From positions 1 to 64,000 of the forward strand of contig NZ_JANYGG010000135.1 in the NCBI RefSeq assembly GCF_025362505.1: a stretch of DNA of 64,000 nucleotides, read 5' to 3'. Both the position numbers and the translations under genes were made by a program. The notes under the pieces were generated by a model. The model was given only the letters and a program-made list of their open reading frames with translations, was not told the origin of the DNA and did not search any database. Below, piece after piece: positions 1 to 64,000 of this stretch; position 1 is the stretch's first letter, and each line of letters starts with the position of its first letter. Source of the stretch: Sphingomonas sp. (lineage in GTDB: Bacteria > Pseudomonadota > Alphaproteobacteria > Sphingomonadales > Sphingomonadaceae).

Positions 1-125
1 CGGCCGTGGCGGTGGCCTATGGATGGGACCCCAGTATATCAACCGAGGAGGCTTTGGAGCAGCTCCTACAGCTAAACTTAAGTGCTATCGCCGCCAACGC
101 GGCGAAAGTTTCTCGCAGGAAATAA
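1..125 (+). CDS. C-terminal tail of a probable DNA methyltransferase (partial)
   Basis: Reading from base 3, an open frame runs in from outside the window and ends at TAA 123-125, giving about 40 residues. The tail contains AVAYGW followed by EEALEQLLQLNLSAI. From memory, large Eco57I-like or type II/BREX-style adenine methyltransferases often end in a similar 'YGWP...EEALERLLALN' segment, so that family is the best guess. No catalytic motif lies inside the window. The frame is too short for the ORF track. A following P-loop ATPase gene would suit a restriction or defence locus. Confidence is limited because only the tail is visible. Confidence 0.45.
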   Translation, partial: AVAVAYGWDPSISTEEALEQLLQLNLSAIAANAAKVSRRK

Positions 126-362
126 TATCAGTTTTGAAGACCCGGCTAAAGTGCGCTTGCCTCCCCAAAAGTTACTCTCGCCTCTATAAGCTTTAGGGAA
201 GACAGTGACTTTTCTAGAAAACGGCCTCAACTGTAACTCATTCGGAGCAGTCTCGTTCTCATTCCTGAAACTATAGCGACCCAGGCGCTGGCTTCACTGG
301 CTTTAAGGCTCAAAACACAGGGGTCTCCACTCTCTAAATCTACTCGTTGTGCTATCTTTTCG

Positions 363-2021
363 ATGCTGGAAGCGTGTGAGAAAGCTCTCACTGGGGACCT
401 CCCTCCAGCCTACTACCTAGCCTCCGTCGACCCAGGGCAGGGAAAGACCCTCGCCCTTGCCGAGTTTCTTAGAGCTTGGGGTGAACGAGGACACTCAAGG
501 CAGGGAGGTGCACTAATTGGCGTCTCTCGCCTCGATGAGATTAAAACCTACATCGAAGCTGCGAACTTACGGGCGGACCAATTTGGGGTCTTCACCTCCA
601 CAGATGAAATGAATGCCCTCGGGGTCTCGAGGGGCAAGCTAGGAGAGGTCCCAATCCTTTTCACTACCCAGCAAATGATCCTATCGCGAACGAAGGGAAA
701 GCAATTCCGAGAGGCCAGCGAGTTTCATTTTCAAGGTAAACCTAGGGCCCTCCGCATATGGGACGAGAGCCTAATTCCCGCTGCTACCCTTTCGGTTGGC
801 CGGGATGACTTGGGGAAACTGCTGTCGCTTCGCCTTCGTAACCCTTGGTACGCTGATGCGATTGAGGGTCTAATGAATGTAATGGGTTCGGCTGCTGAAG
901 GAACTACCGTTACCGTACCTATGGACTTCGCTAGTCGTCCCTCACTCGCAAGGTCGATTCTCGGCAAATCCGAGGCGGACGAGATAGAAAGGCTAACAAG
1001 CACACTGGTCTCCCTTGCGGGCAAACCAGCAATCCTCATGTCGGAGGGTGGTCTCGGTAGAGCGCTAGTCACTACCGATGAAGGACTTCCAGCCGATTTC
1101 GCCCCTGTTGTCATAGCTGACGCATCGGGCAGGGTCCGTGGAACCTACGCCGCATGGCAAAGGCATCGGGGAAACCTGGTCCGACTTCCAGCGGCGATAA
1201 GCGACTATCGGAACCTCCACGTTAGGCTGTGGCAACGGGCAAGCGGTAAGCAAGCGATGGAGGACCTTACCGCTAGGAATGAGGTGATTCAGGGCATAGC
1301 GGATGCGGTCAACGAAGACGACGACAAGGATTGGCTTGTAATCCATTATAAGCAGGATGAAGACCTAATAGATGACCTCAAGGCCCGCGTAGCCGATGGA
1401 CCGAATCGCGTTCAGGGACTCCATTGGGGGAATCATCACGGCACAAATGACTTTAGGGACGTTCGCAACGTCGTACTGGTTGGTCAAATCACCTACCGCC
1501 GCTCGGGTTACATGGCGTTAGGGCTAGCGTCCGGCGTACCAGTGGATCAACTTTCCGACACTGACGCCGAGATGCGCGAGGGCGAGCGAGCCCACCATTA
1601 TCTACAAGCCGCGTGTAGAGGCGCCGTTAGAAAGGTAGCGAATGGGATGGCTGGTGAAATGCGGCTGTTTCTGGTCGCCACCCCTTCACTCACCATTAAG
1701 GACCTTCTTTGGCGGACGTTCCCCGGTTGCTCGATTAGCGACTGGAACGCCGAGAATAACCTGAATGGCAAGGTTAAACTGGCCGCCGATTATCTTTTAG
1801 AGCGATTCGCCGACCCGTCGGTCATGCGAGTAAAGAAGGGAGAGGTTCGTGAGGCGGCAGGAATCAAACACAAAGGGACGTTCGCCAGCCATGTCATGCG
1901 AAACCCAGATTTCAGATCCTTCCTCAACGGCCGCTGGATTGACGAAAGTGGCCAATGGTTTGAGCGGGTCGAGCCATTTAAAGCTGTCGATGACTACGTC
2001 TTCTCACCTGAAGACGCTTGA
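363..2021 (+). CDS. P-loop (DEAD-like) ATPase/helicase-like protein
   Basis: This 552-residue protein has a Walker A motif, DPGQGKT, near residues 23-29 and a Walker B-like RIWDES near 131-136. TTQQMI lies between them. A late QAACRGAVRK segment resembles the arginine-finger motif VI of superfamily 1/2 helicases. The rest I do not recognise. Codon use is richer in A/T-ending codons than in neighbouring chromosomal genes, which suggests foreign origin. The frame stays open upstream to about base 237 with helicase-like coding character but no ATG, GTG or TTG, so the start is uncertain. With the methyltransferase tail before it and the tRNA fragment after it, this looks like the end of an integrated element. 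A role in phage defence is inference. Confidence 0.55.
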   Translation: MLEACEKALTGDLPPAYYLASVDPGQGKTLALAEFLRAWGERGHSRQGGALIGVSRLDEIKTYIEAANLRADQFGVFTSTDEMNALGVSRGKLGEVPILFTTQQMILSRTKGKQFREASEFHFQGKPRALRIWDESLIPAATLSVGRDDLGKLLSLRLRNPWYADAIEGLMNVMGSAAEGTTVTVPMDFASRPSLARSILGKSEADEIERLTSTLVSLAGKPAILMSEGGLGRALVTTDEGLPADFAPVVIADASGRVRGTYAAWQRHRGNLVRLPAAISDYRNLHVRLWQRASGKQAMEDLTARNEVIQGIADAVNEDDDKDWLVIHYKQDEDLIDDLKARVADGPNRVQGLHWGNHHGTNDFRDVRNVVLVGQITYRRSGYMALGLASGVPVDQLSDTDAEMREGERAHHYLQAACRGAVRKVANGMAGEMRLFLVATPSLTIKDLLWRTFPGCSISDWNAENNLNGKVKLAADYLLERFADPSVMRVKKGEVREAAGIKHKGTFASHVMRNPDFRSFLNGRWIDESGQWFERVEPFKAVDDYVFSPEDA

Positions 2022-2149
2022 CACACTGGTGACACAACGCGGCCTTGCATTGACAGATAATCGGTCGTTACAAGCCACCCGAGCCTTACGTTGAGGGTCC
2101 GTTGCTCCTTGGCGCTTAGTAGCGACAGGTAGGTTGTCGATGGGGTCTC

Positions 2150-2201
2150 CTGCAATCGCACTGCAGAGGTCAGCGGTTCGATCCCGCTCAGCTCCACCAC
2201 G
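2150..2201 (+). tRNA. 3' part of a tRNA-Ala(CGC)-like gene (truncated; possible att site)
   Basis: The sequence folds as the last two thirds of a tRNA. There is an anticodon arm CTGCA-ATCGCAC-TGCAG (five perfect pairs, seven-base loop, anticodon CGC) and a variable loop AGGTC. A T arm AGCGG-TTCGATC-CCGCT has five perfect pairs, and the 3' acceptor strand CAGCTCC is followed by encoded ACCA. No D arm or 5' acceptor strand (GGAGCTG-like) lies upstream, so this is a fragment. Such 3' fragments are typical of integrase attachment sites in tRNA or tmRNA genes. A tmRNA acceptor piece is an alternative, since CAGCTCCACCA is also a tmRNA-like end. A related copy lies at 34987-35038. Confidence 0.55.
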
Positions 2202-2469
2202 CTCGGCCGTTGAAAGATAAGCAAAAAACTGCAGATGCGGCCCCGGGGAACGCATCCGAGTGTATCGCAACTCCTGAGACGCGTTCGCATCGCCGGGATT
2301 TCAACGATCAGTCAGAACCGCACGTTTGATGCCCTAGGTCGAGCACGAACGGCTGAAAGTGGTGGGAAGCGGACATTGGGCCGGGCCCGATTGTGCAAAG
2401 CCACTGGGCCCCGACGTGCCTTGCACGCATCGTTCGCTCATAGCGGGGGCACATCCGACCATCGCTTGC
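2202..2469. other. Intergenic stretch without a supported gene
   Basis: No frame here looks coding. The only feature noted is GGTGGGAAGCGGACATTG around 2363-2380. It matches GGTGGAAATCGGACATTG at 3663-3680 closely and may be one arm of the same dispersed palindromic repeat. The M48 peptidase gene ends at 2470 on the opposite strand. Confidence 0.4.
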
Positions 2470-3540
2470 TCACGGCTTCCGCCCGACTCCTGTGCTGACT
2501 TCGACAGGCAGGACCTTACCCACCCAACAGAAATTGAAGAGGTTGTCGGCAGCGTTGCCTTCCAAGACCGGCCGCAAACCTGGCGGATCGTTCGCGGCAG
2601 CTGCTGTAAAACGGCGCGAGCGGTCAGCCATGCCGAAATGGACGCTGCGTTCCTGATCGCCAAGGTAAGTCCCCTGAAGCTGGGATATTCGCATTTGTTC
2701 GATAAGTGCAGCGACGGGCGCCAGCCGCACGTGCGCGCGTTTCATCATGCCTATCGCCGCCTCGTCCGCCACCCTCTCTTCTTCGCCCGAAAAACGCGCT
2801 CCAATCTGCCGCCGTTCAGGCCCGTTGAGCCAAGCGGCGAAAATACCGAGGTTGCCGTTGTAGCGAACCATGGCAGCGGTCGGATCGTCGTGACGCAAGT
2901 GCGCGAGTTCATGAGCGAGCAGGCCCGCAAGCGCATCGGGATCTATTTGTGACGTCGTATCGTGGAATAACAGGATCTTGTTGGACGGAAGGGCAAGCGC
3001 GAAAATTCCGCCTTCCCGAATGCCGATGATGTCAAGCTTCGGTCCGAGTTCCGGATCAAGCCGCGTGAGGATCGCGCGAACTGCGCTTTCACCACCGGGA
3101 TGATCGCAGCGGACGGGCGCTTGGTTGTCAACATAACCATCGACGAGGCGGGAGCGCGCACTGGCGGACAGCGCCCGTGCTACCCAAGGGGCGGGAAGCT
3201 GTTCAAAGACGGTGGCGGTAAGGAATAGCATGCCTGCAACCGCTTTGAAGAGGTGGAGACGATGGAGCGGACGCATTAACCGAGCCAGCGGGCGAGTCCG
3301 GACATGCGAGAGCAGCGCTTGGTTGCCGCCGCCAGGAACCGATAACTCCCACCCCGGCTTCCCAAGCCGACCGAACCTGTGGATCGAACCTTGTCCCGGC
3401 TCGCGAAAGAGCAACCGCCACCTAACGCTGTCGACAAACGCGTTCGACCCAATGAGGCGGAGTTCGCCAGCATCAAAGTCCAGCTTCACCGAAAGGGGAG
3501 GATGGCGGCCCCCCTGCCGAAGGATCCCAATCTCATGCAA
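2470..3540 (-). CDS. M48 family zinc metallopeptidase-like protein
   Basis: The protein has 356 residues. The segment DALAGLLAHELAHLRHDD carries the HExxH zinc signature of M48 peptidases. A downstream EEERVADEAAI supplies the usual third-ligand glutamate region (E..xxxD). A hydrophobic segment near LFKAVAGMLFLTATVF could be a membrane anchor that places the catalytic domain. M48 enzymes of this type handle membrane or envelope proteins. The gene stands alone, flanked by non-coding DNA on both sides, and its substrate is unknown. The N-terminal 80 residues are not clearly conserved, so the true start may lie further in. Confidence 0.7.
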   Translation of the reverse strand: MHEIGILRQGGRHPPLSVKLDFDAGELRLIGSNAFVDSVRWRLLFREPGQGSIHRFGRLGKPGWELSVPGGGNQALLSHVRTRPLARLMRPLHRLHLFKAVAGMLFLTATVFEQLPAPWVARALSASARSRLVDGYVDNQAPVRCDHPGGESAVRAILTRLDPELGPKLDIIGIREGGIFALALPSNKILLFHDTTSQIDPDALAGLLAHELAHLRHDDPTAAMVRYNGNLGIFAAWLNGPERRQIGARFSGEEERVADEAAIGMMKRAHVRLAPVAALIEQMRISQLQGTYLGDQERSVHFGMADRSRRFTAAAANDPPGLRPVLEGNAADNLFNFCWVGKVLPVEVSTGVGRKP

Positions 3541-3649
3541 GGACGAAGGAAGCCGTGAACATGCCGGCGAATTGCGGCGTCATGCATGCCCCTAAAGGGC
3601 CGGGAAACGTTGAGGTGCTCATCATAAGCTGTTGTTCGCACTGTCTGCG

Positions 3650-3679
3650 AATGTCCGCAATGGGTGGAAATCGGACATT
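3650..3679. repeat. REP-like palindrome (AATGTCCG...CGGACATT)
   Basis: Eight-base perfect arms AATGTCCG and CGGACATT enclose CAATGGGTGGAAAT. The arm GGTGGAAATCGGACATTG recurs with two changes at about 2363-2380. Short palindromes of this kind are common dispersed repeats in sphingomonad genomes, although I cannot count copies here. Confidence 0.5.
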
Positions 3680-3731
3680 GCGTCTGATCCGCGAACGACT
3701 AGCATCTCCAGCTAAACGGGGAGATTTCGCC

Positions 3732-4226
3732 ATGGTAAGATCGATCTGGATAGTCGTCGCGGTGCTCGCCACAGCGGCCTGCGGTGGCAGCCAAACTTCA
3801 AGCGACAATTCAAACGCGTTGAGAGCGGCCGATGCAGCGTTGCAAGAGGCTATAGCTAATCGTGACTTGGAGCGCGTTGCATCCTTCTACTCTGACGATG
3901 CGGTCCTGATGCCGACGGCCGAACCAATTGTTACTGGGAAAGACGCTATTCGCGCTGAGTGGAGGCACGTATTTGGCATCCCCGGTATGCAAAATAAGTC
4001 CGCGTTAAAGCAAGTAGACGTCTCTCAGTCTGGCGACATGGGCTACAGTCGAGGAACGTACACATCTCGCATGGTCGGAGCGGATGGCACACCTGTGACA
4101 GAGCCGGGCAAATGGGTTTCGATTTGGAGGAAACAGAGCGACGGCAAATGGCGCATCGTGGTTGACACCTTCAATACGGACATCATGCCTCCCCTCCACA
4201 AGCCCTCGACCGCCGACGCTCACTGA
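3732..4226 (+). CDS. DUF4440/SnoaL-like putative lipoprotein
   Basis: I start at ATG 3732 rather than the upstream ORF-track start because MVRSIWIVVAVLATAACGG is a clean lipoprotein signal peptide with lipobox TAAC. The mature part has about 145 residues. ALRAADAALQEAIANRDLERVASFYSDDAVLMPT and a terminal KWRIVVDTFN strand give the NTF2/SnoaL (DUF4440) fold. Proteins of this fold can be enzymes or ligand binders, and no catalytic residue can be assigned. It should sit on the periplasmic face of a membrane. No operon partner is visible. Confidence 0.75.
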   Translation: MVRSIWIVVAVLATAACGGSQTSSDNSNALRAADAALQEAIANRDLERVASFYSDDAVLMPTAEPIVTGKDAIRAEWRHVFGIPGMQNKSALKQVDVSQSGDMGYSRGTYTSRMVGADGTPVTEPGKWVSIWRKQSDGKWRIVVDTFNTDIMPPLHKPSTADAH

Positions 4227-4261
4227 CCGAACGTGTGCTTTGGGTCGTTTCCGGCCGTTCG

Positions 4262-4340
4262 TCTCCTCGGCGATCCCGTCGGCGAAATAAGCCTGGCCCG
4301 GGTCGCCCGACATGTTGGAGAAGCTCATCACCGCAAATCC
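4262..4340 (-). pseudogene. Remnant of a TolB-like (adenylate-cyclase/CadC-associated) protein
   Basis: The minus-strand frame reads FAVMSFSNMSGDPGQAYFADGIAEE. This matches the AVLPFxNMSGDxxQxYFxDG motif found between the effector domain and TPRs of many sphingomonad and rhizobial regulators, including the intact protein at 59504-61288. The similarity stops abruptly at 4262, where the frame continues into non-homologous DNA. No start or full domain remains, so this is a broken fragment. Confidence 0.5.
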
Positions 4341-4435
4341 GGTTCGATGCAGCCGCCGCGCCCGGCTTGAACAACGCCCAGCCGCCGAGATCGGCGTGGC
4401 ACAATTCCACCAATCGGGTTTTCGATTTAACTCGA

Positions 4436-5467
4436 TTACTTTTTTATCGGCGCAATGATCGTTTCGGCGAACCTGTCCATCTCCTCGGCCTGCGGGCTCA
4501 TCTGCAGGAGCAGCAGGTCGAGTCCCGCGGCCTCATACGCCTCGATCTTTTGCCGGACCTGCGCCGGCGTGCCGACCAGATCGGGCATCAGCCCACGGTT
4601 GCTCACCGAATAGTCACGCAACTTGATGTCGCGCTCCATTTGCGTGCCCGACAGCCATTGCTCGAAATTGTCGAATCCCTTGGGCGGTGTGGCCGGCATC
4701 GCCGTGATCCGCGCCTGTTCCGCGCGCGCTTCCGGTTCGCTGTCGCGCACGATGGCATAGGCCGCCATCCCGAACTGCATCGGCCCTCGCTCCGTGGCGT
4801 CCCGGCGGCGCTTCATGTCACTGATCTTGCCACCAATCGCCTCGACGCTGTCGCCATGCATGACATAAGCGTCGCATTGCTCGGCGATCATGGTCTTGGC
4901 CGCTTCGCTTTCGCCCCCGGCGTAGACCGTCGGGCGAGGGACGGCGAGCGGCTTGGGCTCGCAGATCGCGTCCTTGAGGTGGTAGCGTTCGCCGTCGTGC
5001 GAAAAGCGCGGCTCGGTCCACAATCCGTCGACCACAGTCAACCATTCGCTGGTGCGTGCATAACGGTCGTCGTGCGCATCGAAGGCCAATCCATATTGGG
5101 TCGCCTCGTCCGCCCACCAGCTCGACACCACGTTCAGTGCCAGCCGGCCGTTGCTGATATTGTCGATGTTGGCCGCCTGCTTGGCGAACAGCGCCGGCTG
5201 ATGGAAGTTGGGCCGAACCGCCACCATCAGCTCGATGCTCTGCGTCACTGCCGCCAAGGCCGCCGCGGTTGACCAGGCGTCCAACGCAGGCTGGTCGATA
5301 CCCTTGATGTCGTTGAGGTTCAGTTCCGCGATCAGGGTCAGGTCCCAGCCGGTCTGCTCGCTGCGCTGGGTCAGCCGCCGGACATATTCCCAGCTTGCGG
5401 TCATTCCCTCATCTTCGATGTTGCGGAGCCAACCGCCGAATACGGGCATCCAGTAACCAAACCTCAC
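4436..5467 (-). CDS. LLM-class flavin-dependent monooxygenase (SsuD/SfnG-like)
   Basis: The 343-residue protein begins FGYWMPVFGGWL and contains ANIDNISNGRLALNVVSSWW and HDDRYARTSEWL, hallmarks of bacterial luciferase-like FMNH2-dependent monooxygenases. The closest remembered relatives are alkanesulfonate and dimethylsulfone monooxygenases (SsuD, SfnG). I start at GTG 5467 because it overlaps the TGA of the upstream ATP-grasp gene as GTGA, a coupled arrangement. The ORF-track start at 5530 lies deep inside that gene. Reduced flavin must come from a separate reductase not found nearby. The substrate is unknown. Confidence 0.8.
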   Translation of the reverse strand: MRFGYWMPVFGGWLRNIEDEGMTASWEYVRRLTQRSEQTGWDLTLIAELNLNDIKGIDQPALDAWSTAAALAAVTQSIELMVAVRPNFHQPALFAKQAANIDNISNGRLALNVVSSWWADEATQYGLAFDAHDDRYARTSEWLTVVDGLWTEPRFSHDGERYHLKDAICEPKPLAVPRPTVYAGGESEAAKTMIAEQCDAYVMHGDSVEAIGGKISDMKRRRDATERGPMQFGMAAYAIVRDSEPEARAEQARITAMPATPPKGFDNFEQWLSGTQMERDIKLRDYSVSNRGLMPDLVGTPAQVRQKIEAYEAAGLDLLLLQMSPQAEEMDRFAETIIAPIKK

Positions 5468-6381
5468 GAGCGATTCCTTGCTTCGATCTTGTATTGGATG
5501 AAGTCGACCAGCCGATCGTGCGGATCCCATCCGAGCACGTCGAGCGGGTTCGCAACGAAGTTGGACAAGGCATTGATGTCGTAAAAGCGCGCCGTCCCGT
5601 CGCGGTCATCGATGACATATTCGACCCCGCCGACGTCAAGCCCGGCGGCCGCGGCGATCGCTTCGGCCGCCGCGACCATCTCGGGTGGCGGCTTCGTCGC
5701 GGTCATCGTCACCGAACGGCCGGGCACCTGGCAGGCGTCGGCCGGGCACAGGTCGAAGTTGCCGTCGACGGCAATGTCGATCGCGTAGAGGAACTTGCCG
5801 CCAAGGGTCTCCATGCGGCAGATGCGCTGCCCGCGCGGTTCGATATAGGCCTGGACGAGCAGCACCTGATCGACGCTTTGCGGCACCGTGCCGGCCTCGA
5901 TTGCCGCATCGATTTCGGCCATCGCATCGAAGCGTACGATGCCCGCACCGGCACCGCCGATGTTGGCCTTCACGAGCAGCGGAAAGCCGATCGCGCGCGC
6001 CGCCACGGGAAGTTCGGCCAGACGGTGGATGACGCGGGTTGGCGGCGTCGCCAAGCCGAGCCCTTCGATCAGCGATAGCTGGCGTGCTTTCGACGCATCG
6101 ATCGCCATCACCTCGTGCCCATTGATGATCCGCGCGCCGCGGAGGCGCCAATGGTCGAGCGCCGCCATCGCGTGAAAAATGCCATGTTCCGGATCGCGTT
6201 GAGGCGCGGACATGGCAACACGGTTGAAAATCAACTCGGCGGGGAAGGTCGGAGACGCTGGATCATATATCAGGCTTCGAGCATCGACCTTCGCCGCCGC
6301 TATGCCTCGTCGCTCGAGCGCGGCGAACAGCGGCTCGAACCAGCGCTGATGTTCATAAAGCACGGCAAGCGGAGCGGTCAT
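5464..6381 (-). CDS. ATP-grasp domain protein (RimK/glutathione-synthetase type)
   Basis: The 305-residue protein has the ATP-grasp signatures GFPLLVKANIGGAGAGIVRFD (ATP-binding loop), QAYIEPRGQRICRMETLGG and DVGGVEYVIDDRDGTARFYDINALSNF (Mg/ATP-binding Glu and Asn). These enzymes make an amide or peptide bond through an acyl phosphate. The start at ATG 6381 gives MTAPLAVLYEHQRWFEPL, a typical N-terminal strand; the longer ORF-track start adds a non-conserved arginine-rich stretch. The gene is translationally coupled (GTGA overlap) to the luciferase-like monooxygenase. Joint action on one substrate is inferred from this coupling only. Confidence 0.75.
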   Translation of the reverse strand: MTAPLAVLYEHQRWFEPLFAALERRGIAAAKVDARSLIYDPASPTFPAELIFNRVAMSAPQRDPEHGIFHAMAALDHWRLRGARIINGHEVMAIDASKARQLSLIEGLGLATPPTRVIHRLAELPVAARAIGFPLLVKANIGGAGAGIVRFDAMAEIDAAIEAGTVPQSVDQVLLVQAYIEPRGQRICRMETLGGKFLYAIDIAVDGNFDLCPADACQVPGRSVTMTATKPPPEMVAAAEAIAAAAGLDVGGVEYVIDDRDGTARFYDINALSNFVANPLDVLGWDPHDRLVDFIQYKIEARNRS

Positions 6382-6779
6382 TGAAGTCCTCGGATGGCGA
6401 CCTGCCCATATTAGGGTCCTCTGGCTTTCGGACAAGGCGGAACCTGACTTGTGCTGGAGATTCGTGGCGTCCGGAACCCTCGCGGGGCCGCGGCGAAAAG
6501 ACCGATTAACGCTGCCGCGGGGGCGCTCGATGGCGTCCTTCACTGCGGGTCACTTTTACGTCAGTTTGTTGCGCTCGATACTTGGACGATCCGTCCGATC
6601 GCGGCAGGATTAGGTCGTTTAATATATATGAGGATGACGAAGCCTCATTAAATTCCACTGCAGAAAAATGTCTTCGGTGGCGAAACCCTCGCCGATCGGC
6701 CGATGCATAGCATTGTTTGTGCACGAGGCTCTTGCCCTATCCCTCTGGTTGGGCGAATAACTACCCCGACGGCAGCTGA

Positions 6780-6880
6780 CGTCCCCCCTGATTTTTCAGC
6801 CAGTTTGAAGGTTAGGATCCGGCGTTCTTGGGGTCCCCCAGTTTTTCATCCGGGTCGAAGGTTAGGATCCGGCCTTCATT
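6780..6880 (-). repeat. Duplicated IS end: two related copies about 50 bp apart
   Basis: GTCCCCCCTGATTTTTCAGC at about 6781 and GTCCCCCAGTTTTTCATCCG at about 6833 are diverged copies of one end sequence. Each is followed by GAAGGTTAGGATCCGGC. Such tandem right ends next to a transposase tail suggest two successive insertions or a partial duplication of an IS3-type element. Confidence 0.5.
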
Positions 6881-6985
6881 CAGCGGCCATCGCGACCGCC
6901 GCGGCAGCATATTCGAGCGGCGACAGCCAGCCAAGAGACATGTGAGGCCGGCTCTCTCGGGCTTGGCAAAGGTGTCCACTGAATC
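6876..6985 (-). pseudogene. IS3-family transposase (OrfB) C-terminal remnant
   Basis: The minus-strand frame ending at TGA 6876-6878 reads ESRPHMSLGWLSPLEYAAAAVAMAAE. This matches the 'RPHSSLG.LTPxEYA' end of IS3-family OrfB integrases. Upstream the frame gives FSGHLCQARE, so the DDE core has been deleted. The ORF track lists only overlapping shadows. This is a decayed transposase tail. Confidence 0.6.
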
Positions 6986-7073
6986 GAGGGACCATCAAGC
7001 AATTGCGTGCCAAACGCACGGATACCCAAGGACGGAGATGTCCCGCCCGATGTTGAAAATCGGTTGGCGGGCG

Positions 7074-8141
7074 TCACCTGGTTGAGAGGTTATCCGATGA
7101 GCGGAGCAATGCGAAGCCCGCGGAAACGGCAAGGACCGCCAGCCCCGCCAAGGCGGCCCGCTTGCTGTCAATGGCGTGATCCAGTTGCACATAGATCAGC
7201 GGCGCAACAAGCACGCCCAGATAAGCAAACGATGTTCCGGTCGCGACAGCCTCGGCCGTCTTACCGCTTGGCGCCGCAAGCGCGATCTCGGCCAGTAGAA
7301 TCCCGTTCCAGCCCATCGCGCTGATGCCAAGCAGAACGCTGCCGGCCATGAGCCGCATGAAAGATGGGAGAGGCCACAGCAACAAGAGCCATGCAAAGCC
7401 CGAAAGAATGCCAAGCAGGCCAAGGTGTAAATTGGCCCGGCCGAAGCGCGCGGTCGTCATCCCGAACACAATCCGCGCAGCCGCCCCGGCCATCGTGGCG
7501 ATTGCAAGATAGCCCGCCGACCGACCGACACTCATTCCATGCAACCAGACCAGGCTTGGCACGAGGTAGGTCGTAAGGGCCGCCTGATTAATCCCATAGG
7601 AGCCCGATACCAGCGCAAGACGCCGTGTCGCGGGTTCGGCAAGCGATACCTGCAAGGCGCTTAAAACATGCTCCCTGCCCGGCGGATGGTTCGCTTTGGC
7701 TCCAAAGTCTCGCAGACCGCGCTTGGCCAGCAGCGCGGTGACTGCCACCAGGGCCCAAACCACCGCTGCCATATGTTGCCAGCCGTAATGGTGCGCAACA
7801 ACGGGAGCGATGAGCGCAACCATCGCTGTTCCCACCGGAACGCCGGTTTGCCGCACCGAGACGACCAGCGGCTGCATTCGCTTTGAATAGCATTCGGCTA
7901 AAGCCAGCGAACTGGACGGGACGATGACGCCATAAGCCAGCCCCATCAACATGATCCCCGCAATGGCGGTCGCCAAGGGAAGGGGGTCGGTGCCGACCTG
8001 GCAGAACAGTTCAAAGCCAAGCCCCGTCGCCAACAAGGCCGCAAACTGGACAAAGCGAATGCTGAAGCTGGCCAATAGCCGGGTGGTAACCATCGAGCCG
8101 ATGATCGCCGCTGCGTAAATCAGCGAGGTGTAATACCCCAT
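7074..8141 (-). CDS. MFS transporter (start codon problem)
   Basis: This major facilitator superfamily carrier has many hydrophobic helices, YGVIVPSSSLALAECYSKRMQPLVVSVRQTGVPVGTAM (helix 4-5 signature) and a long central loop. The only ATG (8141) falls after transmembrane helix 1. In-frame coding upstream (TLFATSLIQIAGSFAIAGPFAISILIV) is clearly helix 1 and runs back to the TAG of the racemase-fold gene without any ATG, GTG or TTG. Either a rare start (ATT, ATC or CTG) is used, or the start was lost. It lies directly downstream of the racemase-fold gene and probably shares its transcript. Probable role: import of the substrate of module 1. Confidence 0.75.
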   Translation of the reverse strand: MGYYTSLIYAAAIIGSMVTTRLLASFSIRFVQFAALLATGLGFELFCQVGTDPLPLATAIAGIMLMGLAYGVIVPSSSLALAECYSKRMQPLVVSVRQTGVPVGTAMVALIAPVVAHHYGWQHMAAVVWALVAVTALLAKRGLRDFGAKANHPPGREHVLSALQVSLAEPATRRLALVSGSYGINQAALTTYLVPSLVWLHGMSVGRSAGYLAIATMAGAAARIVFGMTTARFGRANLHLGLLGILSGFAWLLLLWPLPSFMRLMAGSVLLGISAMGWNGILLAEIALAAPSGKTAEAVATGTSFAYLGVLVAPLIYVQLDHAIDSKRAALAGLAVLAVSAGFALLRSSDNLSTR

Positions 8142-8315
8142 CCAGCTTTCGGGCAGATGCTCATTTTGTACGATCAGAATCGAGATCGCAAATGGCCCCG
8201 CAATCGCAAACGAGCCTGCAATCTGAATCAGCGAGGTGGCGAAAAGCGTGCTGAGGCCGCTCTGTTCGAGCGGCCTCTCCGAATGGCTTCGGCCAGGTTG
8301 AGCTGTGATCGGATG

Positions 8316-9092
8316 CTAGCCCTTTGCTCGCTGGACCGAGGCGCCGCCATCAAGCATCCCGCTGATCATGTCACCCATGAACACGTGCGGCTTGGGATAG
8401 GCAACACGGCTATGCTTGAGCCCGAGCGACAGTGCAGCTTCAGCCAGCTTGTAGGTCAGCGGGCCCGGATTGATCAAGGGCACGGGCAGACGTTCGGCCA
8501 GCCAGGCATGGCTTTGATGCATCGTTGTTGATCCAAGGCAAATGGCCTCGGCACCATCTTCCACGCATTGCATTGCGGCGGCGAGAAGTTTGGGAAAGAC
8601 ATCCTCTTCTTTGCCGCCCAGCAGGTTGGAGACGTCCGGGGGAATATTGGGCGAGCGGATCGACACACATTTGTGCTCGAGGCCATATTCCTTCAGCGTC
8701 TTAGTGTAGAGACCTTTCCAGGGATCCCACTGGGTCAGAACCGAAAAATTATTGGCAAAGATAAGCGCGGTCAAAAACGAAGCGCGCCCGGGCGAAATCA
8801 CGGGAATATCCAGAACCGAACGCAGCGCGTTCATGCCGGAGTCGCTCATCGTATCGATGCAAACCGCATCATAGCCGTCCTTTTCAGCCGAGAGACCGGC
8901 TTCAAATATGGAAATGTCGGCCAGCACGTAATCGTGATGACTGTCATACAAGGCCGGTGCAGCTTTAACCGGCTTGTAGTCAAACGTGATGCCGGGACCC
9001 AACTGCACCGAACTAAGCTGTGCCTTGCGATTGGCGACGCCGTCGTCGTCTAGCGGGAACGGAACGATCACAAGAACGCGCTTGTCAGTCAT
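8316..9092 (-). CDS. Asp/Glu racemase-fold protein (hydantoin racemase-like), paralogue 1
   Basis: The 258-residue protein has the Asp/Glu/hydantoin racemase fold: N-terminal RVLVIVPFPLDDDGVANR, then IDTMSDSGMNALRS and LGSTTMHQSHAWLAERLPVPLINPG. Active family members use two cysteines, in a C-x-D-x-G region and a C-A-G-M-like region. Here those places read TMSDSG and LGSTTM, so neither cysteine appears conserved. The paralogue at 20983 shares the same replacements. It may therefore be a decarboxylase-, isomerase- or lyase-like member rather than a racemase. The start is ATG 9092 with AAAGGA upstream. It is divergent from the GntR gene across an operator-like palindrome. Confidence 0.7.
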   Translation of the reverse strand: MTDKRVLVIVPFPLDDDGVANRKAQLSSVQLGPGITFDYKPVKAAPALYDSHHDYVLADISIFEAGLSAEKDGYDAVCIDTMSDSGMNALRSVLDIPVISPGRASFLTALIFANNFSVLTQWDPWKGLYTKTLKEYGLEHKCVSIRSPNIPPDVSNLLGGKEEDVFPKLLAAAMQCVEDGAEAICLGSTTMHQSHAWLAERLPVPLINPGPLTYKLAEAALSLGLKHSRVAYPKPHVFMGDMISGMLDGGASVQRAKG

Positions 9093-9230
9093 GATAGGAT
9101 CCTTTCAGCAATAGCGGCGCAGGTTACAGACCAGAAAGCCTGACCGGCCGGAGAACCTGACCGCTCTACCCCCAGCGGGCCCGAAACGGCGTTTGCCCAC
9201 CGCCCGCGAACTATGCTACCAAAGTTTCGA

Positions 9231-9244
9231 TTGGTCCAGACCAA
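9231..9244. promoter_or_regulatory. GntR operator, site 1 (TTGGTCCAGACCAA)
   Basis: This 14-base inverted repeat TTGGTC-CA-GACCAA lies between the divergent racemase-fold and gntR genes, 28 bases before the gntR start. It resembles the TGGTCTAGACCA sites bound by HutC-type GntR regulators such as NagR/DasR. An identical copy lies at 12117 and a diverged one at 15952. Autoregulation and control of both flanking genes are inferred. Confidence 0.7.
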
Positions 9245-9272
9245 TAATGAACCCGCGATCGGATGACGTTCC

Positions 9273-10031
9273 ATGACATCGTTGCTCGCCGCCCCCGTCC
9301 CGCGATACCGGGAAATCGCCAATCAAATCGAGCGCGAAATCGTAACAGGCAAATGGTCCATCGGCGAAAAGCTTGCGCCCGAGCAGGCCTTGGCATCGCA
9401 ATACGAAGTAAGCCGCTTCACCATTCGCGAGGCGATGAGCCGGCTTGAGGAAAGTGGCCTTATCAGCCGCAACCGCAGGCGCGGAACGGTGGTCACATCG
9501 GCGGCGCCAATCGATCAGATGGTCCAGAAGCTGGGATCAATGGACGAACTGCTGCAATATGCGCCGCAGACCAGATTGAAAGTGTTGCGCACGCAATTGG
9601 TCGAGGCCGATGTCGCCCTGGCGCAAATGCTGGCCTGTTCGGCAGGATCGCGTTGGGCGCGCATTGAAACCATCCGTGTCGAAAGCAAGCGCAGTCCGGT
9701 TTGTTGGACAGATATCTATGTTCCGGCCGAGTTTGCCGACCTTGCCGACCAGATCGGAAAAGACGCAACGCCGGCGTTTCGGGTCATGGAGCAGACCTAT
9801 GGGCTGTTCGCGACCGACATCAATGCCGAACTGTTCGCCGGGTCGCTGACCCAGCGCAAGGCTGAAGCGCTTGAAGTTGAACCTGGCAGCCCTGCCCTGA
9901 TCATCGTCCGGCGCTACCGCGACCGCAGCGGCCGCTTGTTCGAAGTCTCGGTCAGCGAGCATCCGGCTGGCCGGTTTTCGTATTCGGTCGACCTGCAACG
10001 CAAAACAGGAAACACATTACCTCATGACTAA
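9273..10031 (+). CDS. GntR-family regulator, HutC subfamily (UTRA domain)
   Basis: The 252-residue protein has an N-terminal winged helix (PRYREIANQIEREIVTGKWSIGEKLAPEQALASQYEVSRFTIREAMSRLEESGLI) at residues 10-65. A UTRA ligand-binding domain follows, ending in GSPALIIVRRYRDRSGRLFEVSVSEHPAGRFSYSVDL. UTRA regulators usually release DNA on binding a pathway metabolite. The TTGGTCCAGACCAA palindrome just upstream and two more in nearby divergent promoters make it the likely local regulator of module 1. Its 3' end overlaps the next gene by 8 bases, so the two are co-translated. Confidence 0.85.
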   Translation: MTSLLAAPVPRYREIANQIEREIVTGKWSIGEKLAPEQALASQYEVSRFTIREAMSRLEESGLISRNRRRGTVVTSAAPIDQMVQKLGSMDELLQYAPQTRLKVLRTQLVEADVALAQMLACSAGSRWARIETIRVESKRSPVCWTDIYVPAEFADLADQIGKDATPAFRVMEQTYGLFATDINAELFAGSLTQRKAEALEVEPGSPALIIVRRYRDRSGRLFEVSVSEHPAGRFSYSVDLQRKTGNTLPHD

Positions 10032-10911
10032 AGCAATTCTCTCGGATTCTGCCGCTCCGATCCGCAGCTTCCTGTTCACGCCGGCGAATCACCCGCGCAA
10101 GGTGGAAAAGGTTTTCGCATCGGGTGCGGACGCCATTATCCTTGACCTTGAAGACGCCTGCGCCGCTTCCGAAAAACCGGCAAGCCGGGCGGTGGCGGTG
10201 GCAGCATTGTCCGCGCCGCGCTCCTGTCTGGGCTATGTGCGGGTCAATGCTACCGATACCGAATGGTGCTTTCGCGACCTCGATGAGGTTGTCGGTCCGT
10301 GGCTTGACGGGATCGTGGCGCCGAAAATCGAACGGCCCGAAGAGATCGTCCTGATCGACTGGATGATCGCGCAATTCGAGCGCGAACGCGGGCTCCCTGT
10401 CGGCGCAATCGATCTGATGCCGATCATTGAGACAGGGGCCGGGCTCCATGCCCTGGACGCGATCATTGCGGCAGGCACGCGGATGCGGCGCGTTTCGTTT
10501 GGCGCGGGCGATTTCACGCGCGATATGGGCATGAAATGGAGCGCTGACGAAGCCGAACTGGCCTATGCCCGGGGACGGCTCATTCTGGCCTCGCGCGTGG
10601 GCGGCCTGGAAGCGCCGATCGATACGGTTCATATCGATCTTGCGGACGAGGACAGCTTTGACCAGTCGGTTGTCACGGGGGTCAAGTTCGGGTTTCAGGG
10701 CAAGTTGCTGATCCATCCCAAGCAGGTTGCCCGAACCAATCAATCGTTCATGCCGAGCGCCAAGGAAATCGCCCGCGCCGAAAAGATCGTCGCCGCGTTC
10801 AACGCCGCTGAAGGCGCCGGGTCGGCCTCAATTCAGGTCGATGGCTATTTCGTCGACTACCCGATTGTAGAAAAGGCACAGCGCGTGCTGGCCTTGGCGG
10901 TGCGCACCTGA
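10024..10911 (+). CDS. HpcH/HpaI-family CoA ester lyase (CitE-like)
   Basis: The 295-residue TIM-barrel protein starts RSFLFTPANHPRKVEKVFASGADAIILDLEDAC, as citrate lyase beta-like and malyl/citramalyl-CoA lyases do. It continues with MPIIETGAGLHALDAI, SFGAGDFTRDMG and GKLLIHPKQV, which carry the Mg-binding Glu/Asp and acyl-CoA contacts. The family cleaves (or condenses) 3-hydroxyacyl-CoA or beta-hydroxy acids to acetyl-CoA and an oxo acid. It overlaps the regulator gene, so it belongs to module 1. A CoA-transferase gene converges on it from downstream and could supply the CoA thioester. Confidence 0.8.
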   Translation: MTKAILSDSAAPIRSFLFTPANHPRKVEKVFASGADAIILDLEDACAASEKPASRAVAVAALSAPRSCLGYVRVNATDTEWCFRDLDEVVGPWLDGIVAPKIERPEEIVLIDWMIAQFERERGLPVGAIDLMPIIETGAGLHALDAIIAAGTRMRRVSFGAGDFTRDMGMKWSADEAELAYARGRLILASRVGGLEAPIDTVHIDLADEDSFDQSVVTGVKFGFQGKLLIHPKQVARTNQSFMPSAKEIARAEKIVAAFNAAEGAGSASIQVDGYFVDYPIVEKAQRVLALAVRT

Positions 10912-10931
10912 GCCGCCACTGGCGGGCACCA

Positions 10932-12101
10932 CTAACCCAGCCAATCGGCCAGGACAGCGGCGGTGTCCGCGCCCAGTTCGCGCCCAGCCCAGCGTATGGA
11001 ACCTGGCGTATCGCTAAGCCGCGGGCAGACATTCGGCAAGGTCAGGGGGCCCGCGCGTTCGTCGACTATCTGAACGAGATTGTCGCGCGCGGCAAATTGG
11101 GGATCCTCAAAGATCTCGTCGATTCCATAGACCGGGCCGCACGGGACCTGGCCGGTTTCGCAGGCGGCGAGAATCTCGTCGCGGGTCATGGCACTGGTCC
11201 AGTGGCTTACAAAAGCGTCCACTTCGGCGCGTCTTGCCTCACGCTTGGCAATGGTCCCGTAGAAGCCCTCGCCGGTCACATCCATGCGGTCCATGATCGC
11301 GGTCAGGCGACCGAAAATCTTGTCATTGGTGCAGGCGATGGCCACCCATTTTCCGTCCTTGGTGGGGTAGTGACTGTGCGGCACCGCGTTGACCGTGCCC
11401 GCGCCCATCCGCTCGCGCACGAAGCCGTTGTAGGCATAAGCCGGCGCCAGCTCATCGAGCAAACGAAAGGTGCCCTCATAGAGCCCAACGTCAACAATCT
11501 GTCCCCGCCCCGTGCGATCGCGCGCGCGCAGCGCCGTGAGCACGCCGAGCGCCGCGAACAGCCCGGTGACATAATCCGATAACGTTGCCGTTCCCGGTGA
11601 TGCCGGCGGCGCCCCCGGCTCACCGCACAGATAGGAAATTCCACTAAAGGCATTGGCAATGCGGCCGAAACCCGGACGATCACTATAAGGACCAGTTTGC
11701 CCATAGGCCGTTACGCGGGCGATGATCAGGCGCGGATTGAGCGCCTGCAGGACATCAGGGCCCAGCCCCCAGCGCTCGAGCGTTCCGGGCTGGAAATTCT
11801 CGCACAGAATGTCGGCCTGCGCGGCGAGCTTTTTCAGCGTTTCAGCACCCTCGGGTGTCCGCAAATCAAGTTCGATCGATCGCTTGTTGCGCCCTTCACT
11901 GAGCCAGACCAAAGTATCACCCGACGGCGTCGGCGTGCCGAACTTGCGGATCGGATCACCGCTGCCCGGAAGCTCTATCTTGACGACATCAGCGCCAAAT
12001 TCCGCCAGATAAGTGGCGCAATAGGGCCCGGCGATGAAGGTTGCGAGATCAAGCACCTTGAGCCCTTGAAACGCACCCGGAGAAGGGCAATCGCCGATCA
12101 T
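10932..12101 (-). CDS. Family III CoA-transferase (CaiB/BaiF type)
   Basis: The 389-residue protein has GLKVLDLATFIAGPYCATYLAEFGADVVKIELPGSGDPIR at the N-terminus. The catalytic-aspartate region is DVGLYEGTFRLLDEL, and CENFQPGTLERWGL and ARVTAYGQTGPYSDRPGFG are typical motifs. Family III enzymes move CoA between carboxylic acids through an aspartyl-CoA thioester. It is transcribed from the divergent promoter with operator site 2, opposite the AbfD/HpaB-fold gene. A second family III enzyme sits in module 2. Donor and acceptor acids are unknown. Confidence 0.85.
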   Translation of the reverse strand: MIGDCPSPGAFQGLKVLDLATFIAGPYCATYLAEFGADVVKIELPGSGDPIRKFGTPTPSGDTLVWLSEGRNKRSIELDLRTPEGAETLKKLAAQADILCENFQPGTLERWGLGPDVLQALNPRLIIARVTAYGQTGPYSDRPGFGRIANAFSGISYLCGEPGAPPASPGTATLSDYVTGLFAALGVLTALRARDRTGRGQIVDVGLYEGTFRLLDELAPAYAYNGFVRERMGAGTVNAVPHSHYPTKDGKWVAIACTNDKIFGRLTAIMDRMDVTGEGFYGTIAKREARRAEVDAFVSHWTSAMTRDEILAACETGQVPCGPVYGIDEIFEDPQFAARDNLVQIVDERAGPLTLPNVCPRLSDTPGSIRWAGRELGADTAAVLADWLG

Positions 12102-12116
12102 TATATGTACTTTCTA

Positions 12117-12130
12117 TTGGTCCAGACCAA
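12117..12130. promoter_or_regulatory. GntR operator, site 2 (TTGGTCCAGACCAA)
   Basis: An exact copy of the 14-base palindrome at 9231 lies in the 98-base gap between the divergent CoA-transferase (start 12101) and AbfD/HpaB-fold (start 12200) genes. It is 16 bases before the CoA-transferase start codon, a good position for repression of both directions. Confidence 0.7.
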
Positions 12131-12199
12131 TGGTAACGGTATCGGAATGGCTGGTTGCCTTCAAGGCAGAAAGTCTGGCAATTGAAAAGGGTCTAAGCC

Positions 12200-13741
12200 G
12201 TGCTCATGTCCGCCGAACAGTATCGTGAATCGCTTCGACGGCTCAAGCCCCGGGTTTATGTTGGCGGCGATCTGGTCACCTCGGTGGCAGACGAGCCCCG
12301 GCTCGAGCCCGGCATCAACGCCACAGGCATAACCTATGATTTCGCGCTTGTGCCCGATTATGCAAAAGTCATGGTCACGAACGGGCTTTCGGGTGAGCCG
12401 ACTAACCGGTTTCTCGCCATCAACCGTTCGCGCCAAGACCTTCTCGACAAGCTCGAAGCCGTCCGGCTAACGTGCCAATATGCTGGCTGCACCCAGCGCT
12501 ATCTGACCCACGATGCCTTCAACGGTCTGTGGGAAGCAACCTGGCGGATCACCGAGCGCACCGGCAGCGAAAGTCATGACCGGCTGAAGGCATATATCGC
12601 CTATTCGCAGGCCAACGATCTCGCCATCGGCATCGCGATGACCGACGGCAAGGGCGATCGCTCAAAGCGTCCGTCCGAGCAGGTCGAACCCCTGTCTTAC
12701 GTCCACGTCAAGGAGCGCCGGGTTGATGGCATCGTCATCGCCGGAGTGAAGGCGATCGTGACGGGCGGGCCCTATATGCACGAATATCTGGTGCTGCCGT
12801 GCCGCCGCATGGGCGCCGAGGACAAGGACTTTGCGGTTGCCTGCGCGGTGCCGATTGATGCGCAAGGTGTAACCGTCGTTTCGCGTCCGGCAGGAAGGCC
12901 GGGCCAAGCCGCTGCCAAATTCAGCGCCAAGTTTGCCCAGTCGGTCGCGGCGGTCCATTTCGATGATGTTTTCGTGCCTTGGGACAAAGTGTTCATCGAT
13001 GGCGAAATCGACGAAGCCCACCTGATGACCACCAACTACGCCTCGCATCACCGCCATAGCTGCATCGGCGCGCGCGCCGGGTTCGGCGATTTGTTGATCG
13101 GCGCAGGCGCGTTGATGATGGAGGCCAACGGGCTTGATCTCAACAAGATCTCGCACCTCAAAGACAAGATGGTCGAACTGATCAAGATCACCGAAGGCTT
13201 CTATGCCTGCGGTGTTGCGGCCTCGACCTTTGGCGAAGAGGATGCCGCGGGAAATTTCCGGCCGGAACAGATCTACTCAAACATTGGCAAGCTGCTGCTG
13301 GCCAACCAGATCTATGACATGCACCGCATCGCCCACGAGGTTTCGGGCGGCCTGATCGTGGGGCTGCCCTCGCCCGAAGAGGATCACAATCCCGCCACGG
13401 CGCCGATGATTGAATCGCTGCTGCGCGGCCGGGCCGATGTGCCCTATAAACATCGCGCCAATGTTGCGCGCTTCATCGAAGACCTGACAGCTTCGGAAAC
13501 GGGCGGCTGGTATTCGGTGATTAGCCTGCACGGCGGCGGATCGCCCGAGGCAATGAAGCTGGAAATCCTGCGCAATTATCCCGTTCAAGATCGCAAGGAT
13601 CTGGTCCAATCGCTGCTCGATCGCGGCGCGCTCGATCTGGGCAAAGGCCCCTCGCGCGACAGTCAGCCGGGGCGTTGCTGCGCCAAGGGCTGTGCCTCCG
13701 ACGATGCCATACCCAGTCGCACGAGCTTCACCGCCGAATAA
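12200..13741 (+). CDS. 4-hydroxybutyryl-CoA dehydratase/HpaB-fold flavoprotein lacking cluster ligands
   Basis: The 513-residue protein matches the 4-hydroxyphenylacetate 3-hydroxylase/4-hydroxybutyryl-CoA dehydratase fold. Segments include GITYDFALVPDY, CTQRYLTHDAFNGLWEATWRI, HHRHSCIGARAGFGDLLIGA, KDKMVELIKITEGFYACGVAAS and HEVSGGLIVGLPS. It looks closer to the dehydratase AbfD than to HpaB. Of AbfD's four [4Fe-4S] ligands (Cys99, Cys103, His292, Cys299), Cys97 and His284 remain here. The other two positions read Tyr101 and Ala291. It may thus be an FAD monooxygenase or an FAD-only isomerase/dehydratase. The tail has a CCAKGC cluster. The start is GTG 12200 (GAAAAGGG 8 bases upstream) or ATG 12206. 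Confidence 0.75.
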   Translation: MLMSAEQYRESLRRLKPRVYVGGDLVTSVADEPRLEPGINATGITYDFALVPDYAKVMVTNGLSGEPTNRFLAINRSRQDLLDKLEAVRLTCQYAGCTQRYLTHDAFNGLWEATWRITERTGSESHDRLKAYIAYSQANDLAIGIAMTDGKGDRSKRPSEQVEPLSYVHVKERRVDGIVIAGVKAIVTGGPYMHEYLVLPCRRMGAEDKDFAVACAVPIDAQGVTVVSRPAGRPGQAAAKFSAKFAQSVAAVHFDDVFVPWDKVFIDGEIDEAHLMTTNYASHHRHSCIGARAGFGDLLIGAGALMMEANGLDLNKISHLKDKMVELIKITEGFYACGVAASTFGEEDAAGNFRPEQIYSNIGKLLLANQIYDMHRIAHEVSGGLIVGLPSPEEDHNPATAPMIESLLRGRADVPYKHRANVARFIEDLTASETGGWYSVISLHGGGSPEAMKLEILRNYPVQDRKDLVQSLLDRGALDLGKGPSRDSQPGRCCAKGCASDDAIPSRTSFTAE

Positions 13742-13744
13742 GCC

Positions 13745-14383
13745 CTAGCGGGGGCGCTCAACCGACATGGGCAAATTTGAAACGCGCGCCATTTCGCCGC
13801 GATCGAACAGGCCCGGATCTGCAAGATAGGCGCGCGCCATCGGCATAGCGTCTAGGCCCCAGAACAATTCGTGCCCGACAGCCAAAGTCGGAACACCATA
13901 GACACCCGCTGCGACGGCAGCCTCGGTGTTCGTGCGCAGTCGGTCCTTGACCGCTGGATCCTGCACGGCGTCCATCGGAACATCGAGCGCAGAGGCAAGC
14001 GCGGCGGCGGTTTCGGCCGACTCCGGATCGCGGCCCTCGACCCAAACCAGCCGGAACGCTGCGGCTGCATCCGCTACGGTCAGGTCCTTGGCGCTGAGCA
14101 GCCGGAGCAAGGTTAGCGGGTTGAACGGATGAGCGGGCGGCGCACGAAACGCCAAGCCCCGCTCATCGGCGAGCCATTGCACCATGCGGTATGTCTGCGT
14201 GCGCTTGGCCGGGATTTCGGCCGGGCCCAAATGTCCGAAGGCCTTGAGCAAGCCCGCGAAAAGGACTGGCCGAAACATGATATCATGCTGCGCCGAGAGT
14301 GCCGTGATTTCTGGGATGACAAGCGCAGCAAAAGGCGAAATGACATCGAAATACCAGACGATTGGCATTTCTGAGCTTGCCAT
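13745..14383 (-). CDS. DsbA-family/2-hydroxychromene-2-carboxylate isomerase-like protein
   Basis: The 212-residue protein has the kappa-GST/DsbA-like fold of HCCA isomerases. VWYFDVISPFAALVIPEI is the active-site strand (SPF where the family usually has SPY/SPW). LLSAKDLTVADAAAAFRLVWVEGRD and AGVYGVPTLAVGHELFWGLD provide the cis-Pro loop VPT and the conserved FWG. Relatives perform glutathione-dependent isomerisation or dithiol exchange; the lack of a CxxC excludes a DsbA oxidase role. Its ATG shares one base with the TGA of the TauD-like gene (TGATG), showing translational coupling. It converges on the AbfD/HpaB-fold gene with 3 bases between. Confidence 0.75.
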   Translation of the reverse strand: MASSEMPIVWYFDVISPFAALVIPEITALSAQHDIMFRPVLFAGLLKAFGHLGPAEIPAKRTQTYRMVQWLADERGLAFRAPPAHPFNPLTLLRLLSAKDLTVADAAAAFRLVWVEGRDPESAETAAALASALDVPMDAVQDPAVKDRLRTNTEAAVAAGVYGVPTLAVGHELFWGLDAMPMARAYLADPGLFDRGEMARVSNLPMSVERPR

Positions 14384-15240
14384 CAGAACGGCACCGCGCG
14401 GTCAGGCTGGGGCAAAATGGTCGTCCGATACATCAATCGCTCAAACTCCCCGTCAAAGTCGTCGCGTCGGTGCATGGTGCAGGCGTTGTCCCACATCAGC
14501 GCGTCGCTGACATTCCAATCGTGGCGGTAGACGAACTCATCGCGGCAGGTCCACGCAAACAGCTCATCGAGCACGGACCGGCTTTCGTCATCGGGCAATC
14601 CGCTGATCTTGATCGTCATGCCCGGGCAGACATAGAGCGCGCGCCGCCCGCTATAGGGATGCGTGCGCACCAGTGGATGCGCTATATCGGGCGTAATGTT
14701 GGTCTGTTTGGTATTGGTCGTGGTCGAGTACATCTGGTTGAAGGCGACATACGATTGGATCGCATTACGCCCATCGACCACATCCTTGAGATGACGCGGA
14801 AGCCGCGCGTAAGCGGTGGTCATATCGGCAAAATGAGTGCTGCCACCTGTAGGCGGGATCTTGATTGAAAAGAGTAGCGAGCCGACGGCAGGTTTAGGCA
14901 GATAGATTTGGTCAAAATGCCAACCAACTTCGCCATCGGCGAGTGCGCCGGTCGGCTTGCCGTCTTCGCGGATGTTGGTGATCTGCAGAAGCTCGGGGTG
15001 CGTCTTGTTGAGCCACTCCTCGCGGAGGTGGATCTCGAGCGGCCCGACCAACCGGCTGAACTCGATCAGATCCTCTTTCTCGATATCCTGCTCCCGAAAC
15101 AGCAGGACCTCGTAGCGCAGCCATAGTGCCCTGATTTCATGAAAGACATCCGGAGCCATTTGACCGGATAGAGTGACACCCAGCACTTCGGCGCCAAAGG
15201 TATCGGTCAGCGGCCTGACCTCGAGTGACTTCGCTACCAT
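14383..15240 (-). CDS. TauD/TfdA-family alpha-ketoglutarate-dependent dioxygenase
   Basis: The 285-residue protein starts LEVRPLTDTFGAEVLGVTLSG, as TauD-type enzymes do. It carries VGWHFDQIYLPKPAVGSLL, the HxD iron-ligand motif, and a distal ligand in DALMWDNACTMHRRDDFD. The C-terminal ERLMYRTTI arginine should bind 2-oxoglutarate. These Fe(II) enzymes hydroxylate an unactivated carbon, often next to a heteroatom, and can release sulfite, amine or phenol. It is cotranscribed with the isochorismatase-like gene upstream (9-base gap) and the isomerase-like gene downstream. Confidence 0.85.
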   Translation of the reverse strand: MVAKSLEVRPLTDTFGAEVLGVTLSGQMAPDVFHEIRALWLRYEVLLFREQDIEKEDLIEFSRLVGPLEIHLREEWLNKTHPELLQITNIREDGKPTGALADGEVGWHFDQIYLPKPAVGSLLFSIKIPPTGGSTHFADMTTAYARLPRHLKDVVDGRNAIQSYVAFNQMYSTTTNTKQTNITPDIAHPLVRTHPYSGRRALYVCPGMTIKISGLPDDESRSVLDELFAWTCRDEFVYRHDWNVSDALMWDNACTMHRRDDFDGEFERLMYRTTILPQPDRAVPF

Positions 15241-15249
15241 TTAGGGCCC

Positions 15250-15936
15250 CTACGCTGCCACGCCAAGCTTGGTGAACTGTTCGATTTCCGCGATGATTTC
15301 ATCAGTAGTCGCAACCCGACCCCACAGCCGCCTGAACGTATCCTCGAACGCGAGCTGCATGCGGTCGCTGCAGGTGCCCGAGGCATCCGAAGCAACAACA
15401 ACCCCGAAGCCGCGATCGGTTGCCTCCATCCCGGTCATGCCAACGCAATTGTTGGTCGAGACGCCGGTGACGATGATCTCGCTGATCCCTTTTGAGGTCA
15501 GATGCGCGCCAAGCCCGGTCGAGGCAAATCCGCCCATCGTTACCTTGTTGAACACTGGCTCTCCGGGCAGCGGCTTCAGCGGATCGACGATCTCATGCTC
15601 ACGCGTGCCCGCATGATTGTTGGTCGCTTCGAAGAGCGGCCGCATGTGGCGCGGGGCATCGCTGTAGTCGCTGCGCTCACAGCCCACCGTCAGATGGACA
15701 ATGTGGGTACCGGATGCACGGAACGCCGCCAGCAGTTTACCGATATTGGGAATGAGCAGCGTGTCGATCCGGTCAAAGCGATAGTCCGCGCTTTCCAGCT
15801 GGCATTGATCGCTCAGCAGCTTGCCCAGGCCATGAAATCTGCTGCCGCTCGCGTATTGCATGTCGACAACCACAAGTGCGCTCGTTCGCGTGTTGAGTAC
15901 GACGGGGGCAGTAAAGCCTTCAAAATAGTTTGACAT
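15250..15936 (-). CDS. Isochorismatase-like (cysteine) hydrolase
   Basis: The 228-residue protein begins MSNYFEGF at ATG 15936; the longer ORF-track start is unsupported because it runs through the operator and into the divergent GST gene. The catalytic triad of the family is visible: Asp in LVVVDMQYA, Lys in VFNKVTMGGF and Cys in VSTNNCVGMTG. Members hydrolyse amides or vinyl ethers, including N-carbamoylsarcosine, maleamate, nicotinamide and isochorismate. Next to hydantoin racemase-fold and HyuAB genes, an N-carbamoyl or maleamate-like amide is a reasonable guess but not proven. It is the first gene of a three-gene operon behind operator site 3. Confidence 0.8.
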   Translation of the reverse strand: MSNYFEGFTAPVVLNTRTSALVVVDMQYASGSRFHGLGKLLSDQCQLESADYRFDRIDTLLIPNIGKLLAAFRASGTHIVHLTVGCERSDYSDAPRHMRPLFEATNNHAGTREHEIVDPLKPLPGEPVFNKVTMGGFASTGLGAHLTSKGISEIIVTGVSTNNCVGMTGMEATDRGFGVVVASDASGTCSDRMQLAFEDTFRRLWGRVATTDEIIAEIEQFTKLGVAA

Positions 15937-15951
15937 GGGCAGAGCCTCGTA

Positions 15952-15965
15952 ATGGTCTGGACCTT
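15952..15965. promoter_or_regulatory. GntR operator, site 3 (ATGGTCTGGACCTT)
   Basis: On the other strand this reads AAGGTCCAGACCAT, matching the palindrome at 9231 and 12117 in 11 of 14 positions with the GGTCCAGACC core intact. It lies in the divergent gap between the isochorismatase-like gene (start 15936) and the first GST gene (start 16029). Confidence 0.6.
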
Positions 15966-16028
15966 TCCTAACACGAGGTTGACAAGGCGCACAATAGGAA
16001 CAAGCATGCCGCTGAGAGGAGTTTTGGC

Positions 16029-16763
16029 ATGAAGCTGTTCTATTCCCCCTTCCACACTTTCGTGCACAAGGTTCTGGTGACCGCGCACGAGTGCGGCCAC
16101 TGGGACCACATGGAACGCATCGCAACGTTCCCGTTCAAGAACAACCAGGGTGAGGATTGCGGCGACAGCTACGACATCAGCCAGCTGAATCCGCTCGACA
16201 AAGTGCCCACTTTGGTAACCGACGACGGCCAGTCCGTTTTTGGCAGCCAGGCCATCTGCGAATATCTCGACAGCACCGCGCGTACCGGCAAAATATACCC
16301 CGAGCCGGGTCCCAAACGGTGGGACGCCCTATGCCGGTTGTCGTTGTGCGATTCGATCTTCGAAAGCACCGTCCAGATGGTGATGGAGCAATGGAAGCCG
16401 CGCGATCAATGGAACATGGGCCTGTTTGAATGGCTGTGGCCCAAATTTACGGCCGGACTCGATTCTTTGGAACGCGACGCAAAGCGCGGCTGGGACAGCT
16501 TCGATGTCGGACATGCGGCCATGCTGCACGCGATCAGCTATCTAGGCTTTCGCGCCGAGTTTTACGAGGCGAAGGACCCGATCCATCCCAATTTCAACTG
16601 GCGAGATGGGCGCCCTGCTCTCTCTGCGTGGTATGATGAAGCATTGCAGCGGCCCTCGGTCCAGCGGCACTACAATCAACCGTTCGAAGGCGATGACAGT
16701 GCCGCAGCCTGTCAGGCTGCTGTGCGCGCTTGCCTCGACCTTCGCGCAACGAATGGGGCATGA
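16029..16763 (+). CDS. Glutathione S-transferase-like protein 1
   Basis: The 244-residue protein has a thioredoxin-like N-terminal domain: MKLFYSPFHTFVHKVLVTAHECG, then NPLDKVPTLVTDDGQSVFGSQAICEYLDS. The latter holds the cis-Pro (VPT) and the glutathione-binding Ser (GSQAI). An all-helical C-terminal domain follows. Substrate chemistry (conjugation, isomerisation, ether cleavage) cannot be read. It is divergent from the hydrolase operon across operator site 3 and overlaps the next GST gene by the ATGA tetranucleotide, so the two are co-translated. Confidence 0.8.
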   Translation: MKLFYSPFHTFVHKVLVTAHECGHWDHMERIATFPFKNNQGEDCGDSYDISQLNPLDKVPTLVTDDGQSVFGSQAICEYLDSTARTGKIYPEPGPKRWDALCRLSLCDSIFESTVQMVMEQWKPRDQWNMGLFEWLWPKFTAGLDSLERDAKRGWDSFDVGHAAMLHAISYLGFRAEFYEAKDPIHPNFNWRDGRPALSAWYDEALQRPSVQRHYNQPFEGDDSAAACQAAVRACLDLRATNGA

Positions 16764-17446
16764 TCGACCTTTATTACTGGCCCACGCCAAACGGGCATAA
16801 AGTGTCTGTCGCGCTTGAGGAGATGGAACTCGCCTATGCGGTGAAGCCCGTCAACATCCTCTCTGGTGAGCAACACACGGCTGATTTCCAGGCCATCAGT
16901 CCGAACACCCGCATCCCCGCCATCGTCGACCACGAAGGCCCTGGCGGCGGCCCGTACGCAGTTTTCGAATCGGGCGCGATTCTGATGTACCTTGCCGAAA
17001 AGTCTGGCCGTTTCTGGCCTGCCGAACTGGCCCAGCGATCCAACATCGTCCAATGGCTGTTCTTTCAATGCGCCAACATCGGCCCCATGTTTGGGCAATG
17101 CGGACATTTCAGGGGCTATGCACCCGAACGGATCGACTATGGGATAAACCGCTATTGCGGTGAAACTGTCAGGCTTTATGGCCTCATGAATGAAGTGTTG
17201 GGCACGCGCGACTTTCTCGCCGGCGCGAATTACTCGATTGCCGACATGGCGACCTACCCGTGGTGCGCGCCCATCGTTCGCGACCTCCACGCGATCGACA
17301 TCAATGACTTTCCCAATGTAAAACGCTGGGCCGGCGCCATTGAGAGTCGGCCAGCCGTCCAGCGCGGCATGGCATTGATGAGCGATGTGATGAAGATTGG
17401 CGATCCCGACGATGCCACGCGGGAAGCGCTATTCGGCAAACAGTAG
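16760..17446 (+). CDS. Glutathione S-transferase-like protein 2 (YghU/YfcG-like)
   Basis: The 228-residue protein starts MIDLYYWPTPNGHKVSVALEE, where the TPNGxKV motif is typical of nu-class (YfcG/YghU/Ure2-like) GSTs. SPNTRIPAIVDHEG and VFESGAILMYLAEKSG are the glutathione-binding segments. The start at ATG 16760 overlaps the TGA of GST 1 (ATGA). YfcG-type enzymes have disulfide reductase or peroxidase activity. With GST 1 and the HCCA isomerase-like protein, it makes three glutathione-fold proteins in module 1. Confidence 0.85.
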   Translation: MIDLYYWPTPNGHKVSVALEEMELAYAVKPVNILSGEQHTADFQAISPNTRIPAIVDHEGPGGGPYAVFESGAILMYLAEKSGRFWPAELAQRSNIVQWLFFQCANIGPMFGQCGHFRGYAPERIDYGINRYCGETVRLYGLMNEVLGTRDFLAGANYSIADMATYPWCAPIVRDLHAIDINDFPNVKRWAGAIESRPAVQRGMALMSDVMKIGDPDDATREALFGKQ

Positions 17447-17528
17447 TTCCGCATCAACAGGCTCTGGGCCGGCGAACCTAAAACAAGGTCGGCCTGGTGG
17501 GCTGTTAGTCGCGGCACCCCCAATGAAA

Positions 17529-17555
17529 ACGGGCGAGGCTAACGACCTCGCCCGT
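17529..17555 (-). terminator. Intrinsic terminator between GST 2 and the TonB receptor
   Basis: A perfect 10-bp stem ACGGGCGAGG/CCTCGCCCGT encloses a 7-base loop CTAACGA. On the minus strand the stem is followed by TTTTCATT, which suits termination of the TonB receptor transcript. It probably also limits read-through from the converging GST operon. Confidence 0.75.
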
Positions 17556-17575
17556 ATCCATGTTCATCAGGGCGC

Positions 17576-20125
17576 TCAGAACTTGAAGCCAACCTCCACG
17601 CCATAATAGGCGCGTGCACCCGGCGAGATGAAGTCACCGCCGAATTCAGGCGCCGGAATAACTTCGGCCAGATAGTTCTTGTTCAACACGTTGTTGCCGA
17701 ACGCCGCAATACTCCAGTTGTGGGCGCTCACCGCAGCCCGCAAATTTAAGACACCATAGGCGCTACGCCGGGAGTTCTTGAAGTTCCCCGGAACTGCGCC
17801 ACCGAAAAACAGGTTCGGCACGTTGTTGTCTTGCACCGTATGAAAGAACGTCGGGCCAGTGATGCGGTAATCAGCCCGCAGCGCTAGATTGAACGCATCG
17901 GCAAGCGGGACATCAACCTGCGATCCCAGATTGATGGTGTAATCGGCCGTATAAGGTGATTTGTTTCCGACCGTGTAGGGACGTACGCTGTTCTTCTTGA
18001 TCTTGCTCTCGGTCACATTTGCCGAGCCAAATACTGTCCATCCCTTGATCACGCGCGCACTCAGCGAGGCTTCACCGCCGTAGAGCTCGACCTTATCGAT
18101 ATTGGAAACAACCCGCAGCAGTCCGAACGGACCCACGAAGAACTCGAAGAACTGCATGTCCTTTACCGTGGTATAATAACCGGCCAGTTCATAAGTGATG
18201 CGGTTGTTGGCGAAGCCGCCTTTAATACCAACCTCGAAGGCGCTGCTGGTTTCCTTCTTGTACTGGTCGGTGATTGCCAGCCCGGCGTTTATCGGAACAG
18301 GCGCGAACAGCGCTGTGCCATTGTTGAAGAAGCCATCGATAATGGCCTTGCTACCGCCCGCGTTGAACCCGCCTGACTTGAAGCCGATCCCCCAGTTGGC
18401 GAACAGCGTCGTCGAAGGGCCAGGCTTGTAGGTCAGGGTCACCTTGGGCTCGATCTGCTGGAAGGTTGCCGACCGCGCCGCAAGGACGCCGCTTGGATTG
18501 TAGGCCGGATCGAGACCGGGGTTCAGGTAGTAGTTCGCTGGTGTGCTGATCGTACCGTTGGGGAAGCCGGTAAGCGGATTGCCAACCCAGCGGGTTCGTG
18601 CGGCCGCTGGAATATTGTTTCCGACCTTGCGCTCTTCAACATCATAGCGGAGCGCGAAGCCGGCCTTTAGCGTGTCGGAAACCTTGTAGTCGAGCGCACC
18701 GAAGGCCGCGTAGACGTTGGTTTTAAAGGTGTCGTCGGCCAATCCTTCCGTCGGATTGCGCGGATCATTCGTATAGCATTCCCTGATTACGCCCTGCCCC
18801 GTGTCGAGCCCGAGATTAACGCAAACCCGGCGGTTGATGTGGAGCAGATAGCCACCGAGTTGCCAGGTCAACGGACCATCGGACTTCGATGCGAGACGAA
18901 GCTCAGCGCTGATGTCTTCCTGGTTACGGCGCTGATACTGGGTGCCATCGCAAGTGCTCGGGCCATAAGGCTGCGATCCGCGGAACGGGCCGATCGTCTG
19001 GAACGGTTCCTGAACCACTATGCCGGCCGTTGCGGCCGCGGTTGCGGTACAGTGCGGCTCGTTTCCAAAGAAGCCGAACGCCCCGCTGGTGCCATCGGCG
19101 TAAAAATCATTCTCGATCTTACTGTAGGAAACATAGCCCGTCAGCTTGCCGAAACCGACATCGGAATCAAACCGGCCTGAGGCTTCGAACGTCTTTTGAT
19201 AGTTGTTCGGCACGATGTTGGAATCAAACCTGAAGATATGGTCGTTGACGTTGATGTTGGAATCGATCGTCTTGCTGATCGAAAACAGCCCCGGGATCTG
19301 AAAAACACCGTTGAAAGCGATCGCGCCGGCCTTGACCTCGCCATAGCGCGCCTTGAGATCGATTTCGGTCGAGCCTCCGATTTTTGCGATCAAGCGACCG
19401 TTGATGTCGAACTTTCGGTAGTTGTCAACCGAAGCGGCGCGGGTCGAGTTGCCCGGATAAGTTGCGGTGTTGACAGCAGTGGGCAAAAACGTGTTGCGAT
19501 AGAACCCGTCCGACTTGCCATAGTCGCCGGAAATAACAAAACCGAGTGAATCTCCGATCGGACCGCTGACCAGGCCCGAAGCCGAGTAGGTTTTATTGTT
19601 GCCGTACGACGCCTTGCCTTCCATCTGCAGGTGGTCACCCGGCTTGCGGGTGGTAATGACGATCGCGCCAGCCGAGGCGTTGCGCCCATAAATGGCACCT
19701 TGCGGACCCTTCAAAACTTCGATTTGCTTCAGAGTACCTTGATTCTGGTTGAGCGCCGAGGTGTTGGTTTTAAGAATGCCGTCAACCACCAGAGCGACGT
19801 TGTTTTCGGCATCGCGCGCGCCATTCAGACCTCGAATATTGATTTGGGTGTCGCCAGATTCAGCAGTGCCGGTCACAATGCTCACACCTGGGGTGAGTTT
19901 GACGAAATCGCTGGCTGTCTTCACCCCGGTCTGCTCAAGCGTCGCTGCGGTGAACACGGTCACCGATGCAGGAACATCCTGAAGCTTTTCGTTCTGGCGG
20001 CGTGCCGTAACAATGATTTCTCCAGGAGAAGCCCCTACTTCCTCCGCATTTTGAGCAAGCGCCGGACTGGCCGCACAGCTGATGCATGCGATTGAACTCA
20101 GCAAGACGAATTTTGCAGTGCGCAT
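17576..20125 (-). CDS. TonB-dependent outer-membrane receptor
   Basis: The 849-residue protein has a signal peptide (MRTAKFVLLSSIACISCAASPALAQ) and a TonB-box-like GEIIVTARR. A plug domain follows (DVPASVTVFTAATLEQTGV, DGILKTNTSALNQNQGTLKQIEVLKGPQGAIYGRNASAGAIVITTRKP). A 22-strand barrel ends in GVEVGFKF with the terminal Phe. Such receptors, very numerous in sphingomonads, import large or scarce ligands across the outer membrane. Its start lies 25 bases after the SnoaL-like gene stop, so it probably ends an operon racemase 2-SnoaL-SnoaL-receptor and imports the module 2 substrate. A strong GGGGAG ribosome-binding site precedes the ATG. Confidence 0.9.
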   Translation of the reverse strand: MRTAKFVLLSSIACISCAASPALAQNAEEVGASPGEIIVTARRQNEKLQDVPASVTVFTAATLEQTGVKTASDFVKLTPGVSIVTGTAESGDTQINIRGLNGARDAENNVALVVDGILKTNTSALNQNQGTLKQIEVLKGPQGAIYGRNASAGAIVITTRKPGDHLQMEGKASYGNNKTYSASGLVSGPIGDSLGFVISGDYGKSDGFYRNTFLPTAVNTATYPGNSTRAASVDNYRKFDINGRLIAKIGGSTEIDLKARYGEVKAGAIAFNGVFQIPGLFSISKTIDSNINVNDHIFRFDSNIVPNNYQKTFEASGRFDSDVGFGKLTGYVSYSKIENDFYADGTSGAFGFFGNEPHCTATAAATAGIVVQEPFQTIGPFRGSQPYGPSTCDGTQYQRRNQEDISAELRLASKSDGPLTWQLGGYLLHINRRVCVNLGLDTGQGVIRECYTNDPRNPTEGLADDTFKTNVYAAFGALDYKVSDTLKAGFALRYDVEERKVGNNIPAAARTRWVGNPLTGFPNGTISTPANYYLNPGLDPAYNPSGVLAARSATFQQIEPKVTLTYKPGPSTTLFANWGIGFKSGGFNAGGSKAIIDGFFNNGTALFAPVPINAGLAITDQYKKETSSAFEVGIKGGFANNRITYELAGYYTTVKDMQFFEFFVGPFGLLRVVSNIDKVELYGGEASLSARVIKGWTVFGSANVTESKIKKNSVRPYTVGNKSPYTADYTINLGSQVDVPLADAFNLALRADYRITGPTFFHTVQDNNVPNLFFGGAVPGNFKNSRRSAYGVLNLRAAVSAHNWSIAAFGNNVLNKNYLAEVIPAPEFGGDFISPGARAYYGVEVGFKF

Positions 20126-20150
20126 TTTTGAACTCCCCGATTTTATTATA

Positions 20151-20549
20151 TTAAACTAGAACGTTGGCTCCACTGAAATACACATAGACTTCCTGGAATT
20201 TTCCATCGCGGAAACGCCAGAAATTTGTGTTGTAAAACCGTGTTATCCCCCCGTCATGACCTGTCAGAACTGCCTCGAACGATGCAGTCACGCGACCGTT
20301 TTTTTCATCCACCGTGCATGCGAAGTCCTTGTGGACGATGGCTGCATAAGATCCGGTGAAATCTTCCAGCATGCGTCTTATCGACGCCTTGCCGGCGTGG
20401 CGAGTGAACGCGGTCTGGACGCAAAACAGCGCTTCATCGTTGAAGCATGCAATCGCCGCGTCGATGTTCTTCGCATCGACATTGCCGAAGTATTTGATTG
20501 TCGCGATATCGATCAACTCGTCGCGGCTGAGCGTTGGCTCATACTGCAT
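20151..20549 (-). CDS. SnoaL/NTF2-like protein A
   Basis: The 132-residue protein starts DELIDIATIKYFGNVDAKNIDAAIACFNDEALFCVQ and ends KFQEVYVYFSGANVL, an NTF2/SnoaL-like alpha+beta barrel. Family members include dehydratases, isomerases and cyclases, and binding proteins. It is a clear paralogue of the next gene; both share the YFxxVDxKxxxxxxxCFxxxAL opening and the VYVYxSGxNxL end. Its ATG overlaps the preceding TGA by one base (TGATG). The pair may form a heterodimer. Confidence 0.75.
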   Translation of the reverse strand: MQYEPTLSRDELIDIATIKYFGNVDAKNIDAAIACFNDEALFCVQTAFTRHAGKASIRRMLEDFTGSYAAIVHKDFACTVDEKNGRVTASFEAVLTGHDGGITRFYNTNFWRFRDGKFQEVYVYFSGANVLV

Positions 20550-20983
20550 CAGGCTTCTCCTTCCTTCAGCAAATTGTCGCCGCTCATATAAACATAAACG
20601 CGGTGAAACTTATCGCCTTTGAGATAAAAGCGGTTGCAGTTTTCATAGCGAAGCTCGGTGCTGCTATTGGGCGTAATAAGCACGGTAAACTGCGAGCAGA
20701 CCGAATTCGACTGCGGATCGGCGGTGTGCACAAAATTACCGTGCCAGATTTCGGCAAAATCAGAGAACAGCCGCGCAAACATCGCACGGACGCCGGCATC
20801 GCGTCCGGCGTGCACGGTGTTCGAGGTCACTTCAGTTAGCAAGGCATCTTCAGTGAAGCAGGCCAGCACCTGCTCCATGTCCTTATTGTCGACGCCATCG
20901 AAATAGCGCTTGGTGACGATGTCGATGTAATAGGGATAGGGCAGGGATGTCTGCCCCGCTCCGGCTTCGGTCCAGTCCGACAT
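20549..20983 (-). CDS. SnoaL/NTF2-like protein B
   Basis: The 144-residue NTF2/SnoaL-like protein contains YYIDIVTKRYFDGVDNKDMEQVLACFTEDALLTEV and ends DKFHRVYVYMSGDNLLKE. I use ATG 20983 (MSDWTEAG), which shares its A with the TGA of the racemase-fold gene, rather than the TTG three bases upstream. It is paralogous to protein A and tightly coupled on both sides. That tight coupling points to a stoichiometric job with racemase-fold protein 2. Confidence 0.75.
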   Translation of the reverse strand: MSDWTEAGAGQTSLPYPYYIDIVTKRYFDGVDNKDMEQVLACFTEDALLTEVTSNTVHAGRDAGVRAMFARLFSDFAEIWHGNFVHTADPQSNSVCSQFTVLITPNSSTELRYENCNRFYLKGDKFHRVYVYMSGDNLLKEGEA

Positions 20984-21732
20984 CAAGCGCTTCCTTTGCG
21001 AATGCCCGCATCATTGCCAACCTCTGGGAAGGGGAAGGCTTTCTTGCTGTGCGAAAGGCCAAGTTGAACGAGGAGTTCGGCCTGCTTGTAGGCAATCAAC
21101 CCCGGATTGATGACCGGGATAGGCAGGTTATCAGCAAGCCAGCGCGCCGATTGATGCATCGTCGTCGAGCCGAGCACGATCACATCGGCACCATCTTCCG
21201 CAATAGCTGCTTCTGCCTCGGCCTTCAGCTTTGCAAAGATAACCTCTTCCTTGCCGGCCAGCAGTTCGGCGACATCGGGGCGCGTCTTGATCGACCTGAG
21301 CGATGCGCAGCGCGGCCAGAAGCCATATTCCGTCAGCGTCTTTTCATAGAGCGGGAACCATTCATCCCACATGGTGAGGACGCAAAACTTCTTGCCCAGC
21401 GTCATGGCCATGTGAAACGCGCATTCACCGGGCCCGAGCACAGGGATCGACAGCCGCGAGCGTAGCGCCCGCAAACCGGAATCGCTCACCGTATCGATCA
21501 CGACCGCAGAATAACCCTCGTTCTCAGCATCGATGCCGGCCTGGAAAACTGTCCAGTCCATGAGCAGCATGTTATGATAGGAATCACCAAAGGCCGCGCC
21601 CCATTCCACCGCGACGAATTCAGGCTTGAAGCCCGGGGCGATCAAATTGACCGGTAGCTGGCTGGCGCGATTCGCAACGCCCGTTGCATCCATCGGAATT
21701 GGAACGATAACCTTGATGCGTTTTTCTACCAC
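20983..21732 (-). CDS. Asp/Glu racemase-fold protein (hydantoin racemase-like), paralogue 2
   Basis: The 249-residue protein is clearly homologous to paralogue 1: RIKVIVPIPMDATGVANR, VIDTVSDSGLRALRS, VLGSTTMHQSARWLADNLPIPVINPG. The start is GTG 21732, chosen because it aligns with the ATG of paralogue 1 (VVEKRIKVIVP versus MTDKRVLVIVP); the ORF track uses a TTG at 21759. Both expected catalytic cysteine positions are non-cysteine, as in paralogue 1. It heads a minus-strand operon with the two SnoaL-like genes and probably the TonB receptor. It is divergent from the FCD regulator. Confidence 0.7.
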   Translation of the reverse strand: MVEKRIKVIVPIPMDATGVANRASQLPVNLIAPGFKPEFVAVEWGAAFGDSYHNMLLMDWTVFQAGIDAENEGYSAVVIDTVSDSGLRALRSRLSIPVLGPGECAFHMAMTLGKKFCVLTMWDEWFPLYEKTLTEYGFWPRCASLRSIKTRPDVAELLAGKEEVIFAKLKAEAEAAIAEDGADVIVLGSTTMHQSARWLADNLPIPVINPGLIAYKQAELLVQLGLSHSKKAFPFPEVGNDAGIRKGSA

Positions 21733-21779
21733 TGGCTTTTCATCTACAGCTAATTGCAATGGACCGAGCTTAGGCTTAA

Positions 21780-21787
21780 TGTATACA
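21780..21787. promoter_or_regulatory. Operator-like palindrome TGTATACA upstream of the FCD regulator
   Basis: TGTATACA lies in the 87-base divergent gap between racemase 2 (start 21732) and the FCD regulator (start 21820). FadR/VanR-type GntR proteins commonly bind TTGTATACAA-like sites. On the other strand the region reads CTTTGTATACATT, sharing TTTGTATnCA with the palindrome at 22506. Confidence 0.5.
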
Positions 21788-21819
21788 AAGCTATCCGGTC
21801 AAGCTCATGGAAAAAAAGA

Positions 21820-22494
21820 ATGTCGCGCGCATCCGATCGAGCATATTCAATGATCAGGAACAAGATCCTTTCCGGTGAACTTCGATCGGGAGCAAAGATC
21901 GGCGAGGAGGCCCTTGCGGAGCAGTGCGGTGTTTCGCGCACCCCGGTTCGCGAAGCGCTGGGTCGGCTCGAAGCGGAATATCTGATCCGTCGCAGCGAAA
22001 CACAGCGCAGTTTCGTGGCTGACTGGTCGCTGGACGATGTCGAGGAAGCGTTCGAATTGCGCGGCATGCTGGAGAGCCGAGCCGCACGCCGAGCTGCCAA
22101 ACGCATCAACCAAAGTCAGATTGAGCGGATGAAAGTGCACAATCACGCTTTGCAGAAAGCAGTCGAACGCGACATTCCTGATACGCGGGTTTTCCTCGAT
22201 CACAACCAGCAGTTCCACACCATCATTCTTGAGGCGTCGGCATCTCAACGCCTGACCAACGCGCTGGCCAAGCTCATCGAACAACCGGTTATCTGGCGAA
22301 CTGTTCAGAATTTTACAGCCGGGGACTTGCAACGATCGTATCGTGAGCATGAGGAGCTGTTGGCTGCCTTCGAGCAGCATGATCCGACCTGGGCCGAGGC
22401 TGTCATGACCTCCCACATCCGCAGGGCATTCCACACTTATGCAAACGCCCACATGAACCAGCGGATTGTCGATAGCTCGCAAGCCGCTGAGTGA
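21820..22494 (+). CDS. GntR-family regulator, FadR/FCD subfamily
   Basis: The 224-residue protein has a winged helix (RAYSMIRNKILSGELRSGAKIGEEALAEQCGVSRTPVREALGRLEAEYLI). An FCD effector domain follows: EEAFELRGMLESRAARRAAKR, FLDHNQQFHTIILEASASQRL, YREHEELLAAFEQHD and the C-terminal SHIRRAF. The Asp/His-rich positions (DHNxxFH, H in SHIRR) are the usual metal and ligand site. The start at ATG 21820 puts the domain at the N-terminus; the ORF-track TTG start would place the operator inside the gene. Likely local regulator of module 2. Confidence 0.85.
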   Translation: MSRASDRAYSMIRNKILSGELRSGAKIGEEALAEQCGVSRTPVREALGRLEAEYLIRRSETQRSFVADWSLDDVEEAFELRGMLESRAARRAAKRINQSQIERMKVHNHALQKAVERDIPDTRVFLDHNQQFHTIILEASASQRLTNALAKLIEQPVIWRTVQNFTAGDLQRSYREHEELLAAFEQHDPTWAEAVMTSHIRRAFHTYANAHMNQRIVDSSQAAE

Positions 22495-22505
22495 CGGGGC
22501 CTTGA

Positions 22506-22519
22506 TTTTGTATCCAAAA
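22506..22519. promoter_or_regulatory. Operator-like palindrome TTTTGTATCCAAAA before the lyase gene
   Basis: Arms TTTTG and CAAAA flank TATC in the 41-base gap between the FCD regulator gene and the HMG-CoA-lyase-like gene. It resembles the palindrome at 21780, sharing TTTGTATnCA, and is placed to control the lyase-HyuA-HyuB-CoA-transferase operon separately from the regulator. Confidence 0.5.
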
Positions 22520-22535
22520 CTGCGATGTTTATGAA

Positions 22536-23444
22536 ATGGCTGTTCCATCCATTGCATTTGTCGAAGTGGGTCCGCGCGACGGCCTTCAAAACGAGCGCGA
22601 AACGATTGCCACTGGCGACAAGATCAAACTGATCGAACGGGCCATCGCCGCCGGAGCCAAGCGGATCGAGGTCACCAGCTTTGTCAACCCGAAGCGCGTC
22701 CCGCAAATGGCTGACGCCGAAGCCGTTTGCGCAGCGTTGCCGGACCGCGCCGATGTCACCTTTGTCGGGCTGGTGATGAATGCCAGGGGCGCCGAGCGCG
22801 CTATCGCAACAGGCCGGATTGACCAGCTGGGCGCCGTCGCGGTGGCAACCGACCGATTTGCCATCGCGAACCAGGGCCAGACCAGCGACGGATCAGTCGA
22901 GGCGGCCAGGACGATCATCGCCATGGCCCGCGCCGCAGGGCTGACCGGTCAGGCCACCATCGCCGCCGCGTTCGGGTGTCCTTTCGAAGGCGAGGTTGGC
23001 GAGGCGCGTGTCGTTGCCATGGCGCGGCGGCTGGCCGAAGCCGGACCAGTCGAAATCGCGCTGGCCGACACCATCGGCGTGGGAAATCCCGCGCATGTCG
23101 CACGGCTTGTCGCGCGTGTACGCGAGGCGATCGATCCGCTGCCGGTGCGGGTTCATTTTCACAACACCCGCAATACCGGGCTTGCCAATGTATGGGCAGC
23201 GGTGGAGGCCGGCGCGAGCGTCGTTGATGGTTCGCTCGGTGGGCTTGGCGGCTGCCCCTTTGCACCCGGCGCGGCGGGCAATGTGCCGAGTGAAGATGTG
23301 ATCTACATGCTCGAACGGGCCGGGATCGGCACGGGAATGGATCTGGAACAGCTGATTGCCGGGAGCATATGGCTTTCGGCAGTAATCGGGCGAAAACTGC
23401 CGGGGATGGTAGCGCAGGCACCGCGCTTCCCGCAGGCCGCATAA
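22536..23444 (+). CDS. HMG-CoA lyase-like protein (HMGL family)
   Basis: The 302-residue TIM-barrel protein has FVEVGPRDGLQNE (metal Asp and catalytic Arg), EVTSFVNPKRVPQMADAEAV, ALADTIGVGNP and VHFHNTRNTGLANVWAAVEAG. The signature cysteine loop GGLGGCPFAPGAAGNV is present. These enzymes cleave 3-hydroxy-3-methylglutaryl-CoA or similar 3-hydroxyacyl-CoA to acetyl-CoA or acetoacetate. Given its place beside HyuAB and a CoA-transferase, a non-HMG substrate is likely. It is the first gene of the plus-strand operon after the second palindrome; HyuA starts 15 bases later. Confidence 0.85.
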   Translation: MAVPSIAFVEVGPRDGLQNERETIATGDKIKLIERAIAAGAKRIEVTSFVNPKRVPQMADAEAVCAALPDRADVTFVGLVMNARGAERAIATGRIDQLGAVAVATDRFAIANQGQTSDGSVEAARTIIAMARAAGLTGQATIAAAFGCPFEGEVGEARVVAMARRLAEAGPVEIALADTIGVGNPAHVARLVARVREAIDPLPVRVHFHNTRNTGLANVWAAVEAGASVVDGSLGGLGGCPFAPGAAGNVPSEDVIYMLERAGIGTGMDLEQLIAGSIWLSAVIGRKLPGMVAQAPRFPQAA

Positions 23445-23459
23445 TCGAAGGGGACGTAA

Positions 23460-25508
23460 ATGGGTTACCGTTTGGGCGTTGATGTCGGGGGCACGTTCAC
23501 CGATCTGCTGTTGTTCAATGAAGCAACTGGCGCATTCTGGCGTCACAAGACGCCTTCGACACCGCATGACAGTTCGGAAGGCGTTCTGACCGGGGTGGAG
23601 GCGATTTGCGTCGCGGCGAACGTAGATCCTAAGGAAATTGGGTATTTCCTCCATGGTACCACGGTTGCCACCAATGCCATGCTCGAAGGGAAAGGGGCAC
23701 GCGTCGGCCTCATAACCACCGAAGGCTATCGTCATATCCTGCAGATCGCTCGCTCCTACGTTCCTGGCGGATTGGCAGCGTGGATCATCTGGCCCAAACC
23801 CACGCCGCTTGCAGCGCTTGAAGACACGGTCACGGTGGGCGGGCGCATTGATGCTGCGGGCACAGAAGTCCGGCCGCTGGACGAAGCGAGCGTGAAAGCG
23901 GCACTGACCAAGCTCAAGAACCAGGGAGTTGAGGCGATCACGGTTTCGCTCGTGAATGCCTATGTTAACGGAGACCAGGAAAAGCGCATCGGTGCCATGG
24001 CGCGCGAAATGATGCAGGATATCCCGGTGTCGCTCAGCCACGAGGTCCTGCCCGAGATGCAGGAGTATGAGCGCACACTGACAACCGTCGCCAATGCCGC
24101 CGTCCGTCCGGTGGTCGGCCGCTACGTGTCGAGTCTCCGCGAAAAGCTGGCCAAGTCCGGGATGAACGGGAAACTGTCGTTGTTGCGCTCAGACGGCGGC
24201 CTGATGTCGGCGCAAAAGGCCGAGGAACACCCGGTCAACATCCTGATGTCGGGCCCGGCCGGGGGCGTTACTGGAGCGCTCTGGGTGGGCAAGAATTCGG
24301 GCCTGAACAACATTCTGACCTTGGATGTCGGCGGCACTTCAACTGACGTGGCGCTGATTGAAAATCTTGAACCGCGCCGCGTCCGGACAACTGACGTCGG
24401 CCATTTGTCGGTCCGCGCCTCCTCGCTCGATGTGAAAACCGTGGGTGCCGGCGGGGGCTCGATTGCCTATGTCCCCGAACTTACCAAGGCTTTGCGGGTT
24501 GGTCCGCAGTCTGCCGGTGCCGTTCCGGGGCCAGTTGCTTATGGCAAGGGCGGCACTTTGCCGACGGTGACCGACGCCAATGTGGTGCTCGGCTATCTGC
24601 CCGAAAACTTGCTGGGCGGAAGCTTCAAGCTCGACCGCGAGGGGGCCAAAGTCGCCGTTCAGACAATCGCGGACGCGCTTGGCATCGATTTGATGGCGGC
24701 GGCGCGCGGCATCATCGATATCGTCAACGAGAACATGTTTGGCGCACTCCGAATGATCTCCGTGCAGCAGGGCTATGATCCGCGCCACTTCGCGTTGATG
24801 GGCTTTGGCGGTGCGGGCCCGTTGCATGTCAACGCGGTTGCAAGACTGATGAGCAGCTGGCCTGCGGTTTCGCCGGTCTCTCCCGGCGTGCTGTGCGCGT
24901 TGGGTGACGCGACAACGCGGATGCGGACCGAGACTGCGCGTTCGTTCTCACGGCTAGCGATCACGACCGACGCCGATGAACTGATTGCCATCCTCAAGGA
25001 GATGGCCGCACAAACCCGCGCTGAACTGCGCTCGGACGGATTGGCTGACAGCACGATCGAAAGCGAGTTCGAGATTGACGTTCGCTATGTGGGTCAGGCC
25101 TTTGAAGTGCCGCTGATGATTACCATTGCGGCACTCGAAAGCGACGGTGTCGCCGGAATCCTGCGCAGATTTGACGAGGAGCACTTGCGCCTGTTCACGT
25201 TCAACATGGACACGCCGCACGAAATTGTGAACTTGCGCGCGGTGGCCCTGGGGCAATCGCTCGACCTTCCGGCCGCAGAACTGGCCAAAGGCAATGGCGA
25301 TCCTTCGGGCGCCAAGATGCGCGATCACACGTTGTGGATGGACGGCAAGGAACAGGCGGCGGTGATCTATGATCGCTCCAGATTGCTCCAAGGAGATATC
25401 ATCCCCGGGCCTGCCATCGTTATCGAAATGGACTCTACAACCCTGATTGAAACCGGATGCATCGCAGTAGTCGATCGCGTCGGTAACATCCTGATCAACC
25501 CGGCTTGA
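23460..25508 (+). CDS. hyuA: HyuA: hydantoinase/oxoprolinase A-subunit family ATPase
   Basis: The 682-residue protein starts YRLGVDVGGTFTDLLLF, an ASKHA phosphate-binding loop. It contains FLHGTTVATNAMLEGKGARVGLITTEGYR, LSGPAGG-like SGPAGGVTGA, a second loop LTLDVGGTSTDVALI, GAGGGSIA, and GFGGAGPLHVNAVAR. HyuA with HyuB hydrolyses or carboxylates substrates with ATP; known members are N-methylhydantoinase, 5-oxoprolinase and acetone carboxylase. No metal-binding third subunit (AcxC-like) is seen, which argues against acetone carboxylation. HyuB follows after 13 bases. Confidence 0.85.
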   Translation: MGYRLGVDVGGTFTDLLLFNEATGAFWRHKTPSTPHDSSEGVLTGVEAICVAANVDPKEIGYFLHGTTVATNAMLEGKGARVGLITTEGYRHILQIARSYVPGGLAAWIIWPKPTPLAALEDTVTVGGRIDAAGTEVRPLDEASVKAALTKLKNQGVEAITVSLVNAYVNGDQEKRIGAMAREMMQDIPVSLSHEVLPEMQEYERTLTTVANAAVRPVVGRYVSSLREKLAKSGMNGKLSLLRSDGGLMSAQKAEEHPVNILMSGPAGGVTGALWVGKNSGLNNILTLDVGGTSTDVALIENLEPRRVRTTDVGHLSVRASSLDVKTVGAGGGSIAYVPELTKALRVGPQSAGAVPGPVAYGKGGTLPTVTDANVVLGYLPENLLGGSFKLDREGAKVAVQTIADALGIDLMAAARGIIDIVNENMFGALRMISVQQGYDPRHFALMGFGGAGPLHVNAVARLMSSWPAVSPVSPGVLCALGDATTRMRTETARSFSRLAITTDADELIAILKEMAAQTRAELRSDGLADSTIESEFEIDVRYVGQAFEVPLMITIAALESDGVAGILRRFDEEHLRLFTFNMDTPHEIVNLRAVALGQSLDLPAAELAKGNGDPSGAKMRDHTLWMDGKEQAAVIYDRSRLLQGDIIPGPAIVIEMDSTTLIETGCIAVVDRVGNILINPA

Positions 25509-25521
25509 GGAGGCAAGGACA

Positions 25522-27396
25522 ATGCCAGCAACCATTATCCAGACCAACGCCGTCCCGTTCCAAAAGACAGCGATTGATCCCGTTACTCTCGACATCATCG
25601 AAAATGCGCTGCGCAATGCGCGCAACGAAATGGACGCAACCTTGAAGCGAACCGCCATGTCGCCCGGCATCCGCGAGCAAGGCGATGCCTTCCCGTTGAT
25701 CGCAGATCACGCAGGCAAGATGATTGTGGGCCAATTCGGCAGCTTCATCGGCGGTTTCCTCGAAAGCTACGAGGGGACCTTGGAAGAAGGCGACATGATC
25801 TTGCTTTCGGATCCGTATAGCTGTGCAGGCGCCGTCAGCCATTCGAACGACTGGCTGGTGCTTTTGCCGGTGTTCAAGAACGGCCGTATCCTCGGCTACA
25901 CCGCCATGTTCGGCCACCAGGCGGACATCGGCGGCAAAGTTGTCGGCTCCATGCCCGTCGATTCTCGCTCAATCTTTGAAGAGGGTGTTCGAATTCCGCC
26001 GGTGAAGATCTGGAAGAAGGGCGAATACAATGAGGATCTGATAAAGCTGGTCATGCACCAGACGCGCAAACCCGATTGGTGCCAGGCCGATCTCAATGCC
26101 TTGATCGCCTCATGCCGCGTGGCCGCGCGCCGCGTCATCGAAATGGCCGAGCGGTTTGGTGATGATGTCTACATTTCTGCGACCGAGGAATTGCTCGCCC
26201 GCAACCATCGCGCGATGAAGCACCTGATCGCCAACGCGATCGGCGAGGCACCAGTCACGTTTGAAGACTATATTTGCGACGACGGCATGGGCGCTGGCCC
26301 GTTCAAGATCAAATGCACGATGTGGCGCGAGGGCGAACGCGTGGTACTCGATTTTGCCGGGACCGACCCTCAAAGCCAGTATTCGATCAACTTCCTGCTC
26401 AACGAGAACATGTTCCGCATGTTTTTCGGCATCTACATGATCATGGTTTTCGACCCGCAGATCCTGTTCAATGACGGCTTCTATGATCTGATTGATGTTC
26501 GTATTCCGGAAGGATCGCTCCTGAAGCCGGTCTTTCCGGCCGCGCTTTCCGGGCGCACGCACGCACTGGGCCGCATTTTTGACGTTCTCGGCGGTTTGCT
26601 TGGCCAAAAGACTCCGGAATTCCTAAATGCTGCTGGGTTTTCGTCGAGCCCGCACCTGTTTTATTCAGGGCATGATGCCAAGGGGAAATGGTTCCAGCTC
26701 TTTCAAATCGGGTTTGGCGGCATACCCGGACGTCCAATGGGCGATGGCCCTGATGGACACTCGCTGTGGCCGGGCTTTACCAACGTGCCCAACGAGTTCC
26801 TCGAACGCTATTTCCCGCTCCTGATCGAGAACTATGAAACGGTGCCGGACAGCGGTGGTGCCGGGCTCCATCGCGGCGGCAACGGCATTCACATGACCTA
26901 TCGCTTCCTGGCCGCAGGCACGATCTCGGCGCATGATGACCGCTGGTTTGTGCCTCCATGGGGGGTCAATGGCGGCGAGCCGGGCCGCCGTGCGCGCAAG
27001 ATCATTGAGAAGCCGGACGGCACGCAGGTCAACATTGGCAACAAGGTTGATGCCTATCCCGTCGAAGCCAACGATTTGCTCCATTTCATCACCTGGGGCG
27101 GCGGCGGCTGGGGCGATCCGCTTGAACGCGCGCCCGAATTGGTCGGTAAGGAGATTGCGCAGGGTCTAGTGACTTCCGCTGGTGCCCGCTCTTATGGTGT
27201 TGTCGCCAATGACAATGGCGCCGTCGATATGGCAGCTACCGAAACGCTCCGTGCAAAGATGCGCACCGAGCGCTCGCCCCTCGCTGTGTTCAACTATGGC
27301 CCTGACATCGAAACGCTGCGCGCGAATTGCGAGGCCGAAACCGGGCTCCCGGCCCCTGTGCAGCCCGTCTGGCAAACGCTGCAAGCGGCAGACTAG
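25522..27396 (+). CDS. hyuB: HyuB: hydantoinase B-subunit family protein
   Basis: The 624-residue protein shows DPVTLDIIENALRNARNEMDATLKRTAMSPGIREQGDAFPLI near the N-terminus. GDMILLSDPY, SHSNDWLVLLPVF, FGHQADIGGKVVGSMP and PDSGGAGLHRGGNGI follow; the last is a conserved glycine-rich segment. This is the usual partner of HyuA in ATP-dependent ring opening or carboxylation complexes. It carries no recognisable ATP site, as expected. Spacing to HyuA (13 bases) and to the CoA-transferase (5 bases) supports one operon. Confidence 0.85.
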   Translation: MPATIIQTNAVPFQKTAIDPVTLDIIENALRNARNEMDATLKRTAMSPGIREQGDAFPLIADHAGKMIVGQFGSFIGGFLESYEGTLEEGDMILLSDPYSCAGAVSHSNDWLVLLPVFKNGRILGYTAMFGHQADIGGKVVGSMPVDSRSIFEEGVRIPPVKIWKKGEYNEDLIKLVMHQTRKPDWCQADLNALIASCRVAARRVIEMAERFGDDVYISATEELLARNHRAMKHLIANAIGEAPVTFEDYICDDGMGAGPFKIKCTMWREGERVVLDFAGTDPQSQYSINFLLNENMFRMFFGIYMIMVFDPQILFNDGFYDLIDVRIPEGSLLKPVFPAALSGRTHALGRIFDVLGGLLGQKTPEFLNAAGFSSSPHLFYSGHDAKGKWFQLFQIGFGGIPGRPMGDGPDGHSLWPGFTNVPNEFLERYFPLLIENYETVPDSGGAGLHRGGNGIHMTYRFLAAGTISAHDDRWFVPPWGVNGGEPGRRARKIIEKPDGTQVNIGNKVDAYPVEANDLLHFITWGGGGWGDPLERAPELVGKEIAQGLVTSAGARSYGVVANDNGAVDMAATETLRAKMRTERSPLAVFNYGPDIETLRANCEAETGLPAPVQPVWQTLQAAD

Positions 27397-27401
27397 CCCT
27401 C

Positions 27402-28592
27402 ATGGAGAATCAGGGCGCACTTAAGGATATCCGCGTCGTCGAACTGGGCCAGTTGCTCGCGGGACCATTTTGCGGCCAGCTGCTGGGAGACATGGGCGCC
27501 GAAGTGATCAAGGTCGAACCGCCTGGCGAGGGCGATCCGATGCGTGTTTGGGGCCTTGGCGATGACAAGGTGAATTGGGAGGTCATCTCCCGCAATAAAA
27601 AGTCGGTCTCGGCCAACTTGCGTGTTCCTGAAGGGCAAGAGCTTGTCCGCAAGCTGATCGCCACGGCCGATGTCTTGGTCGAAAACTTCAAACCCGGCAC
27701 GCTTGAAAAATGGGGTCTTGGTCCCGAAGCGTTGCACGCGATCAATCCGGGCCTGATTATTGCGCGCATGTCGGGCTATGGTCAGACAGGCCCTTATTCC
27801 GATCGCGCCGGCTTTGGCGGGATCGGGGAAGCTATGGGCGGTTGGCGCTATATCGTGGGCGAACCCGATCGCCCGCCAAGCCGGATGGGCATTTCGATCG
27901 GCGACACGTTGACAGCGACTTATGGCTGCATGGGCGTGCTTGCCGCGCTCCATGCGCGTACCGCGACCGGCGAAGGCCAGGTGATTGACACCGCGCTTTA
28001 CGAGGCGGTGCTGCAAGTCATGGAAAGCGTCATCTCCGAATATGACCACTCGGGAATCATCCGCGAACGATCCGGCTCGTTCCTGCCCGGCATCGCACCG
28101 TCGAACGTCTATCGGTGCAGCGATGGGGACTTCATGATCGGCGCAAACAAGGACGCCATTTTTGCGCGCCTTGCACAGGCCATGGGCAAAGCAGAACTGG
28201 CGACCGACCCCCGTTATTCGTCCCACGTCGCGAGGGGCGAGAACCAGATCGAACTCGATGAACTGATCAATGCTTGGACCTGGCACCACACCGTTGCCGA
28301 GGTCGATGCCTTGATGATCGCGCATTCGGTGCCCGCAGGAAAAGTATACCGCGCGCCTGAGATGCTCCAAGATCCGCATTTCCAAGCCCGCCAAGCCATC
28401 ATCGACGTGGAGACCGAACGGTTTGGCAAGCTCAAAATGCAGAATGTAGTGCCCCGTTTTTCCGCGACACCAAGCAGTGTGCGCACACCCGCGCCGTCCT
28501 GCGTTGGCCAGCACAATGCCGAAGTCTATGGCAATCTCTTGGGCATGTCGGATCAACAGCGCAATGATCTTGCCCAACGAGGGGTCATTTGA
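27402..28592 (+). CDS. Family III CoA-transferase 2 (CaiB/BaiF type)
   Basis: The start at ATG 27402 gives MENQGALKDIRVVELGQLLAGPFCGQLLGDMGAEVIKVEPPGEGDPMR, the classical N-terminus; the ORF-track start lies inside hyuB. VENFKPGTLEKWGLGP, ARMSGYGQTGPYSDRAGFGG and DTALYEAVLQVMES (catalytic Asp) are present. About 396 residues. It would activate an acid made by the HyuAB step to its CoA thioester for the lyase. Its TGA shares a base with the ATG of the short ORF at 28592. Confidence 0.85.
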   Translation: MENQGALKDIRVVELGQLLAGPFCGQLLGDMGAEVIKVEPPGEGDPMRVWGLGDDKVNWEVISRNKKSVSANLRVPEGQELVRKLIATADVLVENFKPGTLEKWGLGPEALHAINPGLIIARMSGYGQTGPYSDRAGFGGIGEAMGGWRYIVGEPDRPPSRMGISIGDTLTATYGCMGVLAALHARTATGEGQVIDTALYEAVLQVMESVISEYDHSGIIRERSGSFLPGIAPSNVYRCSDGDFMIGANKDAIFARLAQAMGKAELATDPRYSSHVARGENQIELDELINAWTWHHTVAEVDALMIAHSVPAGKVYRAPEMLQDPHFQARQAIIDVETERFGKLKMQNVVPRFSATPSSVRTPAPSCVGQHNAEVYGNLLGMSDQQRNDLAQRGVI

Positions 28593-28678
28593 TGGGCAGC
28601 GACTACGACGCGTTGGCTGCAAATTACACGGGTGCTTTTGACGGTCACATTGCTTTCGGCCAAAACCTGCGCTCGTGA
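28592..28678 (+). pseudogene. Truncated 28-codon ORF coupled to the CoA-transferase
   Basis: ATG 28592 overlaps the preceding TGA as TGATG and opens MGSDYDALAANYTGAFDGHIAFGQNLRS before TGA 28676-28678. The coupled start suggests a real next gene of the operon, whose remainder has been lost next to the IS21-type remnant. The product cannot be recognised from 28 residues. Confidence 0.4.
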
Positions 28679-28853
28679 TCGTCGATGTGGTCATAAATAG
28701 ACACGAATCGCCGAACAGCGGCGTAGACTTCCACGGCGAACATCCCCTCTGCTCCCCAAAAAGGAGCAGCCTATCCACTGGCCGGATTTTACTCCGCCTC
28801 GCTCAGCACCACGCAGGCGTTCCAGTGGCCTGCTTTGTCACCGCCCTGCACAA
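28679..28853 (-). mobile_element. IS21-family left-end remnant (IstA N-terminus)
   Basis: From ATG 28743 on the minus strand the frame reads MFAVEVYAAVRRFV, the characteristic N-terminus of IS21-family IstA transposases, preceded by GGAGCAGAGGGG as ribosome-binding site. The match ends after about 14 residues. Bases 28770-28853 have no frame and fit the element's left end (for example CTGGCCGGATTTTACTCCGCC). The rest of the element is gone, so it marks the boundary of module 2. Confidence 0.6.
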
Positions 28854-29687
28854 TCATGCCGCCACTTCGCTTGAAGGATGAAGTCCCGCGCGCTGCGGGA
28901 GTACCAGGATAAGCGCGAGGATCACGGCGGCGAGCGCCATTGATGCCACCGGACGGCTGAACTCGAGCCCGCCCTTGGTGACCGGCTTGTCGATGAAGTC
29001 TCCCACGGTGGCGCCGAGCGGACGGGTCAGGATGAATGCCGCCCAGAACAGGATGACCCGGTTGATGCTGGTCGCATAGTAGACCAGCGTCAGCACGGTG
29101 AGCATCGCGCCGAAAATCAGCGCCCCGCCTGAATAGCCTGGTCCGGCGTCGGCCACCCAGTCACCGAGCGCGGTGCCGAGGGTCTGCGAGAAGGTGATCG
29201 TGATCCAGTAAAACGCTTCGGCGCTGGGGGTGACGACGGTGTCAACGTTGACCGTTCCGAGCGTGCGATGCCAGACGAACAGCGAGGCAATCACGCAGGA
29301 AAACAGCAACAGCGATCCACCGGAATAGCCGATGCCGAGCGAGCGGTCGGCGAAGTCAGCGAGCGTCGTTCCAGCTGTGGTCGAGGCGACAATCGTCGCC
29401 CAGTAGAGCAAGGGATGAAAGCGCTTGGCATTCATCTGCGCCCACACCAGCACGACGAGGCAGGTCGCGAACAGCAGGGTGCCGACGACATAACCCAGAT
29501 TATCAGGCGAGATCGGCGGCGCAGTGCCGAACAGGCTGGTCCACAGCGCGACTAGATTGTTCTTCCACGTCATACTGACGGTGTCGCCTGCGGTTTCGCC
29601 AAGTGTGGTGGCGAGAATCTTCACGATCCAGAAACCCAGCGTCACCGCCGGGACCTTGCTCGCATCGATGGTTTGGTCGTTCGTCAC
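28854..29687 (-). CDS. COG4705-like membrane protein with internal repeats
   Basis: The 277-residue protein is almost all hydrophobic helices. A motif recurs four times: TTLGETAGD, TTAGTTLADF, QTLGTALGDW and PLGATVGDF. This matches the uncharacterised membrane-anchored COG4705 family, which is often next to two-component genes. Repeated Gly/Asp motifs inside helices suggest a transporter-like pore, possibly for metal ions, but this is inference. The start is GTG 29687, overlapping the TGA of the kinase gene (GTGA). It is the last gene of the response regulator-kinase-membrane protein operon. Confidence 0.7.
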   Translation of the reverse strand: MTNDQTIDASKVPAVTLGFWIVKILATTLGETAGDTVSMTWKNNLVALWTSLFGTAPPISPDNLGYVVGTLLFATCLVVLVWAQMNAKRFHPLLYWATIVASTTAGTTLADFADRSLGIGYSGGSLLLFSCVIASLFVWHRTLGTVNVDTVVTPSAEAFYWITITFSQTLGTALGDWVADAGPGYSGGALIFGAMLTVLTLVYYATSINRVILFWAAFILTRPLGATVGDFIDKPVTKGGLEFSRPVASMALAAVILALILVLPQRAGLHPSSEVAA

Positions 29688-31057
29688 TGTTCCACCTCAA
29701 TCTTGGGATGGTGCATCGAGCGCACCGGGAATTCCATGGTTGCGCTGAGACCGGGATCCGCGTCGCGAAGGACCAGTTGCCCGCCATGCAGCCGGGTAAC
29801 TGCGCGAACCAAATTGAGCCCGAGGCCGTGACCCTCAGTAGTGCGACTGCGATCGAGCCGGGTGAAACGCTCGACGATCCGTGCGCGATCCGCCTTCGCC
29901 ACCCCCGGGCCATTATCGACTATCTGGAGGCAGATCCACGCGCCGGACGAAACCAGCGTGAGGCGGATCAGGGTGCCGGTCGGAGTGTGGCGTTGCGCGT
30001 TCTCGATGAGGTTGATCGCCGCTTGGGCAATCAGATCACGATCCCCGTCCATGATAAGCGCCGGCTCGACCGACCATAGTAAGGTACGCCCGCCTTCCGC
30101 GACCGACGGGAAATAACTGTCGGCCAGCTCGGTGATCATCGCGCTGATGTCGAACAGAGCAAAAAACTTGCGCGTCTCGCCGCTCTCGACCTCGGCGATC
30201 CGCAAGATTGCGCCGAACAGGGACAGCAGTTCGTCGACCCGGCGAATGCCATCTTCGATCACCGGCCCAGCAGACGCACCGGCACCAGCAAGTCCCTCCT
30301 CGAGACCATTGCGGAGCCGGGCAAGCGGGGTGCGCAGGTCATGTGCAACGTCACTCGAAACCTGACGCAGATTGTCGAGGAGCCCCTCAATCCGGTCGAG
30401 CATGCGGTTGAGCGTCTTGGCGAGCTCGTCGAATTCGTCCTGTCGCAGGCTGACCGGCATTCGCCTGCGAACATCGCCCGCGATAATCGCTTCTGCGCCA
30501 CCGCTGATTGCCTGGAGGCGTCGGCGAAGATAGGCCCCCAACAATAGCGCGCTGGCCAAGCCTGACAGGCAAACGGCGAGAAAGCCGGCGGCGAATACGG
30601 TGATTACGGTCTGGTCAGCACGTTCGATCGATTCGCGGTCGGCGGCGACGACCAGCCGCTCGCGTGGCGACAAGTCGATTGCCAACCCTCTCGCCGCGTC
30701 GGCGCCTCCGCGCGGGTCGATAAAGCCGATGTCGCGCAGTCCGAGCGCCGGACGTGCTGTGTCCAGCGACCCCAGCAATCGGCGCCCATCAGCAGCAAAC
30801 ACCGCGTAGAGCAAACGGGTCGGCGAGCGAGAAGCCTCCCGCTGCGCGATCGCGTCGGCCAGCTCGGTGCCACCGTCATTGTGATATTCGCCGACGAGCG
30901 TCCGCGCTTCGTCGGTTACGGTGGCGTCGAGCTGACGCGTGAAGTCGAGGTGCATCGTCTCGAAAATTACGAGGCCAAGCAGTGCGACGCCCAACGCGAG
31001 GATTGCGGTATAGGCGAACCCAATTCGGTAGGCCGCGCTGCTCTTGCGACTAGTCAT
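29684..31057 (-). CDS. Sensor histidine kinase (EnvZ/QseC type)
   Basis: The 457-residue protein has two membrane helices (IGFAYTAILALGVALLGLVIF and VITVFAAGFLAVCLSGLASALLLGAYL) that enclose a periplasmic sensor of about 120 residues. A HAMP domain, the H-box VSSDVAHDLRTPLARLRNGLEE, the N-box INLIENAQRHTP, and the G boxes DNGPGV and EGHGLGLNLV follow. The start at ATG 31057 overlaps the response regulator stop by 8 bases. The signal is unknown. Linkage to a PepSY protein and a COG4705 protein suggests envelope or metal stress. Confidence 0.9.
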   Translation of the reverse strand: MTSRKSSAAYRIGFAYTAILALGVALLGLVIFETMHLDFTRQLDATVTDEARTLVGEYHNDGGTELADAIAQREASRSPTRLLYAVFAADGRRLLGSLDTARPALGLRDIGFIDPRGGADAARGLAIDLSPRERLVVAADRESIERADQTVITVFAAGFLAVCLSGLASALLLGAYLRRRLQAISGGAEAIIAGDVRRRMPVSLRQDEFDELAKTLNRMLDRIEGLLDNLRQVSSDVAHDLRTPLARLRNGLEEGLAGAGASAGPVIEDGIRRVDELLSLFGAILRIAEVESGETRKFFALFDISAMITELADSYFPSVAEGGRTLLWSVEPALIMDGDRDLIAQAAINLIENAQRHTPTGTLIRLTLVSSGAWICLQIVDNGPGVAKADRARIVERFTRLDRSRTTEGHGLGLNLVRAVTRLHGGQLVLRDADPGLSATMEFPVRSMHHPKIEVEQ

Positions 31058-31727
31058 TGCCGCGCATCCGGTAGCCGGCACCGCGCACCGTTTCGATCAG
31101 GTCGTTCTTGCTGCCCTCGTTGAGCTTCGCGCGCAAGCGGCTGATATGCGTATCGACGATGTTAGTCTGGGGGTCGAAATGATAACCCCATACGCGCTCA
31201 AGCAGCATCGTGCGTGTGACGACCCGGTCGCCGCCGCGGAGCAATTCTTCCAGCAGGCGAAACTCGCGTGGCTGAAGCGGGATGACCTTACCCTCGCGGC
31301 GCACCTCGCGCTTCAACAGGTCGAGCGAGATCGAGCCATGCTCAAGCCGGGTCGGTTCGGGATTGGCCGGTGGCCGCCGATGCAAGGCGTTCAGGCGTGC
31401 GGCGAGCTCGGAAAAGGCGAACGGCTTGACCAGATAATCGTCGGCGCCCGCGTCGAGACCCTCGACCCGATCCTCGATCCGGCCGAGCGCGGTCAGCAGA
31501 AGCACCGGCGCGTGGATGTTCGCCGCACGGAGGCGACGCAGCACGGCCAGACCGTCGAGACCTGGCAGCAGGCGATCGAGGATCAGCACGTCAAACGGCT
31601 CTGTCACGGCGAAATGGAGCGCATCGGGCCCATTATCCGCGCGCAGCACCGCGTGGCCGAGTTCCTCGAGCCCGCGCGTGATGAAACCGGCCGTTTCGAG
31701 GTCGTCTTCGGCAAGCAGGATCTGCAT
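31050..31727 (-). CDS. OmpR-family response regulator
   Basis: The 225-residue protein has a receiver domain (ILLAEDDLETAGF acidic pair, VLILDRLLPGLDGL with the phospho-Asp, LLLTAL, LVKPFAFSEL with the conserved Lys). A winged-helix output follows (LEHGSISLDLLKREVRREGKVIPLQPREFRLLEELLRGGDRVVTRTMLLERVWGYHFDPQTNIVDTHISRLRAKL). It is the first gene of the operon with the kinase. The promoter region is 31728-31819. Confidence 0.92.
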   Translation of the reverse strand: MQILLAEDDLETAGFITRGLEELGHAVLRADNGPDALHFAVTEPFDVLILDRLLPGLDGLAVLRRLRAANIHAPVLLLTALGRIEDRVEGLDAGADDYLVKPFAFSELAARLNALHRRPPANPEPTRLEHGSISLDLLKREVRREGKVIPLQPREFRLLEELLRGGDRVVTRTMLLERVWGYHFDPQTNIVDTHISRLRAKLNEGSKNDLIETVRGAGYRMRGND

Positions 31728-31819
31728 CGAATCTCCGCGGCGCGGTCAAGCCGCCCATAAGAGCATGAACGTGCCACCGGCGGAAGCGCAAGGCACCTCC
31801 GCCGACGGCGTTACAGTGT

Positions 31820-32116
31820 CTAGTCGTGGTCGACCTTGCCCTCGGACTTGTTCTCGACCACGCGGCCGGTCTGGCCGTCGATGCCGATCTCCTGGACATG
31901 GCCTTTCTGCTGGATATCGAACGAATAGCGCCAACCGTGCTCATTCTCATATTCGCTTGAAATAAGCTTTCCCGGCGCAAGATGCAGCGCCTTGGCGCGC
32001 GCTGCGGCCATGGTAATCCTTGGCTTGGGGGCGGAACTCGTAGCGGCGACCGCTGCACCGGCGAAAACGAGCGTGCCGGCGAGCAATGTCGCCGAGATGC
32101 GTGCGAAACGGGTCAT
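31820..32116 (-). CDS. PepSY-domain periplasmic protein
   Basis: The start at ATG 32116 gives MTRFARISATLLAGTLVFAGAAVAAT, a Sec signal peptide, preceded by GGAGA. The mature 73 residues form one PepSY domain (ITMAAARAKALHLAPGKLISSEYENEHGWRYSFDIQQKGHVQEIGIDGQTGRVVE). PepSY proteins often accompany two-component systems and may inhibit proteases or sense envelope state. It lies 92 bases before the response regulator and may share its transcript. Confidence 0.8.
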   Translation of the reverse strand: MTRFARISATLLAGTLVFAGAAVAATSSAPKPRITMAAARAKALHLAPGKLISSEYENEHGWRYSFDIQQKGHVQEIGIDGQTGRVVENKSEGKVDHD

Positions 32117-32374
32117 TTTCTCTCCTGGATATGGACGAAATGTCCAATCCCACAGCTTGTCGCATAATGCGGGTTCGCCCTTTGTGACGCGCGCATTGAA
32201 AAGCCCCAATGTTCCCGAATGGCAGAGACAAGATTGTACGGTTCCTGTCACACTCCGTTGATCGCGGACGGCACATTTCACGACGGCTCCCGCTTTTCGT
32301 CGCTTTCTTGGGCACCGGAACGCCGGGTGGCATGAAACGTTGGCCCACCAACCTCAGCAGCAGCGGATGACCCC

Positions 32375-33754
32375 ATGTTCAAAAGCATCAATCCCGCGAC
32401 CGGTGACGAGATCGGCACCTACCCCGAACTCACTTCCGAGGAGCTCGAGGGGAAGGTCGCGCGCGCCGCCTCGCGTTTCGCCAGCTGGCGTTTCAGCCCG
32501 GTGCCTGAGCGGACCCAGCTGCTCGAGAAGATCGCCGAAATCTTCGATACGCGGCTTGAGCCAATGGCGCGGATGGCGAGCGCGGAGATGGGCAAGACGC
32601 TCGTCTCGGCTCGTGCCGAGGTTCAGAAATGCGCCGCCGCCTTTCGCTATTATGCTCAAAACGGTGAGGCTTTCCTCAAGCCGCGGCCGATCGCCGGGGC
32701 GAAGGGCGAGGTCCATTTGCTCCCGCTCGGCGTCATCCTGGCGGTGATGCCGTGGAACTTCCCCTACTGGCAAGCAGTCCGCTTCCTCGCTCCGACGATC
32801 CTTGCCGGAAATGTCGGGCTGTTGAAGCACGCCAGCATCGTTCAGGGGGTCGCCGGGATGATCGAGGAGGCGGTGATCGCCGCTGGCGCGCCCGACGGGC
32901 TGTTCCAGAATTTGGCGATCAAGTCGGGCAATGTCGCGGCGCTGATCGCCGACGAGCGGGTGGCGGCGGTAACGCTGACCGGGAGCGAAGGCGCGGGCCG
33001 CTCGGTCGCCGTGGCGGCGGGTGGCGCGCTCAAGAAAGCGGTGCTCGAGCTCGGCGGGTCGGACCCATTCATCGTCATGCCGTCGGCCGACCTCGATCTC
33101 GCCGTCAAGGCCGCCGTCACCGCGCGGATCCAGAATAGCGGCCAGTCCTGCGTCTGCGCCAAACGGATGATCGTCCACGCCGATGTGTATGACGCCTTCG
33201 CCGAGCGGTTCATCGCCGGCATGCTGGCTGCGAAGGCAGGCGATCCGATGGACCCGGCGAGCGACATGGGTCCGCTGTCGAGTTTCGAGCAAATGGACAC
33301 CGTGCTCGGCCAACTCGAGGAGGCGAAGGCGGCGGGAGCGACCCTGATCGGTGGCGAGGCTCTGCCGGGCAAGGGCGCTTATATCGGCGGCGGCGTGCTG
33401 ACCGGCGTGCCGCTCGACAGCAAGCTCGCCCATGAGGAGATTTTCGGGCCGATTGCGATGCTGTTCAAGGTGGCGGATATCGACGAGGCGATCCGGCTCG
33501 CCAACGCGATTCCGTTCGGTCTTGGGTCTTCGGTATGGACCCGCGAACCTGCCGAGGAAGCGCGGTTCATCGTAGGAATCGAGGCTGGTATGACCGCGGT
33601 CAACCAGATGCTCGCCTCCGCTCCCGAGGCTCCGTTCGGCGGGATCAAGCGCTCAGGCCACGGCCGCGAATTGGGGCAGTGGGGGCTTCATGAGTTCATG
33701 AACGTGAAAACGGTCCTCCGCTCGGGGACAAGCGGAGGACCGGATAGGTCTTGA
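32375..33754 (+). CDS. NAD(P)-dependent aldehyde dehydrogenase (succinate-semialdehyde type)
   Basis: The 459-residue protein begins FKSINPATGDEIGTYPEL. It carries VMPWNFPYWQAVR (cofactor Asn), LTGSEGAGRSVA, the general base Glu in LELGGSDPFIV and the catalytic Cys in NSGQSCVCAKRM. EEIFGPIAML closes the domain. It best fits the NAD-dependent succinate-semialdehyde dehydrogenase Sad/GabD-like branch. The gene stands alone, divergent from the PepSY gene. Its last codons run through a 12-bp hairpin, and it converges on the next gene with only 10 bases between stops. Confidence 0.8.
   Translation: MFKSINPATGDEIGTYPELTSEELEGKVARAASRFASWRFSPVPERTQLLEKIAEIFDTRLEPMARMASAEMGKTLVSARAEVQKCAAAFRYYAQNGEAFLKPRPIAGAKGEVHLLPLGVILAVMPWNFPYWQAVRFLAPTILAGNVGLLKHASIVQGVAGMIEEAVIAAGAPDGLFQNLAIKSGNVAALIADERVAAVTLTGSEGAGRSVAVAAGGALKKAVLELGGSDPFIVMPSADLDLAVKAAVTARIQNSGQSCVCAKRMIVHADVYDAFAERFIAGMLAAKAGDPMDPASDMGPLSSFEQMDTVLGQLEEAKAAGATLIGGEALPGKGAYIGGGVLTGVPLDSKLAHEEIFGPIAMLFKVADIDEAIRLANAIPFGLGSSVWTREPAEEARFIVGIEAGMTAVNQMLASAPEAPFGGIKRSGHGRELGQWGLHEFMNVKTVLRSGTSGGPDRS
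33711..33742 (+). terminator. Strong hairpin at the 3' end of the aldehyde dehydrogenase gene
   Basis: A perfect 12-bp stem CGGTCCTCCGCT/AGCGGAGGACCG encloses loop CGGGGACA. It lies inside the last 15 codons of the aldehyde dehydrogenase, just before the convergent Pro/Thr-rich gene. There is no U-tract, so it is more likely an RNA end-stabiliser or bidirectional terminator aided by Rho. Confidence 0.55.
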
Positions 33755-33764
33755 AGCCAAGCGG

Positions 33765-34766
33765 TTAGTTGGCGGTGAATGCCGGGCGGAGCGCTGGGTC
33801 GTCGCGGCCGAACATCAGCCCGCCCGGCGCCGGATTGGCCCAGGTCGACACGTTCGGCTTCGGCGTTTCGGATCGGGCCGTCTTGGCCGACGGCGGGATG
33901 AAGTGGCCGTTGCGCTCCATCTGGTCGAGCGCGGTGGCCCGCTTCAGCCGCTTGCGCAGCGACAGCGACGGATTGTCCTCGCTCGGGCCCGCATAGGCAG
34001 CCTGGATGCGTGGACTCCGGTCGCTGGCGTCGAATGCGGCGGGAAGCGTCGTCGTGGCAACCACTGCCGGAGCCGGGGTAAAGCGCGGCTCGGGGGCGAT
34101 CACTTGCTCGGCCATGATCAGCTCGGCGACTGGCTCGTCGGCGGGGACATAGGACCCATCGGCGAATTGCTCCTCGTCACGGCGGCGACGCCGGCGGCTG
34201 AGCGCGAAGCCCGCACCGGCGAGTGCCAGCGCCGCGGCGCCCGCGCCAAAGATCGGCAGCGTCTGGTCGGTCGGCGCGGTCGTGGTGGTGGTCTCGGCGA
34301 CCGGAGCTGAATTGGTCGGTGCAATCGGGGTCGAGGTCATGTCTGTCACGGGCAAAGCCGATTGAGCCGGAACGATTGGCACCGGAACCGGGGCGGGAGC
34401 GGCAGCCTTTGCGGCGATCGGCGAAGCGGTCCTGGCTGTGGTCCGAGCGGCAACCGGTGCGGCCTTGCTGACCGTGCGCATCGTGGTCGTTGCTACGGTT
34501 CTGGTCACGACTTTCCTGGGCGTAGGCTTGGTCGTCGTGGTGGGCGTGGTAGCGGCGAGCGGATCGGCGGCGATGGGCGCCGGAGCAGTGATTACGGGCG
34601 CAACCGAGGTCGGGGCTGCGCTTATCGGAGCGGGATCGGCGGCGATGGGTGACGGGCTTGCCGTGGCCGGATCGGCGGTCTGGGCAAGCAGCGAAGTGGA
34701 CGAAAGGGCGAGGACAGCGGCAATCGCGGTCAGGCCGGGGCGAACGATGCTGGGTTTGCAGGTCAT
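33765..34766 (-). CDS. Pro/Ala/Thr-rich single-pass membrane protein
   Basis: The start at ATG 34766 gives MTCKPSIVRPGLTAIAAVLALSSTSLLAQ, a signal peptide. The mature protein (333 residues in total) opens with about 170 low-complexity residues rich in Ala, Pro and Thr, with repeated PIAADP and APVA-like units. A helix LPIFGAGAAALALAGAGFALSRRRRRR and a 120-residue cytoplasmic part ending in NPAPGGLMFGRDDPALRP follow. The layout (extended periplasmic stalk, helix, arginine-rich stop transfer) suggests a cell-wall-spanning anchor. No known family is recognised. Confidence 0.65.
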   Translation of the reverse strand: MTCKPSIVRPGLTAIAAVLALSSTSLLAQTADPATASPSPIAADPAPISAAPTSVAPVITAPAPIAADPLAATTPTTTTKPTPRKVVTRTVATTTMRTVSKAAPVAARTTARTASPIAAKAAAPAPVPVPIVPAQSALPVTDMTSTPIAPTNSAPVAETTTTTAPTDQTLPIFGAGAAALALAGAGFALSRRRRRRDEEQFADGSYVPADEPVAELIMAEQVIAPEPRFTPAPAVVATTTLPAAFDASDRSPRIQAAYAGPSEDNPSLSLRKRLKRATALDQMERNGHFIPPSAKTARSETPKPNVSTWANPAPGGLMFGRDDPALRPAFTAN

Positions 34767-35158
34767 GTCAAAAGCAACCGTTCCGCGACCGATTCGGGTA
34801 CAGCGTTTCCGGCCAAGCGGGTCGGCCGAGGGACGAGTTGAGCATATTTGCACATCCAGGGAGCAAGGCTGCGACTCAAGCCAGACTAACGTAACGAAGC
34901 GTATCGCAAACAGCGTGAATTTGACGGATTAGACGCCAAAACTATGCAGTTTTTCTCGCTTTGCTCTCTGTAACTGCATTCAATCGCTGCGGTCGCACTG
35001 CTTGGATAAATGGTTCGATCCCGCTTAGCGCCACCACGTCCCCGGCGACTTCTTCGGCGGTGATATTCGACGAAAGTCTGGTGCGGCGGGGCTGGACCGC
35101 CAGCGCGCGTCCGGGCATTGCGCCGCCCTAATTGGATCCCGTTTAGAAGGGCGTGCGC
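34767..35158. other. Intergenic region containing the second tRNA-like fragment
   Basis: About 390 bases lie between the divergent membrane-protein gene and malate synthase gene. It should hold both promoters. AGAAGG at 35146-35151 is the ribosome-binding site of the malate synthase gene. Apart from the tRNA-like fragment at 34987-35038, nothing else was recognised. Confidence 0.5.
34987..35038 (+). repeat. Degenerate tRNA-Ala(CGC)-like 3' fragment (second copy)
   Basis: CTGCGGTCGCACTGC followed by GGTTCGATCCCGCT and AGCGCCACCACG aligns without gaps to the fragment at 2150-2201 (41 of 52 identical). The 27 bases from the T loop to past CCA match at 25 positions. The T stem here is imperfect (AATGG/CCGCT), so it is a decayed copy. 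The orientation is the same as the first copy, as expected for flanking att repeats. Confidence 0.5.
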
Positions 35159-37273
35159 ATGACTGAGCTTATCGACAAGGCTGGCCTCCGGGTCGCGGCG
35201 GAACTGGCGCAGTTCATTGACGAGCAGGCATTACCCGGGACGGGGCTCGATCCCGACCGCTTCTGGACCGGCATGGCGTCGATCTTCGCTCGTTTCGCGC
35301 CCGAGAACGGCGAACTGCTGGCTATCCGCAATACGATTCAGGCGAAGATCGACGCGTGGCACTTGGCGCGCCCCGGACAGCCGATCGACCAGACCGAATA
35401 CCAGCCGTTCCTGCGCGAAATCGGCTATCTCGTTCCCGAGCCCGCGCCGTTTGCGGTGACGACGACCAACGTCGATGACGAGATCGCGCGGATGGCGGGT
35501 CCGCAACTGGTCGTGCCGGTGCTCAACGCGCGGTTCGTGCTCAACGCCGCCAACGCCCGCTGGGGGAGCCTCTACGATGCGCTCTACGGCACCGACGCGC
35601 TGCCCGGCACGGCGGTGGGGAAGTGCTACGACCCCGCGCGGGGCGCGCAAGTCATCGACTGGGCCAAGGCCTTCCTCGACGAAGCGGTGCCACTGGCGAG
35701 CGGGTCGTGGACCAGCTGGACCGGCAGCGCGCCCGCACTCGCCGATCCGGCGCAGCTGGTGGGCCGCGCCGGGGACAACCTCCTCCTGCGTCACAACGGG
35801 CTGCACATTGAGATCGTCATCGACAAGGGTCACCCGATCGGCCGCGACGACCCCGCCGGGATTGCCGACGTCATCCTCGAATCCGCGCTGACGACGATCG
35901 TCGACCTCGAGGATTCGATCGCCGCGGTCGACGCCGAGGACAAGGTCGCGGCCTATGCCAACTGGCTGGGTTTGATGAACGGCACCCTCGAAGCGCGATT
36001 CGACAAGGGCGGACGCACCATGACCCGCGCGCTCGAGCCCGATCGCCGCTTCTCCGCACCCGACGGCGGGGAGCTGATCCTTCCCGGTCGCAGCCTGCTG
36101 TTCGTCCGCAACGTCGGCCACCTGATGACCACCCCGGCGGTCCGCCTCGCCGACGGCAGCGAGGTCCCCGAGGGGATCCTCGACGCGATCGTCACCAGCC
36201 TGATCGCGATCCACGATCTCGATGGCAGTGCGCGCTTCCGCAACAGCCGGGCGGGATCGGTCTACATCGTCAAGCCCAAGATGCACGGCCCCGACGAGGC
36301 GGCGTTCACGAACCGTCTGTTCGACGCGGTCGAGGATCTGCTCGGGCTGGAGCGCCACACGGTCAAGGTTGGGGTGATGGACGAGGAGCGCCGCACCTCG
36401 GCGAACCTCGCCGCCTGCATCGCTGCGGTGAAGGATCGCATCGTCTTCATCAACACCGGTTTCCTCGATCGCACTGGCGACGAGATGCACACGTCGATGC
36501 GGGCCGGTCCGATGATCCGCAAGGGCGAGATGAAGAACTCGGCGTGGATCAAGGCATATGAGGACCGCAACGTCCAGATCGGGCTCGCCTGCGGCCTGTC
36601 GGGCAAGGCGCAGATCGGCAAGGGGATGTGGGCCGCGCCCGACCGCATGGCCGACATGCTCGAGCAGAAGGTTGCCCACCCGCTGACCGGCGCCAACACC
36701 GCCTGGGTGCCGAGCCCGACCGCGGCGACGCTCCACGCGACGCACTATCACCGGGTCGACGTGTTCGCGCGCCAGGCGGAGCGCCGGGCCGAGCCGGTCG
36801 CGCCGCTCGACGCGCTCCTCGATGTGCCAGTCGCGCTCGGGCGCAACTGGGCGCCGGACGAGGTGCGCGAGGAGCTCGACAATAATGCCCAGGGGATCCT
36901 CGGCTATGTCGTCCGCTGGATCGACCAGGGGGTTGGCTGCTCGAAGGTGCCCGACATCCACGACATCGGCCTGATGGAGGACCGCGCGACACTGCGTATT
37001 TCGTCGCAGCACATGGCCAACTGGCTGCTCCACGGCGTCGCCACTCCGACCGAGGCCGATGCGGCGTTCGAGCGGATGGCGGCCAAGGTCGATGGGCAGA
37101 ACGAGGGCGACCCGCTGTACCGCCCGATGGCCGGGAACGAAGCGACCAGCCTGGCCTTCCAGGCGGCCCGCGCGCTGGTGTTCGAGGGGGTCGACCAACC
37201 GAATGGCTATACTGAGCCGCTGCTTCACACCTATCGGGCGCGGGTGAAGGCGGCGGGGGCTAATCCGCAATAG
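35159..37273 (+). CDS. glcB: Malate synthase G
   Basis: The 704-residue protein contains [32 protein letters not shown], the malate synthase G core with its acidic metal site. [70 protein letters not shown] and [38 protein letters not shown] follow. It condenses glyoxylate with acetyl-CoA in the glyoxylate shunt. I use ATG 35159 (AGAAGG seven bases upstream) over the GTG at 35153. It is monocistronic, with a small hairpin GATCGCG-C-CGCGATC just after the stop. Confidence 0.95.
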
Positions 37274-37473
37274 CGCGGAAAGATCGCGCCGCGATCACCT
37301 AGAAAACGACGGTTCACGGCAAGATTCTTTCAATCCGGCGACACGTTGCGGCTGCTTGTCTGCTCTTATAAGCTCGGCTCTTGCCAAAGTTAGCGGTTGC
37401 AGCATGGATACCGCCGCGACGCTTGGGGCCATACGAATCGTTCGTTTGAGGCCAGGGAAAAGGGCATTTAAGG

Positions 37474-38490
37474 TTGACCAGGTGGTGGAGCGCGGTTTTG
37501 GCCGCGGCATTGATGGTGACCGGCTGCGGCGGCAGCGGTGGCGGCGCTGACGGCTCGGTCAAGCTGCTCAACGTCAGCTATGATCCGACGCGCGAGCTGT
37601 ACAAGGATATCAACCGCGCCTTCGCCGCTTCGTGGAAGAGAGATCACGGCCAGGACGTCACGTTCGAGATGAGCCACGGTGGGTCGGGCAAGCAATCGCG
37701 TGCGGTGATCGACGGGCTTGGTGCCGATGTCGTGACGCTGGCGCTGGCTGGCGATATAGATGCGATCGCGGCGAAATCGGGCAAGCTTCCCGTCGGATGG
37801 CAGGCGCGGCTGCCCCACAATAGCGCACCCTACACCTCGACCATCGTATTCCTCGTGCGCAAGGGCAATCCCAAGCGCATCCGCGACTGGGGCGACCTGG
37901 TGAAGCCGGGCGTCGAGGTCATCACCCCCAATCCCAAATCGTCGGGTGGCGCGCGCTGGAACGTGCTCGCCGCACTGGCGTGGGGCCGGGCAACGCTCGG
38001 ATCCGACGCTAAGGCCGAAGCCTATCTCGGCGACCTCTTCTCCCATGTGCCGGTGCTCGACAGCGGCGCGCGCGGCGCGACCACGACCTTCGTCGAGCGC
38101 GGCATCGGCGACGTGCTGATCGGCTGGGAAAATGAGGCGATGCTGGCGCGTGACAAGCTCGGCGCCGACAAGGTCGAGATGATTATGCCCTCGGTCTCTG
38201 TCCTCGCTGAGCCGCCGGTGGCGGTGATCGACGCGAATGCGAAGAAACACGGCACGTTCGACGTCGCCACCGCCTTTCTCAAATTCCTTTACACCCCGGC
38301 CGCGCAGGAAATGATCGCCAAGAATCACTACCGTCCGCGCGATGCCGCCGTCGCTGCGCGCCACGCCGCCGACTTCCCGCAGGTCAGGCTGGCGACGATT
38401 GGCGACTTTGGCGGCTGGGCGACAGCGCAGAAACGTTATTTCGCCGACGACGGGCTGTTCGACAAGATCATGGCGAAGCGCGGCCAGTGA
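37474..38490 (+). CDS. Sulfate ABC transporter substrate-binding lipoprotein
   Basis: The 338-residue protein matches Sbp/Cys[80 protein letters not shown] and [22 protein letters not shown]. The start is TTG 37474 (AAGG upstream). The N-terminus [16 protein letters not shown] has a lipobox (VTGC), so the protein should be membrane-tethered; classical Sbp proteins are soluble. It is the first gene of a four-gene sulfate/thiosulfate importer and overlaps cysT by GTGA. The 200-base upstream gap (37274-37473) shows no recognised regulatory motif. Confidence 0.88.
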
Positions 38491-39425
38491 TCGCGAGCGT
38501 TGCCCTTTCGGCTTCCGGGCGAGCATCGGAACAGCCTCAGTTGGGCGACGCGTCCGGGTCCGGTTTCGTGCCGCATTTGCCCCGCCTCAAGAGGCCACGC
38601 GTGCGCCGCTCGATTATTCCTGGCTTCGGGCTCAGCCTCGGGGTGACCGTCGCCTGGCTGTCGCTGATCGTCTTCCTGCCGCTGGCCGCGCTGGCGCTGA
38701 AGGCAGCGCAAATGGGCCCGGCCGATTTCGTCGCCTCGGCGCTAAATGCGCGCGCGATCGCGGCTTACAAGGTGAGCTTCGGCACGGCGCTGCTCGCGGC
38801 GCTGATCAACGCCTTTTTCGGGACGCTCGTCGCCTGGGTGCTGGTGCGCTACTCCTTCCCGGGGCGTCGGCTGGTCAGCGCGATGGTCGATCTTCCCTTC
38901 GCGCTGCCTACCGCTGTCGCCGGTATCGCGCTGACCACTCTCTACGCGGAGAATGGCTGGATCGGCTCGCTGCTCGCCCCGCTCGGGATCAAGGTCGCTT
39001 TTACCTGGATCGGCATCACCGTCGCTTTGACCTTCGTTGGCATGCCGTTCGTCGTGCGCTCGATCGAGCCGGTGCTGGCCGACCTCGGCAATGACGTCGA
39101 AGAAGTCGCGACGACCCTCGGCGCGACTCGTATCCAGACCTTCAACCGGGTGATCTTCCCGGCAATCTTTCCAGCCCTGCTGACCGGCTTCGCGATGGCC
39201 TTCGCAAGGGGTGTCGGTGAATATGGCTCGGTCATCTTCATCGCCGGCAACATGCCATACCGCACCGAAATCGCGCCGCTGTTGATCGTCACCCAGCTCG
39301 AGCAATATGATTATGACGGGGCCAGCGCGATCGCGGTCGTGTTGCTGCTGGCCTCGTTTGCACTGCTCGTCCTGCTCAATCTTTACCAGGCGTGGAATGC
39401 CAAGCGCGGCGGGCGCGGCGAATGA
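38487..39425 (+). CDS. cysT: Sulfate ABC transporter permease CysT
   Basis: The 312-residue permease has about six membrane helices and the EAA-like loop [34 protein letters not shown]. It is closest to CysT/CysU. The start is GTG 38487, overlapping the preceding TGA (GTGA). A cytoplasmic N-terminal extension of roughly 40 residues precedes the first helix. It pairs with CysW to form the membrane channel. Confidence 0.9.
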
Positions 39426-40258
39426 GGATCGCGATCGGCGAGGGCCGGGGCGGGCGCACTGTCCTCATCACGATAGCCTTGGCGTTCCTCGCGCTGATGC
39501 TGGCGCTGCCGCTCGTCACCGTCTTCAGCCAGGCGCTCGATCATGGGGTGCCCGCCTTCCTCGACGCGATCCGCCAGCCCGATGCGCTCGCCGCGATGCG
39601 GCTAACCCTGCTCGTCGCGGTAATCGCGGTGCCCGCCAACGTCATCTTCGGCCTCGCCGCGAGCTGGGCGATCACCAAGTTCGACTTCCCCGGCAAGAGC
39701 CTGCTGACCAGCTTCATCGACCTACCGCTGTCGGTCTCGCCGGTCGTGTCGGGGCTGATCTATGTCCTGCTGTTCGGCGCGCAGGGCTGGTTCGGCCCGT
39801 GGCTCGCCGAGCATGACGTCCAGATCATCTTCGCCGTCCCCGGAATCGTGCTCGCGACGATGTTCGTCACCTTCCCGTTCGTCGCGCGCGAGCTCATTCC
39901 GCTGATGCAGGGGCAGGGACGCGACGACGAGGAAGCCGCGCTGTCGCTCGGCGCAACGGGGTTCCAGACCTTCTTTCGCGTCACTTTGCCGAACATCCGC
40001 TGGGGGCTGCTTTACGGCGTCCTTCTGTGCAACGCCCGCGCGATGGGCGAATTCGGCGCGGTGTCGGTCGTCTCGGGCCACATCCGCGGCCAGACCAACA
40101 CCATGCCGCTCCATGTCGAGATCCTCTATAACGAGTATGATTATGTCGCCGCCTTTGCCGTTGCCGCGCTTCTCGCCCTGCTTGCGCTCGTGACGCTGGC
40201 CCTCAAGAGCTTGCTCGAATGGCGCTACGGCCATGCCTCGGCGGGAGCGGGGCATTGA
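39422..40258 (+). CDS. cysW: Sulfate ABC transporter permease CysW
   Basis: The 278-residue permease contains the loop [75 protein letters not shown], typical of CysW. The start at ATG 39422 overlaps the cysT TGA as ATGA; the earlier ORF-track start lies inside cysT. The 3' end overlaps cysA by TTGA. Confidence 0.92.
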
Positions 40259-41298
40259 GCATCATCCTCAAGAACATCAGCAAGCGGTTCGGTACCTACG
40301 CCGCGCTTCACGATGTCAGCCTCGAAGCGCGCGACGGCGAGTTCCTCGCCCTGCTCGGCCCGTCAGGATCGGGCAAGACCACGTTGCTGAGGATCATCGC
40401 CGGGCTGGAATTCCCCGACGAGGGTCGGGTGTTTTTCGGCGACGAGGACGTCACCGACCTCAAGGCCGCCGCCCGCCGCGTCGGCTTCGTGTTCCAGCAA
40501 TACGCCTTGTTCAAGCACATGACCGTCGCAGAGAATGTCGCGTTCGGGCTCAACGTGCGCAAGCGCCGCGACCGTCCGCCGACCGCCGAGATCAAGCGCC
40601 GGGTCGAGGAATTGCTCGACCTCGTCCAGCTTGGCGGCCGCGGTGATCGCTATCCGGCGCAGCTCTCGGGCGGCCAGCGCCAACGCATCGCGCTCGCCCG
40701 AGCGCTCGCCGTTGAACCGCGCCTGCTGCTGCTCGACGAACCGTTCGGCGCGCTCGACGCGAAGGTTCGCAAGGAACTCCGCCGCTGGCTCCGCACCTTG
40801 CACGATAGCATGGGGGTGACGTCGGTTTTCGTCACCCACGACCAGGATGAGGCGCTCGAACTCGCCGACCGCGTGGTCGTCATGGACTATGGCCGGATCG
40901 AGCAGGTTGCCCGCCCGCGCACGATCTACGACCGTCCCGAAAACGCGTTCGTTTATGACTTCGTCGGCGACAGCAATCGCCTGCCAGTCGAGGTCGTCGC
41001 CGAACGTGGCAGCTTCGCCGGCCGGCCGCTCGCGGTAGTGCTCGACGGCGCCAGCGATGGCCCCGCCAACCTCTGGTTCCGCCCACATGAGGTTCGGTTG
41101 ACGGAAAACCCCGATGGCGCACTCGAGGGCCGCGTGACGCTCATCCTGCCGCGCGCCGGCACGCTGCGGGTCGAGGCCGAGGTTGACGGTATCGACCGCC
41201 CGGTCGAACTCGACCTGCCGCTCGACGCGCCGGTCAAGATTGGCGACGTGATCCGCTTCGTGCCGACCGAGCCAAGGATGTTTCCGAAGGCGGACTAA
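40255..41298 (+). CDS. cysA: Sulfate ABC transporter ATP-binding protein CysA
   Basis: The 347-residue ATPase has Walker [11 protein letters not shown]-loop FVFQQYALF, signature [15 protein letters not shown], Walker [13 protein letters not shown] and switch [11 protein letters not shown]-terminal regulatory domain (FRPHEVRL) follows. The start is TTG 40255, sharing TTGA with the cysW stop, with GGGAGCGGGG upstream. The four genes thus use three different start codons in 4-nt overlaps. Confidence 0.93.
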
Positions 41299-41409
41299 GA
41301 GCGAATTAGCCCGAAACTATCGGTTCCTTTGGGTCCGCGCTTCGTTGCGGCTAAGGGGGGCATATTGGCGGTCATCACGATTGCCCCAACACCAGCGGAT
41401 TACATCATC

Positions 41410-41742
41410 ATGGCAGCCTACAAGACCCCCGACTTCACCGAACGCGCCGCGCTGGCCCGCGAGGCGAAGCAGCGCGCGCTCGACCAGCTGCGCGCCAAGC
41501 CCGCCCCCGACGCCGCGACGATCGCCGCGCGCCAGGAGGCACTGGCCGCGCGCGAAGCCGCCGCCGCCGAAAAGCGCGCCGCCAAGCTGGCCGCCGCCGA
41601 AGCCGCCAAGGTCGCGCGGGCGGAAGCCAAGGCCGCAGCCGAGCTCGCCCGCAAGGAATCAGAAGTCGCCCCGCCGACCGAGGCCGAGCTCAAGGCCGCG
41701 CGCGATGCCCGCTATGCCGCGCGGAAGACGCGTAGGCGGTGA
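41410..41742 (+). CDS. DUF6481-type Ala/Lys/Glu-rich coiled-coil protein
   Basis: The 110-residue protein begins MAAYKTPDFTERAALAREAKQRALDQLRAK and then consists of one long charged helix (AAREAAAAEKRAAKLAAAEAAKVARAEAKAAAELARKE). A short basic tail ARYAARKTRRR ends it. This composition and the TPDFxERxxxAxxAK opening match small DUF6481 proteins seen in sphingomonads. The function is unknown. Its stop overlaps the next start (GTGA). The ORF-track start is too early. Confidence 0.7.
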   Translation: MAAYKTPDFTERAALAREAKQRALDQLRAKPAPDAATIAARQEALAAREAAAAEKRAAKLAAAEAAKVARAEAKAAAELARKESEVAPPTEAELKAARDARYAARKTRRR

Positions 41743-42410
41743 TCCCGCGGGAGCTGATCGATACCGCCGAGGTTCCCGGCGGGCTGCCGCTCAAGCTTTA
41801 CCGGCGCGGCAATGATTACATGATCACGCTCGAGCGCAACGAATTGATGAGCAGCCGGATGAGCGGTTCGGAAGCGGCGCTGGGCACCATGACCTGCGAG
41901 CACCTCGGGTCACGCCCCGCCCCCCGGCTGTTGGTCGGCGGCTACGGCATGGGCTTCACCCTGCGCGCGGTGCTGGCGAAGTTGGGGGCAGACGCGACCA
42001 TCGTCGTGGCCGAACTGGTGCCAAAGATCATCGCCTGGGCGCGCGGGCCAATGGCGGCATTGGCCGACGGCTGTCTCGACGATCCACGGGTCGAAGTCGT
42101 TCTCGGCGACGTGGGCGCTGCCATCGAAACCGCCTCAGCCGATTATGACGCCATCCTGCTCGATGTTGACAACGGTCCCGATGGCCTGACGCGCCAGGCC
42201 AACGATGGCCTCTACACCGCGCGCGGCCTCGCCAATGTCAAGGTCGCGCTCAAGTCCGGCGGGATCCTCGCCATCTGGTCCGCCGCCCCCGACCCGGCCT
42301 TCACCCGCCGCCTGACCCAGGCTGGCTTCGACACCGAAGAAGTCCGCGTCCGGGCACGCGACAATGGCAAGGGCCCAACTCACACGATCTGGTTCGCCCG
42401 TCGCAGCTGA
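41739..42410 (+). CDS. Spermidine synthase-like methyltransferase-fold protein
   Basis: The 223-residue protein has the SAM-type Rossmann core: LLVGGYGMGFTLRAVLAKLG (glycine loop), ATIVVAELVPKIIAWARG (acidic residue after strand 2), VVLGDVGAAI and YDAILLDVDNGPDGLTRQANDGLYT. The LDVDNGP motif is typical of SpeE-like proteins found in many alphaproteobacteria without polyamine substrates. The start is GTG 41739, coupled to the DUF6481 gene. An actual aminopropyl or methyl transfer role is not established. Confidence 0.75.
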   Translation: MIPRELIDTAEVPGGLPLKLYRRGNDYMITLERNELMSSRMSGSEAALGTMTCEHLGSRPAPRLLVGGYGMGFTLRAVLAKLGADATIVVAELVPKIIAWARGPMAALADGCLDDPRVEVVLGDVGAAIETASADYDAILLDVDNGPDGLTRQANDGLYTARGLANVKVALKSGGILAIWSAAPDPAFTRRLTQAGFDTEEVRVRARDNGKGPTHTIWFARRS

Positions 42411-42448
42411 AAAGCGCATGATCGTCAGCGCGCCTTAGCTCGAACGAA

Positions 42449-42476
42449 AAAGGCCCCGCATTGCTGCGGGGCCTTT
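42449..42476. terminator. Bidirectional intrinsic terminator between the SpeE-like gene and pnp
   Basis: A perfect 12-bp stem AAAGGCCCCGCA/TGCGGGGCCTTT with loop TTGC has A-rich and T-rich flanks. It serves both the plus-strand SpeE-like transcript and the minus-strand pnp transcript. Confidence 0.85.
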
Positions 42477-42502
42477 CGTTGCTTCGGCGCTGGGCCGATC
42501 GC

Positions 42503-44884
42503 TTACTCGTCGTTGCCGCCCGTCAGGAACGCCGGGGCGAACTCGGGGGCGGGGCCGCTGTCGCTACGGTCACTGGTTTCGCGGCGCGGGCCACGGTCGC
42601 CACCTTCGCGGCGGGGACCACGGTCGCCGCCGTCACGGCGCGGGCCGCGATCACCGCCGCCGCCACCGGGGCCACGACCCTCGCCACCACGACCACCGCC
42701 GCCATCACGGCGCGGGCCACGATCGGGACGGTCGCCACGCGGGCGGTCACCGCCCTCGCGAGCTTCGCGCGGGGGACGCGTGTCTTCAAGCTCGGCACCG
42801 GTTTCCTGGTCGACGACGCGCATCGACAGGCGGACCTTGCCGCGCTGATCGACCTCGAGCAGCTTGACCTTGACGTCTTGGCCTTCGCTCAGCACGTCGC
42901 GGACATTCTCGACCCGGTCGTTGCGGATTTCGGACACGTGGACGAGCCCGTCCTTGCCCGGCATGAAGGTCACGAACGCGCCGAAATCGACGATGTTGGC
43001 GACCTTGCCGTTGTAGATCGTGCCGATCTCGGGCTCGGCGACGATTCCGTGGATCCACGCGCGGGCGGCCTCGATCTGCGTAACATCCGAAGACGAGATC
43101 TTGATCACGCCCTCGTCGTCAATGTCGACCTTGGCGCCGGTCGTCGCGACGATCTCGCGGATGACCTTGCCGCCGGTACCGATGATCTCGCGGATCTTGT
43201 CCTTGGGCACCGACATCGTCTCGATGCGTGGGGCATGCGCGCTGAGTTCCGAACGCTCGTGGTCGAGCGCCTTGGCCATTTCGCCAAGGATGTGCGCGCG
43301 ACCGTCCTTCGCCTGGGCGAGGGCGACCTTCATGATCTCCTCGGTGATTCCGGCGACCTTGATGTCCATCTGGAGCGAGGTGATGCCCTCGGACGTGCCG
43401 GCGACCTTGAAGTCCATGTCGCCAAGGTGATCCTCGTCGCCAAGGATGTCGCTGATGACGGCAAAGTCCTTGCCTTCGAGGATGAGGCCCATGGCGATGC
43501 CCGCGACCGGACGGATCAGCGGAACGCCCGCGTCCATCATCGACAGCGAACCGCCGCAGACCGTCGCCATCGACGAGGAGCCATTGCTCTCGGTAATGTC
43601 GGACAGAACGCGGATGGTGTAGGGGAAGTCCGCGTTCGACGGCAGCATCGGGTGCAGCGCGCGCCACGCCAGCTTGCCGTGGCCGATTTCGCGGCGGCCC
43701 GGCGCGCCGAAGCGGCCGACTTCACCGACCGAGTAGGGCGGGAAGTTATAGTGGAGCATGAAGCGCGAGTAGGACAGGCCGTCGAGCCCGTCGATCATCT
43801 GCTCGCTGTCCTTCGTGCCGAGCGTGGTGGTGCAGATCGCCTGCGTCTCGCCGCGGGTGAACAGCGCCGAACCGTGGGTGCGCGGCAGAAAGCCGACCAT
43901 CGCTTCGATCGGGCGAACCGTCTTGGTGTCGCGGCCGTCGATGCGGCGGCCTTCCTTGAGGATCGCGGTGCGGACGATGTCGGCCTCGAGCGACTTGACC
44001 GCCTTCGATGCGGACATCTGCTCCTGCGGGGTGGCGTCGGCGAAGGCGGCCTTGGCCTTATCGCGGACGATCGTCAGCGCCTTCGAGCGCTCGCCCTTGT
44101 CGGTCAGCTTGTAGGCCGCTTCGATGTCCTTGCCGACGACGGTCTTGAGCTTCGCCTTGGCGGCGGTCTTGGCGTCGTTGGTGGCGAGGTCCCACGGGTC
44201 CTTGGCGGCCTTCTCGGCCAGCTGGATGATGCCTTCGCAGACCTTCTTCGAGGCGGCATGGGCGAACATCACCGCGCCGAGCATGACGTCTTCCGACAGC
44301 TCCTTGGCCTCGGATTCGACCATCATCACTGCGCCCATCGTGCCGGCGACGACGAGGTCGAGGTCGCCCGCCTTGATCTGCTCAGGCGACGGGTTAAGGA
44401 TGTACTCGCCATTCTCGTAGCCGACGCGCGCGCCGCCGATCGGGCCCATGAACGGCACGCCGCTGAGAGTGAGGGCGGCGGAGGCGGCGATCATCGCGAG
44501 GATGTCGGGCTCATTCTCGCCGTCGTAGGAAAGGACCTGCGCGATGACGAGGACCTCGTTGTAGAAGCCTTCGGGGAACAGCGGGCGGATCGGGCGATCG
44601 ATCAGGCGGCTGGTCAGCGTTTCCTTTTCGGTCGCGCCGCGCTCGCGCTTGAAGAAGCCGCCCGGGATTCGCCCGGCGGCCGAGAATTTTTCCTGATAGT
44701 GGACGGTCAACGGGAAGAAGTCCTGACCCGGCTTGACCGACTTGGCGGCGGTGACGGCGCACAGCACCACGGTTTCGCCCAGGGTCGCCATCACGGCGCC
44801 GTCGGCCTGGCGGGCAACGCGCCCGGTTTCGAGCTTCAGCGTCTTGCCGCCGAGATCGATTTCCACAGTCTTTACATTGAACAT
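42503..44884 (-). CDS. pnp: Polyribonucleotide nucleotidyltransferase (PNPase) with a Gly/Arg/Asp-rich tail
   Basis: The 793-residue protein has two RNase PH domains ([45 protein letters not shown] and [36 protein letters not shown]). The active-site aspartates are in [22 protein letters not shown] domain ([17 protein letters not shown]) and an S1 domain follow. It degrades RNA phosphorolytically in the degradosome. The last about 80 residues are a tandem [15 protein letters not shown] tail beyond the usual length of about 700 residues. It follows rpsO on the minus strand, the common rpsO-pnp order. Confidence 0.95.
42530..42768 (-). repeat. Tandem Gly/Arg/Asp repeat encoding the PNPase tail
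   Basis: The coding strand repeats units of about 27-30 bases giving [10 protein letters not shown] and [19 protein letters not shown]. Low-complexity RG-rich tails of this type bind RNA or drive condensate-like assembly in other RNA enzymes. Repeat number may vary between strains. Confidence 0.6.
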
Positions 44885-45108
44885 GTTGTTTCCTTCACCC
44901 GGACGCCAGATGCGGCCGGGACGTCGTGGTGGGACAGCCGGTCCACCATCGGTCGGGGCCTAAAAAATGCCCCAGGGACGCCAGCCGAATTGCCGGTTTC
45001 CCGATACGAAAAGGGCACCGCCCAGAGACTGATCGTTGGCAGGAGGCGCGCTGTGCGCGACTGCTGAAAACGTGAATCAGGCACTGCGCAAACGACGCGC
45101 CCTTATTT

Positions 45109-45378
45109 TTACTTGCGAAGGCCGAGCTTGGCGATCAGGTCGGTGTAGCGGGTAGCGTCCTCGCGCTTGAGATAGTCGAGCAGCGAGCGGCGCTTGTTGA
45201 CCATCATGAGCAGGCCGCGACGCGAATGGTTATCCTTCGCGTGGGTTTTGAAATGCTCGGTCAGGGTCAGGATGCGGCTGGTGATGATCGCGATCTGGAC
45301 CTCGGGCGAACCCGTGTCATTTTCGGCGCGACCATGTTCGGTGATCAACTTCTGCTTGTTTTCAGCGGTAATCGACAT
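45109..45378 (-). CDS. rpsO: 30S ribosomal protein S15
   Basis: The 89-residue protein begins [36 protein letters not shown]. It contains [39 protein letters not shown], as S15 does along its length. ATG 45378 is used rather than the TTG one codon upstream. It lies 14 bases after truB and before pnp. The 224-base rpsO-pnp gap (44885-45108) shows no recognised motif. Confidence 0.96.
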
Positions 45379-45392
45379 CAAATACTCCTTGA

Positions 45393-46277
45393 TTAGATGT
45401 TGAACCCGCGGACGACCCGAAGGCCGTCGGTTCCGGCTTCGACCAAGGCCACCGGACGACCAGCGTCGGTGGCAAGGACAAGGCCCGGTGTCGCGAGCGT
45501 CCGATCGAGCTTCTGTCCGTGACGGAGCAGGGTGGCTTCTTCGGGAGTGACGGGGAGGGCCGGGATGTCGTCCAGCCCCGCGATGAGCGGGAGGACCGCC
45601 CCATCAAGCTGCCGCGCCTTAGCAAGGTCGGCCAATTTGTCCAGCGATATCGCCTGAGCGAGCGAGAAGGGTCCGGCGCGGGTGCGGCGCAGCCGGGTCA
45701 CATGGCCGACCGTCCCGGCCGCGACTGCCAGGTCGCGGGCGAGGGACCGGATGTAAGTGCCCTTCGATACGGACGTCACGAATGTCGCGCTGTCCCCGAC
45801 GAATTCGATCAGGCGCAGCTGATGGATCGTCACCTGCCGTGTCGCCAGCGCCACCTCCTCACCGGCCCGGGCAAGATCATAAGCACGCTTGCCGTCGACC
45901 TTCAGCGCCGAATAGGCCGGCGGGATCTGGTCGATGATCCCGGTGAAGCGGGGCAGGATTTCGGCGACCGTCGCCGCCGTCGGGCGAACCGGGCTGGTCG
46001 CGATCACCGCGCCCTCGAGGTCGAGCGTGTCGGTTTGCGCTCCGAAGGTGACGGTGAAGGCATAGTCCTTCGTCGCGTCTAGCATGTGCCCCGCAAGCTT
46101 GGTCGCCTCGCCCAGCGCGATCGGGAGGACCCCGGACGCGAGCGGGTCGAGCGTGCCCCCGTGCCCGACCTTGGTCTTCGCCTCACCCGCCTCGCGCAGC
46201 GCGCGCTTGACCGCCGAGACGCACGGGGTCGAGCCGATCCCGACCGGCTTGTCGAGGATGATCCAGCCGCTGAGCAT
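45393..46277 (-). CDS. truB: tRNA pseudouridine(55) synthase TruB
   Basis: The 294-residue protein starts [24 protein letters not shown]. It has the catalytic [25 protein letters not shown] with the nucleophilic Asp, then [24 protein letters not shown] and [14 protein letters not shown]. It makes pseudouridine 55 in the T loop of tRNAs. The start at ATG 46277 shares one base with the TGA of the GNAT gene (TGATG); the ORF-track start extends wrongly into that gene. Confidence 0.95.
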
Positions 46278-46756
46278 CAGGCGGCGGGTGCGCCTGCGAT
46301 CGGCCATTCGTCCTTCAGGATTGCGAACAGCACCGTGTCGCGGACGTGGCCGGTCCAGGTGATCCGGTCGGCGCGAAGTACGCCCTCGCGCACCGCACCG
46401 AGCTTCTTGCATGCCGCCTGGCTGCGCTCGTTGCGCCGGTCGACGCGGAATTCGACCCGGCGGAAGCCGCACGAGAAAGCGCGCTCGAGCATCATGTCCT
46501 TGACGCGGGCGTTGAGGCCGGTGCCGCGCATCGCCGGGCGATAATAGGTTGCGCCGATTTCCAGCGTCTGGCGCGCCGGGTCGATGCCGAGGAAGCTCGC
46601 CATCCCGGCCAGCGTATCGCCGTCGAACAGCACGAGCACATGGTTGCGCGGGTTGGCGGAGAGGGCATCGATACTCTCGTCGAAATGGTCCGGGTCGAAT
46701 GAGCTCGAATAGATCGCCCAGATGTCGCGATCCTCGGCGCAGGCAGCCATCAGCAT
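46277..46756 (-). CDS. GNAT-family N-acetyltransferase (N-terminus uncertain)
   Basis: The 159-residue protein shows the RimJ/RimL-like GNAT core: TLEIGATYYRPAMRGTGLNARVKDMMLERAFSCGFRRVEFRVDRRNERSQAACKKLGAVREGVLRADRI. GTGLNARVK takes the acetyl-CoA loop position. Coding continues upstream of ATG 46756 as CRAEPLGEDHRA with no start codon. The ATG overlapping the rbfA stop (near 46813) opens a different frame ([13 protein letters not shown]). A small frameshift near the start is possible. It is inserted between rbfA and truB. Confidence 0.75.
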   Translation of the reverse strand: MLMAACAEDRDIWAIYSSSFDPDHFDESIDALSANPRNHVLVLFDGDTLAGMASFLGIDPARQTLEIGATYYRPAMRGTGLNARVKDMMLERAFSCGFRRVEFRVDRRNERSQAACKKLGAVREGVLRADRITWTGHVRDTVLFAILKDEWPIAGAPAA

Positions 46757-46814
46757 CGCGCGGTGGTCCTCGCCGAGCGGCTCGGCGCGGCAGCCCTCGC
46801 CGCGGCGAGATCGG

Positions 46815-47207
46815 TCATTCCTCGCCGAGGTCCCGCGCGACCTTGGGCGAGCGCAGGATCGCGTCGATCTTGCCGCCTTCGTCGAAGCTCTCGTCCGCGC
46901 GGAATTTGATCTTCGCGGCGTATCTGACGCGCACGCGGTTGGCGACTTCGCGCTGGAAGAAGGCGGTGTTGGTGCGCAAGGCCTTGAGCACCGCCTCCTC
47001 GTCCTGCCCGAGCAGTGGTTTCACGAAGACGATCGCGTGGCGCAGGTCGGGCGTCATGCGCACCTCGGTGACGCTGACGAGATGGCTGGCGAGTGTCTCG
47101 TCATGCACATCGCCGCGCATCAGGATGTCGGACAGCACATGCCGCACCTGCTCGCCAACGCGAAGCAGACGGACCGAGCGGCCCTCGGGGGTTTCGTTCG
47201 TCTTCAC
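46815..47207 (-). CDS. rbfA: Ribosome-binding factor A
   Basis: The 130-residue protein contains [55 protein letters not shown] and a KH-like [26 protein letters not shown] end, matching RbfA. It assists 16S rRNA 5' maturation and cold adaptation. The start is GTG 47207, overlapping the flippase TGA (GTGA). Confidence 0.94.
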
Positions 47208-48583
47208 TTCATTTCACCGGCCTGCAGGGCAATCAGGGTTTCCGCCTCGTCGGAATTCAACGGCCGCGACCGATTTTTCCGACGGGCGAACCGGTCACTG
47301 AAAATCATCAGGGCTAGGAGGAAGAATGTCCCGGTGACCATCGCAATGCCATAACCCGTCGCGCCGAGCGTGGGAATGAGCGCGGCGAACAATAGCGTCA
47401 ACAGCGCCGCGTAGGGGAGTTGTACCCAGAATTGGCGCCACATCATCGCCGCTCCGATCATCTCCTGCAAATAGACGTTGGAAATGACCATCGGAACCGT
47501 CGACAGGACCACCAGCGAGAAGGCGAAGGCACCCGCGTGAAATCCGGGGCCGTAGGCCGACATCACCAGCGGCGAAAACAGGACCAGGGGAAGGGTGCCG
47601 GCAATAGCGACCAGACCGCTGATCCATGCAAGCTTGTTGCGCAGACGAGCCGAATTATCGTGATCGCCCGCTCCGTGATGGCGGCTGAAGCGCGGGATGG
47701 CGACCGTGCCGAGTGCGCTGGTAATGAGCAAGGCCGGGCCACGCCATTGAAGCCCGGTGGTGGCGACTGCAACCGCACTGAGTCCGCCCGCGTGACTCGA
47801 AAGCCAATAGATGCCGAACCAGTTGGCAAGTCCCGACAGAGCCCCGACCCCGACCGTCGGCAAGGCGAAGTCGAGGAACAGGCTCCGGGCCGAAAGCGGT
47901 TCGCCAGACCTCGGAATGTTGAACTTGCGGCGCAGTCGGTTGACATGCGCTCTCAGGATGAATGTCCTCGGTAACATCATCGCCAGCATGACGATCAACG
48001 CCCCGACCAGGCCAAACTCCCGCGCGCTGAAAAACGTCAACGGAAGCGAGACGATTCCGATGGCGACGCGCAGGCTCGCCAGAAAACGGAAGGATTCGAA
48101 GCCCTGCGCAAATCCGTCCTGGATACCGCTCCAGACCGCCCCGGATATCAGCAGGATGCCGATCAGCGTGGCCTGTTCGTAGCCGCTGCGATGATAGAGA
48201 AAGACCGATGCCTCGCGGTAGAAAGGTATCAGCGCCAGCACCACGACCGTGCTGATTCCGATCGCGAGCTTGGTGAGCGATCCGATAACACCGGCGACCT
48301 TCGCGGGGTCAGAATGGAGATGCCGGCTGACGAAGACGGTCGCAGCAAGGCCGGACTGGAACCCGACGATGGTAGTGACCACGCCAAGCGTCGCGAACAG
48401 CACGCCATAAGCGCCATAGTCCGTTATCCCGAGCAGACGTGACAGCATTACGGTTTGGCCAACCGCAATCAGCCGGTCAAAGCCCAACAGAACCGTGTAC
48501 CAACCCGCCTTGTTCCCGAAATCTGACCGTGCAAGGCCGCCGACCTTTCGCGCGGTACGCCCCCACAGCGACTGAGCGGTCAT
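47204..48583 (-). CDS. Wzx-like polysaccharide flippase/export protein
   Basis: The 459-residue protein has about 12-14 hydrophobic helices and matches the MATE/MVF polysaccharide flippase group: [41 protein letters not shown], then [20 protein letters not shown]. It moves lipid-linked sugars across the inner membrane. No glycosyltransferase gene is nearby. It is embedded between infB and rbfA with a GTGA overlap to rbfA, so it is co-expressed with translation factors. Confidence 0.8.
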
Positions 48584-48647
48584 GATGGTCCCTTGGTCGC
48601 GAGTGAAGTGACAGGCCGCACGACGGCAGATCCGGATGCGGCTGGCC

Positions 48648-51188
48648 TCACAGCGTCCGCGCGCGCTCCTCGACTTCGAAGGTTTCGAGGAAGTCGCCGG
48701 CTTTCAGGTCGATGAAGTTCTGCGTGAAAGTCACGCCGCACTCGAGCCCGGCGCGGACTTCGGCGACATCGTCCTTGAACCGGCGCAGCGAGGCGATTTC
48801 TCCGGTGTAGGTGATGACATCGTCGCGCGTGATCCGCGCTTTGAGCGCCTTGCGGATGATGCCTTCGACCACCAGCAGCCCGGCCGCCTTGCCATGCTTG
48901 CCGGCCGAGAAGACTTCGCGGATTTCTGCGCGGCCGACGACCGTCTCGATGATCTCGGGACCGAGTTCGCCGGCCATTGCGCCCTTGGCCCAGTCGGTGA
49001 GGTGATAGATCACGTCGTAATAGCGTAATTCGACCTTGTGCCGCGTGGCGACTTCGCGCGCCTTGGCGTTGGGGCGGACGTTGAACCCGATGATCGGCGC
49101 GCCCGATGCCGAGGCCAGCGTGACGTCGCTTTCGGTGATCGCGCCGACACCTGAATTGAGGATGCGGACCTTGATCTCGTCGGTCGACAGCCGGTTCAAT
49201 GCGTTGACGATTGCTTCGGCCGAGCCCTGGACGTCGGCCTTCACCACGAGCGGGAACTCGATCATCGTCGACGAGCGGTCGGCGAACATATTCTCGAGGC
49301 TGATCGGCGCGCTGGTGGTGCGCTTGCGGTCGAGCAGCGTCTGGCGATAGGCGGCGACCTCGCGGGCGCGGGCCTCGTTCTCGACCACCGTGAACGGGTC
49401 GCCGGCCGACGGCACTGCGCTGAGGCCGAGGACCTCGACCGGGACGGCGGGGCCGGCTTCCTTGATCGGCCGGCCATGGTCGTCGAGCATCGCGCGGACC
49501 TTGCCCGATGCCGCGCCGACGACGAAGATGTCGCCGACCTTGAGCGTGCCGCGCTGGACCAGCACGGTGGCGAGCGGGCCGCGGCCCTTGTCGAGCCGGG
49601 CCTCGATCACGGTCGCTTCGGCGGGGCGGTCGGGGTTGGCCTTCAATTCGAGAATTTCGGCCTGGAGCTCGATCGCCTCGAGCAATTTGTCGAGCCCAGT
49701 CTTCTTGAGCGCGGAGATCTCTACGTCCTGGACGTCGCCGCCCATGTCCTCGACCACGATCTCGTACTGGAGGAGTTCCTCGCGCACCTTCTGTGGCTTG
49801 GCTTCGGGCTTGTCGATCTTGTTGATCGCCACGATCATCGGCACGCCGGCCGCCTTGGTGTGGTTGATCGCCTCGATCGTCTGCGGGCGCAGGCCATCGT
49901 CGGCGGCAACCACCAGAATAACGATGTCGGTGACGTTGGCGCCGCGCTGGCGCATCTCGGTGAACGCTTCGTGGCCCGGTGTGTCGAGGAAAGTAACCTT
50001 CGACTTGTCGGGCAACGTGACTTGGTAGGCGCCGATGTGCTGGGTGATACCGCCGGCCTCGCCCGACTGGACGCTGGCACCGCGGATCGCGTCGAGCAGC
50101 GATGTCTTGCCATGATCGACGTGGCCCATGATCGTGACCACCGGCGGGCGCGTGACGAGCGTCTCGGGCGCATCGACGTCGGCGGCGGAGTCGATGTCGA
50201 CATCGCTCTCGCTGACGCGCTTGATGTTATGGCCGAACTCGGTGACCAGCAGCTCGGCGGTGTCCTGATCGATGGTGTCGACCAGCGCCGAGGGCGAACC
50301 CATCTTGAACAGCGACTTGATCAGGTCTGAGCCGCGCTCGGCCATGCGGTTGGCGAGTTCCTGCACCGTGATCGATTCTGGAACGACGACGTCGCGGACC
50401 TGCTTGGCCGACGGACCAGCCGACTGGTGAGCGCGCTTTTCCTTTTCGCGCGCTCGGCGCAGCGCGGCGAGTGAGCGAGCACGATTGTCGTCTTCGCCGG
50501 ACAGCGCGCGGGTGACGGTGAGCTTGCCCGAGTGGCGGCGGTCGTCGCCGCGGCCACGCACCGGACGTGCAATTTCGGGGCGCTTGACGACCTGAACCGG
50601 ACCGGGCTTGCGGTACGCACGATCTTCGCCCGGACGGCTTTCTTCGCCGACTTCGGGCTCAACAGCGGGCGCGCCCGGCGCCGGCGCCGGCTCGGGAGCG
50701 GGCTCTGCGGCGATGCGCGCGGCTTCGGCGGCCGATTCGTCCTCGGCCTTGCGATTGTCCTCGGCACGGCGCTTCTCGTCCTCGGTCTGCTCGACCTTGG
50801 CGCGATCGTCACGGCGGCGCGCGTCGCTGAGGCTCGTCATGCGCGCCTCTTCGGCTTCACGCAGCAGGCGTTCCTGAAGCTCGCGGCGCGACGCGATGTC
50901 GTCGACCGGCCGTCGCGGCGCGGGGGTTGCGGCCGGGCGCGGCGCAGGGCGCTGCGGGGAAGGAGCCGAAACGGCGGCAACCGGCGCGGGGGCGGGCGCC
51001 TCGGCGGCGGGGGCAGCGACGGGCGCTTCGCCCGGCTTGCCGAGGATGCGGCGCTTCTTGACCTCGACCACGACGGTGTTCGAGCGGCCGTGGCTGAAGC
51101 TCTGCTTCACCTTGCCGGTCTCGACCGTGCGCTTGAGGCCCAGCGGGGGCCGGGTACCAAGCTTGGGCTTGTCGCTCTGGTCGGTCAT
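48648..51188 (-). CDS. infB: Translation initiation factor IF-2
   Basis: The 846-residue GTPase has an N-terminal [29 protein letters not shown], a Pro/Ala and charged linker (residues about 50-270) and the G domain. The G motifs are [19 protein letters not shown] (G1), [12 protein letters not shown] (G3), [10 protein letters not shown] (G4) and SALKKTGL (G5). IF-2 C domains ending [33 protein letters not shown] follow. It overlaps ylxR by ATGA. Confidence 0.96.
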
Positions 51189-51943
51189 TCTTGTCCTTCG
51201 TCAAACGCAGCAGTCGAGCCGGGGCTCGGGGCGGCAGCACCGCCCTCTAGCCCCGCATCGGGAGAGATGAAAGCTTGCCACCGGGCAATCGCGCGGGAAA
51301 CGCGAGCGGCAGCGGCGGAGTCAATCAAGGCGACGTGTACCACGTTTTCGCGGCCGAGCGCCATCGACAAGATGGGGCGCGCTTCGGGGAAAACCAGCCC
51401 TCGGTCATACCCGCGCCGGTCCGACCCGCCAACCCGCCACGCCGAATCGAGCCGCTTGCGCCCATCCTCGCGCGCATCGGCGGCGTGGAGCAGCAGGTGG
51501 ACTTGGCCTGAGCGGGCGGCGGATTCGACCTTATCGGCCCCGCTGAGGAGTGTGCCCCCGCGAGCCTCGAGCCCGAGCCGGTCGAGCGTTGCCTGGCGCA
51601 AGGCGTCGGTGATGCGCTCGCCAAGGTCGGCGGGGACGTTGATCTCGCCGGTCTTGAACGCGCGGGACAGCGCTCCCTTGAGCTTGCCCTTGGCGTTGGC
51701 CGCATCGAGCGCCGCTCGGTCGACCCCGATCCACGCGCCGCGCCCGGGGGCACGCGCGCCGACGTCGGGCGCAACGCTCCCGTCCGGGCCCAGCGCGAGC
51801 CGGATCAGCGTGTCGCGGGTGCCGGGCGTGCGGGTGAGCACGCAGGTGCGGACAGTGTCCGCCGCCCGCGCCGCCGGCCCGCCAAGACTTGGTCCGTTGA
51901 CCAGAGGTGCCTCAGCTAGCGGGTCATTCTGCTTGTTCCGCAA
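51185..51943 (-). CDS. ylxR: YlxR (DUF448) RNA-binding protein with an L7Ae-like C-terminal domain
   Basis: The 252-residue protein contains RTCVLTRTPGTRDTLIRLALGPDGSVAPDVGARAPGRGAWIGVDRAALDAANAKGKLKGALSRAFK, the YlxR fold. A second part, ESAARSGQVHLLLHAADAREDGRKRL, resembles the L7Ae/L30e fold, the usual alphaproteobacterial fusion. I choose TTG 51943 because GGGGAGG lies six bases upstream. It overlaps the nusA 3' end by 20 bases. No ATG/GTG fits the conserved N-terminus. Confidence 0.85.
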   Translation of the reverse strand: MRNKQNDPLAEAPLVNGPSLGGPAARAADTVRTCVLTRTPGTRDTLIRLALGPDGSVAPDVGARAPGRGAWIGVDRAALDAANAKGKLKGALSRAFKTGEINVPADLGERITDALRQATLDRLGLEARGGTLLSGADKVESAARSGQVHLLLHAADAREDGRKRLDSAWRVGGSDRRGYDRGLVFPEARPILSMALGRENVVHVALIDSAAAARVSRAIARWQAFISPDAGLEGGAAAPSPGSTAAFDEGQE

Positions 51944-53597
51944 CCGCGTCCTCCCCACCAGCGGCGGAGGCCGCATCACCGACAGCCGGAAGAGCGGTGG
52001 CAGCGTCGTCATCCTCGAACCAGTGGGCCCGCGCCGCCATGATGATCTCGTTGCCCTGCTCTTCGCTGAGGTTGAAGTCGGCAAGGATGCCGCCCTTGTC
52101 CTCGGGCCGCTTGACGGCGGTTTCGGCGCGGCGGCGCGGTTCCTGGCGCTTCTTCTGGATCAGCTCGTCGGTGGCGAGGTCGGCGAGATCGTCGAGGTTC
52201 CGGATGTTGGCCTTGCCGAGCACGACCAGCATCGCCTCGGACATGTGCGGCAATTCGGCCAGCGAATCCTCGACACCCAGCCCGCGGCGGATTTCGCGCG
52301 CGGCGGCTTCGCGGCGCTCGAGCGCTTCGGTCGCGCGGTTCTGCAGTTCGCCGGCGATCTCGTCGTCGAGCCCCTCGATCGAGGCGATTTCATCGCTTTC
52401 GACGTAGGCCACTTCTTCCATGCTGGTGAAGCCTTCGGCGACCAGCAGCTGAGCGAGCGTCTCGTCGACGTCGAGTTCCTCCTGGAACATGGTCGAGCGC
52501 TCGACGAATTCGCGTTGGCGCTTCTCGCTCGCATCGGCCTCGGTCAAGATGTCGATCTGCGAATTGGTCAGCTGGCTGGCGAGGCGAACGTTCTGCCCGC
52601 GCCGGCCAATCGCCAGGCTGAGCTGGTCGTCGGGAACGACCACCTCGATCCGGTTTTCTTCCTCGTCGATGACGACGCGCGCGACGGTGGCCGGCTGCAG
52701 GGCGTTGACGACGAAGGTGGCGAGGTCCTCGCTCCACGGAATGATGTCGATCTTCTCGCCCTGCATTTCCTGGACGACCGCTTGGACGCGGCTGCCCTTC
52801 ATGCCGACACAGGCGCCGACCGGGTCGATGCTGCTGTCATAGCTGATCACGCCGATCTTGGCGCGGCTGCCAGGGTCGCGGGCGGCGGCCTTGATCTCGA
52901 TGATCCCGTCGTAGATTTCGGGGACTTCCTGCGCGAACAGCTTTTTCATGAAGTCGGGGTGCGCGCGGGACAGGAAGATCTGGGGGCCGCGCGCTTCGCG
53001 GGCGACGCGCAGGATCAGGCTGCGGATGCGGTCGCCGACGCGGACCATTTCGCGCGGGATCTGCTGGTCGCGGCGGATGACGCCCTCGGCGCGGCCCAGG
53101 TCGACGACGACGTGGCCGAACTCGACGCGCTTGACGACGCCGGTGATGATCTCGCCGCCGCGCTCCTTGAATTCCTCATATTGGCGGTCGCGCTCGGCGT
53201 CGCGAACCTTCTGGAAGATGACCTGCTTTGCGGCCTGAGCGGCGATGCGGCCGAACTCGATCGGGGGCAGCGGATCGACGATGAAATCGCCGACGGTGGC
53301 ATCGGCCTGGAGCTTCGTCGCGCCCTTCAGATCGACCTGCTTGAAATAATCGTCGACCTCCTCGACCACTTCGACGACGCGCCACAGGCGGAGGTCGCCA
53401 GTGACGGGGTCGAGCTTGGCGCGGATGTCGTTCTCAGCGCCGTAGCGCGAGCGGGCGGCGCGCTGGATCGCGTCTTCCATCGCCTCGATGACGATGGCGC
53501 GGTCGATCAATTTCTCCTTCGCCACCGCATCGGCGATGGCGAGCAGTTCGGCCTTGTTGGCGCTGGGGCCGGCGGTCGGCGGGGCAACAGTTGCCAT
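51924..53597 (-). CDS. nusA: Transcription termination/antitermination protein NusA
   Basis: The 557-residue protein has an N-terminal polymerase-binding domain (ELLAIADAVAKEKLIDRAIVIEAMEDAIQRAARSRYGAENDIRAKLDPVTGDLRLWRVVEVVEE). An S1 domain follows, then KH domains (GACVGMKGSRVQAVVQEMQGEKIDIIPW and LAIGRRGQNVRLASQLTNSQIDI). Acidic C-terminal repeats come last. It controls pausing, termination and rRNA antitermination. It follows rimP by 3 bases. Confidence 0.96.
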   Translation of the reverse strand: MATVAPPTAGPSANKAELLAIADAVAKEKLIDRAIVIEAMEDAIQRAARSRYGAENDIRAKLDPVTGDLRLWRVVEVVEEVDDYFKQVDLKGATKLQADATVGDFIVDPLPPIEFGRIAAQAAKQVIFQKVRDAERDRQYEEFKERGGEIITGVVKRVEFGHVVVDLGRAEGVIRRDQQIPREMVRVGDRIRSLILRVAREARGPQIFLSRAHPDFMKKLFAQEVPEIYDGIIEIKAAARDPGSRAKIGVISYDSSIDPVGACVGMKGSRVQAVVQEMQGEKIDIIPWSEDLATFVVNALQPATVARVVIDEEENRIEVVVPDDQLSLAIGRRGQNVRLASQLTNSQIDILTEADASEKRQREFVERSTMFQEELDVDETLAQLLVAEGFTSMEEVAYVESDEIASIEGLDDEIAGELQNRATEALERREAAAREIRRGLGVEDSLAELPHMSEAMLVVLGKANIRNLDDLADLATDELIQKKRQEPRRRAETAVKRPEDKGGILADFNLSEEQGNEIIMAARAHWFEDDDAATALPAVGDAASAAGGEDAVAEQAE

Positions 53598-53600
53598 CGG

Positions 53601-54137
53601 TTAACTCTCCGTCTTGATGGTGTCGGCGCCGTCGGTGCTGAGCGGCGCGGTGGCGTTGATGAGCTTGTCGGTTAGTAGCAGTTTGGCCGCGGCGATCGAC
53701 GAGAAGGGGAAAGCGCGGGCGCCCCTCGGCGACGAGATGGTGACGATTTCGCCGTCGATCCCGTCGATGATCCCGCTGACCTGCTTGGCGCCGTCCTGCG
53801 GTTCGATGAACTTGATGCGCGCTTCGTGACCGACCCAGTCGGCATAGTCGGACGGGCGGGTCAGCGGGCGATCGATCCCGGGTGACGAGACCTCGAGCCG
53901 ATAGGCACCCTCGACCGGGTCGCGGCCGGCTGCTTCCTCGGCGTCGAGCACTTCGGAGATCCGGCGCGACAGCGTTTCGCAATCGCCGAGCACGAGTTGC
54001 CTGGTGTCGGGGCGTTCGGCCATTACCTGCAGCGTGGGGTCCGACGTCCCGCCGATCATGATCACGCGCACCAAGCTGAGCCCAAGGGCTTCGGCCTCGG
54101 GCGCGATCAGCGCGGTAATGACGGGAATGTCGGCCAA
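53601..54137 (-). CDS. rimP: Ribosome maturation factor RimP
   Basis: The 178-residue protein contains EAEALGLSLVRVIMIGGTSDPTLQVMAERPDTRQLVLGDCETLSRRISEVLDAEE and YRLEVSSPGIDRPLTRPSDYADWVGHEARIKF, the RimP signature. It is needed for 30S maturation. It is the first gene of the rimP-nusA-ylxR-infB cluster. Its promoter should lie in 54138-54309, where nothing else was recognised. Confidence 0.94.
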   Translation of the reverse strand: MADIPVITALIAPEAEALGLSLVRVIMIGGTSDPTLQVMAERPDTRQLVLGDCETLSRRISEVLDAEEAAGRDPVEGAYRLEVSSPGIDRPLTRPSDYADWVGHEARIKFIEPQDGAKQVSGIIDGIDGEIVTISSPRGARAFPFSSIAAAKLLLTDKLINATAPLSTDGADTIKTES

Positions 54138-54309
54138 GCCTGGGTCCTGTGAAGTTTAGTCAAAGGCGCTCGCTGCCGGGCCCCGGGGGACCCAGCCTCA
54201 GCATCCGGCGATGTCGAGGAGTGGTTGCGTTATAGGCGCAGCCGGGAAGCGGCGCAAGCGGTGCTTAGAGTCTGTTTCAACAGAACCGGACGGTGCCGAT
54301 GAACAGGCT

Positions 54310-54798
54310 CTAGCCCCTGAGCGCGCGGTTCTCGGCGCGGATGCGGATGGTGAGGATGGCGGCGTTGAGGAGCAAGAAGATCAGCGCGGTCCTCCATAGC
54401 CCGAACACCAGCGGGAGCACCGCGATCTCGCCGATCACGAGCAGGTAATTGGGGTGGCGGACGAAGCGGTAAGGGCCGCGCGCGACGAGGCTCTCGCCGG
54501 GAACGACAATGATCCGTGTCGTCCAGCGCGGACCGAGCGTTCGCAGGGTCCACACCCGGAAGGCCTGGAGCAGGATGAACAGCGCGAGGAAAAGGAGGTG
54601 AACCGCCTTGCCCGGCGCCTGCACCCACAACGCGGCGAGCCACGTGGCGTGAAGCGCGACGATCGCGGGATAATGGCCCGGCGCGACTTCATGGCCGCCG
54701 TGGGCGAGGAGGCGCTTGGTATTGGCCCTCGCGACCGGCAATTCGGTCAGCCGCTGGAGCGTGACGAAGCCGAGGATCGCGACCGCGGGCCAGATCAT
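54310..54798 (-). CDS. Isoprenylcysteine carboxyl methyltransferase (ICMT)-family membrane methyltransferase
   Basis: The 162-residue protein has four or five helices and the C-terminal SAM-binding pattern GPYRFVRHPNYLLVIGEIAVLPL followed by RIRAENRALRG. ICMT-like genes directly downstream of type III polyketide synthases methylate alkylresorcinols or alkylpyrones (BpsB/SrsB precedents). The gene lies 22 bases after the PKS stop on the same strand. O-methylation of a phenolic lipid is therefore the likely role. Confidence 0.8.
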   Translation of the reverse strand: MIWPAVAILGFVTLQRLTELPVARANTKRLLAHGGHEVAPGHYPAIVALHATWLAALWVQAPGKAVHLLFLALFILLQAFRVWTLRTLGPRWTTRIIVVPGESLVARGPYRFVRHPNYLLVIGEIAVLPLVFGLWRTALIFLLLNAAILTIRIRAENRALRG

Positions 54799-54820
54799 CG
54801 CGTGAGGCCCGATGACTGAA

Positions 54821-55849
54821 TCAAGGACGGCGGAGCGACAGTGCGGCGAGCGTGAAGCCCGGCCCGAGCGCGGTCATCAGCGTGCGGCCCGGGAGCCCGC
54901 GCTCGATCAGCTTTTGGAGCACGAACAGCACCGTCGGCGCGCTCATGTTGCCATGCTCGCGCAGCACCTCGCGCTCGAGGTCGAGGGTGCCGGTCTGGAG
55001 GCCGAGCGCACTCTCCATCGCGGTCAATACCTTGGCCCCGCCGGGGTGGCTGCACAGCCGGTCGAAGTCGGCGAAGCTCATGCCCATGCTGGCGAGGATC
55101 GAGTCGAGGCCGGCAGAGAGGTTTGCCTCGAGGAATGGGGGAATTGCGCGGTCGAACACGACTGCGAGCCCCGGATCCTCGACCCGCCAGCCCATGATGC
55201 CGAGCGTGTCGGGCCAAAGGCGTTCGCCCGAGCCTTCGACAAAGGCGATCGCATCACCATCGGTCGAGATCACCGCAGCGGCCGACCCGTCGCCGAACAA
55301 GGCGGTGGCGACGATCGCGGCGGGGTCGTCGCTGTCGAGGCGGATCGAGATCGAGCAGGTCTCGACCGTGACGAACAGCCAGCGGCTGCCCGGATCGGCG
55401 GCGGCGAGGCGGGCGGCGGTGGCGAGACCGGACACGCCTCCGGCGCAACCAAGCCCGAAGATCGGCACGCGGCGGATATCGGGTCGAAGTCCGAGCGCCT
55501 TGGCGTTGCGCGCTTCGAGGCTCGGCGTGGCGATGCCGGTGGTCGACACCGCGATGACCCCGTCGATGTCGCTCGGCTGAAGGCCGGCCCGCTCGATCGC
55601 GCCGCGCGCCGCCTCGATGAACAGTGCGTCGGCGGCGGCGAGATAGGTCCGGTTGCGTTCGCTCCAGCCGTGGTTTTCGCCATACCAGACGAGCGGCGCG
55701 ACCAGTTGGCGCTCGTCGATTTCGGCATTGTCGAACACGCCGGATAGGCGGTCGAACAGCGCCTTCCGGCCGGCGAACAGCGCGCGGCCGGTTGCCTTCG
55801 CCTCCGCCTGGCTGACAGGGAAGGGCGGGACGGCGGTCGCGAGGGACAA
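54821..55849 (-). CDS. Type III polyketide synthase (alkylresorcinol/alkylpyrone type)
   Basis: The protein has about 342 residues and a chalcone-synthase-like fold. The Cys-His-Asn triad is visible in VPIFGLGCAGGVSG, RLCSHPGGAKVL and LREHGNMSAPTVLFVL. It begins near SLATAVPPF. The true start is uncertain: TTG 55849 is used here, CTG 55864 would give LTASLLSLATAVPPF, and no ATG/GTG is available close by. The ORF-track start at 56158 runs into the divergent dehydrogenase gene. It extends fatty acyl-CoA with malonyl-CoA and is paired with the methyltransferase gene. Confidence 0.85.
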   Translation of the reverse strand: MSLATAVPPFPVSQAEAKATGRALFAGRKALFDRLSGVFDNAEIDERQLVAPLVWYGENHGWSERNRTYLAAADALFIEAARGAIERAGLQPSDIDGVIAVSTTGIATPSLEARNAKALGLRPDIRRVPIFGLGCAGGVSGLATAARLAAADPGSRWLFVTVETCSISIRLDSDDPAAIVATALFGDGSAAAVISTDGDAIAFVEGSGERLWPDTLGIMGWRVEDPGLAVVFDRAIPPFLEANLSAGLDSILASMGMSFADFDRLCSHPGGAKVLTAMESALGLQTGTLDLEREVLREHGNMSAPTVLFVLQKLIERGLPGRTLMTALGPGFTLAALSLRRP

Positions 55850-55913
55850 AAGGGAAGCGGTCAGCTTGAATCTTTCAAAGGGCCAGATCAGTAACGGCCA
55901 AGGGAGACATTGG

Positions 55914-57131
55914 ATGCAACGCACTTCATTGCAAGCGCTTATACTCGTTCCAGCGCTAGCCGCCTGCACGGCCGGCCCCGCCGCCACGACTTTGCCCAGG
56001 CCGTTCGTCGCGACCGAGATCGCGAAGTTCGATTCGCCGTTCGGAATGGCGTTCCTTCCCGATGGTTCGGCGCTCATTACCGAGAAGGCGGGGAAGCTCA
56101 AATGGTGGCGCGCCGGGCAGCCGATTGGCGATGTCGCCGGAGTACCGACGGTAGCCAACGTCGATCAGGGCGGGTTGCTTGGGGTCGCCTTGTCGCCGCT
56201 TTTTGCCACCGACCGGCTGGTGTATCTGACCTATTCGGAGCGCTCGGCGACGGGCGGCAGCGGACTGGCGCTCGCGCGTGGTGCACTCGCGCCGGACGGC
56301 TCGCGGCTGACCGACGTGCGCGTGCTGTGGCACGACCCGCAGGGCGGCGAGGGCGGACAATTTGGCGCCGCGATTGCCTTCGCTCCCGACGGCAAATCGC
56401 TGTTCCTGAGCTCGGGCGAGCGCCAGCGCTTTACCCCGGCGCAGGACCCAAACCAGCCGCTGGGCAAGATTCTCCACCTCACCCTCGACGGCCAGCCGGC
56501 ACTGGACAATCCGGACGCGGGTAAGCTCGGTGCGACAACAACGTCGATCACTACCCCGCCCGACAATAGCGGCGCGGCGAAAAGTGCGGATGGTCGCCCG
56601 TTCCGCTGGACCACCCTCAACCGCACCCCCGGCGAGACGTGGAGCACGGGCTACCGCAACCCCTATGGCCTCGCATTCGACGCCGACGGACGGCTGTGGG
56701 AGAGCGAGATGGGGCCGCAGGGCGGGGATGAGGTCAACCTCGTCAAGTCGGGGCGAAACTATGCCTGGCCCGATGCCTCCAACGGCAGCAATTACGACGA
56801 CACGGATATCCCCGATCACAAGCCGGGCGATGGCTACGAACCGCCGAAAGTCTGGTGGAACCCGTCTATCTCGCCCGGCGGGCTGATGATTTATCGTGGC
56901 GGCAAATGGCCGCAGTGGAAGGGCGATGCGTTCGTTCCGGCGCTGTCGGCCCAAGCGCTGATCCGCGTCGATCTCGACGGCGACAGCGCGACCAAGGCCG
57001 AGCAGTGGAACATGGACAACCGCATTCGCGCCGTGGCCCAATCGCCTGCGGGAGACATCTACTTGCTCGAGGACGGCGACGGGGCGCGGCTGCTGCGGCT
57101 CGATCCGGCGAAGCCTCAGGCGCGGCGGTAG
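55914..57131 (+). CDS. PQQ-dependent sugar dehydrogenase-like (GSDH) lipoprotein
   Basis: The 405-residue protein starts MQRTSLQALILVPALAACTAGP (signal peptide with lipobox LAAC, AAGGGAG upstream). It has the six-bladed glucose/sorbosone dehydrogenase propeller: LDSPFGMAFLPDG-like SPFGMAFLPDGSALITEKAGKL, DQGGLLGVALSP, GYRNPYGLAFD, WESEMGPQGGDEVNLVKSGRNYAWPDAS and IRAVAQSPAGDIYLLED. It oxidises sugars in the periplasm with PQQ. No PQQ synthesis genes are nearby. Its last 16 bases overlap the trmB 3' end on the other strand. Confidence 0.85.
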   Translation: MQRTSLQALILVPALAACTAGPAATTLPRPFVATEIAKFDSPFGMAFLPDGSALITEKAGKLKWWRAGQPIGDVAGVPTVANVDQGGLLGVALSPLFATDRLVYLTYSERSATGGSGLALARGALAPDGSRLTDVRVLWHDPQGGEGGQFGAAIAFAPDGKSLFLSSGERQRFTPAQDPNQPLGKILHLTLDGQPALDNPDAGKLGATTTSITTPPDNSGAAKSADGRPFRWTTLNRTPGETWSTGYRNPYGLAFDADGRLWESEMGPQGGDEVNLVKSGRNYAWPDASNGSNYDDTDIPDHKPGDGYEPPKVWWNPSISPGGLMIYRGGKWPQWKGDAFVPALSAQALIRVDLDGDSATKAEQWNMDNRIRAVAQSPAGDIYLLEDGDGARLLRLDPAKPQARR

Positions 57132-57811
57132 CGCAGATAGTAAGGCCGTCGTCCCTCCCGCCGCGACTTGGCGCCGTAGCGGGTTTCGATCCAGCCACCG
57201 GGGGGATTTAGGAAGTCCGACGGCTGCTCGCCGAGCCATTCGAACGTGGCGGCGTGGCGCTGCATGACCATCAGCGACCAGTCGAGATAGACCGGATGGT
57301 CGGTAGCGAGGCGGAACTCGCCGCCGGGCGTCAACTTTGCCGCGATGAGGCTGAGCGGGCCGTCGTTGACCATGCGGCGCTTGGCGTGGCGCGCCTTGGG
57401 CCAGGGGTCGGGGTGGAGCAGGTAGACGAAACTCAGCGCCCCGTTGGGGATGCGGGCAAGCACCTCGAGCGCGTCGCCCATGTGGAGGCGGACGTTGGCT
57501 AGGCGCCGATCACGGATGTGGGCGAGGGCGGTGGCGACGCCGTTGAGAAACGGCTCGCAGCCGATGAAGCCGTGGTCGGGGAGGAGGTCGGCGCGGTGCG
57601 CGAGGTGCTCGCCGCCGCCGAAGCCGATCTCGACATGGAGCGGGCGCTGATCACCAAACAGGCGGTTCGCGGTGATCTCGCCCTCGTCCGGGACCGAAAT
57701 CGCGGGAAGCAGGGTCTCAATCAGCTCGGCCTGGCCCGTGCGCAGCTTGTGCCCGCTCGACCGGCCGTAAAGGCGGTTGATCGTCAGCGGGTCGCCAGGC
57801 TTCACCAACAT
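57116..57811 (-). CDS. trmB: tRNA (guanine-N7)-methyltransferase TrmB
   Basis: The 231-residue protein contains INRLYGRSSGHKLRTGQAELIETLLP, LHVEIGFGGGEHLAHRA (SAM loop), GCEPFLNGVATAL, MGDALEVLARIPNGALSFVYLLHPDPWPKARHAKRRMV and LATDHPVYLDWSL, all TrmB signatures. It methylates G46 of tRNA. The start at ATG 57811 shares its A with the lnt TGA (TGATG); the longer ORF-track start lies inside lnt. Confidence 0.94.
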   Translation of the reverse strand: MLVKPGDPLTINRLYGRSSGHKLRTGQAELIETLLPAISVPDEGEITANRLFGDQRPLHVEIGFGGGEHLAHRADLLPDHGFIGCEPFLNGVATALAHIRDRRLANVRLHMGDALEVLARIPNGALSFVYLLHPDPWPKARHAKRRMVNDGPLSLIAAKLTPGGEFRLATDHPVYLDWSLMVMQRHAATFEWLGEQPSDFLNPPGGWIETRYGAKSRREGRRPYYLRYRRA

Positions 57812-59319
57812 CACTTGGCGATCGGTTCGCGGCCCCGCCACAGCGCGATCAGCAGCAGGGCGAAGGCGAACAGCAGCGGCAGCCAGTTGCCGAGCATGGC
57901 GAACGGGGTGGCGGCGCGCGCGGCGGGGATACGCGCATCGATCTCGCCCGGCTCGCGCCACGGCAGCGAGTGGAGCAGGCGGCCGTCGGCGTCGACCAGC
58001 GCGCTGATTCCGGTCGGGGTCGAACGGATCACGGGGATGCCCTCCTCGGCGGCGCGCAGCCTCGCCTGGGCGAGGTGCTGCGGCGGGCCCCAGCGGCCGA
58101 ACCAGGCGTCGTTCGACGGGTTGAACAGGAAATCGGGACGGTGCGCGCGGTCGACCACTTCACCCGAGAAGATGATCTCGTAGCAGATCTGCACCCCCAT
58201 CTTGCCGAAGCTCGGCAGGTCGAGGGTGCGCGGGCCGGGGCCGGCGTCGAAGTCGACATCGCCCGGGGCGAGACGCGACAGGCCGATCGCCGACAGGATC
58301 GGGCGCATCGGGAGGTATTCACCATAGGGGACGAGGTGCGCCTTGTCGTAGCGGCCGATCAGGCGGCCGGTCGGGTCGAGCAGGAACAGGCTGTTGCGCA
58401 CACCGGCGGCGGTCTGGCCATCGACCGAGCGGACGCCGAGCCCGCCGGTAGCGAGCAGGTCGTGGGGCCCAAGCGCGCGGATGATCGCCTGGCGCTGGTT
58501 TGCGACGAGTGGGGCGGCGCCCAGTCGATTGTCTTCGAGCGGCGCGGTCACCGCGGCTTCGGGCCACAGCAGCAGGCGGGGCTCGGTCGAGGGGGCGCCC
58601 GACAGGCCGAGCAGGCGCGCTTCGGAGATCTCGGTCGCGCCGGGGCGCCATTTGACCTCCTGGCCGATGTTCGGCTGGACGATCCGCACCGCCGGCCCGC
58701 TTCTTGTGGGCGCGAACGGCAGGAGTAGCGAGGCCATGCCGACGACCGCAACTGGAAGCAGCGCGAATGCGGCGTCGCGCAGGTGGCGCATCGCGAGCCA
58801 GATCGCGCCGCCGAGGAGCACCGTCAGCCCCGACAGGCCGTAGGTTCCGATCAGGCCGGTCGACCGGCGCAGCGGCGTGTCGACCAGCGCGACGCCAACC
58901 GGGTTCCACGCGAAACCGGTAAAGATCCCGGCGCGCAAATATTCGCACGCGATCCAGCCGGCGGCGAGCGCGAACACGAGCGCGAGCGGGTTACGCCGCC
59001 CGATCCGCCACGCGAGCCCGGTGGCGAGCATCGGATAGACAGCGAGGTAGAGCGAGAGGAGGAACACCGCGAGCCAGCCGAGCCAGGCCGGCATTGCCGC
59101 CTGGTAAGTGAAGCTGGTCGCGATCCAGTTGAGGCCGACGCAGAACTGGCCAAGCCCGAAGCCCCAGCCGAGCGCCAATGCCGAACGCATCCGCGGCGCG
59201 CTGGCGACGAGCCCGGCGAGCAGCGCGAACGCGAGCGGCATCAGCGGACCCAGGGCGAACGGTTCGAATGCGAAGGCGGACAGCGCGCCCGCAAGGAGCG
59301 CCACGAGAAACTTCATCAT
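57811..59319 (-). CDS. lnt: Apolipoprotein N-acyltransferase
   Basis: The 502-residue protein has about eight N-terminal helices and a nitrilase domain. The Glu-Lys-Cys triad is in LLWPEAAVTAP, GRYDKAHLVPYGEYLP and GVQICYEIIFSG. It adds the third acyl chain to lipoproteins in the inner membrane. The start is ATG 59319 (GGCGGA just upstream) or the next ATG. The gene is coupled to trmB. In many relatives corC precedes it directly; here the TIR-TPR gene intervenes on the opposite strand. Confidence 0.94.
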   Translation of the reverse strand: MMKFLVALLAGALSAFAFEPFALGPLMPLAFALLAGLVASAPRMRSALALGWGFGLGQFCVGLNWIATSFTYQAAMPAWLGWLAVFLLSLYLAVYPMLATGLAWRIGRRNPLALVFALAAGWIACEYLRAGIFTGFAWNPVGVALVDTPLRRSTGLIGTYGLSGLTVLLGGAIWLAMRHLRDAAFALLPVAVVGMASLLLPFAPTRSGPAVRIVQPNIGQEVKWRPGATEISEARLLGLSGAPSTEPRLLLWPEAAVTAPLEDNRLGAAPLVANQRQAIIRALGPHDLLATGGLGVRSVDGQTAAGVRNSLFLLDPTGRLIGRYDKAHLVPYGEYLPMRPILSAIGLSRLAPGDVDFDAGPGPRTLDLPSFGKMGVQICYEIIFSGEVVDRAHRPDFLFNPSNDAWFGRWGPPQHLAQARLRAAEEGIPVIRSTPTGISALVDADGRLLHSLPWREPGEIDARIPAARAATPFAMLGNWLPLLFAFALLLIALWRGREPIAK

Positions 59320-59385
59320 TCCGCCTAAGCAAATTCGGGCCAAGTAGGAAAATATTTTCGCAAGCACGTCGGGGGACGAACGATC

Positions 59386-59469
59386 ATGGCGTGGCACATG
59401 GCTCTTGTCGCGCTCGCCGGGACCTTGCCGTACATTGGCATTTTGCTTGCGCTCGCCGGGTCAGGCTGA
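59386..59469 (+). CDS. 27-residue hydrophobic small ORF
   Basis: ATG 59386 follows GGGGGA with a 9-base spacer. The ORF encodes MAWHMALVALAGTLPYIGILLALAGSG, a single membrane-spanning segment, ending in TGA 59467-59469. It is too short for the ORF track and lies 34 bases before the TIR-TPR gene on the same strand. It could be a small membrane protein, a leader peptide or chance coding. The ribosome-binding site and hydrophobicity favour a real product. Confidence 0.4.
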   Translation: MAWHMALVALAGTLPYIGILLALAGSG

Positions 59470-59503
59470 TCTACACGATGAGAGAAACGAGGTCTTTCGG
59501 CGC

Positions 59504-61288
59504 ATGTCGGATATATTCGTGTCCTACGCTCGTTCGACCGAGCGCCAGGCGCAGCAGGTTGCCGAGGCGTTACGCGTGCTCGGCTATGCGGTGTGGCGCG
59601 ACGACGAACTCCCCGCGCACCGGGCCTATGGCGAAGTCATCGAGGAACGGTTGCGCTCCGCCAAGGCGGTGGTGGTCATCTGGTCGGCTGACGCAGCGCG
59701 CTCCCAATGGGTCCGCGCCGAAGCTGACGTCGCGCGCGAGGCAGGGACGCTGGTCCAGGTCAGCGTCGATGGGACGATGCCGCCGATCCCGTTCAACCAG
59801 ATCCAGTGCGCCGACCTCAATGGCTGGTCGGGCGACACCGAAACCGCCGGCTGGGCCAAGATCGTGTCTAGCGTCGGCTCGCTGGTCGGCGACGCCCGAC
59901 CGGTTGCCGAAGCCGAGCGGCCCAGTGCCCCTGCCAAACGCGTGGCGATCTGCGTCCTGCCGTTCATCAACATGAGCGGCGATGCCGAGCAGGAATATTT
60001 CAGCGACGGGATCAGCGAGGACATCATCACCGACCTGTCGAAGGTGTCGGCGCTGTCGGTCGTCGCGCGAAACACGTCGTTCACCTACAAGGGCCGGGTC
60101 GCCGACGTGAAGGAAGTCGCGCGCGAGCTCGGCGTGACCCATGTCCTGGAAGGCAGCGTGCGCAAGGCCGGCGGGCGGGTGCGGATCAACGCCCAGCTGA
60201 TTGATGGCGAGGCCGGTGACCATGTCTGGGCCGACCGCTACGACCGCGACCTCGACGACATCTTCGCGATTCAGGACGAGATTTCCAAGGCAATCGTCGG
60301 GGCGCTGCGCCTCAAATTACTGCCGAAGGAAAAGAAGGCGATCGAGCATCGCGGGACATCGAGCGTGGAGGCCTACAACCTCTATCTGATGGCGCGCCAG
60401 CACTGGATCAGCGGCAATGATGGCGACAGCCGGCGCGACGAGGTCGTGGTGCGGATATGTCGCCAGGCGACGACGATCGACGCCGATTACGGCAAGGCAT
60501 GGGCGCTGATGGCGCTGGCGCAGACCGAATTACGCTTCCGCCACGACCGGATCGACGAGGATGGACTGGCCTCGGCCGAGCGCGCGCTGCGGCTCGATCC
60601 GACGCTGGCGGAGGCGCATTGCATCAAGGCGCGCTACCTCGCCAGCCAGGACGGCCGCTACGACGATGCCATCCGCCAAATCGAAATCGCGATCGGCTTG
60701 GCGCCCAATTCGTGGGAAGTGAACAAGGAAGCGGCGAGGTTGCTGTTCAGCCGCGGCGACTCGAAGGGGGCAGTGCCCTATTTCGAAAAAGCCACCGAGC
60801 TGATGGAAAGCGATTATCACGCGCCGGGCATGTTGCAGACCTGCTATAACGCGCTGGGCGATACGGAGGGCATGCGCCGGTCGGCGGAGAAATCCCTCTC
60901 CCGAATCGAAAAGGCGTTGGCGCAGGATCCGACCAACGGCGCGGCCCTGGGCTTCGGCGCCGTAGCGCTCTCCGCGTTGGGCGATGGCGAGCGGGCGCGC
61001 GAATGGATCAACCGCGCGATGCTGTTCGCGCCCGAAAACCTCACGATGCGCTATAACCTTGTCTGCGCGCTGACCGTCAATCTTGGCGATTACGACGGTG
61101 CGCTCGACCTGCTCGAAACGTTCATCAATAAGATGAACGCGATGCTGGTGACCCATTTGCAAGTCGATCCGGACATTGATCGGCTGCGCGACAAGCCGCG
61201 CTTCGTGAGAATGCTCGCCGAGGCGAAGGAGCGGCTGGCCGCGGCCGCCGCTGCCGAAGTTCCCAACGAGATGCCGCGCGCGGTGTGA
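59504..61288 (+). CDS. TIR-TolB-like-TPR protein
   Basis: The 594-residue protein starts at ATG 59504. Residues 1-90 form a TIR domain (DIFVSYARSTERQAQQVAEALRVLGYAVWRDDEL, then SQWVRAEADVA with the W-x3-E position used by NADase TIRs). Residues about 140-280 are TolB-like (VAICVLPFINMSGDAEQEYFSDGISEDIITDLSKVSALSVVARNTSFTYKG, DVWADRYDRDLDDIFAIQDEI-like). Residues about 300-560 are TPR repeats. There is no membrane helix or cyclase domain. Related sphingomonad proteins exist, but their function is unclear; signalling or NAD depletion are possibilities. It is transcribed against the flanking core operon. Confidence 0.8.
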   Translation: MSDIFVSYARSTERQAQQVAEALRVLGYAVWRDDELPAHRAYGEVIEERLRSAKAVVVIWSADAARSQWVRAEADVAREAGTLVQVSVDGTMPPIPFNQIQCADLNGWSGDTETAGWAKIVSSVGSLVGDARPVAEAERPSAPAKRVAICVLPFINMSGDAEQEYFSDGISEDIITDLSKVSALSVVARNTSFTYKGRVADVKEVARELGVTHVLEGSVRKAGGRVRINAQLIDGEAGDHVWADRYDRDLDDIFAIQDEISKAIVGALRLKLLPKEKKAIEHRGTSSVEAYNLYLMARQHWISGNDGDSRRDEVVVRICRQATTIDADYGKAWALMALAQTELRFRHDRIDEDGLASAERALRLDPTLAEAHCIKARYLASQDGRYDDAIRQIEIAIGLAPNSWEVNKEAARLLFSRGDSKGAVPYFEKATELMESDYHAPGMLQTCYNALGDTEGMRRSAEKSLSRIEKALAQDPTNGAALGFGAVALSALGDGERAREWINRAMLFAPENLTMRYNLVCALTVNLGDYDGALDLLETFINKMNAMLVTHLQVDPDIDRLRDKPRFVRMLAEAKERLAAAAAAEVPNEMPRAV

Positions 61289-61300
61289 ACCGGCTTCAGA

Positions 61301-62179
61301 TCAGGCTTCGCTGACCGCGTCGTCGGGGGCGTGAAGGCGCAGGCGGATCATGCGCTTGGTGTCGGCTTCGATCGATTCGATGCGCCAGCCCGAGGGGTGC
61401 TCGACGCTTTCGCCCGGCGGCAGGATTCGGCCGGCAAGCAGGAATGCCAGCCCGCCGAGCGTGTCGATATCGTCCTCGCCCGCGACCAGCCGCTTGTCGA
61501 CGGTTTCGGCGACTTCCTCCAATTCGGTGCGCGCGTCGGCTTCCCACAGGCCTTCGTCGAGCAGGATCAAATTGCCGGTCGGTTCCTCGTCATGCTCGTC
61601 CTCGATGTCGCCGACGATTTCCTCGACGACGTCCTCGATGGTGATCAGCCCTTCGGTCCCGCCGAACTCGTCGACGACGATCGCAAGGTGGGTGCGCTCG
61701 GTGCGCATGCGGGCAAGGAGGTCGAGCACGCCCATCGATTCGGGCACGAACAACGGCGCGCGGAGCAGGCCGGCGATGGTTCGCGGCCGGCCGGGGTTGG
61801 CGAGCGCGACGAACACGTCCTTGATGTGAATCATGCCGACGACATGGTCGAGGCCTTCGCCGGTGACCGGCAAACGGCTGTGCTCGGCTTCGGCGAAGGC
61901 AGCGACCAGTTCGGCAAAATTGAGCGTCTGCGGCACCGAGACGATGTCGCCGCGGGTAACCGCGACTTCGCCGGCGGTGCGGTCGCCGAAGTGGAGCAGG
62001 TTGCGCAGCATCTGGCGCTCGATCGGAGAAAGATCGCCGCGCTGGGTGGGGACGGTGTCGGCTTCGTCGATCGCGTCCTCGATCTGGTCGCGAAGGCTGG
62101 TTTCATGGTCGTCGCCGAAGATCAGCGCGCGCATGCCGCGCCACAGGCGGGAACCGGGTTCGTCGGGGGGCGAGGCCAT
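61301..62179 (-). CDS. corC: CorC/HlyC-type CBS-domain protein
   Basis: The 292-residue protein has two CBS domains (RGDIVSVPQTLNFAELVAAFAEAEHSRLPVTGEGLDHVVGMIHIKDVF and PLFVPESMGVLDLLARMRTERTHLAIVVDEFGGTEGLITIEDVVEEIVGDIEDEHD). A C-terminal CorC_HlyC domain (GGLAFLLAGRILPPGESVEHPSGWRIESIEADTKRMIRLRL) follows. Such soluble proteins are linked to Mg2+/Co2+ efflux or nucleotide sensing. It follows ybeY directly (stop 62180). Confidence 0.9.
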   Translation of the reverse strand: MASPPDEPGSRLWRGMRALIFGDDHETSLRDQIEDAIDEADTVPTQRGDLSPIERQMLRNLLHFGDRTAGEVAVTRGDIVSVPQTLNFAELVAAFAEAEHSRLPVTGEGLDHVVGMIHIKDVFVALANPGRPRTIAGLLRAPLFVPESMGVLDLLARMRTERTHLAIVVDEFGGTEGLITIEDVVEEIVGDIEDEHDEEPTGNLILLDEGLWEADARTELEEVAETVDKRLVAGEDDIDTLGGLAFLLAGRILPPGESVEHPSGWRIESIEADTKRMIRLRLHAPDDAVSEA

Positions 62180-62701
62180 CTAGCGGTCGCCCGCATAGGG
62201 GTCGGCGATACCGAGGCGGGCAAGGGCGCGGGTTTCGCGCGCCTCCATGTCCTGCGCCGCGACATCGTCCTGGTGGTCGTAGCCAAGCAAATGGAGCGTC
62301 CCGTGGACCATCAGGTGGGCGGCGTGGGCCTCGATCGGGATCGCCTTGTCGGCGGCCTCGGTCGCGCAGACGGTGTGGGCGAGCACGATATCGCCGAGCA
62401 TCAGTTCGGGACCGTCGGCGCTATCGAAGTCCTGGCCGGGGTCGGCCAGCTCGTCGGGCGCGGCCATCGGAAACGACAGCACGTTGGTGGGCTTGTCCTT
62501 GCCGCGCCACTGGGCGTTGAGCGCGCGGACTTCCTCGTCGCTCGTCAGGCGCAGCGCGATCTCGACGGTGCGCCGAGTCGTCGCGAGTTGGGGGAAGGCA
62601 CTTTCCGCCACGGCAGCGTGGGTAGCTCGCTCGGCGAGCGGACCCCACGCGATCCTACTATCCCACTCCGCGTCGGCCTCGATTTCGATGTCGAGGATCA
62701 T
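62180..62701 (-). CDS. ybeY: Endoribonuclease YbeY
   Basis: The 173-residue protein contains RALNAQWRGKDKPTNVLSFPM and the zinc motif HLMVHGTLHLLGYDHQDD (H-x3-H-x5-H), followed by MEARETRALARLGI. It acts in 16S rRNA 3' end maturation and ribosome quality control. The start at ATG 62701 gives MILDIEIEADAEW. It is located between phoH and corC as usual. Confidence 0.95.
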   Translation of the reverse strand: MILDIEIEADAEWDSRIAWGPLAERATHAAVAESAFPQLATTRRTVEIALRLTSDEEVRALNAQWRGKDKPTNVLSFPMAAPDELADPGQDFDSADGPELMLGDIVLAHTVCATEAADKAIPIEAHAAHLMVHGTLHLLGYDHQDDVAAQDMEARETRALARLGIADPYAGDR

Positions 62702-62729
62702 GGCTGATCCTCGAGGGCGATGCCCAGCA

Positions 62730-63758
62730 TCACGCGCCGGGTCCTTCATAGGCTTCGACGATCTTGCCGACGAGCGGGTGGCGGACGACGTCTTTCGCCG
62801 AGAAGCGGATCATCGACAGCTTGTCGATCCCTTCCAGTTTCGAGACCGCGTCGTTGAGCCCCGATTCGACGCCGCGCGGCAAGTCGGTCTGGTTGGGATC
62901 GCCGCAGATCACCATCCGGCTACGCATGCCGAAGCGGGTGAGGCACATCTTCATCTGCGGCGCGGTGGTGTTCTGCGCCTCGTCGAGGATGATGAATGCG
63001 TCGCTCAATGTACGACCGCGCATGAAGGCGATCGGGGCGATCTCGATCTCGCCCGACGCGATGCGCCGCTCGACCTGCTCGGTGGGCAACATGTCGTAGA
63101 GCGCGTCGTAGAGCGGGCGCAGGTAAGGGTCGACCTTCTCCTTCATGTCGCCGGGAAGGAAGCCGAGGCGCTCGCCCGCCTCGACCGCGGGGCGCGACAG
63201 GATCAGCCGGTCGACCTGGCCCGAGATCAGCATCTGCACCGCCTGAGCGACCGCGAGATAGGTCTTGCCGGTGCCCGCCGGCCCGAGCGCGAAGATCATG
63301 TCGTCGCGGCCGAGCGCTTCCATATATTCGGTCTGCACGGCGGACCGGGGCACGATGGTCTTCTTACGCGTGCGGATCATCACCTTGGGCGCGTTGGCGA
63401 CGTCGGCGGCGATGATCCCGTCGAGCGAAGGCTGGTTGGCCATGCCGATCACCGACTCGACCGCGGCGGCATCGACGTCCTGGCCCTTGTCGAGCCGGTC
63501 GTAGAGGCCGAGCAGCACTTCGCGGGCGCGGGCGGCGGCGTCGGGCTCGCCGTCGATCATCACGCGATTGCCGCGCGCGGAGATATTCACCCCGAGCCGC
63601 TGTTCGATCATCACGAGGTGGCGGTCGTAATCGCCGAACAACGGGCCGAGGAGGAAGGGCTGGTCGAAATCCAGCTCCATCCGCGCCCGACCGAAATTAT
63701 CCATTTCAGTGGCGGACTGACTGGTCGCGGGGGAGAATTCGGGCTTGCGGGGAGCCAT
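62730..63758 (-). CDS. phoH: PhoH-family ATPase (YbeZ)
   Basis: The 342-residue protein has an N-terminal KH-like region and then a PhoH ATPase domain. Motifs are Walker [54 protein letters not shown], Walker [13 protein letters not shown] and [17 protein letters not shown]. It is partner of YbeY in rRNA processing. It is 28 bases upstream of ybeY; the promoter is probably in 63759-63917. Confidence 0.94.
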
Positions 63759-63917
63759 CAGGCGGGGTCTCGATTGCGCCTACCGGCCGAAAGGCCTTCA
63801 GGCGGCGCCTGCAGTTGAGCCAAGTGCGGTCGCCTTTCGGATGAGTGGATTCGCTGCCCCATGTCACGCCCAAGATAGAGGCGCGGCGGGGGGACGCAAG
63901 GCGCCGCTAAGAAAAGC

Positions 63918-64000
63918 TCAGGCTGCTTTGGTGGTCGCGAGGACGCCGCCGAGGCTGTTGGGGTGGGCGGTGGTGGTGACGACGTCGATCATGTCGCCGA
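63918..64000 (-). CDS. miaB: tRNA methylthiotransferase MiaB, C-terminal end (partial)
   Basis: The minus-strand frame entering from the window edge reads GDMIDVVTTTAHPNSLGGVLATTKAA and stops at TGA 63918-63920. This matches the end of the TRAM domain of MiaB (consensus 'GDxxxVxIxxAxxNSLxGxL'). miaB upstream of phoH-ybeY-corC is the common alphaproteobacterial order, which supports the call. Only about 27 residues are visible. Confidence 0.7.
   Translation of the reverse strand, partial: GDMIDVVTTTAHPNSLGGVLATTKAA

Follow-up and report, generated by a model that had tools for sequence, protein, structure and literature searches.

Replacement of both catalytic cysteines by threonine and serine in a clade of Asp/Glu racemase-fold proteins

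Introduction

The chemistry considered to define the Asp/Glu racemase superfamily (PF01177) is that of a thiol pair; the superfamily includes a drug target (MurI) and has been a source of biocatalysts (arylmalonate decarboxylase (AMDase) and hydantoin racemase). Maleate isomerase, a PF01177-fold member that acts on an unsaturated dicarboxylate, depends on a cysteine. In Klebsiella pneumoniae allantoin racemase (KpAllR; 3QVJ and 3QVK), which stands beside Pseudomonas AllR (5LFD and 5LG5) among the allantoin and hydantoin racemases, the catalytic pair is Cys79 and Cys184. The fungal epimerase OpaE (9QBX) has C90 and C199, and its C90S/C199S double mutant retains at most 0.3% activity (PMC12661438). 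One-site departures are common, for example Thr83/Cys197 in EcL-DER, with MMP0739 likewise a one-site case (PMC8142540), Ala79/Cys193 in RacX (PMC12838360) and Gly74/Cys188 in AMDase (PMC4996985). In the openly searchable literature, we found no published account of a PF01177 group that lacks both cysteines.

Here we describe a clade in which both are replaced. It includes two proteins, RAC1 and RAC2, encoded in the window, that is, the whole 64,000-nucleotide stretch of Sphingomonas sp. DNA that was analysed.

Both catalytic positions are altered in RAC1 and RAC2

The two genes and their motifs are as follows.

8316..9092, minus strand: RAC1, PF01177 protein of 258 residues; Thr81 and Ser188 in place of both catalytic cysteines by alignment
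8835..8858, minus strand: RAC1 site 1, residues 79–86, IDTMSDSG; Thr81 codon at 8850–8852; aligns with the KpAllR Cys79 motif
8511..8537, minus strand: RAC1 site 2, residues 186–194, LGSTTMHQS; Ser188 codon at 8529–8531; aligns with the KpAllR Cys184 motif
20983..21732, minus strand: RAC2, PF01177 protein of 249 residues, with a GTG start at 21732; Thr81 and Ser189
21475..21498, minus strand: RAC2 site 1, residues 79–86, IDTVSDSG
21148..21174, minus strand: RAC2 site 2, residues 187–195, LGSTTMHQS

An in-frame TTG at 21759 is also a possible start for RAC2. The two proteins are 50% identical and both pass the Pfam cut-off for PF01177 (97.4 bits for RAC1 and 107.7 bits for RAC2; cut-off 31). 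In pairwise profile comparisons, the solved structure that aligned best with each was 3QVJ. The profile alignment to 3QVJ places Thr81 (IDTMSDSG) on the first catalytic cysteine of KpAllR, Cys79 (VIACFGDPG), and Ser188 (LGSTTMHQS) on the second, Cys184 (LGCGGM). In Cys-bearing PF01177 relatives from other Sphingomonadales, the same columns read IIDCMGDPG and LGCTGF. As judged from these alignments, Thr has taken the place of the first cysteine and Ser that of the second in RAC1 and RAC2 alike, in agreement with the apparent double replacement that a first-pass annotation had noticed.

AlphaFold2 models of RAC1 and RAC2, built from the clade alignment, have a pLDDT of 92. The closest solved folds are the allantoin racemases 3QVK/3QVJ (TM 0.84 and 0.80), followed by hydantoin racemase and OpaE and then by AMDase (TM ~0.6). 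The predicted structure is thus the two-lobed racemase fold, of the hydantoin/allantoin racemase kind. Fold, length and motif positions are those of the allantoin/hydantoin racemases, at 24–29% sequence identity, and Thr118 of KpAllR is retained as T120. By contrast, in addition to the two cysteines, the positions of Asn12 and Thr119 are altered, and RAC proteins have features that these racemases lack: invariant W122, K161 and STTMH, and SnoaL, CaiB and lyase genes as neighbours. OpaE belongs by fold to the same subfamily, and it and RAC are both hydrophobic where KpAllR has Asn12; unlike RAC, it keeps both cysteines.

One inherited change, maintained by selection

Relatives of RAC were collected by a scan of bacterial genomes, which gave 79 loci, and plasmid records added more. 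Across the 98 distinct members, 96 have Thr and 2 have Ser at site 1, all have Ser at site 2, and none has Cys at either position. Members are found in Sphingomonadales, Erythrobacter and relatives, rhizobia, Tistrella, Variovorax, Pseudomonas, Rhodanobacter, Alloalcanivorax and actinobacterial metagenome-assembled genomes, and thus span Alpha-, Beta- and Gammaproteobacteria as well as the actinobacterial genomes. They are set apart by a gap in full-length bit score (members at least 325, other PF01177 proteins at most 150). In a mixture-model tree of 47 clade rows, three of them tandem second copies whose hydroxyls were lost later, against 26 Cys-type outgroups, the Thr/Ser members lie on one side of a branch with an SH-aLRT of 100. 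The subgroup defined by IDTxSDSG and LGSTTMHQS, whose phylogeny the first-pass annotation had proposed to examine, is therefore a single clade.

RAC1 and RAC2 fall into different subclades of it (support 1.0 and 0.95). Their shared change is thus inherited, and both a recent local duplication and independent convergence are ruled out. The first-pass annotation had argued that the same change in two copies points to selection. Selection is indeed supported, by conservation across the 98 members together with strong purifying selection between sphingomonad orthologues (pairwise dN/dS 0.03–0.07), which also rules out decay; the two copies, however, are not independent witnesses, as they share one ancestry.

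No catalytic cysteine appears to have moved elsewhere. Among the 98 members there is no conserved Cys column anywhere in the protein, the best reaching 47. The cysteine of CIDTM in RAC1 (Cys78), which had been named as one that might occupy the active site of both copies, is Cys in only 44 of 98 members; the position is Val in RAC2 and Leu, Val or Ile in 54 of 98. Cys142 is ruled out in the same way (conserved in just 47 of 98). At the sequence level, then, no active-site cysteine common to both copies was seen.

Residues newly invariant in the clade (98 of 98) are D84, W122, Y129, K131, R146, K161, S188-T189-T190-M191 and N208-P209, and H192 is present in 97. Invariant D80 was set aside as a new catalytic residue: it is not special to the clade, because ID precedes the cysteine in Cys-type relatives too. 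His192 is not wholly new, because the aspartate racemase loop (CNTAH/TNTMH) has His at the same place. When the C-terminal half of RAC1 is aligned with the half of Pyrococcus aspartate racemase that it resembles, the N-terminal one, Ser188 falls at catalytic Cys82 and K161 at the lid lysine (GKGED). The matching half-site of aspartate racemase binds a carboxylate, and by this analogy the substrate of RAC may be a carboxylate.

The clade is an accessory trait: members turned up in 12 of the 151 genomes searched from the order and in 6 of the 399 sampled across the phylum, and the five same-genus genomes have none. The whole island is missing from those five genomes, and the window genome (G000) has an estimated contamination of 5.89%. 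The island appears chromosomal, since the contig also has pnp, infB, nusA and truB-like genes (recognised by eye).

In three loci, a second racemase-fold gene lies in tandem with the Thr/Ser copy and has lost the hydroxyls (L005:16765-17421, L007:14768-15457 and L008:14787-15527; for example ADFGDYG and VIAGGT); these copies are perhaps non-catalytic partner subunits. In L006 and L019, by contrast, the second tandem gene still has Thr/Ser. One clade member (L008:13995-14759) is annotated 'hydrogenase expression protein HupH' and others 'aspartate/glutamate racemase'; both names are misleading.

Loss of both cysteines appears confined to the clade

In a survey of PF01177 proteins across the phylum, hydantoin/allantoin-like members kept Cys at one or both sites, aspartate-racemase-like members kept it at site 2 and had Thr, Ser or Ala at site 1, and double loss was found only in the Thr/Ser clade. 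The window genome has a third PF01177 gene (G000:C111:16743-17393, L001), in which just one site is replaced: site 1 has Ser (ASNTMH), whereas site 2 keeps Cys (LGCTE).

By profile and fold, RAC1 and RAC2 are PF01177 proteins; by the two cysteines that mark hydantoin/allantoin racemases they are not such racemases, having Thr81 and Ser188 at these positions, with Cys in 0 of 98 members. In the EcL-DER/YgeA-type aspartate-glutamate racemases and in RacX, one catalytic site carries Thr, Ser or Ala, and the TNTMH loop of the EcL-DER type resembles STTMH at site 2 of RAC; these enzymes keep the second-site Cys (LGCTE), however, and belong to another PF01177 branch. The Thr/Cys pair of that type does not occur in RAC, where site 2 is Ser in 98 of 98. 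AMDase shares with RAC the fold, the loss of one Cys and a hydroxyl-rich loop but keeps Cys188 as proton donor, and its motifs LMGTSLSF and ILLSCGGL (G74 and Cys188) are absent from RAC, which has IDTMSDSG and LGSTTMHQS instead. Maleate isomerase acts on the kind of substrate that the RAC neighbours suggest, but it was no close relative in these searches, and its nucleophilic cysteine has no counterpart at either site in any of the 98 members. To judge from the residues compared, RAC is thus neither an EcL-DER-type racemase nor an AMDase nor a maleate isomerase.

Catabolic gene neighbourhoods

In the window, RAC1 lies among the following genes.

7074..8141, minus strand: MFS transporter, downstream of RAC1
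9273..10031, plus strand: GntR/UTRA regulator
10024..10911, plus strand: HpcH/CitE-type C–C lyase (RipC/CitE-like)
10932..12101, minus strand: CaiB-type CoA-transferase
12200..13741, plus strand: HpaB-type flavin monooxygenase
13745..14383, minus strand: DsbA-fold protein (DSBA domain), which we take to be HCCA-isomerase-like
14383..15240, minus strand: TauD-type dioxygenase
15250..16125, minus strand: isochorismatase-family amidohydrolase; true start probably further in
16029..17446, plus strand: two glutathione S-transferase-like genes

This gene set is conserved in Novosphingobium. A luciferase-like monooxygenase (4436–5530, minus strand), closest to SfnG/alkanesulfonate monooxygenase, lies near the module. 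RAC2 has a different set.

17576..20125, minus strand: TonB-dependent receptor, adjoining RAC2 in most sphingomonad loci
20151..20549, minus strand: SnoaL-like protein B, 132 residues, 35% identical to A and overlapping it
20549..20986, minus strand: SnoaL-like protein A, 145 residues (Pfam SnoaL_2), with a 4-nt overlap with the RAC2 stop
21754..22494, plus strand: GntR/FCD regulator
22536..23444, plus strand: HMG-CoA-lyase-like (HMGL) C–C lyase, above the NCBIfam cut-off for hydroxymethylglutaryl-CoA lyase
23460..25508, plus strand: HyuA (hydantoinase/oxoprolinase A); top NCBIfam match caprolactamase alpha, below its cut-off
25522..27396, plus strand: HyuB (hydantoinase B)
27327..28592, plus strand: CaiB-type CoA-transferase, nearest to succinate-glutarate CoA-transferase

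RAC2 thus stands at the head of a compact unit, with the SnoaL-like pair, which the first-pass annotation had overlooked, and the TonB receptor on its own strand, and GntR/FCD, HMGL, HyuA, HyuB and CaiB on the other. The RAC2-type gene set recurs in about 50 sphingomonad loci. In at least 56 of 66 RAC2-clade loci, a SnoaL homologue is the gene immediately after RAC2; these loci include all 12 listed of the Pseudomonas, Rhodanobacter and Alloalcanivorax type. In two Novosphingobium loci (L063 and L064), genes for a GlcD-like FAD oxidase, a RutA-like flavin monooxygenase, an alpha/beta hydrolase and a methyltransferase lie between the RAC2 and RAC1 modules, at ~14–20 kb in each locus. Of these genes, those for the oxidase, the hydrolase and the methyltransferase are found again in a Pseudomonas locus (L027), and L058 also has the hydrolase and the methyltransferase; all three are absent from the 64-kb window.

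Across 82 loci (raw counts, with no random-locus baseline), amide or cyclic-amide hydrolases (HyuAB, isochorismatase or PuuE-like) are present in 61, a C–C lyase in 62, both in 55 and a CaiB CoA-transferase in 60. The rhizobial relative is accompanied by a full complement of such genes: an isochorismatase-family enzyme, two PuuE-like proteins, LeuC/LeuD, a PrpB-like lyase, a TcuA-like flavoprotein and MmgE/PrpD, and the Alloalcanivorax relative by LeuC/LeuD, isochorismatase and HyuAB. We infer that one pattern recurs by means of different enzymes, with RAC as the constant: a ring amide is opened, the amide removed, the carboxylate hydrated or CoA-activated and the skeleton cut. Neither a HyuAB–racemase–HMGL–CaiB cluster nor a link to indole-3-acetate was found in the openly searchable literature.

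Proposed function

RAC1 and RAC2 probably do not work as two-thiol racemases. Ordinary racemisation of that kind is unlikely because OpaE, of the same subfamily, is nearly dead with Ser at both sites. A reaction other than racemisation, as first proposed, is plausible, and the further proposal that the two proteins act on two related intermediates is also plausible, because they lie in different catabolic modules and belong to different subclades. Among the reactions then suggested, C–C cleavage and ring opening look taken, since the neighbours encode HMGL, HpcH and PrpB-like lyases together with HyuAB, isochorismatase and PuuE-like hydrolases. As hydrolysis and C–C cleavage have dedicated enzymes, isomerisation, decarboxylation or (de)hydration is left for RAC, and an isomerase step fits the neighbours at least as well as C–C cleavage or ring opening.

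We tentatively favour, at somewhat less than even confidence, a cofactor-free, thiol-free isomerase that transfers a proton on a carboxylate intermediate of cyclic imide or lactam catabolism. To judge from the neighbours, a cyclic imide, lactam or similar amide would be opened by HyuAB or a PuuE-like enzyme, and the amide would then be removed by the isochorismatase-family enzyme. The resulting di- or tricarboxylate would be cut by a C–C lyase: a PrpB-like one would act on it as it is, whereas HMGL or HpcH would act once CaiB had transferred CoA. RAC would make the intermediate fit for the hydratase, CoA-transferase or lyase by a double-bond shift, a cis/trans change or an epimerisation. In its active site, the Ser188-Thr189-Thr190 loop, which matches the CNTAH loop that has this role in aspartate racemase, may bind the carboxylate or enolate, with Thr81 probably facing the bound group and an invariant lid or helix residue (Lys161 or His192) presumably moving the proton. 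Against this, Ser and Thr are poor bases, isomerisation at an acidic carbon could still be racemisation (the ancestral reaction, with another base), and 14 of 82 loci have neither an amide hydrolase nor a lyase nearby. The imide or lactam setting is itself not forced, because the relatives of HyuAB include ketone carboxylases besides lactamases.

The alternatives are each improbable to different degrees. That RAC is a racemase or epimerase which relies on weak or different bases, perhaps working in one direction, with a hydantoin-like, imide-like or carboxylic intermediate as its substrate, is rather unlikely. The nearest relatives of RAC are allantoin/hydantoin racemases, enzymes with Thr (EcL-DER) or Ala (RacX) at one site are active and biased in direction, and the HyuAB neighbours recall hydantoin pathways; yet Cys-to-Ser at both sites leaves OpaE nearly inactive, and all surveyed Thr, Ser or Ala members retain the second Cys. 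We consider unlikely, too, an AMDase-like cofactor-free decarboxylase, in which the hydroxyl-rich loop would form a dioxyanion hole, CO2 would be lost from a malonate-type intermediate and another residue would protonate. AMDase is the nearest non-isomerase in the fold searches and itself lacks one Cys (G74; PMC4996985), and by the pseudo-symmetry of the fold S188-T189-T190 may sit where the other lobe of AMDase has G74-T75-S76. However, AMDase needs Cys188 as its proton donor and RAC has none, the TM score is just ~0.6, its two motifs are missing and nothing points to a malonate-type substrate.

Unlikely to a slightly greater degree is a hydrolase or hydro-lyase, in which Ser188, at a helix N-terminus with His192 near, would be the nucleophile or bind water to open a lactone or imide or to add or remove water. 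The Ser is invariant and the His nearly so, and the sphingomonad RAC2 operon is without a dedicated hydratase; ring and amide hydrolases already adjoin RAC, however, and the SnoaL-like pair or LeuCD could serve as hydratase. We know of no hydrolase on this racemase fold. A precedent that also speaks for a hydro-lyase comes from the proline racemases, a family unrelated to this one, where an epimerase becomes a dehydratase when Cys is exchanged for Thr (PMC8142540). That RAC is not an enzyme but a binding, regulatory or partner subunit, for example of the SnoaL-like proteins, is very improbable: the loss of both catalytic residues, the close linkage with SnoaL-like genes and the tandem copies that lack the hydroxyls too would suit it, but the whole pocket (S188–T190, K161, R146, W122 and Y129) is strictly kept over 98 members, as in active enzymes, and RAC occurs with two different sets of neighbours.

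Discussion

We regard the RAC clade as a non-cysteine variant that is new to a known superfamily and whose catabolic setting is likewise undescribed. More doubtfully than the isomerase step itself, the clade may represent a distinct thiol-free and cofactor-free class that acts on carboxylates on the Asp/Glu racemase fold, recruited at least twice, as RAC1 with HpcH/CaiB/HpaB and as RAC2 with HyuAB/HMGL/CaiB and the SnoaL-like pair, into widespread, undescribed pathways for branched cyclic imides or lactams. These substrates could conceivably be of the dialkylmaleimide type and arise when natural pigments break down. The corresponding idea of a tetrapyrrole-derived imide (hematinic acid) remains speculation, with no support in the openly searchable literature. 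The conserved neighbours make the pathway open to growth screens in culturable Pseudomonas, Erythrobacter and Novosphingobium. If the clade does work without either thiol, it would show the thiol-free scope of the fold and provide a new cofactor-free catalyst.
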